Assembly (NCBI GenBank): GCA_030867875.1
Contig: JAOWCC010001501.1
Location: 30,338,792-30,402,791, forward strand
Reading direction: 5' to 3'
Origin: Actinernus sp. WN-2022
Lineage: Eukaryota; Cnidaria; Anthozoa; Actiniaria; Actinernidae
Length of the DNA stretch: 64,000 nt
The notes beneath the pieces were generated by a model that was given only the letters and a program-made list of their open reading frames with translations, did not search any database and was not told the origin of the DNA. Numbering within the stretch: position 1 is the stretch's first letter; the number at the start of each line of letters is the position of its first letter. Made by a program: the position numbers and the translations under genes. Positions 1 to 64,000 of the stretch are shown piece by piece.

Positions 1-284
1 GAGTTTCAATCGACTAGTGCATAAAAGGGCCTCTGCCACCCCTCGATCCCACCTCATTTTTGCAAGATTTGCAGTGAGATCAGTGTTACCTCAAATTCTA
101 AAGCAATGTCTAGCATTTGGCATGTATAGTGTTGTATGCAGAGCTTTTGGAAAAGCACATAGGTATTTCCTGTCAATGACACTGCCCTTAATAATAATAA
201 CTACTATACCTAGTAGGTTGTAAATACTGCCGCTCAGTTAAGGATGCATTAGAATTAGAAGAAAACCTAATAATATTAATAATA

Positions 285-378
285 ATAATGGCCATATATT
301 TAAATATAAAATATAGCGCCATATCACCAGTCTCATGGCGCTTTACATATTACTGACATATCCCGTCAGTGATTTTTT
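285..378 (-). repeat. Retroposon 3'-tail fragment
   Basis: Contains AATAATAATAATGGCCATAT, a TATAGCGCCATATCACCAG word and TGACATATCCCGTCAGTGA. The reverse complement recurs at 11655-11815 next to an ATT microsatellite, the arrangement expected of a SINE or LINE 3' end. Confidence 0.5.
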
Positions 379-1005
379 TCGGATTGCTAACGGCGGTAAT
401 ACTGAGCTGCCACGCAGTTTACAATGTTGAGTGTGTGGTTAGTACAATGGCTACAAAAAACTTACAGTAGCTCTTTGGCAGGAGCAATATATTACTGGGT
501 GATAAAAAAGTTACTGAGATGAATATATTTTGTAGTTTTTGGTCTATCGTGCATGGTGTTTTCTCAAAAGTTGTCCTGATTTATTTTCATTTTCTTCCGA
601 CATATCAATGATTTCCCGGTAAATTCCCTGAGCCCACCAATTCCCGTCCCAGTACAAAAAACCGCTGTTATTCTCCCCGGTAAAGTTTTAAACGCTGGAA
701 ATCTACTGAAGTTGAGAATGTAAGTGTAAATGCTATTAAATTGGTGTTTTGAACCGGCTGCTTGACTTTATCGAAGGCCAATATGCAATAGAAGAAAATT
801 ATTTGCTGCTCAGTGACAATCTTGATAACAGGAGAGATCCTGCTCTTTGGAAACTGATCAGCCATTATCTCCATCCCAAACTATCAACCTATCTATGCTC
901 ACAGCGTACCACAACTAAGCACTCGCGAATGTGCGTAAATCGCTATCTCCCAAGGCCCGCATGGCACAAAATACATCTTGCCTGGGCTACCCGGATGCTG
1001 CCAGG

Positions 1006-1420
1006 CTGCCCTACAAAGACAGGATCCAAAGACTGAACCTTCTGCCAGTCTCGTACTGGCATGAAATTAAAGATCTAGTTTTTTAATAGACTATTTCAGT
1101 ATTGATATTTCACAATTCATCATTCCTAAAGTTACAGTGAAATCTACTAGACATGGTTGTTCGCTTGACTTCATGCCTAAAAAATGCAGGACTTCTCTTT
1201 TTCAGCAAAGTTTTTTTAATCGTACTGTTAAGCTACCTTCTTGAACCAGATCCTTACATACTGTCATATCTTACAAATCAGCCTTAATTAAGCATTGTAA
1301 ACTTGCTCGTTTCGACGTTTTATCAAGACAATGTCTTTACCTGGAAAGCAGTCTGCCCAAGCGCTCATCAACTGTTAGGAACCTAGTTAAATCTAAGCAA
1401 TGTTGCTTCTGATAAGTCAA
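1006..1420 (+). pseudogene. LINE reverse-transcriptase C-terminal relic
   Basis: One frame reads PYKDRIQRLNLLPVSYWHE then IKDLVF, the usual C-terminal signature of CR1/L2/Rex-type LINE polymerases, before stops break it. Beyond about 1090 only decayed pieces remain. Positions 1-1000 and 2015-2770 show nothing else that I can name. Confidence 0.55.
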
Positions 1421-1809
1421 TTCATAGTTTATTATTATAATGTTTAAGCACTCTATTAACTATGGTTCAAGGTATGCGTCGTATCATCTTGAACAGAGCA
1501 CTTTTATCTTTCTAGGGAGAGTGGGGAGGGATTAAGTTCTGTTTCTTCTCATGCTGAATACGAATTCTTATCCTTTAATTTATTATCATTCTTAAAATTC
1601 TTAATTTAGATCTTAGCCGTTAGATATATTTCTCTTTGTTGCCTCATTTCAGATCATGTGACAGTTGCCAGCTTTGGTTTCAAATTCTATAAATCCATGC
1701 ATTTCCTCTTGGGATACAGAAAAACAAACCTGTCGACATTAAAGGGTAAAATGGAAACTAATTCCTGTAAAAAATAGTGTTAGTCTGCATCGGCTGAGAA
1801 CACAGACTG

Positions 1810-2014
1810 CTATAATCAACTAAAAGTCGATTAAGTTATGCTAACCGCCGTGAGAGACTCGTGAGAAGCGAGTACATTGTAGCAGAAACAGATGACGTTC
1901 GAGCGTTACGGCCCTTCTCAGAGTAAAAGAAGGGCTAACACCCAAAACGTCAGCTGCTACTCGCTTCACGCAGCGGTTAGCATACCTTATCGACATTTTA
2001 TTGGTTATACTAGT
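1810..2014. repeat. Foldback repeat, possible Penelope-type ribozyme relic, copy 1
   Basis: ATGCTAACCGCCGTG at the left pairs with GCAGCGGTTAGCATA at the right. An internal AAGAAGGGCTAACACCCAAAA followed by CGTCAGCTGCTAC resembles the CTGANGA...GAAAC core of hammerhead ribozymes in Penelope-like elements, here degraded. A cleaner hairpin is at 53101-53195. Confidence 0.4.
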
Positions 2015-2774
2015 GAATAACAGGTTGTCACAAGCTGAATCGGTCTATATGAGATGAAAACAATATTAGAGTGATCATCTAATATATAGTTGAACAAAAT
2101 TAATACCGATTGTGTTTTCGCATCGTGTAAGGGTTAGACAATGAACAAGAGTGATTTATGGGATTTAGAGTCCCAAAAGTTGAACCATTCGTTAAGCTGA
2201 GCGAGCGAGCAAGCGTGCAACGAGTTGTAGTAAAAAAATAGAAGACTGAAGCCATCCCAGAGCCACTTCTGGATTTAGGTTGTACCCTTAACTCGGAAAG
2301 AGTTTTGAAGAAATACATGTACAAGCATGCAGTACAAGTGTTTGATGGTATTATTTGAGGATATGCGTTAATTAAAAGGTTAGCAACGGCTTAAGAGGTG
2401 TGCAAAGAAAACACACAGATAGGGTATCTAACTAAAAAGAAGAAAAAGTGCATCTCAAATATTTTATACACAACTAGACACCAATTATTAAGAGAACGTA
2501 TTCAGTTCCAGTAACTTTCTAATTTTTGACAAGACGAGAGTAATTAATACCGATTATTAAAGTTTATTGATGAAGACAAGTTTTTAGTACTCGTTTGACA
2601 AGTTAATAGATCTCAGTACAATAGTCTGGTGCATGCTCTATACTGGGTATGTGCTAGTTTTCTGGGACAAGATAGAGGCTTCTGTTTGGGAAACTAAAAG
2701 CAGTCACTTAAAAAGCTGAACTAAAATACATTAGTGATCAGCATACAGAAAAAAATCTTTAACAAATCCGCTTA

Positions 2775-5063
2775 TTAGTGTGCTACAGTTTGGATAATGT
2801 TCTCCAAGGCGAGTCTTGCATCAGACTGAGGGAAATCTCTCACAGCTACAATTGCTGCTTCACTGTACTCTACTATCATCCCTTCAATAGTTTTAATAAC
2901 ATCATTATCCATAACATATTGTGATAATGTTTTGTGGAGCTGCTTATAATCCTCTGTATCAGTTTCAGTGCAGCATAACAGTTTCTCCACAAGTTTCTTA
3001 ACATTTTTCTTATCAAGAGATAATATTGTAGCTACACTGTTGATGCTGAAGGGTGTTTGCAAGTCCTTTAGGTCTTTCAGTTCGTCATTCAGGTGATGGG
3101 CATATGCAATGTTCCTGCCAAATTCAAAGGCTTTATCTTGAAGCTGAAGATCAAGTAAAACAAGGATTAGGGAGACATGCTGAGATTCATGAGTTTGCTA
3201 CTGCCCACTTCATTTTTTTAACTTTAATTTATTGAATGGTTATTTATTTATTTATTTCAAGATTCACCCAAAGGGCAGGTGTTGTATAATAGGACACAAG
3301 GTCCCCTACTAGATACAGAACACCGCAACCCCCACCTCTATAAGAACATTGTTACTCTAGCCCCACCCTTACGCTACCCAGTTAAAAACATATGGTTGTA
3401 AAGGAAATCAAATAAAATCCCCCTTGTAATTAATTGGCTCTCCAGTTTCTCAAACAACAAACCAATTAACAGTAACATTAACAGTAACAAATGTACATGA
3501 CTTTGTACAGATACACACCTCAACAGAATGAGACAACAGCTTTAGAACTGCTTGACAGCTACTGGCCAGTAGACTTCCCTTTCTCCTGAATACCAACTCC
3601 TCCCAGTATTGTAGAGTAAGGTTCTTCACATCATGGTGACTATTCATAACCTCTCCCTCCATTAAATGGCCAATCACCTTAGAGATCATACCAACAACCT
3701 CTGTATTGTGTAACTGAGCCAATCCTGTGCATGCATTAGCCAGCAGAAAATCACCTGTCAACACAGACATCTTGTTACCAAACTCCATGTCCTTGAACTC
3801 ATGAGGAGAGACAGGAGCTAAGTCCACCACTCCATTATGAATGAGGCAAGCTGTTAAAAATGATGGCAACAACAGAGTTAAATTAAGTACAAATTATGTC
3901 TCTATCAATTCCAAGCCCGCCCATGCAGCCCCTCCCCCACCCCACCCCCCCCCCCCCCCCCCCGCCCATTGCAAATGTCCCACCGTGGGGCTAGCTAAGT
4001 TATGCAAATGCCCCACCCCAGGGCAAGTATAGCAAACGCACCAAATTTATTCGCCGTTTCAAAGCCACATTTCACCGCTTTTCTTTATTAAAGTAATGCA
4101 GTACTCACCTTCAAACACTTTCGCAAGTGCCCCAAATCCCACATTCACTAGCCAGTTCCCAATAAACTGCACACTTCACCCCGAAACTGGGAAATTTCTA
4201 ACGTCATGTTCACAGATGACTTTTCCACCGCCATGTTGATCGATGAAGCAAGCACGTGTTGATCAGTTGAGCAAAACAAAATCAAACACAGGGGAGGGGT
4301 GGGATATGTTTTTGACAAATGCCCCGGGCGCCCGGGCCATGTGCAAAACAAATGCCCCACCCCAGGGACAGATAGGTTGTCAAATGCCTAATCTTGTCCC
4401 GGGGGGGGGGGGGGGGGGGGGGGGGATGGGCGGGCTTGGAATTGATAGAGACATTAAAGATAAGTGTAAGTCTTATACGATGTTTAACATTCGTAGGATG
4501 GGCATTGCTGGTATGTACATGTACATTGCATTAAAAAAGGAATATCATAATACATGTACACTACCTGTATGTATCATTTCTGTTATTTCGGCTAACTGTC
4601 TCTGACCTGGGTAAATCCCAGACACAGCATCTTGGTCCACGTTTACACCATCACTGGGTAAGCACGGTGCAGCAGCCTTAGCAACCAACAACACTAACAA
4701 ACCCCTGGTCTGCATGCTGTACTGCCCATCATACACAAATCCTCGAGCTGTCTTTACCAGCGGATGCCTACTGCCTACCAGTCTCTTCATGTGCATTGCT
4801 ACATTGGACAGCTCGTCACTTAGAATGCACCTCAAACTAAGAAAAGAAGTCGGGTAGCCAACCAGCTTCTCTGCATCGGACAGGGCTCGGTTGAGGTCAT
4901 CTTGCTTGGATAGAGACCATAGCATCCTATGGCGTAAATATGCAGACTTTACTGGTGCAAGAAAATCTTGTTTTCTACAATTGTTCACGACTCGTCTTAC
5001 TCTCACTCGCAGTGCACAACGGCAACGCACACTTAGACTTAGAGTTGGACTTGGAGAACTCAT
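2775..5063 (-). CDS. PDSS2: Decaprenyl-diphosphate synthase subunit 2 (PDSS2), 3 exons
   Basis: Partner subunit of the mitochondrial trans-polyprenyl diphosphate synthase that makes the isoprenoid tail of ubiquinone. Exons on the minus strand: 5063-4565, 3850-3519, 3143-2775. All introns are GT-AG, with phases 1 and 0, and the joined frame is 399 residues, the length I recall for the human protein. Family blocks visible are [19 protein letters not shown] in exon 1, GDFLLANAC in exon 2 and the C-terminal [11 protein letters not shown] in exon 3. No DDxxD metal-binding motif is seen, as expected for the non-catalytic subunit, which works with PDSS1. The N-terminus is Arg-rich with few acidic residues, consistent with mitochondrial import. 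The start is the ATG at 5063; an in-frame GTG lies one codon upstream. Divergent from MRPS9. Intron 1 contains a G/C-run repeat (3897-4454). Confidence 0.9.
3897..4454. repeat. G/C-run inverted-repeat element in PDSS2 intron 1
   Basis: Ends are ATGTCTCTATCAATTCCAAG and its inverted copy. Inside lie long C and G homopolymers and several CAAATGCCCC words. A related piece occupies 38700-39490. No coding content. Confidence 0.7.
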
Positions 5064-5518
5064 CACTCAAAATGCCAGACACTTCACAGTTCCATTACAC
5101 TCGGCTACTCGAACGACTGGCGTTAACAAGAATTAACAGGGTCATTTGAGAATTCCAGCTAATGTCTAGTGCATTATTAGCAAAAGAAAGGTTAAAAAAC
5201 TTTATCGCAATCGATCCGCCATGTTTCTTCATGACATATACTGAGCCTGCGATCTACATGGTCAGTGATTCGCAATTGGAATACCACAGGGATACCGCCG
5301 AGCTAAAAAGGAGGACCGTATTTAGAGTGAAGAGAAGACATCTCCCAAGTAAGTTGATGCTTTTCAGGTGAAATTACTATTTTATTATTTTCGTCATTTG
5401 TTTCTCTGTTATTGATTGCACCTCTATCTGTTCCTTTCCAATTTTATCCAATCTGTCTATCATTTATGGGTTGCCTGTGTACTTTCATGGTTATACCCGC
5501 TGACTTCGTAGTACAAAC
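5064..5518. promoter_or_regulatory. Shared intergenic region, candidate bidirectional promoter of PDSS2 and MRPS9
   Basis: Only 455 bases separate the divergent start codons of two nuclear genes for mitochondrial proteins. I see no clear TATA box or repeat insertion. Use as a bidirectional promoter is inferred from the layout; transcription starts cannot be placed from sequence alone. Confidence 0.5.
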
Positions 5519-8500
5519 ATGGCGGCCACCAGAGTGCGATTTGGACTCTCGGTATGTCGTCGTCTTTCAACCGGTTTACGCTGTAATGCAAACACTAGAA
5601 GACTGATATTGGACTCTTCTAAACTCGTCAAGCAATGCAGTGTGAATTTTGCTCAAGATATTGTGAGTTTATATGGTGTATTTTCTTAAAGAATGAAAGA
5701 AACCGCGCGCTCTTGCACGTCTGCATGTCGTGCATCTTATTTCGTGCATAATAACCAACTTGACTTCTACTCTTTCCTCTTTCCAGCAGGCCTCTTGTTC
5801 TACCAAACGATTCCTTTCAGGACAGTACAGTACAACGAGTGCTTTGTGTGCTGCAGGAGTAAACACGGTAATGCACCAGTCATTTCATTTCAGTCATTGA
5901 GGAAATGACTGGGACCGAGTGTTAAATCACAGGCTTCCCAGACCCGACGTATATTTCCCGCTTATTAGTCTATTGGGTTACCTGTGGTTTATCGATTAGT
6001 TTCATAACGATCTCAGAAGAGTTTATATAATTGCTTGGTGTGAATTCTTTTTTCCGATTCCTACGAAACAAATCTTCAATAATAAAAGATTGATACTTAA
6101 AGGGATACCCGAGTGAAAAACACATTGGGGCTCAAAAGAATCTTCAACATGTTCTTTGTTCAGAAAATGTATTAAAATTTGATCAAAGGTTTTTAGTATT
6201 AAGAACGAGCACCTCAAAGTTGGCCCCACGAAGACATGGGCGGCGCCATCTTTGTTTGCATTTACGGAAGTGACGTCACTTCGTCCCACCAGCGTTCTCA
6301 CTCTCTCACTTATTAGGTGTTTTTAGGATGATAAACGCCTTAACTGTACCTCACATACATTGTAGTTCTTATACTTATTCAGAAGTCACTCGAGTCTTTT
6401 AAGCCATGTTGTTTTGCTGTTTTTAAATGGCAGTTACAAGACCTTGTTGTTCGTCTGATAATTTCTTCCTCCTCCCAGTCTTCTGAACTTTTCTCATAAT
6501 GTCGTCTTCATCATAATTCCGGTTTCTGTAAGAATTCCTCTGCAATCTCGATGAAAATATATCCACATTAATTCCGAGCGTGTGAAAATCATACAAAGAC
6601 AAGTAGCCGCGATACGCTGGTGGGACGAAGTGACGTCACTTCCGTAAATGCAAACAAAGATGGCGGCGCCCATGTCTTCGCGGGGCCAACTTTGAGGTGC
6701 TCGTTCTTAATACTAAAAACGTTTGATCAAATTTTAATACATTTTCTGAACAAAGAACATGTTGAAGATTCTTTTGAGCCCCAATGTGTTTTTCACTCGG
6801 GTATCCCTTTAATGAAGTTGTGTGAGTGTTTTTTTTTGCGATTTGGGGCCTTCTAAAGCAGTTTATTAGGATTCAAAATTTTGACCGTTGGCAGAGGCTC
6901 TAAAAAAATATACAAGGTAGGCAACTCCACCTCGCCAAAGCACAGACTTACCTCAAAGATCACCCAAAAATCGGCACTTTTCTTCCTCGCTCGCTATTCA
7001 GCTTTCGGCACAGGAGGGAATAGTTATCAAGCAACATCTGACCAGAGATTTAAGAAAATCCATCAAATTTATCATTGCCAAACGGCCTCCTCGAGACCCC
7101 AAAAGCGCGACCTTCCAATGATCTGTAAGAACCAGAATGACCAAAGCGGTCCAAAATTTTCGCGACCCTACCCAAAACTATGCAAATCGCCTTTCTTCAT
7201 GGGGGAACCCCCAAGCGTGAAATTATACTTCCGCTTGAGGAACGGAAACAAATATATCGCCGATCAGAGAGACCATTACTGGGCTTTTAACTAAACTGGC
7301 GGTTACAGACTAATTTTGAATTTGGAACTCGCGAAAATTTCTCACGTGGAACTGTCATAACACTCGGTGAAGACCCTAGCCCACTGTCTTGGTCCTCTGA
7401 TTGGCGAGTTCCAAATTCAAAATTAGTCTGTAACTGCCAGTTTCGTATAATTTCACGCTTGGGGTCCTCCCATGAAGAAAGGCGATTTGCATCGTTTTGG
7501 GTAGGGTCGGGAAAATTTTGGACCGCTTTGGTCATTCTGGTTCTTCCAGATCATTGGAAGGTCGCGCTTTTTGGGTCTCGAGGAGGCCGTTTGGCGATGA
7601 TAAATTTGATGGATTTTCTTAAATCTCTGGTCAGAAGTGACGTCACTTCTGTAAATGCAAACATTTAAGATGGCGGCGCCCATGTCTTCGTGGGGCCAAC
7701 TTTGAGGTGCTCGTTCTTAATACTAAAAACCTTTGATCAAATTTTAATACATTTTCTGAACAAAGAACATGTTGAAGATTCTTTTGAGCCCCAATGTGTT
7801 TTTCACTCGGGTATCCCTTTAAGTATCAATCTTTTATTATTGAAGATTTGTTTCGTAGGAATCAGAAAAAAGAATTCACACGGAGCAATTATATAAACTC
7901 TTCTGAGATCGTTATGAAACTAATCGATAAACCACAGATAACCCAATAGACTAATAAGCGGGAAATATACGTCGAGTCTGGGAAGCCTGTGGTTAAATCT
8001 GATTAAGAATGAATGTAAGACTGTAAAACAGTCCCTTTGATTCCCTGCTAGCAGAGATTCCTTTGGCTAAATTACAGAATACATGCAGGGCCATTCCTCG
8101 ATATGCCCTGAAGAGCCACTGGCTCATGCAGCAGTGACTTACGAGCCACCAAGCTACTGAATATATACACATCACTTCGACAATAGACTTGTTGTATACT
8201 TCATTGTGACTTCCGAGCCACTAAAATATAGACCCCAAGACACATTGAATATTCATATGGAGATTCCTCATTCTTTAACCCTTTCACTCCCAAGAGTTGC
8301 AGTCTAGAACATTAGAAAGAGCCAAAAATCAGTTCAAAGCCCTTGGGGCTGAAAGGGTCAAAGAGACGGAGACTAGCCGGCAGTGACTGCCAAGCCACCG
8401 AGCCACCGGTGGATGGATTAAGATCATCGACTATCGAGCCACCGAGCCAATGAGAAAAATATATGGAACTTCAAAAATGGCCCTGCATTCCGTAATTGTT

Positions 8501-11500
8501 CCGTTCCTTTTCTTCCATTTCTTTTGTAATCACAAACTGGCTGGAGAAAACATTGTTTATTGCACATGCGTTAGCATTACTAAGCAACACAAAAACACTT
8601 TTGCCACACTTGGACTGCTTGACCAATGAGAAGAAAGTGATCACAGTGTGGTTTGCATACTAATATCATTACTGTAATGATTGATGTTGGCAAAAAATTA
8701 CATTACTTCAATCTGCAAATCTTTTACACAGTCATGCATACTGTATATTTTTATAATTTATTCATCCATAGTTGAATGTTGTGACTGGGGGCAGAGGTTT
8801 CTTTTTCCCTACAGTTTCTGAAGTGAAAGAAAGGGAGGAAAAGGAACCTCCCAACAGGGAATCCCTTTCATATTGTGAAAAGCAGTCAAGAAACAGGGTT
8901 ATGAGTATGTCAATGATAACAGCATGAGGCTGTGCTGAGTGAAAGGAGAGAGGTTGGGAGAAATGCAAAAGAAAGGGACTGTGAGAGGAAAAATAATACC
9001 GGTAATAATAAAATAATGGGATTAAGCAGTGGCATATCCACAAGGTGGTTCTTCATCGAATGATGGGCCTCCGTTTTAATTAATGTCCTTAAGGTCAAAC
9101 CATTTGTTGCCCGAGAACGACATTGTTTCACAAAGGCAGCACCTTGTACTCGGTTATTTTAAGACCCTGAGTGTTGGTCCACGGGTTGAGGAGAGATTCA
9201 AAAGAAAGGGACTATGGACCTTTCTTTTGCAAATTCATTCTGAATTATCTGCTGCTGGATAAACAAAAAATTCCCATTGGCTAAAATTTTGAGAGGATGT
9301 GTCAATTAATATTTTGCTTAGTTATTAAATCACTGTAATTAGACCACACATTCTAGAAGCATTCAGTGAATGAAAAGTTAGAAGGAACAGACCTAAAACC
9401 AGAACAGAAAAGACACTGTTTCATCGACTTTATGGGAAACATGTTTTCATAGTGTTTCTGAGGATTCTGCTTCGCTCATTCAATCTTGGTCAAATTTGAC
9501 ACCACTCCAATGGACTCTTACTAGCACACCGACTTCCAAGAGGGCAACTAATTTTAATCATGAGCTTCCACTATCATTGAGGAATACAATGTACAGTAGA
9601 TACATGTACATGTAAGTCCAATGAATGTTTCCTATCCACCATAACAAGGTTTGTTAATTACATTCATGCTTTATATATAGTGAACTAAAAACAACAGCTG
9701 CATTTTGTACCCTGGTCGCACACAAGAGCAGTCTGGATTCTTTATTCAAGGCTCAAACAAAGATCTTCCCTAATAATAATGTGCACAAATTTTTGCAAAT
9801 CCTTTTGCATTTTTGGTTTGAAGGATATACATTTATATAGAAGATATTACATTAGTGATTAGGAAGAACAAATTAGCAATGGGACGATGGCCCCATGTAC
9901 ATGTACACCCAGAATAATGGATCATTTTGCGTAGAAATGGGCCATTTTCAAATCACAATGGGCCATCAGTACCCTAGCTGGTGAAAAACCTTGCAAGATC
10001 CTCGAAGATCTTGAAGGATCCTCAAAGACCTGCTAAAGATCCTTGTAGATGAGGATCCTTCAAAGATCCTTCAAGGAACTTTCAAAATTCCTGCAAAGAT
10101 CCTAAACTGCTAAGATTTTATCAGGATACTGCAAGGATCTTTCAAAGATCATTAATTGAAAGATCTTCAAGGCTGGTCTTGGCAATATCATCAAAGATCT
10201 TTGTCAAGATCTTTGAAGATCCATGCAGATATCCTTGAGGTTTTCTTTGACAAGTTATTTAAAGATCCTTACAAAGATCACTAGGTTTAAATCCTATTCC
10301 TATTCCATGTGTAATTCTGAGGCTGTTCTCTCCAAGGGGCGTTGTAGAACAAATGTTTTCAAGTATTCATTTTTTAACCACATTTGATCTACAGAACGGC
10401 TTGCCAGTGGCTATTAGAACTACATGTATTGGACATTTTAACTCCTTTAAAGGCAATGTAAATAAGTTCTATTCTAACAAATTCAGTAGTAACTCACAAG
10501 GAAGCATTTTCATAGTACATGTATTAATAAGTTCTTATGTACATGACTTGTATATAGTTATCATAGTTTTATTCATATTGTAGTATACGCTCTGAGGGTG
10601 GTTTTCTGAAAATGGGAGTATTGTTCTTGGTGATGCTCTTGTTTCTGGAGAACCATGTTTAGAGTGTCTGTACATTTTCATGTTCTGTATAAACCTTCCT
10701 AATTTTTTACGCATATATCTTTTGTAAATATTGTGTAATTGAATTGAGTAAATCAATCAATCAATAAATATTTATAAACACATTAGATCTTCATACTACA
10801 AGTGTACACTGTATGCTACATACCATAATTAAGTTAAAGCATGTTACATGTTAGATCATGCTTGTATGAGTACTACTGTATTCATAGTGTATATATAATT
10901 GTGCAGATGCTCAAATAATATAATAGCATGGGTGCTGTGGGCCTGGACCGGCATCACCGCAAAGTGTTGATGTTGTGTCTTCAGGGACTTGAGGGAATAA
11001 TTGGAAGAGTACTTTCTCTCTTACATAATTTCAGTAAATGTACATGTATGTAACATCTTTTTTAGCAAGTGGTAGTTAACATGCTGCATACTCCTTTCAG
11101 TCACAAGTAACAGAAAGTCCTGAAAGCCGACCATCATCTGCTGGTGGAGGGGCCTTTACTGTTGAAACAGAAGATGATGATGGTATAATAATTTTATTTA
11201 TTGAAGTGCACCTGCATGCATAATTATAAATTTTATAAAAATATGTGCTGTTTAAGCTTTGGACAAACTATCCAACAATGTTGGATTGCATGACCCAACT
11301 TTTCTCGATCCAGCATCCCATGTTGGACCAAAAGTTTTTGCTCAATCAAAATGTTGGATGGTGCTTGCTTTTGTTCAATCAAAATAATGTTTGACAGCAC
11401 TTGGCCACTACCCCATCATTTTTATCCTACAAATTTTAAAGCTGGATTGTGCAATTGAACAATAATTGTTCACTAGTTTGACCAGGGATTTAGAGTTTGT

Positions 11501-14500
11501 TTTTATTTTATATTCCTTTATAATTAACAGTAGCTGTAGTATTTTGTATTATTTTACACATCTTTAGTGAACAGGTGGTGTTATGCACATTATTGATACT
11601 GGTGTCCCTCACGATATTGTTTTAATAATGTCATATATTTATAGCAGTCTGAAATAATTCACTGACGGGATATGTCAGTAATATTTAAAGTGCCATGAGA
11701 CTGTGGTGATATGGCGCTATATAAATATGGCCATTATTATTATTATATTATTCTTATTATTATATTATTCTTATTATTCTTCTTCTTCTTATTATTATTA
11801 TTATTATAGATCCCTTTATGAAAGAGATGGTGAGAAGATATGAGATATGTCGTCGATGGTTGGCATCCATCATGGGTGAAGATATTGAAAACTTCACTGA
11901 GGAGGACATGAAGGTGGATTTATAATCTTGATATTATTAGTTCATGTACACAGTTAATGTAATTATTATGCATGCCACTATTCAATTTGATATGCTTATT
12001 ATATTCATGTATCATAATATATAAAATGTACTTGTGTACAGTACATGTAGTGTACAGTACATGTAGTGTACGTGTAGACTTTGACCCAATTTGAGTTTAG
12101 TCATCAAATGTTCAAGATGTGTGGTGGCTAGCCATCTGCAATGATGTAAAACTATCTGGTGGTCAGCCATCGTACAGTTCAAAGCTGTTTGGTAGCTTAA
12201 GCGATCAATGATGCATTAAGCTATCTGGAAGTTTGCTGGCGCCAACAGTACATGTAAATGCCAGGTGGTACCTGCGACACTGTCAGGAACCGTCAATGCA
12301 GTCTGGCATTTGGTGGTGGTTGCACAAAATTAATTTTGAGCAGGTCTGCACTAATAATAAATAATTGTATTCTCAGATGAGGACATCAAATTGTAGTCTT
12401 GTCATTTGTATCAACTAAATCTAACCATCTTATACATGTACTTTACATCAGGAAGCCATTGAGTACTTGATGCCTACTGGTCTGTATGCAAAGGATGCCA
12501 GGCCATTACTCCTGGTAATGTACCATGTTTTAATGCATTTCATGCCATTTCATTTGTTTATAATGCAAACTTGAAGTTTGGAGAAGTAGTGCTATGTATA
12601 TCAGTTAATTATGCAGGGGTTGAAATTAGTGCTAGTTGAATGCCATATTTAATAAATTGATTTAATGCTTCTAAAGACAGTGGAATTTATTTACAGCAGA
12701 AAATTCTTGCTAATGTAGGATAATATCTATAGCAAACCAGAACCTGTTAACCCATAACATACAATTTAAATTAAGCTGTCAAACATTACACATTGGAAAA
12801 CTTCCATCTACACCATTTATTATATATTAAGTAATAAATTACATGTACATGTATTTAACTATCACAAACTGTTTCCGGTTAGCAGGACTTAATAATTAAC
12901 CATTGTTGCTGAAGTGTGACTTTGGAAGTCTCATTTGGAAAATTGTATTCAGCAGACACAGAGTCTAGTATATGGTCTCATTCAAAGCTTCCAAACTTGT
13001 ACTGCCAACAGTAAAAGACACATGTACATGTATGTATACATATAATATAAACGTAAAACCTTATTGACAGAGACATTAAAAATTTTGCCAGACAAGTTTG
13101 GTTTCTTACTTTGCTAGCTTAAAATAATGACAGCTATGTTTTGCTAAGTGGCAACAAAAAATAAATTCTTAACCCCTCAGGTACATTTAAATTTATAACT
13201 GCAGCATATACATGTATATTGACAATTGTACAACAAAACCTTAGTTGATAATGACCTTTTTTTCACTCCCAGCATCCAAAAAAACTCTTTACAAAAAGGA
13301 AAGGTAAGCTTACGTGTAGCTTGTGTTTAATATACAAATGTACATGTATAAGTGATATAATTATTGTTTTATTCTGATTCATATTTAATATGTTAATATT
13401 TAGGTAGACATGTTTTGTGTATATGCAGTCATAATGATATATGCATGGGCTCATGGAAATCAAATAATAATTGGTGTGGGTAATAACATATAATTTGAAT
13501 ATTGTATTCGTAGAGGTCTCGTTACGCCAGTACCCAGGTATTACTGTAACTGTTATGGTACGGTACTGTACAGTATCTTCTTGGATAAGGACGATACATT
13601 GTAGGCCCTCAGAGACCTCCATAGAGAGGCTTCAAGCCTGTTGAGGTTCTCCGTCCACCTGTGAGTGGTAAACAGAATAAATCACTGCACAAATATACCA
13701 CCTTCACAGAAAATTTCAAAGCTAAAAACTATAAAGAGCCAAAAACTGTGAACTGCCTTTTCCACCATAAGTATGCTCCTATTCTCAGATTACGAAAGCA
13801 CTACATTCTTGACATGGAACACTACTAACATTTCATTCCTAAAATTAAATGTCAGTTTCAAGAAAATAACAAGTTACACAAATCAGGTGTGAAATTTATA
13901 AATAATATGTGATTTTGATGCAAAGACCCGCTAATTTTTTTTGCAAGCACAGACAAACTCCAGACAGCATTTACTATTCCCGATGGAATTGATGCCATCT
14001 GGTGTTTACTGTCAGTGGTACCCAACCGCCAGATGGCTTTGAACATCCGTTGATGGCTTATATTAAGCCACCAGATGGCTTTAACCAGCAACGGCTAGCC
14101 ACCAAACATCTTGAACTGTTGACTGCTAGTCTCAAATTGGGTTGAAGTGGTTTATAGTCAAACACAATCTGGATTTAAAATAAGCGACCACATTTTTTTT
14201 AAATGAGGCATGTGATTGTGATTGTAAGTAATTGATTTCCGTCTAATTGATTTCTGTCTGTCTATAAGTATAACATGTACCGTGGTAAAATTAATATATT
14301 TATTCTTCTTGGGGTAGCTTGCATACATGTATGCAAAAGTTTTGAAAATGATTCTGACAGCATTTAATGTCGGTGGTTAGTTTCCAGACAGCTTGACAGC
14401 CAGCCAGTCCTGGCAGCTTACAACCATTAGTAGCTACATGTACATAATGTAGCTGCACAGCATTTACAAAATGTAATTAACATTGATGACACTGAAATGG

Positions 14501-17500
14501 CGACATTTAGCTGTCAAATTTTGGTGGCTCTGGTGCCACCAATGGTTGCAAACATTTTGAGTGGGACTGTCTGAGCACCAAAATTAGGAATCCAGGGATG
14601 ATTTTGATGTATGACATTCATTAATTCGTACTTAATGACAATAAAAGAGTCAAATTTAAAGAAGATCAATACGATGATCATTTTTTGGCCAAAATTGCCT
14701 TTTCTGCATTAAAAAAAAAAGATAGTTAACAATTTCATGAAATCAACATGTTAGTATAAGTACATGTAGTACAATTAATGTGGTGCTCTTGATGTACATG
14801 TAGATTACTAGTCACTAATATTTTTTTTTATGGCTAAGTCATTAAACAACAGACATATATAAACTTATGCTATCCTACATGTACATTTAAAATACCCTAC
14901 AAATTACCTAGTACATGTATATTGAGCCAAAATAAACCAAAATAAACTAGGTTGTACCAAAATAAACTAGGTTGAACCAAAATAAACTACATTGTAGGTT
15001 GAACCAAAATAAACTAGGTTGTACCAAACTAAACTAGGTTGAACCAAACTAAACTAGGTTGAACCAAAAAAACTAGGTTGAACCAACATAAACTAGGTTG
15101 AACCAAACTAAACTACGTTGAACCAAAATACACTAGGTTGAACACAAAATAAACTACAATGTAGGTTGGACACAAAATATACTAGGTTGGACACAAAATA
15201 ACTAGGTTGAACCAAAATAAACTAGGTTGTACCAAATTAAACTAGATTGGACCAAAATACACTAGGTTGAACCAAAAATAAACTAGGTTGGACACAAAAT
15301 ATACTACAATGTAGGTTGGACACAAAATATACTAGGTTGGACACAAAATAACTAGGTTGAACCAAAATAAACTAGGTTGAACCAAAATAAACTAGGTTGA
15401 ACCAACATAAACTAGGTTGAACCAAACTATATAAACTAGGTTGAACCAAACTAAACTAGGTTGAACCAAACTAAACTAGGTTGGACACAAACTAAACTAC
15501 AATGTAGGTTGAACACAGAATGAACTAGGCTGAACACAAAATGAACTAGGCTGAACGAAACTAAAGTAGGCTGAACGAAACTAAAGTAGGTTGAACCAAA
15601 CTAAAGTAGTAGGTTGAACCAAACTAAACTAGATTGTACCAAAATAAACTAGGCTGTACCAAACTAAACTAGGTTGTACCAAAATAAACTAGGTTGTACC
15701 AAAATAAACTAGGTTGTACCAAAATAAACTAGGTTGTACCAAATTAAACTAGATTGAACCAAAATACACTAGGTTGAACACAAAATAAACTAGGTTGAAC
15801 CAAAATAAACTAGGTTGAACCAAAATAAACTAGGTTGGACAGAAAATAAACTACAATGTAGGTTGGACACAAAATATACTAGGTTGGACACAAAATAACT
15901 AGGTTGAACCAAAATAAACTAGGTTGAACCAAAATAAACTAGGTTGAACCAACATAAACTAGGTTGAACCAAAATAAACTAGGTTGAACCAAACTAAACT
16001 AGGTTGAACCAAACTAAACTCGGTTGGACACAAAATAAACTAGGTTGAACTCAGAATGAACTAGGCTGAACACAAAATGAACTAGGCTGAACGAAACTAA
16101 AGTAGGCTGAACGAAACTAAAGTAGGTTGAACCAAACTAAAGTAGGTTGAACCAAAATAAACTAGGCTGTACCAAACTAAACTAGGTTGTACCAAAATAA
16201 ACTAGGTTGTACCAAAATAACTAGGTTGAACCAAAATAAACTAGGTTGAACCAAAATAAACTAGGCTGTACCAAACTAAACTAGGTTGTACCAAAATAAA
16301 CTAGGTTGTACCAAAATAAACTAGGTTGTACCAAATTAAACTAGATTGAACCAAAATACACTAGGTTGAACACAAAATAAACTAGGTTGAACCAAAATAA
16401 ACTAGGTTGGACACAAAATAAACTAGGTTGGACACAAAATAAACTACAATGTAGGTTGGACACAAAATATACTAGGTTGGACACAAAATAACTAGGTTGA
16501 ACCAAAATAAACTAGATTGAACCAAACTAAACTAGGTTGAACCAAAATAAACTAGGTTGGACACAAATAAACTAGTTTGGAAAAATTTAACCAGAAGAAA
16601 CATAAATTCTAATAATACCACAGGTATACAAAACATAGAACAATGTAAAACAATATGTATATTTTATGTCATCATCCAGGCCCTATTGGTGACATATGGC
16701 CCATATTCAAATTGATGATGAGTGTTATTTCGTTTTTGACATATTTTCTATTGTTATTTGATAACCTTTATTTCACTAAGATCCCAGTGAATTTCAACAT
16801 ATTGCTCATTAGATATTCAAGGGCTTTTGTATGTGATATAAAGACCTTGAATATCTAATGAGCTATATAAAGGATCTTGAATACCTAATCAGGTCTTTAT
16901 ATTGAAATTCACTGTAATGTTAGTGAAATAAAGGTTATCTAATAACAATGAAATAAGTCAGTGAAATACCTTGAACCTCGGCATTCAGCCATATACATCC
17001 CTCGGGCCATATGGCTGAATGCCTCAGTACCCAGTATTTAATAGGCCTTTTGCAACAACTGACCTTGTCAGTCAAAAGTATTGGTGCCAGTTCAAAATGG
17101 ATGCCAGAAATGGAAAGAGCATATCAAAATTAGTAAACAAAACAAGTTTTAGGTTCATAACTTTCAAACCGAAAGCATAATGATTTTCTGAGATCTCGAA
17201 ATTTAACAGAGTTTGTGAGGCTGCATGAAGGGCAAAACTAATTTTGGCATGCTCTTTCCATTTCTGGCATCCATTTTGAGCTACATGTAGCACCAATACT
17301 TTTGATTGACAAAGTCATGTGACCAGTTGTTGCAAAAGGCCTATTCTTACTTAAACATTGAACAAGTTACATTATTTTGCAATGGAAAATTTTAGCTGCA
17401 GGAATAATAACATGTTTCCTACCTTTGATGTTTTTATAATCAAAAATCTGATTGAATGTGTTATTATACTATTTTCTACATGTAGCACAAATATTTGATA

Positions 17501-20500
17501 CTACTGGACGTCCTTTCGCAGCAGCATTCTATACTGGACAAGTGGCCTACCACAACTTAATTTTTGTGAGTAACTACATGTATATACCGTAATTATATTA
17601 CATGTATCTTAACATAGAACATCCTGGCGATTTGTATAGGAAATCGCATGAATGTGAGTGCTATATTACATGATTTATAGGCGCTGAGTGATAATTATTT
17701 TGAAAGAAATCTGACAATTGCATGCATGTATTGAGCCTTTTATAGGCGAGTGCAATTTGAGAACTTTCAAAATATCACTTAATATTGCCTAGATTCAAGG
17801 GTTTCATTAAGTTTTAGAGTACATGCAGATGTCCTGAATTAGCTCATATCAAAGTAGGCGGTCGTACAGCTTATTTACATTCAATAGAGTTGTAGTTGTA
17901 ATATCAAGACTTAGTAACCGGCTGTAGGTGACAAAGTAACCATCTTCTAATGAACATGTCTGTTCTTGTTTGCTTGATTTAAAATGCCTGTGTATTATTA
18001 TGATTAATTTGCCATTATATTAGTTTTGTAGATGGCAAAATTGACCTTCTAAAAATGCTCCATTTCGGTCTGGTCACATAGGCTTAAGGCTTGTTTGAAA
18101 GAGCTTCATGATGTACAATAATTATGTAATATATATAATGGGCAAGCCTATAATGTATGAGCGGAGCTCTCAATAATTAAATACGAAGAGATGCACGTGC
18201 ACACATGTATACAACTGTATGTATAAATGGAAATTAATTTACGAAAATAAATAGTGCATGTGCAGTTGAGCTGCACGCGCACATATGTACAAATGTATGT
18301 AACGGGAAATATAATGCGTGCATGCAGACGTAATTACGAATATAAATACTGCACGTGGAGAGGAGTTGCACACATATATGTAATGGAAAGGTGACAGCAT
18401 ACAAAAGAAAGAACATGACGCGTATGCATGCATGCGGAGATGTAATGGAAATTAAAGTTGGAAATTGAATATTTTACGCATTACTGCAAAAACATTATAC
18501 ATCTAATAATAATAATAATAATATCATTTATTTAAACACTGTATTGGAGATACTACAGCATTTGAGCTGATGTGGCCGTGATAATACAAAAGAAACGATA
18601 TAACGATCTAGCTAACTTTATTGATTATGTAAATTACAAGATGTGATGGGAAAAGAGACTATTGCATTGTAAGATATACATTGAAATGGTACTAACTGAC
18701 TAACTAGTTGAGTGACTAACTAATTGACTAATAACTTAATTAGATGAATAAGTGTGTAGTTGTGTAAATGGATAGGTGGATCTCTAATAAATATTGAGAT
18801 AAATTTAGAAAATCACAAATTCCCATAAACGGAGGATGGAATGTAAAGGACAGGACAGCGTTAAATAGCCAAACAAAATAGAGCACCCGATTTAGGACTC
18901 GAAAACCTCACGTGTTCTGCGCACTGGTGCACGGTCGGGTGGTTGGGCAAGATCATGTCATTACAATTTTACTCTCATTCTATATGTATGCTGCTCCACT
19001 CACATGGGCGCTCAGCTATAAACCACAGTTAAAGAGCCACTCTCAACTGTGATTCTTCTCTTGTCTAGTATACTACGTATTTCCTCCTATTAGTAAACAG
19101 AAAATGGTGATTCAAGCATTTTGAATAGCTAGCAGTTCCACAGAACAATGGCAGCATAATGAGCAGGCCTGCAGAACAATGGGGGCATACTGAAATGTAG
19201 TAGTATAGTCGGCGTCAAAATGATACCCGTTTTTCTTGCACAACAAAACTCAAAAAGTTGTCTACTTATGGACGCCTTGTTTTCTTGCACAAGGGGCGTC
19301 ATAAAGCGAATTCAGAAATCCACTTCATGACGCCCCTTATGCAAGAAAAAAGGCGTCCATAAGTAGACAACTTTTTGAGTTTTGTTGCACAAGAAAAAAG
19401 GGTATCAGTTTTGACGCCGACTATACTACTAGGGGTAACTAAGGGTCATTCAAAGTGTCACTAGACATTCTCGTACATAAAATCCAACTTCAAACTTGAG
19501 TATCTGTTAGAGACAGGATTATTATACTGTATATCGATATCTTCCACTATGGATTATATATCGTGCCTCCCTCTAGAAATCTTGACTAAGATCGTAGAGC
19601 ATGCAGGTCCTACGTCATTCTCAAGCATTGCAAGGACATCGAAACGCCTAAACGGTGCTGCGTCTCTCGCGCGCTACAAAGACGTAGACCGAGAGTTCCG
19701 TATACAAGTACTATGTTTTGGTTTGGGTTCTACTCATAATGATGCCGATCGAGACAAATTGGCTAGGACTTTCGGTATTTCCGCAAGCCACATCGACGAC
19801 AGCCTTCCTCTCATCTACGCCAGTGATCATGGCAACCTTAATATTGTTAAGTGGCTCACCAAGCACTTTCGTTTCAATAAAATGGATAGGTACACCAATA
19901 ATACTCTAGACGCTGCCTTAAGGTATGGTCATCTTGATCTCGCTAAGTGGCTCACTAAGCACTTCCAGTTCACCAAAGAGAGCAATGCCGTCATGTTTGC
20001 TATGATAGAGGCCATTACGAATGGTCAGCTTAATATCATCAAGTGGCTCATTCAACATTTTCAGATAACCGTAGAGTGTGAATACATTCATCATGCTCTA
20101 CTATGCGCCTGTAGAAGTTATTATCTTGATACCTCTGGATGGTTCATTAATTGGTTCATTAAGAACTCCCATCTCACCATAGAGGCTGAAAATGCCCTAC
20201 TAGACTACTATGTGAATGTTTATGAGGCCAGGTATGGACCGATTGAATCCAACTGCACCTGAAAAATCCAACTTGAAGTATATGTTAAAGGAATGATTAT
20301 TATACTGTATATTGCTACCGAATGGTATTAGTATATATTCTTTATTCCACAATACTAGCTTACGTTGTTATCTTAGTACGCATTAACACCATACAGATCG
20401 AACATGTCGAAGAAGAACTCAAATGTAGACGCCACAATGATTGAGGTAGTAACTTGTGATTGGTTGCTGAGAGGGAAGGACACGAAATGCCAAAAGAGGA

Positions 20501-23500
20501 TTTCGAAGACAACGAAGTTCTGTTGCCAGCACAACTACCAAATCTCAAAAGGTTGTGCCCCACTCATACCATGCTCGAAGTGCGGTAAAGGATGTCGTAC
20601 TAGTTACGGGCTTTGCTCAAGATGCGACCGTCTCACCATCAAGGTGAAGTGTCCCGGTGTCTATGTAAAACGCGCTAAGAAGTCCAGCAAGATGCTAGAG
20701 GAGCCAAGAAAGGAGGAACTTGCAGAGCCAAACGTGGTGGAACCGGAGGAAGAGCAGAATGCTGCCGATGTGAGGCACGCTATGGAGTTCGACGAGATGC
20801 TAGAGGAAGACCTCAGGAATGAGTTGATTAGGACTGCCAACAAGCCGGGACCCGTCTACGACTCGTATCCAAGAAAGGCTAAAGCAGAGGAAGAATTGCC
20901 CGTGGAACCAGAGGAAGGTCTCGGAGAGTCTCTCACCCATGCACTCAACAAGGTGTTGGCTGCCTTGAGGAGTGAGAAGGACGATTAGGAATAGCCACGG
21001 AAAAAAAAAAAAGAAGAATGAAGAAGGTCGTTGCGTGGCCCTCTTCATTCTTTTTTTCTTTTTTTTTTTTTCTATTAAACGTATAAACATCTATAGTTGT
21101 ATCATGGACGAGCTAGTCAGATTGTTTGGTCCTGGAATTTGTAGAAGCCTGAATATCAAACCACAAGTGGAACATATTAACGTCAGTGAAACATGTCCTG
21201 ATTGTCTCTGCCCCTTTGAAATACAAGGAACGGAATTCGTATGCCCCACCTGTGGTCTTGTTTCCGAGGGTGAACCATGTGAAGAAACTAAGATCGACAT
21301 CATTACTACTCGACTGCGTATAGTAGGTCCAGATGGATTTCAGTATCAAAGTGATCTAGACCGCGCAAAGCCAAAGCAAAGTGATGACACGGAACTGCAA
21401 CGACGAATGCTCCTACAAGAACTACGAGCATACAACACTATTTACAAACAAAGTTGTGACCTATCGTTCCCTATGAACACTTTAGGAATCGTAGCCGACA
21501 CATTTATCCAAGTAATGAAAGTTCATCCCAAGCGTAGCGATGCTAAGAGACATATTCTAGCTGCTCTACTCTACCATGCATGCATACAATGTGGATTCGT
21601 CCGATCTAAAGGTGAGGTTGCTCGCTTCATGCAACTAAGCAACAAAGGCATCCATAGAGGAGAGGTCTTTATACGTTCTCTGTGTGACGACGATGAGATC
21701 AATGTAGACTTGAATGCCGAGCGCATAGTTCCTCACATTGCAACGACTTTCCTACAGCTCGATCCTCAAGGAGTACTTATAGACGCTCAACAAATAGTCC
21801 ACGAGGTTGTTACTACAGCAATAGAAAACAATGTAGGCAGATCGGTAATTAAGACGAAAGTTGTTGGAGCAAGTTACGAGGTGCTACATCGTTTAGGATC
21901 GTCTATGTCTCTTAACGAGGTCGTCGAACGATGTGACGTATTTGGAAATTCAGTCAAGCGTTTTGTCAAGGAGTTGTCTTCTTACCATTCCTACTTTGAA
22001 TCAATCTACACTAGACATGGGCTAACTAGCAGTAGGACTTAGCGAAGTGGAAGTGAGAGCCATGTTCGTTTCTTTCATAGGAAACGTTGATTCTTACATT
22101 CCAAGTTTTTCTCGCATTTCCTTTTGCACTTCTTGCTTGAGTTCGGCTCGAACCCGATCCGTGCTTTTTTCACCTATGGAAGCCTTGCGACGAATTTCAG
22201 ACCTCATGATCTCATACTTATTCGCTTCGTTCAGAATGAGACTGTATTCGGAGTCAGATATGTTTTCATCACGTAGTGCCTTCGATACTAGATCGCGAAT
22301 CGTATTGATTTTTGCCTTTGCCAACATAGTTGTCTTTTCATGCTTAGAAACCTTCATTCCTAACTTCTTAGCTCCAAGGGTCGTAGAGGCTGAAATTAAT
22401 CCACATAGCCCACCAATAACTCCAAGTGGTAGACCAATCACTATTCCAACCCCAGTCAACGCTGCACCCAATCCAGATCCAGATAAGATCACAGATAGAC
22501 CTCCAGTTGCCACTGCGATGCCATGAACTATTCCTTGAGAACGTGCATATTTCTTGCGCACACCTTCGTAGTGCCTTTCTTGAACTTCTATGTCCGAAAG
22601 TGTGTCTCGGATCGTTTGCAGTCTAAAGTTCTTTCCAGTGTCACTAGCAATCTGTGGATAGATACTTGGTGCTGATGGAAACGGTTGAATCGAATCGCCT
22701 TCCATTGTACGTTATACGTATAGCTTACTCAAGCTTCAACACGTATCGTATAGGTCGACCACGGAAGTCTATCAGATTGCCTTTCTCATCGAGAATTGTC
22801 AGACGAAGGCTGCTTTGTATCGTACCTAGAGCTTTGACATCTAGAGGTTGTAGTGAGGCATACGTCGTTTTCACAAATCTATCGCCTCGGACATCTATGC
22901 TAGCCAAGACTTTCGAGCGTTTTCCCTCTAGGAGTGAGAAGCTGGAATCCACTACGTCACAGTGGACATATACCGTATCGATCTCAAAGAGGATATTTAT
23001 ATTGAAAGTGCCTACCGCTATAGTTAAAGTCTTGTTAGGAATATCTATGGCCCCCCTACATTCTTTAATAAACAGTCTACAGATATTTTTGCTAAGAATG
23101 ATAGGTTTCATGACATCTAGGATACAACTCCCTGTCGATAAGAGTTTCCCGAATTTTATGATACCAGCGTCGATTGCGGGTTTGAAGAGGGTCTGGAGGG
23201 TTGGTATATCGTAGTTCCCCACCTTAATTTCGTGTGGAAACATCACACCATTGACCTTCCAATGAAAGCTCCCTGGCTCTTCTAGGTTCCACCAACTGTT
23301 CTCGAAAGTGATCTCGACTAGTGAAATGTTCCGTATAAGAATAGGGTCGTCGAAGTAGACAGTATGGTCAGCCGATGTTGTGGTGATATATAAGAGAACC
23401 ATCTTATATGTTGAAGGTATAACTATATATACGTATAGCTTCAACATGACAGACGCATGGCGACAGTTCAAGTACCTATTTCCTAATGCCGTACTTGGTT

Positions 23501-26500
23501 GGTTCGAATCTACTTCCGATAATGTTAATTTCATCGATCGGGGAATGTCTCATCGCGTGTTCACGGAGGAAGGTCCTCCTACTAAGACGGGAGGTGGTAA
23601 ATTGATGGGGTGGCTCGGTCGCACTGGTAAGGCTCTAGATGTAGCACTTGGTGGTAAGTCAGTTTACGAGAGCGTAATATTCGCACGGGAACACGAAGGT
23701 CTTTCCAAACACAATTGGATAGAAGAAAACGATAAGATCGCAACGTTGAATGCAAATCTATTAGCGAAGTTCAAGAAGAAATATCCACAGGCAGATCTTC
23801 ACAAGTTCTATGCCTCTACGGAAGTGAACGGTCCAGGCAAATATTCGACGAGTATTTGGTTTCGAGATGGAGATTCTAGCTATATCGTTTACGGCGATGA
23901 TGTCTCAAAGTTATCTGCAGTCACTCAAAGCCGCATCGACAATGCATTGCAGGGAATGGTTGGGGGTTTCCCATCTACGTTGATACTAGACATGAGTGTG
24001 AAATATCCCATTACAGCAGTTCCTTCTACTGAACCGGCACAAGATATTGATCTCACTAATCTACAGATACATATCACCTCAAAGGATGATTTCAAAGTAG
24101 GCGTTCCAAATATATTCAGGGAGATCGTTGTAAAGCATACGACAAAAAAGGAGTCCCAGCATTGGTTGGCTGGTCCGGATTTCCACTACTGGCCTCAACA
24201 ACTTAATTTTGCAACGTGGTGTGCAACTTCCGGATGTGGAGTGTCGTTGTTTGACCCCACTTTCAAAACGTATCCACCAGTCGTTCAAGGGTTCCTACGA
24301 TTCCACGTATATTTCACGATACGAAGAATTCTACGTGAACTTGGTGGTACTCATGGAGTTCCTTTACCTGGTGAATCTCATTTCAAGCAAAGGGATAACC
24401 TCTATAACAAATCAGCTCTTGAGAAATTGTGCATCGAATTCGGTATATCTCGAACACCAGACTTTCGGTGGAATGGCTTAGGAGACGTCTACGTAAACTC
24501 TCATGGAAAAATGGTGAACTATACGGAGAAGTATGCACATAATACTTCGTTCTCTGCTAAGTGGCCTGGTGGTGACTTTAAGTTTCCTGAGGAGAGTCGT
24601 ACGGTCTATCAGTTTTCTTTAGCGTACATTGGCAATAACAACGGTAAACAATACAATTGGTTCATGCCACCAATCGGAAAGGGTTTGACAGATGTTGGAT
24701 TGGGTAGGTTGAATAGATCTGTCGAGGCTTTTGGACATTGCATACTTGGTGCACAAGCAGATCTGAACGACTCCATCATACATAGCCATAACGTCAAAGA
24801 AAAGTTTAAGAGTTTAGTCGAAGGTGCTATTCTCGAAAACGATTTAGTGGTGAGCTACAATAACTATCTTACTGCTATAACGAGGACGCATAAGAGGCTC
24901 GATTTAGCAATAGCTACAGGTGTGCGATTATTGCCAAGCAATCTAGAGTACTATCTTGGTAAGAAAGATGGCTATAAGAATCCAATCCCGAAAGCTACGA
25001 AAGATATGGTGCTAGGCACTAACGCCATCAATGTAGAAGTCAAAGGACACCCACCTCTTCTTATGGAAGGACCGTCAGATAAGAAATCGGTACAGCCTCT
25101 CGAGAAACGAGTTCCTGTACCAAAGGCAAAGGCAAAGGCAAAGGCAAAGGTAAAGGCTGTCGTCTCACAACATGAGATTAATCTCGCAGTGACATCCATT
25201 GCTGCAGCTGGAATCGTATGGACGTTGTTTCGTTAACGACGTTTGTATTGCTCCACTACGAAGACCACTGCTGCTACGATTAACAACCAAAGGTTGTTTG
25301 CTAAGACTCCAACAACGTCAGCAGCCATACTGAATATGAGACTCACAATTGGTCCAATCATCTTAGGTAGAATCTCCTCTAACTTTTTGCCTATTGCTCT
25401 TAAACCTTTGACAGTTGTTTTAGCAGCTGCTTTGGCAGCATCTCCAAATCCCGGGACTAGCGCGGAAACTTTCTTCGTCAGATTGGAAACTATTACACCG
25501 ATCACAGTACTTACCGCAGCTACCACGCTAATTATACTGACTCCATACTTCTTGAAGAGGATTCTTATACGATCCCTAAGTGACATCCGTTCCACTATAG
25601 CTCCTTCTATTTGCTCTAGGACTGCTTGCTCCTCCTGATCGGTCCTTATTTCATTAGTAGCGTTTTCTTTCTGAGTTTCGGTAGATGTAGGGTCTTTGAG
25701 TATTCCTACATTCCGGTCGATCCTCTTACTCAATTGATTTTCAGCTACTATGACTTCTTTTAACATTTCTTCCCTCGAGGGTCCTAAGACTCTTTTGAGA
25801 CCTTTTCCCATCTTCTTATATAACTCACCTTTCTTGGTGGTCAAAGGAATCGCTTTTTCTTTACTTCCATACTCGCGGATAAAGACTCTACCATCAGACA
25901 TGGTTGCAATCTCAAGCGTGCCTCGAATTCCCACATCGTGGTATTTTTCCCAGACAGTCTCGAACATATCCTGTCTTGCATTTTCCGATAAACCCTGTTT
26001 GAAGATTACACTTCGATCGGTATACTTTGGGATTTTCTCTTTCTCCAGCCTCTCCAGGATTTTTTCATTTCTAGAAACGTTCGAGCCTTCCGAGTCGAAG
26101 AGTTCGTCGAAGTACTCGTCATCTTCTCTAGAAAACGAGGTTTCCTGATTCTTTGGTCTAGCACCTTCTTTGCCGTAGTTGCGTCTGGTTTTCATTGGGA
26201 CCATTTCTCCTGACTCTTCTGGAAATATTGCATCCCACTCCTCATTCACATTGATAGTATCATCTTTATCGTAGTCTCCACCTTCATCAGTTCTTTCATC
26301 GGACCTACCCTCAGAGGCCATGTTAAACATATCTATATATATAGTTATATTCAACATGATCTCATCAAAGTTGGATCCCACACAAGTACGAAGAGAGCCT
26401 CATGCACTCAAGGCTCCACGAGACTTGTATAGGAAAACTTTCACTCGATCATCTGCCAATCCAGGTGAGACTCTATACGTAGAAGTTCCAAAGCTAGCAG

Positions 26501-29500
26501 AAGATGTAGTACTAGTACCTGGTAGCTTAGCGCTATTGGGCGACATCGTACTATCTGGTGGACATGCGAATAACAGAGTCGTTTCGAACGTTGGACGCTG
26601 TTTGGTCATGCGTAGAATCTGTAGGATGGGAGCTGAAACAGTAGAAGACCTTGTCAGGCCAGACCTCCTACAAACATACTCCGATGTATACCTATCTACG
26701 CAGGAGAGAGAGTCTAGAATACAACAAGGCATTCAATCAGAGAACTTGAATAAGCTAAGATCGAAAGCTGGTGACGCAAGTACTTCTGTTGCTGCAGACA
26801 ACGCGCTCCTAGCTGCATGTGGTTCCAAGTATAGGATTCCATTAGATGTTGACATTCTGACACAACATGGAGTTCTATATCCACATGCCTTAGAAAATAT
26901 AATTACATTCGAGTTGACTCTAGCGGCTGCCAACGAGGTAGTAATTGGATCGGATACGACGAAGATAGGTACGTACCAACTTACCAACATCCAACTAGAA
27001 TACGAAGCAATCAGGAACGAAACGCTGGCTAGTAATGCACTTCACAAATATGAAATAGGTACTGCATTCCTATACAACTACGCTGTTCACTTCAAAACAG
27101 TAGATATCGCTAAAACCTCTGATACTTTGATATCTCAAAACGTTAATGTTCCACGACGATCCTTCGCTGGACTACTTCTACTATTCATAGATCCACCTAC
27201 CATTGGCACGCGAGATAGTGAAGCATTCTCGAATCCAGATATCTTGAAGGTAGAAGTAGATGTCAATGGGATTCCCAACAGACTCTTTCCAAGCGGTATG
27301 CTTCCCCTAGATTTCTGGGAGGCTGCAAGAAGCTGGTTTGGTACACCCAATACTTCTATGACTCCAAAGAAGTTCTTTGAAAATAGATTCTCTATTCTAA
27401 TCGATTGTCGCACAGCAAAAGATTCCACCGTTCATGGTGATGGCTTGGCACAAACCGGCAGTGGAAAGGACATCGACATTCGCATACATAGAACTGCTAA
27501 GGGAAGTGGAAATGTGAAAATGCACATCTATGTCCTTGCGGATGCTCAGGTCACGATATTGAACAGATCTCTGCAGAGTATATTATACTGATGGATTCTC
27601 TCGTAGAGCACGTGCCGTTCAACGCACTCATAGTCGGTCCAACGAATTGTGGGAAGACTGCGTTTCTCATAGAACAACTTCGTGGAGCATTTCGTGGTAA
27701 GTTCGATTACATAGTACTGATTTGTCCTACGTATGCCCACAACAAAACTTATCGTGGATTCGCAAATCGAGATCCTCATTTCTTCGTCATATCGCCACCA
27801 CAAGATGCCATCGATGCTACTTTGAGTATTTGCGCAACGTTTTGGTCAGGTACCAATACTCTATTGATTCTCGATGATTGCGCCGCATCGAAGGACGTCA
27901 AGAAACGAACTGAAAAGCTAGTGGACTTAGCCTTTTCTGCACGACACATAGGGCTTTCCGTTTGGGTGCTGTCCCAACAACTAACGAGCATATGTAAACC
28001 CTTCCGCGAGAACGTAGCTATCGTAGTAGCGTTTCATACAGCATCGGTCGTAGATGGTAAAAAGATATTTGAGGACTATGGAGGCTCACAAGAATGTAAA
28101 GAGTTACGAACGATACTTGGATTCCATAAGTTCGCTCGCATGTGCTTCTGTCTCCGCCATCCTTTCGAGGTAGTGTTAGAGCTCCCAGCATCTATAACAT
28201 ATTATCATGGATAGTAAAGAAATACTCGAGATATTCGGTGAGGATGTAACAGGCCCACCAAAAATAGAGAATGCGCATTCCTCTGTAACGGAAGATCGGG
28301 AAGCTCTCTCGATTCTAGCCGTAACTGGTACGACAAAGGAATACCTAGGGAAGAATTTCTCTCTAGGGGACATTTCTAAACTGTCAGCCAAAGACGTAGA
28401 CCGCTTACATACTAGATACCAGTCCGTCTTAGCAAAACAAATAACAGGGTGTTTAGTAAATAGAGCACTCAGCTTAGTAGTTCGTGTAATCGCATACGTG
28501 TTACCTATAGATTCTCACGAAGGTCTACTGAAGGATCTACAAGAAGACCAATTAATCCGAAATGAGATATCTGGCCTGGCCGGGTCGTTGTCTTCCAGAG
28601 CAGGTCCACTTGTAGCGACAGCTAGCGGTATGTGTCACATCCTTGCACACTATACGCCAGGGAAAGAGGCGGATGACGAAGTCGATGAATATGAAGTGGA
28701 TACCCCAGAAAGAACCGTAGTACTTGAGGCATATTCATCATTAAAGAATCTTTAGTGTCACACACCTGTTGAACCTCCACATATACCTACTATATCGAAT
28801 CAAGATGGAAGGCCAGACGGATCAGATAACTGCGAATCCTCCAACGACTGTACCAACTAAAAAAGGAAAAAATCCAAAGCGTGTTGCAGCAGGAAAATTA
28901 GCTTGGGAGAAGGTCACTGCCCGTGCAAAAGAAGCTCAAAAGATGGAGATAGAACGTGAAAATGAACCATCCAAAGAAACTAACGTAGAGAAAGGTCGGT
29001 TCGAAAACCTGACTATACTCGCAGTCATCGGTACTGGCGCCACATTGTTTGGCACGTACTTTGCGTACAAGAAGTATGTAGATGGTAACACGCGAGCTGC
29101 CCCCGTTAGCACGATACAACCTGCAGCTCCGGCAAAGCCAACGGCACTAGACATGGAGTAACACTTAAAGACTCGAGACCATAGTAGTATATATCTAGAT
29201 GGAGAAGGAATTGACGAAGACGGCAACCGATGCAGTCAAAATCGTTGGACTCGCTGCTGGTATTGGGTGGATCGTAAAAAAGACTACCAAGGAATCTATG
29301 CTTAGTGATCCTTCTTCTTCCCTAGTGAATTACGCGAAGTGGACTGCCGTGATACTTGGTAGCTTATACGCAAAGGAATATCTTGAGAAACAACTTGAGA
29401 AAGAAAAGCCCAAACCCAAACCGTAATGGCGGCAGCAATTGGAATGGCCATCCTCGGGGCTATATTGAATGCAACGGCATTTACTGGTGGTGGCATACTA

Positions 29501-32500
29501 GCTAGAATGATTGGAAAGGGTGATATGGATGCAGAACGAGAGAGACACAATAGGGCCATCGAAAAACTAGCAAGCGAAACGAAAGCCTATAGAATCGAAC
29601 GTCAAAGACGATACGACCATGCACAAGAGCAGGAAGGTCTTGAACGTGACGCATACAACGCTCAAAGAGATACCAACGAAGCCTTAGTGCGATCCGATAA
29701 GTTACGTAAAGAGCTAAAACGGCTCAAAGAGATGAAAGAACCCCGCTTATCTGACTACTACAAACCCTCAAACAATCAGAAGACTGGTGAGTTGCTCTAC
29801 GTTGGTGGTGGAATGCTAGGCGTTGGATACGCTATTAGTAAATGGATATAGATACTACTACCCCTAAGCTACCCCTAAGCTACTACTAAGCTACCCCTAA
29901 GCTACCCCATAAGCTACCCCTAAGCTACTACTAAGCTACTACTAGCTACCCCTAAGCTACCCCTAAGCTACCCCTAAGCTACTACTAAGCTACCCCTAAG
30001 CTACCCCTAAGCTACTACTAAGCTACCCCTAAGCTACCCCTAAGCTACTACTAGCTACTACTAAGCTACTACTAGCTACTACTAAGCTACTACTAAGCTA
30101 CTACTAAGCTACTACTAGGTTACTACTAAGCTACTACTAGGTTACTACTAAAAAAAAAAAAGGAAAAAAAAGGAAAAAAAAGGAAGAATGAAGAGGGTCA
30201 CGCAACGACTTTCTTTATTCTTCCTTTTTTTTTTTATCTGTTGAAGGTTGGGACGTATAGATGTATGATGGATTCTAAACTTGCGAATATCTTCTATGGT
30301 CCTATGGGCTATTGGAAAGGTCACTCTGCAATTGGTAAGCTATCGGTAGCAGCGAAAGCATCGGAAGACGTGGCTAGGAGTTGGTTGGAAAAGCAATCTA
30401 TGTGGCAAATATATCTACCACCACCAAAACACATTCCACGACCGCATTGGACTGTATCGAAACCAAATGAAGTCCACCAAGCTGATTTGATATTTCTACC
30501 ACACGATCGTCCTGGACGTGGAAGGAAACTATACAAGTATGCCTTAGTGGTAATCGATGTAGCTTCTCGATACAAAGAAGCCGAACCTTTGGCATCTAAA
30601 GATAGTGGTGAAGTTTCTGCGGCATTCGAACGAATCTATAAACGTAGTCCAATCGAATGGCCAAAGACGTTGCAAGTGGATCCTGGTAGAGAATTCATGG
30701 GACGTATGTCTGAAACTCTAGAACTACATGGTACGAAAGTTCAACGAGGTGAAGCTGGTAATCATAGAGCGCAAGGCTTCGTCGAACGAGCAAATAGAAC
30801 TCTAGCCGAGAGATTGTTTGGGTATCAGTATGCACAAGAGATGGTACTTACTTCGGAAGGATCAGATGAACGTAGTAGAGAATGGGTAGTTCGTTTACCA
30901 ATGGTTATCAAAGCTATGAATAGTGAGGTGACTCGGTTGACTGGTAAAGAGCCTTCGAATTCTGTAGTGGCGCAACAAGTAGATCTGAAGACTCCTACGT
31001 ATTCGCGCACCGTTGGATTGAGAGAAGAGCGTCTACCCTTCGACGTTCTAGTTCGATATCTTTACGCCCCAGGAGAATTGGAAGGAGGTGAAAAACGTAG
31101 AGCTACTGATCCTGTGTGGAGTTTGCAGATATACACCATTTCGCGAAGCGTAGTATCTTCGGGACAGCCTGTGCTTTACTACCTTGCGAAGGAGAAGGAT
31201 GCACCCAAACGTGGATTCGTTCGTGAAGAGCTACAAGTTGTTCCTAGGGATACGGAACTACCACCAAAAGGAATTCTGTTTGTACCTAGACGCTAAACAG
31301 CGTACTCTATTGGCTCGGTGTGGATTCCATCGGGAAGAACACGTCTTTTGTCGTAGTAAGCCGATAGCCCAAGCTTCCATTGGTCGTAGGTTACCACACC
31401 TTCTGGCAATAGTCGGAAGCCTCGGTTTTCCGCCATGTCGATACTACCCTGGAGGGCTGCTTTGAATCGATCCCACGAAATGTCGTTGTGACGCCTAGAC
31501 ATACCTTTAGCGGAATACTTCTTGCTGCCACCCGTATCGACGTAGTAGGCTTTCGAGCATAGGGCAATGGCGCGCTGTCCTTCGAATTCGAGTTTGAAGA
31601 GTCCTGGGGTACGACTGCTCCACTTGTCCCAAGCTAGCCATTCCTTCCTTTCGGCTTCGAAATCCTCACGTAGTTCCGGTCGTACAACTTCATCTATGCT
31701 GTTTCCAGAGATGGCAATGTACGCACTGTCCGTGTCCATCTGTATATATTCGAAATCTTTGCGATCGATGTACTTGTCGAGGAAGTCGTAGTAGAACTCA
31801 AGCATACGCAGCTTTGCGAGCTGGTACACCGCGATACCTACTTGGAAAGGGCGTTTGATTCGGATCTGGTCCTTTCGGCTCTCGAGTTCATATGCATCAC
31901 CAATCTCTTCCAGGTCTTCGAACCAAACACTTCGCAAGGCCTTGTCCACAACCTTCTCATCTTTTGTATAGGTGACCTTTGTTTGGCGTCCCAAGTCTTC
32001 GAGCAACTTTCCGTAGGCACTGTTTCCTAGTAGCTTGAACACATCTGCCAGCAAAGCCTCGCCTTTATCTTCATCTCCCATACGACGTGCCTCAGTGACT
32101 TGGTCCACGAACCATCCGAAGATTTCTTTGGGTTCGTAGTCTATCGTGCGGTAGACAGCAGTGATCACTGCGCCATGCTCTACATACCAAAGTAGAAGAG
32201 GAGCATAGAGTAGCAACTTCTTTCCAGAGAGACTCCCAACTAGCTTCTTTTCCTCGCTGAGCTTTCTACCTGTCTTTGTGAGGTAGGCCAACATTTCTGG
32301 AGGGATTGCTTCTTTGGGGATTTTCTTGTTGTAGAAGAAGGGTGGCATCTCCTCAAATTCCTTCCACAATTTCTTTGGTATCTCGATGTCTACTTCTGCA
32401 TATCCAAACCACGTTCCACCAAGTAGACATTCAACGAATCCTTCAGTGGCTGGACCTGGATCATCATAGTGCACAACCTTTTCTTTTCCACAAGGCATTT

Positions 32501-35500
32501 CGAATTCCATGGTAGAAAGATATAGGGCGTTGGCATCGTATCCAAGAATCTTACGACAAGTCTTAGTTCCTCCCTGATGACTACGAATCTTAGTTTTTCC
32601 CGCTTCGTGGAGTCTGGTGAACACTATGCTTGGACCTCCCACTACAGCGTCTTTCAGCATGCGGTAGGCTTCCTTACTTGGAGCGTACATCTCAGCTCCC
32701 CTTTCTACACTACCTCGAAGCAGGAACTGTAGTGAGACTCCTGGGATGGACACTGCGTCTTTCAGCATGTCTACTCCTTTCTCGTGATAGAAATCTCGCA
32801 TCTTTTCGAGTGCCTCTAGGAATGGAACTACATCTAGGTCGTTGTAGTATCGTAGCCAGTCTGCAAAGGTTTTCATTCCTTTGTCGAGAAAGGTGCACTC
32901 ACAGTCTTCGAACTCTGACATAGATAGTAGATGTTCTCTTTTCAACTTCGAACCCCACTCTGGATAGTCTGGTAATCCAATGTGATCCAACTTGTCTGGA
33001 GAATCGAACCACTCATATGGGAAGAAACTCTTTTGCAACTCACAGCCATAGGCAGCGACCCAACGTTCATAAGAAGTTCCAGGTCCAAGGTAGTTGATCA
33101 CATCTAGGAAACGGAAATCTGGGGTCAATAGGAACATAGTGGAATTGGCTTTCTTTGCTACCAGGATCTTTGAACAGGTGTCAGCAATGATTCCTACGAA
33201 GTGCTCCCTGATCAGATTGAGATCGTACCTGCCAGAGTTGAATCCCACTACTGGAACTTGGTTGATCCATTCGTCGATCCTAGCTCGTTGTTTCTTTGGT
33301 AGGGTGTCAAAAGAGAATTCAGGTGTCTTGGGGCAGAACTGTTCCACAACGACTTCTTGGATTGTCTCTGCTCTTCGCTGGAGTTCTTCGACGAAGGCTT
33401 TGATGAGTTCTTTTGGATTGCGTCGACAGATGTGGGTTGGTGTTCGATTGTATGTGTCGGCAATTGATACTGATATTGGGACATGGACGTTTTCGATGGT
33501 CAGGTGGTCTGTTGGTTGTCTTCCTTTTGTCGTGTCGAGATAGGCTTCGAAATCGTAAACTATGAAGTGTGGGTAGACAGTTTGTGTTGGTGTGGGGACC
33601 GGTTTGTTTTTCTTCTTCGTGGAGCAGCCCCAAGCTTCCACTACTGTATAACCAGCTCCTTGTAGCTTTGCCGTTCTTTCACAGGTCTTGAGATAGAGCC
33701 TCCTTTCCCTAGGGAAGCATTTCGGGCAGCCATGGAAATAGCATCCATGAAATTGGAAGATGGTTTTCGAAAGAGGTTCGTAGCCGTCGACCGGCGCTCC
33801 TTCGATCCAATGCTCTCCACCATGCCCACAAGCTGCATGATGAATGTGTTGCCCAATCCTTTTGGTTTCGCGTTCTAACCAGCGTAGAGCGACTTTGCTG
33901 GCTGTGCTCTCTGGCCAGAAGGCTTTTTCGTATGCCGACTGGGGTACTGTGATTACTTTTCCGGGGCAAAAGATCTTTGTTTCTCCACGACTACAACGAT
34001 CTGCATGGCGGTGAAGGTCTGAGGCTTTCGTGAACCGTTGCTTACAATCGTTACATACGTAGATGTGCCCTAGCTTGTTGATGTTCTTGATGTAGAAGGC
34101 ATGTCCTTCGTATATCCCAATCGTCATCGTATGCTTGTAGTGAGCTGCATGTCGCGTCAGATGCCAAGCGCCATCCTCCGTGGGTTCATACACCCGAATA
34201 CCGATTCCAAAGTGTAACTCGACTTCCTCCAGCTGGTCTATGGAAGTTCTGGGAACGTCTTGTGTGATCGCTGTCAGGCGATAGAAGTCCTGGGCAAGTT
34301 TTCGAGCCGAGGTGTTGCACTTGTCTGCACGGGCTCCTTTGTATACGGCAAGGCAGCGCCACAGACATAGGTTGTCGCCATATCGATCGAGGGCAAACAT
34401 TCCTTTTTTCTGACGAAGCCATTGAGGCAGGGGACCTGTTCCCAACAAAAGCTGACGATCGATCACAACTTTTACATCTACGTAGATCCAACGAACGAAG
34501 GCCCATTGGGTATTTGGTCGATTGATGTTGTCGGGATTCAAACGAGCTGTCTCCTTGTTATTGATCCACTCTTCTGCATCTTCTAGGATGTTCACCCATG
34601 GAGAGCCTGGGACAGTCTTGGAGAATAGCATCACACGCCCGTCGTTGACATTGCGAATGCGATAGGTGTAGCTGTATCGTAGGTAAAAGCTGGTGGTTAC
34701 ATTTGCAACTAACTTTTCCATGATCCTAGGGGTCAAATCTCCTGCCACACCTTGGAAGAAGCGCCATCGGATAGTACGGCGGCCTATCTCCATACCCTCG
34801 AGCATTCCATCTCTCTCCTCTAGAATAGCACCTGCCTCTCGAGCTAGACTCCGTGGAAGTGGTTCACTACGTGGTCCCACCATTCTCCCTTCGATATAAC
34901 TATGTGTTAGGATAGCTTTAACAGACACTCGAATTTGGATTTTTATGTGTAAGGATGTTGCAGCGATATATCTCTCTTCGGTATAACTATGTGTTAGGAT
35001 AGCTTTAACAGATACTCGAGTTTTGGATTTTATGTGTAAGGATGTTGAGGGGCGATATATCTCTCTTCGGTATAACTATGTGTTAGGATAGCTTTAACAG
35101 ATACTCGAGTTTTGGATTTTATGTGTAAGGATGTTGCAGCGATATAACTATATGTAATTATATCTCTAATAGGATTATCGAGTTGGATTTTATGTACAAG
35201 CAATCGATGTCGATATAACTATATGTAATCATATCTCTAATAGGATTATCGAGTTGGATTTTATGTACAAGAATGTCTAGTGACACTTTGAATGACCCTT
35301 AGTTACCCCTAGTAGTATAGTCGGCGTCAAAACTGATACCCTTTTTTCTTGTGCAACAAAACTCAAAAAAGTTGTCTACTTATGGACGCCTTTTTTCTTG
35401 CATAAGGGGCGTCATGAAGTGGATTTCTGAATTCGCTTTATGACGCCCCTTGTGCAAGAAAACAAGGCGTCCATAAGTAGACAACTTTTTGAGTTTTGTT

Positions 35501-38500
35501 GTGCAAGAAAAACGGGTATCATTTTGACGCCGACTATACTACTAATGTACACAATAAGAGCTACAATGTACCGGAGGGATCACGGTTGAGAGTGTTTCAG
35601 TCTATAACACTTTAACCATTCTCGACAGGATATTTACAGACAGTTTGAGAAGCTAGAGCAAAACAGACTGAATGCAGCATATGAACAACAACAGAGTGTG
35701 TTAAGAGAAGAAAATAAGGAGCCAGAAGAACAGGCATTGGGTACTGACACCCAGCAGCATGACTTGTGAGTAGCATATGTCATAACTCTATTTGACACAC
35801 AGAAGAATATTTTCTATGTTCTATAAAATAATTATGCACGAGTAGAATGCAAGAGTATTTAGCAGATTTTCAAGACCTTGAGAGTGCATTAATCACACTC
35901 ACTTGATTTGTATTTTTATAGTACATAGAAAAACCATCTTATGTTTGATTTATGATATAAATTTTGAATCTACATGTACGTGGTTCTCCAGCTCAAGCAT
36001 GCATTCATAAATAAGAAAATAATTTAAACTATTTTAGCAAATGCAATCGCATGTTCTTAGGATGAAAGAACAATTCATACAGAGCAGGAGCCATATAATC
36101 ATAATTCATGCAATCCATGTGTTTCTTTACAGAAACGAGGAACAAGATAGCCAAGACTCTAAGAGTAATGGATCTCCTATAATAATGAGGTGGATAAAGA
36201 AACCTGAACTGGAAAATATACTGGAAGAAACCTTATCAGATAAAGAGGTATGGTGCTCTCCACAAACAATCTTAAAGAACCTGAAGAACATACATTTCAT
36301 ATATTTAAACATAATCTACATGTATCAATGTACATCCCCTGCGAAATGAATTCCCAGCTTTCTGGGAATTCCTAGGAATTCTCAGGAATTCTTGGGAATT
36401 CTAAGAAATTCCCACTTTTGCAAATTAGCTCTGCCTTTCGGGGCTTGGAATTACTGGGAATTACTAGGAATTAGGTTTATGAAGGTGTAAAACGCTTGGA
36501 ATAGTTTGGAGTTCCTAGGAATTCTTAACAATTTCATCTTAAGCCATTTTGTTTTGTGATGGTGGCATTTTGTGTAGGCTTGAAATTCCTGAGAGTTTCT
36601 AGGAATGAAGGTTTTCTCGTTTCTTAAGTCTGACACTGAATTTAGAAGTGTTCAGGTCTTCCCTGCCCTAGTGCTAGACAGATTACAGAGACTTGAACAA
36701 TGTTACCAATTGACTAAGATCTTGCACTCATACATGTAATGTATAAATACTTTATTGGAAAGCTGTTCTAACATTACAGGGAATAAAGATCGTTTTCATG
36801 AGAAATTTTAAAACTTAGTACACGCGGTTATTACACGTAATTTATTAATGTTAAAGCTTGTTGTCATTGCATGTTGTGTTACGAGCCTAAGTGACTGAGG
36901 CTACAGTAAAAAGCTCAAAATCACGATATTCTCATAGTTATTTTGACTATTACTCACCGATTTGACCTTCCTAGTGTTTAATGAAGCAAAGCATATGTCC
37001 AATCCTTCGAAAATGTGTTTTTATTAAGAAATTCGAACAGAAGTAAAGACACAGACTTTGCCTTTGGCCTTGCTAAAATCTCTGCCATGTTTCTACTTTA
37101 ACCAAGCAAAGACTAGAACCAAGTTGATCCATATTTCGTAATAGCTTGCACCTGATTGGCTGGAGGAGTTATCAGGCCTCCAGGGATTGGCTGAAGTTTC
37201 AAATTATGGACCACGTGCGTGGTACGGTTCACTCAAAGGTAGAATCAACTGTATTTCACGAAAGAGAATCTTTAGATGGAAAGATTATAATAATTGCTGC
37301 CAACTGCGAGGCAATATCACCCACCAGGTAAATATTGTCTATTAAAACTCTTCAGCTTTTCAGTCACTTGCCAGGTACATAACTTGTGTTCGTAAAGGTG
37401 TCTCGATCGAAAGTCTGACACCACTTTGTTAGTTGAAACAAAACGTCATAACTAATTTGAGGTTTTAATTTGCCTGATTCACAACCGATACACAGTTTAT
37501 TGGTACAACTGATGATGACGTCAAAGACTTGACCTGATCACACATATTAATAATTTAATTGTGACGTCAGTTAGCCCCAAGGACACATTACATGTACATA
37601 TATAGAGTGCATGCACCATCACATGATTCCTGTGATTCCAAAAATATAGTGATACTTACTGCCTCGTCATCCATTGTCATTAATGTGCCAACCATGCAGA
37701 GATCATTGGTTCCTGACACAAAGCGGCCTTTACAAATCATGGTTGGACATTAGCATAACAATTGTAATGTTTATTAACACGAAGTATCGCTATTAATGCA
37801 TAAGATTTACATTGGTGCATCAAAAGTGTCACACTTATAAAACTTCTCCAAAGGCATGAACATGTACCTCTTATTTTTTAAATGAAGTATTTGAAAACAT
37901 CCACTGAACTTCAATATATTATTCTAATTAATAAATTCATTTCTCTTTGGGTGAGTAAACAAGCATAGCAAAATGCATGGAGGAAAAGAGAAATTAGTTC
38001 GTAATCGCTAGGAAATACTGTCTATTGTTTGTGATGTCTAGTGCCAGCCAATCAGATCTCACTACATTAGTTGAATATGTATTTTAAATGAGCATGTTGG
38101 CATGTTGGCATTATTACTCGGGCCAGGCCTTTGGCCGGCCAAGTCTTAAATCGCAAATGTTTTTTTTTCCAACGTCGAACTTTTTCGCCGTTAACCAATC
38201 AGATAGCACCTTCTTTGGAAGTTATTTTCACCACCGTACCAATCAGATTGCACTGTGCTTGTCACGTGAACAGTGGACAACATTTCCAGGTTTTTCTAGA
38301 TGGCGGCGAGTGGGAGTTTTGACTTAGCAAAACCTTTAACATCAGCTGTTTTTTTGTGTAAACCAAAGGTTCCTTCAAGTGCAATACCAAGATTTTTGTC
38401 TTTTCTAAAGCTGAGAGGTGTTTCACGGGCTTTGGACGGGAATTTCACATATTATGCGACATGCTTTAAGATACACTCGTGACAGTCGGCTATAAAGACA

Positions 38501-41500
38501 GCAGCTTGTAAATGTAAGTAGCTGCTAATCTGAACATGATAACCTTTATACCAATTGACTGTCGTTGTGTTGTTATTTATTGTTATTAACCTCTCGAAAG
38601 CATAGTAGAAATGACCCGATTTCTCAGTTCTCTGACTGACAGGGGCCTTTTAAAATATGATATGCACATGTATTTAAATGTTTATAAATTTCGGCAACGG
38701 GCCACCCCCGGGCATTTGAACATTTTGAAAAAAATTCGATCAAATGCCCCACTACCAAGGCAGAAAAACTGTTCAAATGCCCCACCAGTTTTTCATCCAG
38801 GCTGTTCAAATGCCCCACCATCGGGGCCCGGATCAGAAAATTTTACAAAGCAAAGACTATTGACAAATAAATAAAATCATTGTCTTATTCAGAATCTCTG
38901 ACTCAAGCAATTCACGGGAAACACCGACGGTGAAAACCACCTTCAACCAGTCAGGGATGAGAACAATCATTTCTACCGGCTCGATCGTTCTTGGTTTCAG
39001 TTATATACTTTATAATAAACGTATTAATGGTTTGAAATTGAATATGTTAGCTTATGTTCTTGGTATATAAAGTATGCAACAGGCACCAATCGGCCCGTCT
39101 TTTACCGATATAATAATTAAGTTTTTAACTCGCGCGCTGTCGAGGGTCGCAGCAAATTCAACTTATCACAATTACCTCTGAAAGTGGCCTTCAAATTTGG
39201 CAGGTTTACTCTATCAAGCCTCTACAAATGTGCAATCATTATCCTGGAATTCCTCGAAGACACGTACGTTCGCCATTTCGACGCGAGCGATGCGAATTTG
39301 TAGACAGAAAGAATGTATTTTTTGAACACTGATCAAATGCCCCACCCCCCACCCCCACTGTTTGTCAAATGCCCGCCCCTGAGGGCTTAGATACTCGTCA
39401 AATTCCCCACCCTCGGGAGCAAGCCTCTGATCAAATGCCCGAGGGTGGGGGGGGGGGGGGGAGATGCACGGGTTTGGAATTGACTGATACATAAGTGAGT
39501 ATAAACTGAGTAAGTAATCCGAAATGAAAATGTTTTCAAACGAACGATAAATGACTGATGTGGAAATCGCATATTTATCTGTGGCGTGTTATTGACACTG
39601 GTAAAAACAAATCTTTCCTAAGCACAAGACCAAGGGACAGTTACCACCTAACACGATTATTGGCTTTTTATTTTGTTCTATTTCCCGGGTCTATTTACAT
39701 CTGGCCTGTACCACTTTGTATTTGATTATTATCTCTGGGTTCAGGCATTCTACAGTGTATTTAATGTTTTTTTTTAGAACTGACATAATGATATTATGTA
39801 TAGAGTAGCGTATTTATCATTATTGCAAGTATATAAAATAAAATAAATTTGGTCCAGAACTGAGTATACTTACATGCAAGTGGCACTCTTTCTTTCCCTT
39901 CCCCTTTCTTGGTACCATTATATATCCATGCAAGCTAGATCTTGTTTCAGTGTTTTCCATCTGAGGTGGTCCTGGCTTAAGATACCCCTAAGGTTACCTT
40001 AAGGACCTACCTTCTCATCATTGTATTTCTTATTATGCCATATTACTCGTATACATTTCCATCATCTTATGAGAAAATAAATGTAATTGTTGTTCCTCAG
40101 TTCTTGGCGTCAGCATCGTCGCTTTCACTCGGTCACGATCAGGAGTACGAGTACTTTTAAGAATTATTTGGGAATGAAAATTAATCTTGCTGCGACCCCA
40201 ATGATAGAAAAAAATGAGTGGACATTGCATGTTTCTTTGTGGCCTGCCATTATAAGTTTCAGTCTCCTTCAAGATGTAGAAAATTAAGGCCACTCAGGCC
40301 ACTCAGGGCCTCTTGTTCAGTTATCGTGGTTCTGATCTCACTCAAAATAACGTCTAATTTTAGGGAAGCTGGATAGTAGACTATATAGAACTTAAGTTGA
40401 TTAGAACCATTCAACGGCATACATGTTTGTGCTTGTGTGTTGATCTTAAGCTTAGGAATTAAACTTTACATCCATCATTCTCTAATATATTAGCCAACCT
40501 CATTTAAAAAAACACCAACCCAATCATCCACCATTTTGTCATAAGAAGAAAGCCTGGAAGTAACATTTTCTTTGTTTGTTTCTCATGTCTCTTTGTTAAG
40601 GTAAATGTATTGATTGACTGAATTACTATAAAAATTAATGTCATTTCTCTTTAGATGAGTAAAAACAAGACAGTGTAGTGAAGTACACGAAGGAAAAGAT
40701 AAAATAGTTCCTAATCAAATTTTGCTGGATTAGTTAAATATGTAAATGAACGTCTTGTTAATATAAGGAAAAGTGCTGGGATTATGATCTGTCACGGTAT
40801 GTCTTAGTGTTCGATCAAGGGACTGATAATAAATTAAGTGTAGAGGATTTAAGAGAACGGACAGGTTTGTAAAGGTTCAAGAGTTCGTTAATGAAGACTG
40901 GCACTTGGCCATGAAGAGCCTTAAACGTAATTAAAAGTAACTTAAAAATAATCTTCTCTAGAACCCCTCCACTGTATACAGTGTTGATCTTAAAGGGACT
41001 ATACATGTCACCAGGATTTTTCTGATTTTCTGTCAAATAATAATGTAGAATTTTTTGATTATTAAACGATGTTAATTTTCGAAGAGACAACAAGCTAGAG
41101 TAGCAACATTAGCTAATATCAAAGATAATAGTTTAAAACTTGAGAACGTTAGCCTAACGTTTTCAAGATTTTCATAATCGTAATCCATTTCCATCCTCGC
41201 CATCCATTGTCCAATTAGCTTCTCTGTAGCTTAACTTACGTGTACTATTAGATTGGGGATTCCAAAACGTTTCTGTTTTTCAAGTGTACATTTTCAGATA
41301 AGGGACAGCCTGGCCCTCAAAATCCAATTCCTAGATTAAATCCTGCATTTAATTTGGACATGCATGTACATAAATTAGTAATAATGATTATTTTTTCATT
41401 TGCTCTGTTTTGTTGTCAGTATGAAGTTGTGATTCACCGTCTCAAGAAGTTGTCCAATCAGCCAGATGTTCATCTTGTTCAAGAATTCCTCAATAGATTT

Positions 41501-44500
41501 TTACTCCCTGTTCCAACACCTGGTGTTATATCAGTCTCACTACAGGTTAGATGTATTTCATGATGTACTTTTTAATTTTACTTATATGTTAATATACTCT
41601 GGATTCTGATTGGTCAATAACGAGTGCATAAAAAGGTTATAGAGTGCACAGTTGCATGCTCTCAGCAAATGTTTGCTCAGTATATTATAGACAATAAATG
41701 CATGAACTGCTCGTGCTATACGTTTCGAGCACTGAGTGATATTATTTTGAAAGTTCTCAAATTGCACTTGCCTTAGGGCTTGTGCAGTTATCAGAACTCT
41801 CAAAATATCACTCAGTGCCCATAATTAACGTATAGCATGAACAGTTCATACGATTTCCTCTACTAGTATATTTACTAGTACAATATATATGTACATGTAG
41901 GCACTTACAAAATGTAATCAACCTCGTCCCCATCTAAGATGTCAGATCTAAGATGGCAGCTACTCCAGAGAAGACCCTGGTAAAGGATTAATTAGCTGTC
42001 ACGTATTCTGATTGGCTCTTCGATTATGATATAAGGGTTGGCCTAACAATGCTTTTATTGGCCCAACGGACTGAGTCAAGAGAGATGAACTTGCATATAG
42101 ATTCGATTGCTCAAATGTTATCAATAAAACGATTTTAAATAACCTTATCAAACTCATTAATAATTCATGAAGCAAAAACAAAGGAAATCACCGACCGATA
42201 AGTGATCTTTAAATCTGATACAGATTTCGTCCTGATTTACATAAACTTTGGCTTCGATTTTCTCGGCCAAAATAAGTCGTATCGCCAAAATAACTGAAAA
42301 CAATTCGTGTCCGATCTTTATCCGATTTACAAACTCTCGCTTTCAGCTCGAGTTTGTAAATCCCATAAAACACGGCTACTCATTCTTTATCTATTACTTA
42401 AAACACGTGTAGGCAGAGCAATAGGTGAAGTGTATCACTGGGTAGTTTTCTGGTAAGTTTCATCAGTGGGAAAGCCACGAGAAGCCATTAAATCTGAACA
42501 TGTGCTATCGATCGCTTCGCTTCAACGTTAATGGAAAATGAGGAATTCTCTTCTAGCCTAGATACATCCTGGTAGCATTGTGATACCCTTCCACTGTTTC
42601 TTTATCCAAGTAAACTCCATTTCGAGCCGTTTAGTAGGCCTGTTTTAACTGCATCGTTCACCGTCTGGAAATACCGTTAATCGCATCTCGTTCACTCTGG
42701 ATTGGGATACCTATATGGTTTGTGCACGTCACGAAATATTCCAATATTTAGCTTGGCCGCCATCTTAGATCGTCAAAACATGTGACAAAATACTCCCAAA
42801 ATCTGGAAGTATTTGAACACGTGATCCAGCCTTTACCAGGGTCTTCTCTTGGAGTAGGCACCATCTTGGATCTGACCGAGAGGACCCTGGAGACGAGGTT
42901 GGTACTTAATGTCTCGTCTAACAGTACTTGGCAGTGAAGTTGATCAGGCTCACTTGCATGTATTCTTAATATTCTAGCAGGGACCTTGAAATTCAGCTAC
43001 GTAATTTGTACCACATTGTACATGTGCACATAGCCTCACTGTGTCTTTTTTGTTTCAGCTTGATGACCAAGGAAGAGCACATGGAATGGGTAATATGATT
43101 ATGTTGTCAGTGATACATGCAGTCTCAGGCAAACCTCCACTTTTCATTCCCAAGTCTAATAAATATTATACTAGAGGTTTCTAACAAAAGTGAAGTGCTG
43201 CAAGCAGTAGAGTATATGAAATTGTAGTTTAATAATCTGACTCCTAGCTAGAGCCGTGTGATATTAGTGCACAAGTAAATCAAATGCCTGAATCTGCCAT
43301 CGACACTTCATGTAGGGGAGACAACCATTTCCGAGGTTCTCAAAACCTTTAGTTGCTTAATTATTGATAATGTATTTGACTTAAGTTATATTCCGATGAA
43401 CGTTCGTGGTGCATTAAATAGTGTGTATGTTTATACGAGATCGCAGCAGTACATTTAAATGTAGTGAGGGATCGCTATCGTCGACAGCACGCATTCAGTT
43501 TTGTTTTTCAGTGTTTTTCTCATTAAAAAAGCTTGGCAATTGTTACATAAAACAAATAGATTATATTTTCCCGTTTGTTTGTTGTCATGTATGTACAGAG
43601 GACATCACAGCGTGTGAAGATCGACAGTCACGACTGTGCGACGACCCAGTTCATTTGTGATTGTTTCAGTTTGATCATTTGCATTAAATGCGTAAACACA
43701 ATGGGTCAAGCAGCTGTTCTTCAGTTCATTAAAGCAAGGAACATCCGTCAGACAAGTCATTAATCCTTCTAGCCTTCCCACAGCACCGGGAAAACGGCAT
43801 CTGATCGTATCGTCTGTTACTCTGGTGAGAAAAGAGTCAAACACAAAAACTCTGCTCGGATACAAGCCACATTCACCGAGAAAACAAGGTTTTCTTTCAC
43901 AACCCAAAGCAGTAAACAGCATCCTAATGTTTTGATAAAATGTTTCAATAACTTTTTGTGCAATATCCTACTTACCTAAAGCGATAGAAGTGGGGATTAT
44001 TATGGGTATAGTTGAGGTCTCATTCGCTATGGCCAATGACACAATGAACCGAAAGCACGGATTGTAGTTACCAGTTCTCTGCTCTGATGAAATGATAACG
44101 AGGTACAATGTAGGTCGAGGAACCCAAAATAATTATTACGAACTTCGCTATCGGCACATCAAAGACGTTCGAAATAGGTTGCTGCTCGCACACATTCGAT
44201 TACTTGAATGCATGTAAATAACAATTATTTTAAAGGCGAATAAAAGAAACCTTAAAGTACCTATGAAATGAAAAATAAGTCAACCCTTTGGAAATGATGA
44301 AGGTTGACATTAATTTTTCTCTTTGTCATCTCATTCTAGAGATATTCAGATTTTTACAATATTTAAATGAGATGATTTGATGTAGAAACCTTGACACATC
44401 ACCAAATGAGGAATATCTCTACAAATACTCGGTAAAAACAATTAAAACTTTGCATGAGTCCGAGTACCTGGTCTGCCATGTTAGATTTTCAAGGGGGATC

Positions 44501-47500
44501 CTGGAGCGAGTATTTCTTTGTTGTATGTTACATACATTGTATGTGAATACATGTACCCATGTATAAGCCACATCCCCAACATTGGCCGTTGTTTTTCTCC
44601 ATGTACGTGCGGTCTGTAGGTGGGTATTTGCACTGACTTGTGCCAAATTGTGTTCACTTTGATGTAGCGCAAATGTGAGCAAGGCAAGTTGTTCACAAAT
44701 CTGCTTTAAATTAATTTGTTATAAAAACGTTCTGGAATTAAAGATTTGCTTTTCCTAATTCTCAAAACTCGGTGGAACAATGTACAAAAGTATTTCCCGT
44801 GACTTTGGAATAGCCTGTGACACATGGGGGAGGGAGAGGAGAGAAGGTCAAAGAGTTTGTGGGGAAGAATAGGAGAGGGAGGGGAAGAGGGGAAGGGGGG
44901 GGGGGGGGAATCCTCCCTTCTTCCCCCCGCCAACCCCCCCCCCCCCCCTCCCCCAAGAGCCTATAAATCCGATAAAGCATGGACATGAATTCTGTGTTTA
45001 TATGGTTTATCAAATGTCTAGAATAAGATATAGTCGTGTTTTTCAGTTATTTTGGCAATATTTCGGCAGAGAAAATCAATGCAATAGTTTATGCAAATCA
45101 GGACGAATTTGTATCAGATTTGCAGATCACTTATCGCACATGGATTTCCTTTGTTTTCCCTTATGAATTGTTAATAAGTTTGATAAATGCACATACAACA
45201 TACATGTACAGCTGTTTATAAGACTTTAGAGCCCTTGGGTAACACAACATACATGGTTTTATATTCAATTGAATGGTTTGCAACACTTAACATTTTCCTC
45301 AAATTCTTTACTAATTTCATTAAATAATCTTTGTTTGATGATGCTTAATACAATCAAGGTTATCGCAAGCGATCCATTGCTGAAGTGTGGGTGAAGGAAG
45401 GATCAGGACTGATTACAGTTAATGGCCATCCTTTTGTCCAGTATTTTTGTAGAACAGAAGACAGGTGAGCATACGTACCGCCGATACATGTACTCAAAAC
45501 TTATGTTTGTTAAAAGTTTAAACTACATTGTGAAAAAATGTAATTGAAATGCTGTACAGTACTTGTCCATAGCAAAAATAATGCCACAATACTGCCATGC
45601 ATTATTCCCCACTGTGCATAATACCCCCATGACACCCCTAAAGACCCATAATTATGATGGATATACTATGGTCCCCGGGACTTTACATTGGATTCTATGG
45701 TATTTCACAACTAAGTGTAGTGTATAGTCTGTTAGTATAATAGAACTTGTCTGTGTTTTGTGTTTCTAGGCAGCAGGTTATGTTTCCATTTCAAGTTGTT
45801 GACGGCATTGGTCAGTATGATGCTGAGTGCAATGTGATTGGTGGAGGCTCCACAGGTGAGGGGGGACACCCACTTCTGTGCATCGCCATGTACAAATACA
45901 ATAATTATCGAATCACCACATTGTTCATTTGCCTGAAATTCCTGCAAAACGTCTTTAGTGCAGTCATCAAAATTGTCATTCACCGGCTCCTTGTAATTGT
46001 CTTCAACAAGCTCTTTGTAGAGTTCTAATATTTCTCTGTTCTTAGATGACGAATCCTGTTCAACGATGACTTGAACAGGAATTTCCTGGATTATTAAACT
46101 TCGACAGTGATATTTTCGTGAAATTCAATGCCTTTTAGTCCTTATTTTCGATGAAATCGCGAAATAAAGCCTCGCAAAATACAATTCCATCGATTTCGTG
46201 AAGCTAAGTACACGTGAAAATAAGTGAGAATAAGGTATTAATAAATTTAAGCAACTTAGTTTGATTCAGATTACCTAGACAAGTATAACTTTTTTTAGTG
46301 ATACCATATGTATTAGTAAGTTATTGATGTCCTATTTTAATACGAAGCTAGCTTTTAGAGTTTGATATCATAAGTACCAGGACTTTGTTCACATAGGACA
46401 CTTGTGCGCACCTGTACTCTACAGTAATGGACGTAATATCATAAGTACCAGGACTTTGTTCACATAGGACACTTGTGCGCACCTGTACTCTACAGCAATG
46501 TACGTAATATCATAAGTACCAGGACTTTGTTCACATAGGACACTTGTGCGCACCTGTACTCTACAGTAATGTACGTAATATCATAAGTACCAGGACTTTG
46601 TTCACATAAGACACTTGTGCGCACCTGTACTCTACAGTAATGTACGTAATATCATAAGTACCAGGACTTTGTTCAAATAGGACACTTGTGCGCACCTGTA
46701 CTCTACAGTAATGTACGTAATATCATAAGTACCAGGACTTTGTTCACATAGGACACTTGTGCGCACCTGTAGTCTACAGTAATGTACGTAAGTCTGGTGC
46801 GTTCATTCATAATTATTTTACTTGTAAACTCCATTCTCTGCCATAACTTTTCGATTGTTGTAGAAGGAATTTTGTGCAGAGCCGGGTAAACATTGCCAAT
46901 AATCGTAAAGCATGTGACTATTTTCTAGAATGCGCACACTGTTGTTGTTTATATTAATATAGACATACATGTAGATATTTCGTGCTGTTTCAATCACGTT
47001 TGGGAAACATTGTCTCCTACAGTACCGCCTGAAAGTATTGAAGCATCGGGACACGGCTAAACCGAGGTTTAACCGCGTGCACTGACCTCAGTTTTACCGC
47101 GGTCGTACCTCAGTTTGGACGCGGTCAACTTCTACTGTACATGTATCCGCGGTCTTTGGACGCGCCACTACGATTGCAGTACTGTTCGAAAATATATTCG
47201 GCTAACTTTCATTATTTATCACACTTCATGAGTTGTCTTTCAGTATTCAACACCGCCGTTCGTGTTCTTATATTAACTAACGTCACGAAGCCAACTGCTT
47301 CAAAATAAACATGCTTTAAGACACGGCCCGCTAACAATCTTCGGCGGCTAACTTTTATTCTTGTTCACACTTCCCGAGTTGTCTTTCAGGACTCAACACC
47401 GCTGTTCGAGTTCGTATTAACTAAAGAAGCCAGTCTGCTTCAAAATAAACATTAGTTAAGACACGTACGGCACGTAGATATGTCACGACAAATGTCCCCA

Positions 47501-49993: not shown

Positions 49994-50501
49994 ACATTGG
50001 ATTCTTTATTCACTGTAAACTCTTGAACTGTGCGACATCATTTTTAGAAATGCAAATTGGGGAACTGTATTTTTCTGTATAACTTTGACATGGGAATGAG
50101 CAGGGAAATATGCTGTGTGTGTGTGTTGTTTGGGAGAAATGTTGTTTTATGAGTCATAAGTCAATGTTATGCTTAGGTTTTAGGGTTAGGTTTTAGGTCA
50201 GGGTTATTTTTAGTTGTAAAAATAAAAAAGACCCCGAAGTTTTCAACTTGACTCATGAAAACATGGATCCCGTTGTTTGGGGATGTTAAACGAAGTATTC
50301 AGATGAGGGGCTAATTGGCCACTCTAGAACAAGCAAGGGACTGGGACGAAGTGTGGCAATTATTCTGATTAAAAAAATGACATCAAAATTAGCAACTTTA
50401 CCATATTTAAAATGCTTCTAACCCTTCTTGACGTTTTTCTACCTTAGTTAATGAACCTTTCAAAGGTTTTGAGTACTTCTGCAAAGACATTTTTGGTTTA
50501 C

Positions 50502-50832
50502 AGAGAATGCTCTATGTTCTACGCTTGTTTGAAATGGCGAAAAAGTGACCTTTCCAGACCCATGACCGCGTTAGAAAAAGCCTGGGTCGATTCCCGGGTA
50601 GACGTCATCTAATTAATTCGACTTTGCAATAATTTGAATAAATACTTAGCATTTTGTCTAAAATGACTTTTGTCTTTACTAACAACTCGCAAACTGTGTA
50701 TATTTTCTGTAAATCGATGTTGTGACAGAAAAGCGCCATGGAGGATAATGCATTAATGAGATGACGTCTACCTGGTCATGGGTCAAGAAAGGTCAATTTT
50801 TCACCAAGCGTATAGAACATAAGTATTCTCCT
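50502..50832. repeat. Inverted-repeat element downstream of MRPS9
   Basis: AGAGAATGCTCTATGTTCTA and GACCTTTCCAGACCCATGAC at the left are inverted as GTCATGGGTCAAGAAAGGTC and TATAGAACATAAGTATTCT at the right. About 330 bp, non-coding. Confidence 0.6.
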
Positions 50833-51473
50833 CTCTTATTTGTATTGAATTGTTTTATTTCTTATCAGGGTCAAACGCTGAACAGGCTGCGAGGGAAATA
50901 AACAACATATACTGTGGAAAGAGTCCAGTCGTGTTCACCTGTGCTCCATTTGACCTATTTGTTTGGTATTTGGTCACATTCTATCAACTTACTGGCTGTG
51001 GTTGGTATTGTGGTTACTGGCTGCGAGTTGGGGGCGGCCTTCACCTCCTGAGGACCTGGAATAGTACTGGCTACCCAAACAATAGCGTACCCTGAAACAA
51101 TACAAACCCTAACCCTAAAACAATAGAATTCTTTGTCAGTGCAATCCAAATGAGATCCAATAAAATGCAAGGTTTTGAGGGGTGAAGTGCTACTGGCGAG
51201 TTAAGGTCGCGTTCGCTTGTCAGTCCTAGAATATCACACCAAGTCGACCTCATAATTTGCCCCTCACAGTTCCTTCAGCCATTGTCATGTAAAGTGATAA
51301 AACTGCATGAAAACGAGGCGAACGGTGACTCGAGCAACACCGACAGTCAAAGCACTGTAGATAGAAATATTATACGATTGTACAGCGAATTTCTCGATTT
51401 GTCTTAAAGTGCCTGTACGACCAAAAATGATATTAATATTGTCGATTCTACACATAGTGAATAGCTGAATGGT

Positions 51474-52108
51474 ACAATATTTCTGGGTTTGAATGCCGTG
51501 CCAAAATGCTAATAGGACTTAAGCAACCAGGACGGCGACGGCAATGACGACGGGACGTAGAAAAGTGTTTTCTCCCGAAATTTGGTGTGTACTATTTCCC
51601 ATGTTCGCCTTGAATTGTTTTTCACGACCAGATTTCGAAAAATATATTGAGTATAGAGTTCCGTTCACGCCGAACAAAAAGCGGATTGATTTACTTTCTT
51701 ACGTTCGCGTTCTCTTTAAAATGTACAATTTGGTGTTTTCATGTCACGTGTTTTTGCAGAGAATGGTGGAAATGTAGGCGACTGCGTGCATTTTCACGTG
51801 CAGTTATGTATTTTGTAATTAAGGCTATTCGGTTTTATCCCTTCGTCATAGACGTTGCCGTCGTGGTTGCTTAAGGTCTTTAATGACATGACGTCAGGAT
51901 AGGCATAATTTATTATACCCAAATTGCTGTTACAGATAGTGTGTTCTGCTTTAAAGTTTAAATAAATGATTTCTTATATCAGCAAATACGTTCATTCACA
52001 AGCACTAAGAAAGAATGGCCAATGCCTACCCGTGACGTCATGTAATTAGCGTTTTGTAGATTAAAACCTCTAACTCATCGGCACGGCATTCAAACCCAGA
52101 AATATTGT
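51474..52108. repeat. Foldback element
   Basis: ACAATATTTCTGGGTTTGAA ending the left arm is inverted as TTCAAACCCAGAAATATTGT at the right. GCAACCAGGACGGCGACGG and CCGTCGTGGTTGC form an inner pair. Non-coding. Confidence 0.6.
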
Positions 52109-52194
52109 TAATTCTTTAACGTTCATTATGATTAATGACCTTTTCTTTTCATTTCTTATGAACCTCCCCTTACGAACACCTCTATAATAAGGAC

Positions 52195-52325
52195 ACCTTG
52201 TTACGAACAGTTCTATTGGTCCCGGCAAACCATACATAAAACATAATACACAATACGGACAACTCTATAATACGGACACTTGGCCCCCTCCCTTCGGTGT
52301 CCGTATTGATGAGGTTCGACTGTAT
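52195..52325. repeat. Fragment of a DNA-transposon end
   Basis: CTCTATAATACGGACAC facing GTGTCCGTATTGATGAGG, a short inverted pair resembling ends seen on pogo/Tigger-like families. Family assignment is tentative. Confidence 0.4.
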
Positions 52326-52329
52326 CTAA

Positions 52330-52524
52330 AGGTCGGCACACAAGAAGGGACAAGTCCCAGAGACAAGTCCCCTCGTGTGAACTAGGAAAAATCTTGTCAG
52401 TTTATCCCCGGGACTCAAACCAGTTTGATTTGAAGGGACAAGTTCCGCGGACAAACCTTTGTCCCAGCGACAATATTTTTCCTAGTTCAGACGAGGGGAC
52501 TTGTCTCTTCGTGTGTGCCGACCT
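52330..52524. mobile_element. 195-bp palindromic MITE with TAA duplication
   Basis: Ends AGGTCGGCACAC and GTGTGCCGACCT, flanked by TAA on each side (52327-52329, 52525-52527). The inner words GGGACAAGTCCC and GGGGACTTGTC continue the palindrome. The 3-bp target suggests PIF/Harbinger mobilisation. Confidence 0.65.
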
Positions 52525-53100
52525 TAATTATACTGTATTCTCAGTGTTGTATAGTATACTGTGGTTGACTTTGTTATTCTGCATGATGTTTTAGGGTTTT
52601 TATGTTCCCCATGTTAGAGCAGTTTTAGATCGAGTGTCGATAGTTATTAGTGATTGCTTTGGTTTTGCGTTTACTTATCTTTACTATTGGTTGTGAAAAA
52701 GGTTTTGCAATTATCAGCCAATAGAGTTCTAAACTAAAAGCAAACATTGTTCTGTCACGCAATCAATTTTCGTTTTAGCAAGAGTTATACATGATTGCGT
52801 TTACTTTTCCTCGTGATTGGTTCAAGAACATTCACGAATTACTTCAGTTTGTGATTGTCTCATTGGTTTTATGACTCTCAATGAAACGCCGCTCTAGATA
52901 ATACAGGAGATTTAAGAGAGAAAGTTGGCAGTGGAAAGCATATAAAAACTAAACCAGGAGAAAATGTTGAACCACAACATATACCAAGTAATATCAATGA
53001 AATATCTTCTTTGGTACATCTAATTATTACTATTTGGAAGATTAATCTTTAGAGTAAAATCATTCTTAAATTACTAAGTATTGTAAAGAAACAATTAAAG

Positions 53101-53195
53101 TATGCTAACCGCCGTGGGGAGCGAGTAGCAGCTGACGTCTCGAGCGCTGTCCCTTCGTCAGAGCTCTGCTACTCGCTCCCCACGGCGGTTAGCAT
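53101..53195. repeat. Perfect-arm hairpin, possible Penelope-type ribozyme relic, copy 2
   Basis: A 31-base arm starting TATGCTAACCGCCGTGGGG is exactly repeated in inverse at the right. On the minus strand the loop reads CTGACGAAGGG...CTCGAGACG, close to the CTGANGA...GAAAC hammerhead core but with GAGAC in place of GAAAC. Related to 1810-2014. Confidence 0.45.
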
Positions 53196-53969
53196 ACCTT
53201 ACTCGACTTTTAGTTGATCATACCAGTGTTTATCTTACCCGCCGACGTAGATTAACACTAGTTTTTACATGAACTAGTCACCCATTGTAAATAAACAGTT
53301 TTAAGATGCATAAACATGCATGTGTTGTTATTTGTCTTCATGTACTAAATATAATGGATCAATCCCGGTTTCTGGGAAACCCCCACCCCTCCCCCCACAC
53401 TTACCCTAACCTTCAATGGTTAATCATTAATAGAACGATGCATATCCAAGGGAGGGGTGGGTGGGTAGTAAAGTTGCTACAGTGTATTTCAGTGATGGAC
53501 TCTCTCCATAACAGACCAAAACGACCTTCAAAACGTATTTCCTCTTTTTAGACGTATACCACAAAGAAATAAAATAGCATAACTTATTTCTCTTGAATAC
53601 AAGTTTATATAGTGATGATTTAGGGTTAAAAATGGAAAAGTTTCGAAAATGCGTTTTTTTGCAAATTCTAAATCTAAAAGCCCTAATTTAGCATCGCAAA
53701 AAAAAAAACTCAAAAAAAAATATTTAAAGCCTTGAAAATACGAGTTTCTGATTTCCCGCTAAAAAAAGGCGTGAAAAATGATCGACAGCTGCTGTCATTC
53801 ACTGGACATGTTATTTCATTCTCGCTATCCTGTGATTTTCTGTGCTACTTTTTCGTTCGTAAAGATTTCCTACGTTTATAATGCAATGCCCAAAAGTGTA
53901 AAAGTAGATCTTTCTTGGTGCCGTATTAAAAAAAAAAAGAAAAAACGCAGCACAATTTAGTTTTTTAGC

Positions 53970-56435
53970 ACTATTTCGAACGTCTTTGATGTGCCGATAC
54001 CGAAGTTCATATGAATTCCTTTGGTTTCCTCGACCTACATTGTTCTCGTTATCATTTCATCGGAGCAGAGAACTGGTAACTACAATCCGTGCTTTCATGT
54101 GTTTGGCCTTTTGCCATTTTGGATAGCGAATGAGAGCTCAACTATACCCACAATAATCCCCGCTTCTATCGCTTTAGATAAGTAGGATATTGCACAAAAA
54201 GTTATTGAAACATTCTATCAAAACATTAGGATGCTGTTTACTGCTTTGGGTTGTGAAAGAAAACCCTATTTCCTCGGTGAATGCGGCTTGTATCCGAGCA
54301 TAGTTTATGTGTTTGATTCTTTTCTCACCAGAGTAACAGACGGGGTGTCTGGAAAACGAAGACCTAGAAAGCGAAGACCGAAGACCTGGAAAACGAAGAC
54401 CCAAAAACGAAGACCCTCATAAATAATATAACATGATATGTTAAATGCTGCTGCTATTGTTAATTGGAAATCGCGAATCGCAGTTGAGCCGTAAAAGTGC
54501 GTTGGGGAAGAAATGATCTTTGTTTTACGGATCTGAAATATATCGAAAATATATACATACGTCGGTTAGACACATGCAATTTAATCTAAATTGGATATAG
54601 GCACGAATAAAAACATTATCTGTGTGTCGGTTAGACAGAATTTAATCTCAATTCGATATAGGCACGAATAAAAACATTAGCTGCAGTTATTTACGCTAGG
54701 GTCTTCGTTTTCCAGATCTGGAAAACGAAGACCCCCTTTTAAATTGAACAATCGTAAATATGGTATAGCTAGAGAATTCGACTGACTAGCCAGGAAGACA
54801 CAAATTCGATATAAATTGGATATAGGCACGAATAAAAACATTAGCTGCAGTTAGTTACGCTAGGGTCTTCGTTTTCCAGATCTGGAAAACGAAGACCCCC
54901 TTTCCCGCGTGAAAGCACATGGAGTAGCAGACAGTCCCAACTAGGGAGATTACCACGGCACGATAACACAATACCACTTCGGAATTGTTGCCTTATAACT
55001 TAGATACAAAACTTGGTTACTACAATGTAGGTATCAATTAAAGTATCTTTGGTTGGGTTACTTGTTGCGTACATTTCAAATATAAGGGGGAGAGAGTCAG
55101 AGAAATATGATATGTGCGTCATGCCAACTCAAGTCGGAGTAAACATCAAGGTCAGATGTCAGAAATGAAAAACTTCTGTCGAAAACGTAGGTTTTTTAAT
55201 ATTAAACTTAGGTTACCGGAGACCTTCAGGGTACACATTCACTCTAAAATTCGCAACGATGCGGCAATAAATCGCACAGACTCCATTCATGTGTCGTTGT
55301 AAAGTATTGATTTTCATTCAAGTGTGCTTGCGTAAACAACTGCAGATCGTGTTTTATTCGTGTTTATATCCAATTTATATCGAATTTGTGTCTTCCCGGC
55401 TAGTCGCTCGAATTCTCTAGCTACCATACAGACCATATTTACGATTGTTCAATTTAAAAGGGGGTCTTCGTTTTCCAGATCTGGAAAACGAAGACCCTAG
55501 CGTAAATAACTGCAGCTGTTTTTATTCGTGCCTATATCCAATTGAGATTAAATTATGTCTAACCGACTCCAATTTTGATTAAATTGCATGTGTCTAACCG
55601 ACGTACATATATTTTCGATATATTTCAGATCCGTAAAACAAAGATCATTTCTTCCCCAACGCACTTTTACGGCTCAACTGCGATTCGCGATTTCCAATTA
55701 ACAATAGCAGCAGCATTTAACATATCATGTTATATTATTTATGGGGGTCTTCGTTTTTGGGTCTTCGTTTTCCAGGTCTTCGGTCTTCGGTCTTCGCTTT
55801 CTAGGTCTTCGTTTTCCAGACACCCGTAACAGACGATACGATCAGATGTTTTCCCGGTGCGGGTGCTGTGGGAAGGCTAGAAGGATTAAAGCCTTGTCTG
55901 ACTGATGTTCCTTGCTTTAACGAAGCTGAAACAATCACTGATAAATGAACTGGGTCGTCGCACAGTCATGACTGTCGATCTTCACACGCTGTGACGTCCT
56001 CTGTACATATATGACAACAAACAAACGGGAAAATATAATCTATTTGTTTTATGTAACAATTGCCAAGCTTTTTTAATGAGAGAAACACTGAAAAACAAAC
56101 TGAATGCGCGCTGTCGACGATAGCGATCCCATTTCAATGTACTGCTGCGATCTCGTATCAACTATTCAATGCACCACGGACGTTCAGCGCATTATAACTT
56201 AAGAAGTCAAATACATTATCAATAATTAAGCAACTAAAGGTTTTGAGATAACCTCGGAAATGGTTGTCTCCCCTACATGAAGTGTCGATGACAGATTCAG
56301 GCAATTTATTTTAATACTTGTGCACTAATATCACACGGCTCTAGCTAGGAGTCAGATTAGTAAACTACAATTTCATATACTCTACTGCGTGCAGCACTTC
56401 ACTTTTGTTAGAAACCTCTAGTAATAATTTAGTTT
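53970..56435 (-). repeat. Interrupted copy of the 43170-44185 repeat
   Basis: 53970-54341 and 55826-56435 together match the reverse complement of 43170-44185. The split is caused by the element at 54342-55825. Confidence 0.8.
54342..55825. mobile_element. 1.48-kb palindromic element with 9-bp target duplication
   Basis: Flanked by GTAACAGAC at 54333-54341 and 55826-55834, while the uninterrupted copy near 43820 has this site once. Inverted ends GGGTGTCTGGAAAACGAAG extend for several hundred bases. CTTCGTTTTCCAGATCTGG followed by its mirror forms a 28-base palindrome at about 54704, 54867 and 55464. No transposase seen. The 9-bp duplication and long inverted ends suggest a MULE-type non-autonomous element. 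Confidence 0.8.
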
Positions 56436-57733
56436 GTAAGTAAATTTGGAAGCGGGTGTAAAGTTCTTAGACTTAGGACAAACAATGGCTGGAGGGATTA
56501 TACTCCAGTTCCAAGAAGTTAGAATGATCGAAGACTGAAAGTCCACAAAGAATGAGGCAATAAAGTTTTGTTATCTTCAATCGACCAGAAATTTTAAGAG
56601 AATTCAATGCAGGAGGCTAAGGTTTGCCGGTTTTGTTTCAGCGCGATAACAAATTTTAGAATGACATAAGCAGTCTACCGTGTACATGCATGGTGTGGAT
56701 CGAGCTGCGCTTCAGTGGTTTCCCTGCATGATATTAATTATTTGCTTACTGTGGTGCCACTTTTCTGTACTCCTAAAAGAGTGTTTCTTCTTGAACTTTG
56801 GAATCGACACTATAGCTAAATATAACTAGTTTCTGTAGAAGTATCGAGCGTCGATGAACTGTATAGCTTCTCTGTTCTGCAGCACGTCTGAACTTTGTAA
56901 TCACAACATGAATCGCTCTGATTGGCTAAAGTTAATGAGATTACCCTTGGAGGCGGGACTTCTTAGTCAACGAAAACCTTTTATCGGGCTGTTTCTCGGC
57001 TCTTTTTTTCGGCCAAAAACGGAACTTTGTTGAAGTCCAGCCTTTTAGAGTTTTGGCCAATTTGCCTAAATTTTTCCCGAATCGTAAAAAAACAGCCGTT
57101 TCTCAAATACTGTGTCGGAGAATTTTGAAATTATTTTCCGTTCAGCGTTTATGACCTGGTTTGTATCAAATTGGGACGAAAAACTACTTTTTCAACTTTG
57201 AAAAGGGATAAAATCTGTAATACGCAATATACCAATGCCCGACACAGTATTTGAGTCAATTTATTTGGGATTCAAAAGCCGGCTAATTAAGAAAAACTAA
57301 ATTTCAAAGCCTGAAGGGCTAAACTCCTTCTGGCGGACGGAGTCATTTCGCGTAGAAATATATACAACATCTACGCTTTTAACATTTGTTCAAACGGATT
57401 AAATATATACTTTCTTCAATTCAAGACCTTTAAAACGGTATATAGTACGTCTATGTGGCTTTAATTCCGATGTTGCAAGAGCGTTTTTTTCGAAATGACA
57501 CGTCGAACCTATATCTTAACAGGTCTCGCTATCGCTTTGCGAATGATCGCCTTTGATTGCGCGATGTCGACGGTGCAGCGTGATATGACAATTGCGCATT
57601 TGTCTTGCCACATATAATTTGGCTGTTTTGCGACCTTGGGGACGAATGTAGAAAAACAATAATTAACAAAAAGTTCCGATATGAAAGGGTAAGCCCCTCC
57701 TCTTCTCTCGCATGGCGAACTAGAAATTTGAAA
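56436..57733. other. No gene recognised
   Basis: AT-rich sequence with scattered stop codons in all frames. No clear repeat ends, RNA gene or exon with splice sites. Confidence 0.4.
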
Positions 57734-58640
57734 TTCAAATTACAGAGCAGCGAAGAACGAAGGCCAGTGAATCAGTCTCTCCTGTTAAAATGCGAAATAC
57801 AAATTACAGAGCAGTGAAGAACGTAGGCGAGTGAATCAGTCTCTCCTGTTAAAATGAGAAATACAAATCAGTTACAGAGCAGTGAAGAACGTAGGCGAGT
57901 GAATCAGTCTCTCCTGTTAAAATGCGAAATACAAATTACAGAGCAGTGAAGAACGTAGGTGAGTGAATCAGCCTCTCCTGTTAAAATGAGCAATTCAAAT
58001 TACAGAGCAGTGAAGAACGTAGGTGAGTGAATCAGCCTCTCCTGTTAAAATGAGCAATTCAAATTACGTATACAGAGCAGTGAAGAACGTAGGTGAGTGA
58101 ATCAGCCTCTCCCGTTAAAATGAGCAATTCAAATTACAGAGCAGTGAAGAACGTAGGTGAGTGAATCAGTCTCTCCTGTTAAAATGAGCAATTCAAATTA
58201 CAGAGCAGTGAAGAACGTAGGTGAGTGAATCAGCCTCTCCTGTTAAAATGAGCAATTCAAATTACAGAGCAGTGAAGAACGTAGGTGAGTGAATCAGCCT
58301 CTCCTGTTAAAATGAGCAATTCAAATTACAGAGCAGTGAAGAACGTAGGTGAGTGAATCAGTCTCTCCTGTTAAAATGAGCAATTCAAATTACAGAGCAG
58401 TGAAGAACGTAGGTGAGTGAATCAGTCTCTCCTGTTAAAATGAGCAATTCAAATTACAGAGCAGTGAAGAACGTAGGTGAGTGAATCAGTCTCTCCTGTT
58501 AAAATGAGCAATTCAAATTACAGAGCAGTGAAGAACGTAGGTGAGTGAATCAGTCTCTCCTGTTAAAATGAGCAATTCAAATTACAGAGCAGTGAAGAAC
58601 GTAGGTGAGTGAATCAGTCTCTCCTGTTAAAATGAGAAAT
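57734..58640. repeat. About 14 copies of a 64-bp tandem repeat
   Basis: Unit starts TTACAGAGCAGTGAAGAACG and continues TAGGTGAGTGAATCAG, TCTCCTGTTAAAATGAG. Early units have GCGAG in place of GTGAG. No open frame through the array. Confidence 0.95.
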
Positions 58641-59197
58641 TTGGAAGGTTTAAAATCAAACAAGCCATCAAAAAGTGAACAAGGAAAGATAGTTGTTTAT
58701 TAAAGATTTAGGCGGTGCTCATGAATTATGCCTGAAATTCTAGAAGTGCCGATATGAAAGGCCATGGCCAGACCACTGACACCTTCAGTTATCACTCAGC
58801 CTTTGTGGAGTGAACATCTCCGTGATGCTCCGCTTGAGTGCTCCCTACTGATTGCTTATCGCGCGAACTTCAAAATCAAACATAAATGAAGCCGATCGAA
58901 GAGAGGCTTTCAGAGAATGAAGAAGTTGGCCTCGACTCTGATCACGTTGACAGACATAACACCTCGCGGATATTCGTGTGGTGGATCGTTCGAGTTTCAG
59001 ATCAAGTTACTTAGTTCACCTGCATGAAAGGAATTGCCCAAATAGTCTGTCCTGGACCGGAAGGTTGAAAAACCACAGTCTGCTTTAATTTAAGAGCCTT
59101 TTTAATATCCAGAGCAAGTTTGTAGGTCGTACGGCAAGCAACCTAACTGTACATTGGCTACAGCAAATCAGAAAGGAGCGCGAGTGCCATATTCACC

Positions 59198-59400
59198 ATG
59201 TTACCTTCGGACAAGGGGGAGATACGAGGGGACGAAAGCTTGTGCCACCCGCCTTCGAAAGGTAGGATGCACTGTTGTAGAGACTTGGACGCTAAGATAT
59301 GGAAAGAGGGCACCCCGATCCCCAAACCAAAATGGGAGGCTTACCCATACGCGATCGTGTATGACTTTGAAGCCTTCCAGGACAAGTCTAAGGCAACTTT
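59198..59400 (+). pseudogene. Relic of a Maverick-like PolB gene
   Basis: One frame reads GRYEGTKACATRLRKVGCTV and VETW; the adjacent frame resumes with a YPYAIVYDFEAFQDKSKA word. This is the segment of the polymerase just before and including ExoI (compare YPHFIVYDFEAY in the gene at 31293-34883). At least one frameshift and no further polymerase sequence on either side. After 59403 a repeat starting CCGGGGGGTACTCCC follows. Confidence 0.7.
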
Positions 59401-60069
59401 ACCCCCGGGGGGTACTCCCTTATATGAGCTACACGGGTATGTGCCGCGTGATAGGGTATGGTTTTTGAGCTGCCGAGGTCTGGGATAGGGTATCCTTTTT
59501 ACGGTTTTGGTCTGGGAAACTTCAAAGGGTATGGATTTTGAGATATTTCTTGTTGACGCCATGCTTAGCGTTTTATCTACCACACATTTTCAACACCATG
59601 CCCACGCACATATGCAGGAAATCCAGTCATTTCGCCACCACTTTGTTTGAGTCTCGTCTCAAACAAAGCTTTCAAAAGCGTACCGCCTAATCACCGCCTA
59701 GACTAATTAAATTTTGAAGGTACTTGTTTGGTTGACGGCTAAATGCACTTTTCCAGACGAGACTTGAAAACTTTCACTGTCGCACTTCAATGAAAACGGT
59801 AATAACAACTTCACATTTACTGTGTAACTACTGTAACCTAGTCTCCTTCGCAGCCGTTCTGAGGGTCGTCACGTAAACGCTAGCCCCACTAACGGCTGCT
59901 TACACCAGTCGTACATTCCATTCCAACCGCATGGCTAATCAGAATTCAGTTCTCAGAATCAAAAAACCACTCGCGCCAGAACTTTCTGGCGAGAAGTTAT
60001 AGAGGCTAAATTTGAAAAATTGATATGAAATCGGTTCAAGTACCTTCGTATAGGGGAGTCGACAAAATA

Positions 60070-60581
60070 CTATGGACTACCCCAAAAAAATACCATTCTG
60101 GGTAAGTAACTGCTGTAAGGAGCCACCGGCATTCATGATCTATCATCGTTCCGCAGCCATTTTGAATAACCACAGGCATCCCAAGCTATACTTTTGTATT
60201 TCGGGTTACCTGTGGTAGTTACCTCGAGAAAACTCTGTGAATGTATTTTCCTCAAAACATGTAACAAATATCTTCAGAAATAAAAGAGAATACTTGTGTA
60301 GTTGATTGATTGGTACTTTCACTCTGTTTATGTATTTCGCTAATCGCCTATAAAACCAAGCGGTAATGACCACAGGTAACCCGAAATACAAAAGCAGAGT
60401 TTGTGATGCCTGTGGTTATTCAAAATGGCTGCGAAACGATGGCAATCATGAATGCCGGTATTATACGAGCTACAATGATGGCAAATCATGAATATTATAC
60501 AAGCTACAGCACAAAGAAGGTACGATACAAGCTTCTTACAACTGTTACTTGCCTAGAATGGTATTTTTTGGGAGTCCATCT
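60070..60581. repeat. Foldback repeat
   Basis: GGACTACCCCAAAAAAATAC at the left is inverted as GTATTTTTTGGGAGTCC at the right, and a longer inner pair around CAAAATGGCTGCG/CGCAGCCATTTTG and GTAACCCGAAATACAAAAG follows. Non-coding. Confidence 0.65.
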
Positions 60582-60673
60582 GGGTAGTCCACTAGGTAGT
60601 CAGTGTTTGTCCACTCCCCGTATATAGTGTGCTCTTGGATTTTTCTCAAGAAAGCAGATAGAGTTTAGAAGAA

Positions 60674-62841
60674 ATCATACATTTCTGCCGTCGGAATCGG
60701 CAATGATAATGGCAGAAATGTTTATTTTGACGGCACGTGAGTAGCACGTGAGGATGAAGCAGTGTGTCAAGGGAGTGACTATATATAGTGTAATATAGCA
60801 TGTGAAAAGCACTCTAGCCAGCTCCCAGTAGAACGCTTATTCAACGTTTGTCGAGTTTTCACGATGGGGGAACCTACTTCTGATGTGTCGTCTCTTATTC
60901 AAGAGCAAATAAGCAGGAATAACCAATCTCTTCTAGCCTCCATGCAGGTCATGATGGAGAATTCAATTCAGCAAATTAAGAGAGCGTCCTCGGAAGCAGT
61001 CGATACGCAGTTAACTGAGAGATTAAGAAGCTAAAATATGATGAACCGCGAAAATTCAAAAAGAAAGCCAACGAAGATCAATATAAATTCAATTCCAAGG
61101 TCATTGATTCGTTGACTGTTGCCAAGAAACATATCAAGAACAACTCAACAGAAAATGGGTTGGAAGAGATCAAAAAAGATATATTTGAAGAGGGCTTCTG
61201 GCAAGGGCTCTCAAAGTCTAGTGATGAGGAGTTACAATCTCTAGCAGAAAGAATGAAAGACACAGTCCTAGAATCCAGAGCTTCGGGTACCGTTACTGCA
61301 TACCTTAGAAGTTTGAGGAGATGGAAGAAGTTTACCAAAGATCATCCGAGCCTCAGTTATTTCCCAGCTCAAGCAATTCATGTATTTACAGCATTTAATT
61401 GAATCAACCGAATCTCATCATTCTGTAGATTCCGCTTTCTACGCAATCAAATGGGCTCATAATATCGCTGGTATAACGTCGCCTACAGAGGACGTTATTG
61501 TTAATATGATGAGAGAAGGGGCGAAACGAATACTAGGTACTAGGAAAGTTAAGAGGAAAGAACCCCTGAGCTTAGATCATTTGAAGAAAATGATTTCAAA
61601 TGCAAACCTTTATAATTTATTAGATCTCAGGAATATGTGCATGTATTCACTTGCTTTTTCCGCCCTTTTACGTGCGGACGATCTTATCTGCATTAGGAGA
61701 AACAATATCAAGTTTTACCCAAGTTATATGACAATTGAGATAGAAAAGAACAAGAATGATCAATTGAGGGAAGGGAATATAATTCCCATCATCGATTCGC
61801 CATCTCCATCTTCTTCGGTCAAATTACTTAAATTGTATTTATCTAGCTTTGATATATCTTCGGATAATAAGAAGTTTATTTTCAGACCTTTAACTAAGCA
61901 TAAATCTACTCATCGTTTAGTTGATACTGATCGTCATATTAGCTACCCTACTTTTAGAGAAGGACTGAAGGCCAATTTGGCTTCAATAGTGGACGATACC
62001 TCTGCGTATAGTACACATTCGCTTAGATCAGGTGGGGCCACACTAGCTGCAAACTCGGGTATAGATGATCGCATTATTCAGAAACATGGCAGATGGAGAA
62101 CATCAACATCTAAAGATATGTACATTTTAGACGACATTTCGAAGCAATTGGAATTAACCAAACACTTGCAATGAATAGTTCGCAATACGAACAATTTTCT
62201 CACCAGTCAAGCCCTAACATTTAATAACTCTAAATATTTGCAGTGGGCACTGCATGAGGAGCGCTGGCGACAAATCCAAAATAAACAGGAGTTCTCCTGA
62301 ACTGGTTGAGTGTTTTGATACGAAGTGAAGGCAAAATTCATACATTTCTGCCGTCGGAATGTAATGATAAAAGGCAGAAATGTTTATTTTGACGGCACGT
62401 GAGTAGCACGTGAGGATGAAGCAGTGTGTCAAGGGAGTGACTATATATAGTGTAATATAGCATGTGAAAAGCACTCTAGCCAGCTCCCAGTACAACGCTT
62501 ATTCAACGTTTGTGGATTTATTTTAGGGCGATCAAAGTATTTATTTAAATGTTCAGAGCTAGATGATACCATAATCTTTATTAGGCTTTTAACCTCCAAG
62601 AGCATTGCTGCAGCAAGGGTTGGAGAACACGTTCCAGAAATTTTCCCACAGGGTTTCCTGGTTTTCGTGTCCGGCTCAGCATGACGTATTGTAATTTAGG
62701 AAGTAAGAGACAGAATATAGAATGTCTAATTGTTAAATATTTGCAGTGGGCACTGCATGAGGGGCGCTGGCGACAAATCCGAAATAAACAGGAGTTCTCC
62801 TGAACTGGTTGAGTGTTTTGATACGAAGTGAAGGCAAAATT
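60674..62841 (+). mobile_element. Tyrosine-recombinase element with split direct repeats (Ngaro/DIRS-like)
   Basis: Repeat A occurs at 60674-60852 and 62338-62513, repeat B at 62232-62338 and 62735-62841, giving the order A1, coding region, B1, A2, B2. That split-direct-repeat layout characterises Ngaro- and PAT-type YR retroelements. The coding region holds only a coiled-coil/recombinase frame, with no reverse transcriptase or RNase H visible, so the copy is either internally deleted or a non-autonomous type. Confidence 0.75.
60864..62174 (+). pseudogene. Tyrosine recombinase gene of the YR element, broken by frameshifts
   Basis: Three consecutive frames make up one gene. 60864-61034 is a coiled-coil N-terminus; the frame changes at a GAGAGA stretch near 61015-61025, consistent with a 2-base gain. 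61024-61402 then continues to a stop near 61402, and 61380-62174 gives the recombinase core. The core shows ALLRADDLICIR (first Arg), HSLRSGGATLAANSG (His, second Arg), KHGRWRT (second His/Trp region) and DMYI (nucleophile Tyr). These residues of the R-H-R-H-Y set are intact, so decay affects the reading frame, not the active site. It would cut and rejoin DNA circles during integration. Confidence 0.75.
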
Positions 62842-64000
62842 AGTTTGTTTTGACGCTGTACTGCTGAGCTTGAAAGTGCCGATAAGGAACCGTTGCTAAT
62901 TTACTAATATCATGCATGTTACGTTACGACAATCTTGATTGGCTTACACAAATAATCGGGAATGGAATGTCTGGCTGGTGAAAGCAGCCATTAGTGGATA
63001 ACCAATCACACTGCAAAATGAAAACAAAGGCATTCCAACTTACGGTTATTTGAGCCAATCAGTGTCTAGTACAATACAACAGCATTTCAACTTTCGTGTG
63101 TATATGCTAGGATGCTTTATTTTCGTTTTGCAGTGTTTACTTCCCGTTGTCTTAGTGGCCCACGTTGCAGTCACACCGCGGTAAACATCAGGCGCATGCG
63201 CTCTTGACGAGCCGGTCGCGCGCGCGTCTCCCCAGTTTCCCGCCGAAACTAAAAAAAATTGAAGCAATCACCCCTGTTAAGCACGTACTACACGTATTTA
63301 TGTTAAATGTTTCGCGAAAAACAAGAAAACTACTTGATACAAGTTAAGCCGAAAAATTTAGTTCTTAATTTGTTTACTAAAAATGTTTAAGACCTCGGAA
63401 ACTTGTATTTCAACTCCAGAGCCTTCGTTCGGTCAGCGGAGTATACCCTTTTGCCGCGGTGCACACAGCGGTCAAACGTCTGCGCGAGCGTATTACGGTC
63501 AGTCTGGTGAGATTTCCCGCGCAAAATTTACCTTAAAACATATTACAGTGAACTTCTACCCACCAAAGTTAAGAAAAATACGTGAAAGTTAAGCTTTTTA
63601 TTTTCACAGTCGACGGGAAATTGAACAAAATTCAAACTGAGTTTACCAAATTTTTTCGTCATTTACCAAAAAAAGTTCTCAAGGTTTGAACACGGGTGTG
63701 CGAACAGTGACGCCGCCGGGTCGCTTTGAATTTGTTTTGGAATATGTTGTTGTTGCAAGACTTTTGACGCATGCGTAGACGTTTGACCGCTTTGTGGCCG
63801 CGGTGTGGATACAGTGGTTGCTCTCTAAAAGGCGGATGATGTCCGCTATTTTTAGCTTTTCAAAATCGCATTTTTTTAAATAAATAATGGTCTAGTTTTA
63901 TTAAAAGCTTCACTATTAGTAAAATAAACCAACAGAATAGCATATTGGACAATGGATGGACATGCTGGTTACGATTACAACAAATGTGAAAACGTTGCGG
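62842..64000. other. No gene recognised
   Basis: Short inverted words (for instance GCGGTCAAACGTCTGCGC near 63470 and GCGTAGACGTTTGACCGC near 63775) suggest one more foldback element of about 350 bp. Otherwise nothing assignable. Confidence 0.4.

What the first reader, a model, noticed from the sequence alone, without database searches (positions are those of the whole stretch)
19199..35543. A complete, apparently intact Maverick inside a housekeeping-gene intron
TIRs nearly identical, target duplication present, all recognised genes open, splice sites of MRPS9 intact. Seen: ends, duplication, motifs. Known: integrase plus PolB plus ATPase plus capsid genes define Mavericks/adintoviruses. Inferred: recent insertion, and possibly a still mobile or virion-forming element.
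Basis: partly seen in the sequence, partly recalled or inferred. Interest (0 to 1): 0.85.

Follow-up and report, generated by a model that had tools for sequence, protein, structure and literature searches.

The report
Hairpin-ended Maverick, still spreading
A 16-kb virus-like jumping element sits in an intron of an animal's mitochondrial-ribosome gene; the same genome assembly also holds the gene without it and many near-identical sister elements, so it spread very recently, and its ends fold into long hairpins not expected of its kind.

Summary
A 16,345-bp Polinton/Maverick-type provirus lies at 19199-35543: terminal repeats with 290 of 291 aligned bases identical plus a one-base gap, 5-bp duplication AATGT, in an MRPS9 intron 85 bp before an exon. 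Integrase, PolB, A32-type ATPase and double-jelly-roll capsid genes are open.

New here: (1) A contig of the same assembly carries the empty site, 140/140 across the junction, at the same MRPS9 locus, so the insertion is polymorphic unless that contig is a recent paralogue. (2) The genome holds at least 99 full-length capsid-gene matches, 98-100% identical, without internal stops. (3) All 17 insertions with both ends in view have exact 5-bp duplications, not the 6 bp of vertebrate Mavericks. (4) The outer ~233 bp of each terminal repeat is an imperfect palindrome. Over 20 ends, 27 of 105 base pairs changed on both sides, 1 on one side only; one end is inverted. (5) A divergent TFIIB-like gene has >=114 genomic copies; 7 of 14 gene starts share a promoter-like motif.

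Best reading: a recently active Polinton family whose hairpin ends work in replication or end resolution (inferred).

The parts
19194..19198 (.). left copy of the 5-bp target duplication AATGT
   Evidence: single copy in the empty site
19199..19489 (+). left terminal inverted repeat (AGTAGT... end)
19199..19431 (.). imperfect palindrome forming the outer part of the left TIR (folded with 3 further bases: -111.9 kcal/mol, z -27.9)
   Evidence: covariation
19549..20262 (+). F-box-like plus ankyrin-repeat protein
   Evidence: Pfam Ank_2 5.9e-13; F-box 6e-4, just below its cut-off
20404..20988 (+). Cys-rich protein of unknown function (ORF194)
   Evidence: partial relatives in Y and X
21104..22042 (+). 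TFIIB-like protein (Zn ribbon plus cyclin-like region); open frame starts at 20972
   Evidence: 114 scored genomic matches
22094..22705 (-). ORF203m, unknown, hydrophobic stretch
   Evidence: relatives in Y and X
22725..23402 (-). ORF269m, unknown (penton candidate, untested)
   Evidence: relatives
23403..23445 (.). shared bidirectional promoter-like stretch of ORF269m and ORF618
23446..25236 (+). ORF618, family of unknown function
   Evidence: 253 homologues at E<=1e-3
25233..26321 (-). ORF382m, unknown, C-terminal hydrophobic segments
   Evidence: relatives
26322..26355 (.). shared bidirectional promoter-like stretch of ORF382m and the capsid gene
26356..27591 (+). major capsid protein, double jelly roll (frame open from 26320)
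27591..28214 (+). A32-type packaging ATPase
   Evidence: Pox_A32 2.7e-11
28207..28755 (+). ORF182, unknown
28805..29161 (+). ORF130, unknown, one hydrophobic segment
29426..29851 (+). ORF141, unknown
29847..30159 (.). minisatellite with 11-bp unit
30268..31296 (+). retroviral-type (rve) integrase; D,D,E read by eye
31293..34883 (-). family B DNA polymerase; DANALY, KLLGNSAYG and MDTDS motifs present
   Evidence: PF03175 2.5e-11
34876..35271 (.). subterminal direct repeats (3 copies of 85 bp, 2 of 61 bp) that include the sequence upstream of PolB
35252..35543 (-). right terminal inverted repeat
35311..35543 (.). palindrome of the right TIR (about 90% arms)
35544..35548 (.). right copy of the target duplication AATGT
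35629..35764 (+). MRPS9 exon, 85 bp beyond the element; acceptor AG at 35627-35628

Best explanation
The element is a recently inserted, probably still polymorphic copy of a high-copy Polinton/Maverick-type provirus family. Shown: integrase-type insertion with 5-bp duplications, an empty version of the same site, many near-identical copies, open core genes, and palindromic ends kept complementary while their letters changed. Inferred: the integrase joins the AGTAGT ends to staggered host cuts; PolB copies the linear genome, in which the 233-bp palindromes fold into terminal hairpins (or cruciforms) that serve as replication or end-resolution structures, loosely like parvovirus or poxvirus ends; the ATPase packages DNA into a double-jelly-roll capsid; the TFIIB-like protein steers a host polymerase to the [TG]TTRAA...TATA stretches before the capsid and integrase genes. 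My probabilities: recent and amplified Polinton-type family 0.95; this insertion polymorphic 0.88; hairpin or cruciform working in replication or resolution 0.6; TFIIB-like protein acting on the element's own promoters 0.45; particles made by some copies today 0.35.
For: Empty site 140/140 in contig C1273, both MRPS9 flanks aligned at 92.9% and 96.9%. 99 of 99 scored capsid matches (of 5054 candidates) full length, 98-100% identical, no internal stop. TIR search: 40 of 40 scored places (of 2157 candidates) also match in reverse, i.e. are palindromic; six at 100% over 296 bases; 32 of 40 places form 16 pairs, 15 of them 15.5-17.3 kb apart, one 26.2 kb. Exact 5-bp duplications in 17 of 17 insertions with both ends seen. 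Palindrome in 16 of 17 fetched left ends that held the terminal motif (20 fetched). Covariation: 97.3% of cells paired versus 42-47% when slid, 27 pairs changed on both sides, 1 on one side. Inverted centre in 1 of 20. Relative Y, alike only in its first ~37 bp, still has a palindromic 126-bp end. dN/dS 0.07-0.40 in ten gene comparisons. TFIIB matches. Promoter-like motif at 7 of 14 starts versus 1.2% of random 60-mers.
Against: No terminal resolvase or HUH nickase was recognised among the Pfam hits; a protein-primed PolB does not need hairpins. Inverted ends are rare (1 of 20) where free hairpin transfer would give about half, and the other end of that copy was not found. Left end L059 has the motif but no palindrome; nine of 15 other ends with the motif were cut too short to judge. 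The 40 TIR places were the best matches to a palindromic query, so their palindromes are partly descent. In one search the measure 'further pair types' did not beat the shuffles (493 of 500 as high); the other four measures did (0 of 500). Arm homogenisation by recombination could also give covariation. TFIIB matches are weak (5e-4 to 0.013), no homologue at E<=1e-3 was found in the protein database, and its fold prediction failed (pLDDT 41). 53 of 114 TFIIB-like matches carry 1-2 stops (my count; some may lie in the 44-codon leader). Protease and penton were not identified. The motif was defined on the sequences it was counted on. dS exceeded 1 in five of the ten comparisons, so those ratios are rough.
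Confidence: 0.62

Rival explanations
1. The palindromes do nothing in replication: they are terminal integrase-binding arrays kept symmetric by recombination or gene conversion between the two arms of an inverted repeat in the chromosome.
For: Arms differ at fixed positions and orientation is nearly constant (19 of 20), as if seldom passed through a free hairpin; block-wise mosaics are visible in the alignment; the terminal motif lies at both edges of the palindrome.
Against: 27 pairs changed on both sides against 1 on one side; conversion between arms should also erase the fixed asymmetries, which persist. Y has a palindrome with a different interior, and so has L023.
Confidence: 0.25
2. The palindrome is a nested fold-back MITE that happened to land at both ends.
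For: A 233-bp palindrome with AGT/ACT edges looks like a stand-alone unit.
Against: It sits at the same place at both ends, followed by the same ~58 bp of non-palindromic TIR and without a duplication of its own; 32 of 40 scored places pair at element distance; Y has another palindrome in the same position.
Confidence: 0.05
3. C1273 is not an allele but a recently duplicated MRPS9 locus, so the empty site does not prove polymorphism of this insertion.
For: Flank divergence is 3-7% with indels, high for alleles.
Against: One continuous locus with both exon sequences and a 140/140 junction; a separate 669-kb contig, as expected of a haplotig. The insertion would still be younger than the duplication.
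Confidence: 0.12

Closest known systems
Vertebrate Mavericks (intact set of Barreat and Katzourakis 2021, PMC8097293; passages and one section read)
   Same: (AGT)2//(ACT)2 ends, about 16-17 kb, TIR of a few hundred bp, integrase, PolB, ATPase and double-jelly-roll capsid genes
   Different: 5-bp instead of 6-bp duplications; palindromic TIR ('palindrom' occurs 0 times in that paper's main text); ATPase on the capsid-gene strand; TFIIB-like gene; no protease found here
Cnidarian Polinton-type capsid lineage (Bellas et al. 2023, PMC10120064; passages read)
   Same: the only organism-named capsid hit among the 120 listed is from the coral Oculina patagonica, 46% identity; the paper says cnidarian capsids alone among metazoans fall outside the main Maverick cluster
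   Different: membership of this capsid in that group was not tested; the host of the window is not identified
NCLDV / iridovirus-type major capsid proteins
   Same: best fold matches are SGIV and PBCV-1 capsids
   Different: 9-12% sequence identity, TM about 0.6; the rest of the element is a 16-kb integrating provirus
Parvovirus and poxvirus hairpin ends (recalled, not tested)
   Same: terminal palindrome followed by a non-palindromic repeat; fixed mismatches; one inverted end
   Different: no Rep nickase or resolvase recognised; orientation strongly biased

Membership tests
Maverick/Polinton (broad) | retroviral-type integrase | tested here: met
   rve 5.5e-10; D,D,E seen by eye
Maverick/Polinton (broad) | family B polymerase of the protein-primed kind | tested here: met
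   PF03175 2.5e-11 and catalytic motifs; protein priming itself not testable
Maverick/Polinton (broad) | A32-type packaging ATPase | tested here: met
   Pox_A32 2.7e-11
Maverick/Polinton (broad) | double-jelly-roll major capsid protein | tested here: met
   pLDDT 79.5; SGIV capsid E 3.3e-18
Maverick/Polinton (broad) | single-jelly-roll minor capsid (penton) protein | not tested
Maverick/Polinton (broad) | adenovirus-type cysteine protease | tested here: inconclusive
   no Pfam hit in the 20 of 34 listed ORFs that were scanned; no profile or fold search for it
Maverick/Polinton (broad) | long TIRs and short target duplication | tested here: met
   290 of 291 aligned bases; 5-bp duplications 17 of 17
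Vertebrate-type Maverick | 6-bp target duplication | tested here: not met
   5 bp in 17 of 17; reference value from PMC8097293
Vertebrate-type Maverick | PolB and ATPase in one module, capsid genes and integrase in the other, on opposite strands | tested here: not met
   ATPase and capsid gene both on +, PolB on - (reference, which also names exceptions)
Parvovirus-like hairpin replicon | Rep/HUH nickase | tested here: inconclusive
   none among Pfam hits of 20 of 34 ORFs
Parvovirus-like hairpin replicon | folded or covalently closed ends on free DNA, flip/flop | not testable with these tools
   only integrated copies seen; 1 of 20 ends inverted
TFIIB family | Zn ribbon followed by two cyclin folds | tested here: inconclusive
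   CxxC..CxxC by eye; Pfam TFIIB 8.1e-4 (under its cut-off), NCBIfam TFIIB 4.8e-4 (far under its cut-off), PDB TFIIB chains only, best 8.6e-4; fold model unusable

The most novel reading that the evidence does not exclude
A lineage of animal Polintons that left plain terminal repeats for hairpin 'telomeres' with partial flip/flop and carries its own TFIIB-type initiation factor for a dedicated late promoter, i.e. a small integrating virus combining Polinton integration with poxvirus- or parvovirus-like end chemistry, and spreading now in its host population.
Probability: 0.35. Interest if true: 0.92.

Novelty: new variant of a known kind. Interest (0 to 1): 0.8.

Why it matters
Whether Polintons are living viruses of animals has been hard to test for want of young, polymorphic copies. 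Here one assembly offers a site with and without the element and at least 99 near-identical capsid genes, so activity can be looked for in a living host. Covarying hairpin ends would add an end-replication mode that the listings of my literature searches did not show for Polintons, and a TFIIB-like gene would be a new sort of accessory gene for them.

Tried and rejected
Viral-contig scans with the capsid protein, its alignment, ORF618, PolB and the ATPase found no relative. TFIIB-like protein: none of 2581 word-sharing candidates reached E<=1e-3 in the 5.8-billion-protein database. Whole PolB against PDB sequences: none. A first promoter pattern (TTTATATT type) was commoner than in shuffles but lay mostly outside the element and was dropped. 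7 kb upstream of 20 other PolB matches (of 165): only 1 of 20 (L023) showed a comparable AGTAGT palindrome; other ends of those elements were not looked for, except L023's, not found. The right end of the one inverted copy was not found. A mitochondrial-gene search to name the host did not complete. MITE and assembly-join readings are rejected as argued above.
Full report
What was claimed and what is there. The terminal repeats have 290 of 291 aligned bases identical, one mismatch and a one-base gap, and the flanks carry AATGT on both sides. Pfam finds the rve integrase, PolB and the A32-type ATPase. The 423-aa ORF has 1086 homologues at E<=1e-3 (only the 7999 candidates sharing most words were scored) and folds as a double jelly roll closest to iridovirus and PBCV-1 capsids. 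PolB motifs and the integrase D,D,E were read by eye. MRPS9 exons flank it; the donor GTGAGT at 17566 and the acceptor AG at 35627-35628 bound the intron, and the element's right edge is 85 bp from the next exon. Whether splicing is affected cannot be told from sequence.

The empty site. A 140-base string of the two flanks with a single AATGT matches 140 of 140 bases at C1273:128544-128683. The next best are the window's own two flanks, each matching only its half; all further listed matches are partial at 72-95%, mostly to the left-flank repeat (40 of 118 candidates scored). The 8 kb around that place align to window 15251-19199 at 92.9% and to 35544-39171 at 96.9%, with the exon sequences on both sides. 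So the assembly holds this locus with and without the element. The simplest reading is an alternate haplotype; a recent duplication of the locus is not excluded. An old fixed insertion and an assembly join are both disfavoured.

A burst, not a lone relic. The capsid protein gives 99 scored matches of 5054 first-look candidates, a lower bound: all 99 cover residues 1-423 at 98-100% identity with no internal stop. The left TIR gives 40 scored places of 2157 candidates; six are identical over 296 bases, the window's included; 32 of the 40 form 16 left-right pairs, 15 of them 15.5-17.3 kb apart and one 26.2 kb. Ten of these pairs were checked and had exact 5-bp duplications, 10 of 10. With the window, relative Y and the 5 of 10 earlier copies whose both ends were in view (one or both ends of the other five were not in the fetched pieces), that is 17 of 17. 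Vertebrate Mavericks are described with 6-bp duplications but the same (AGT)2//(ACT)2 ends (PMC8097293, passages and one section).

Older relatives. At C635 a related 16.3-kb element (Y), whose TIRs differ by a single gap over 331 columns, has a 5-bp duplication and sits inside ORF269m of a degraded relative (X). Against Y and X, ten gene comparisons give dN/dS 0.07-0.40; dS is above 1 in five of them, so those are rough, but the genes look selected for function. One stop lies in Y's PolB stretch. X carries the TFIIB-like gene at 67-68% identity.

Hairpin ends. The outer 233 bp of each window TIR is an imperfect palindrome: a 236-base stretch folds at -111.9 kcal/mol as single-stranded DNA against -22.5 for shuffles, z -27.9; arms are about 90% alike at both ends. 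In the TIR search all 40 scored places also match in reverse, though they were picked by likeness to a palindromic query. Of 20 left ends fetched by estimated position, the terminal motif was found in 17 and a palindrome in 16 of these; L059 lacks it. Of the 10 copies fetched earlier, 15 ends held the motif: 6 are palindromic, the other 9 were cut within 187 bases and cannot be judged. Most palindromes are 228-234 bp; three are 133-134 bp, lacking the centre. I aligned the 20 palindromes over 200 bp, leaving out four shorter ones. Over 18 distinct rows 97.3% of cells pair; sliding the partner by 1-3 columns gives 42-47%; 27 of 105 pairs have changed on both sides, one on one side only, 11 depart only by unpaired cells, 66 never vary. 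Four of the five measures beat all 500 shuffles; 'further pair types' did not (37 against a mean of 41.3). The structure came from the window sequence, which favours it somewhat, but two-sided changes do not follow from that. Y keeps a 126-bp palindrome although only its first ~37 bp resemble the window. Upstream of a PolB match of another family (L023) lies an unrelated 196-bp AGTAGT palindrome; that it is an element end is inferred, its partner was not found. One of 20 ends (L064) carries the centre, inner arms and apex, as the reverse complement of the others, a flop state. Complementarity is thus kept while letters change. I think folding of the ends in replication or resolution is the likeliest cause (0.6); recombination between arms is the main rival. 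The constant asymmetry of 19 of 20 ends argues against free hairpin transfer and is unexplained.

TFIIB-like gene and promoters. The ORF at 20972-22042 has a CxxC...CxxC ribbon and weak but consistent TFIIB matches: Pfam 8.1e-4 (under its cut-off), NCBIfam 4.8e-4, and in the PDB, with a two-sequence profile, TFIIB chains only (best 8.6e-4). The fold model failed (pLDDT 41). It has 114 scored matches in this genome (of 5340 candidates), nearly full length at 88-100% identity; I count 53 with 1-2 stops. No database homologue reached E<=1e-3. Seven of 14 gene starts have [TG]TTRAA, then TATA, beginning 28-43 bases upstream, against 1.2% of 20,000 random 60-mers of the element; the motif was defined on these same sequences. 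Two of these stretches are shared by divergent gene pairs. That the protein reads the motif is my inference.

Kind and novelty. By integrase, PolB, ATPase, capsid and TIRs this is a Polinton/Maverick in the broad sense. It is not the usual vertebrate type (duplication length, module order). Protease and penton were not identified. In print: searches for Polinton with TFIIB (8 papers), maverick with TFIIB, Maverick and Polinton with hairpin and Polinton with palindrom listed no paper on palindromic Polinton ends or a Polinton TFIIB gene, as judged from titles and starts of abstracts; only PMC10120064 and PMC8097293 were opened (passages). The library lacks most subscription journals, so prior description is possible. 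The host is an unnamed 1.39-Gb assembly; the only organism-named capsid relative listed is from a coral, which is a lead only.

Changes made on checking: duplications 17 of 17 instead of 16, the donor site added, the failed fifth covariation measure and the ends too short to judge added; separate odds given for 'polymorphic' (0.88) because the paralogue rival stands at 0.12.

Noticed in passing
window 61317-62171 (+): Tyrosine recombinase (Phage_integrase PF00589, 2.9e-10), probably another mobile element in the right flank.
   Followed up: no
window 3453-3893 (-): Polyprenyl synthetase stretch (5.7e-11), PDSS2-like by eye, upstream of MRPS9 on the other strand.
   Followed up: no
window 14935-16580: Tandem-repeat array that aligns in many registers with the C1273 contig.
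   Followed up: no
window 6097-6295/6614-6812, 7034-7228/7445-7638, 54343-54863/55327-55825: Other inverted-repeat units of 87-98% arm identity, perhaps MITEs.
   Followed up: no
window 21001-21071 and 30165-30235: 71-bp inverted repeat (87%) inside the element, upstream of the TFIIB-like gene's first ATG and of the integrase.
   Followed up: no
window 34876-35271: Tandem subterminal repeats that contain the sequence upstream of PolB; a repeat pair at 19486-19539 and 20264-20317 precedes the F-box/ankyrin gene and ORF194 and looks related by eye.
   Followed up: partly
L031:7100 to L033:7393 (C635:36603100-36619393): Related element Y inserted into ORF269m of a degraded relative X; accessory genes differ from the window element.
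   Followed up: partly
L023:3025-3220: 196-bp AGTAGT...ACTACT palindrome of unrelated sequence near a different PolB family.
   Followed up: partly
L059 (C1380:49204790-49205790): Copy whose end has the terminal motif but no palindrome.
   Followed up: no
genome G000: 165 matches to the PolB family PF03175 (75 of 3056 candidates scored), many in open frames over 1000 aa, so several PolB-bearing families seem to have been active in this host.
   Followed up: no
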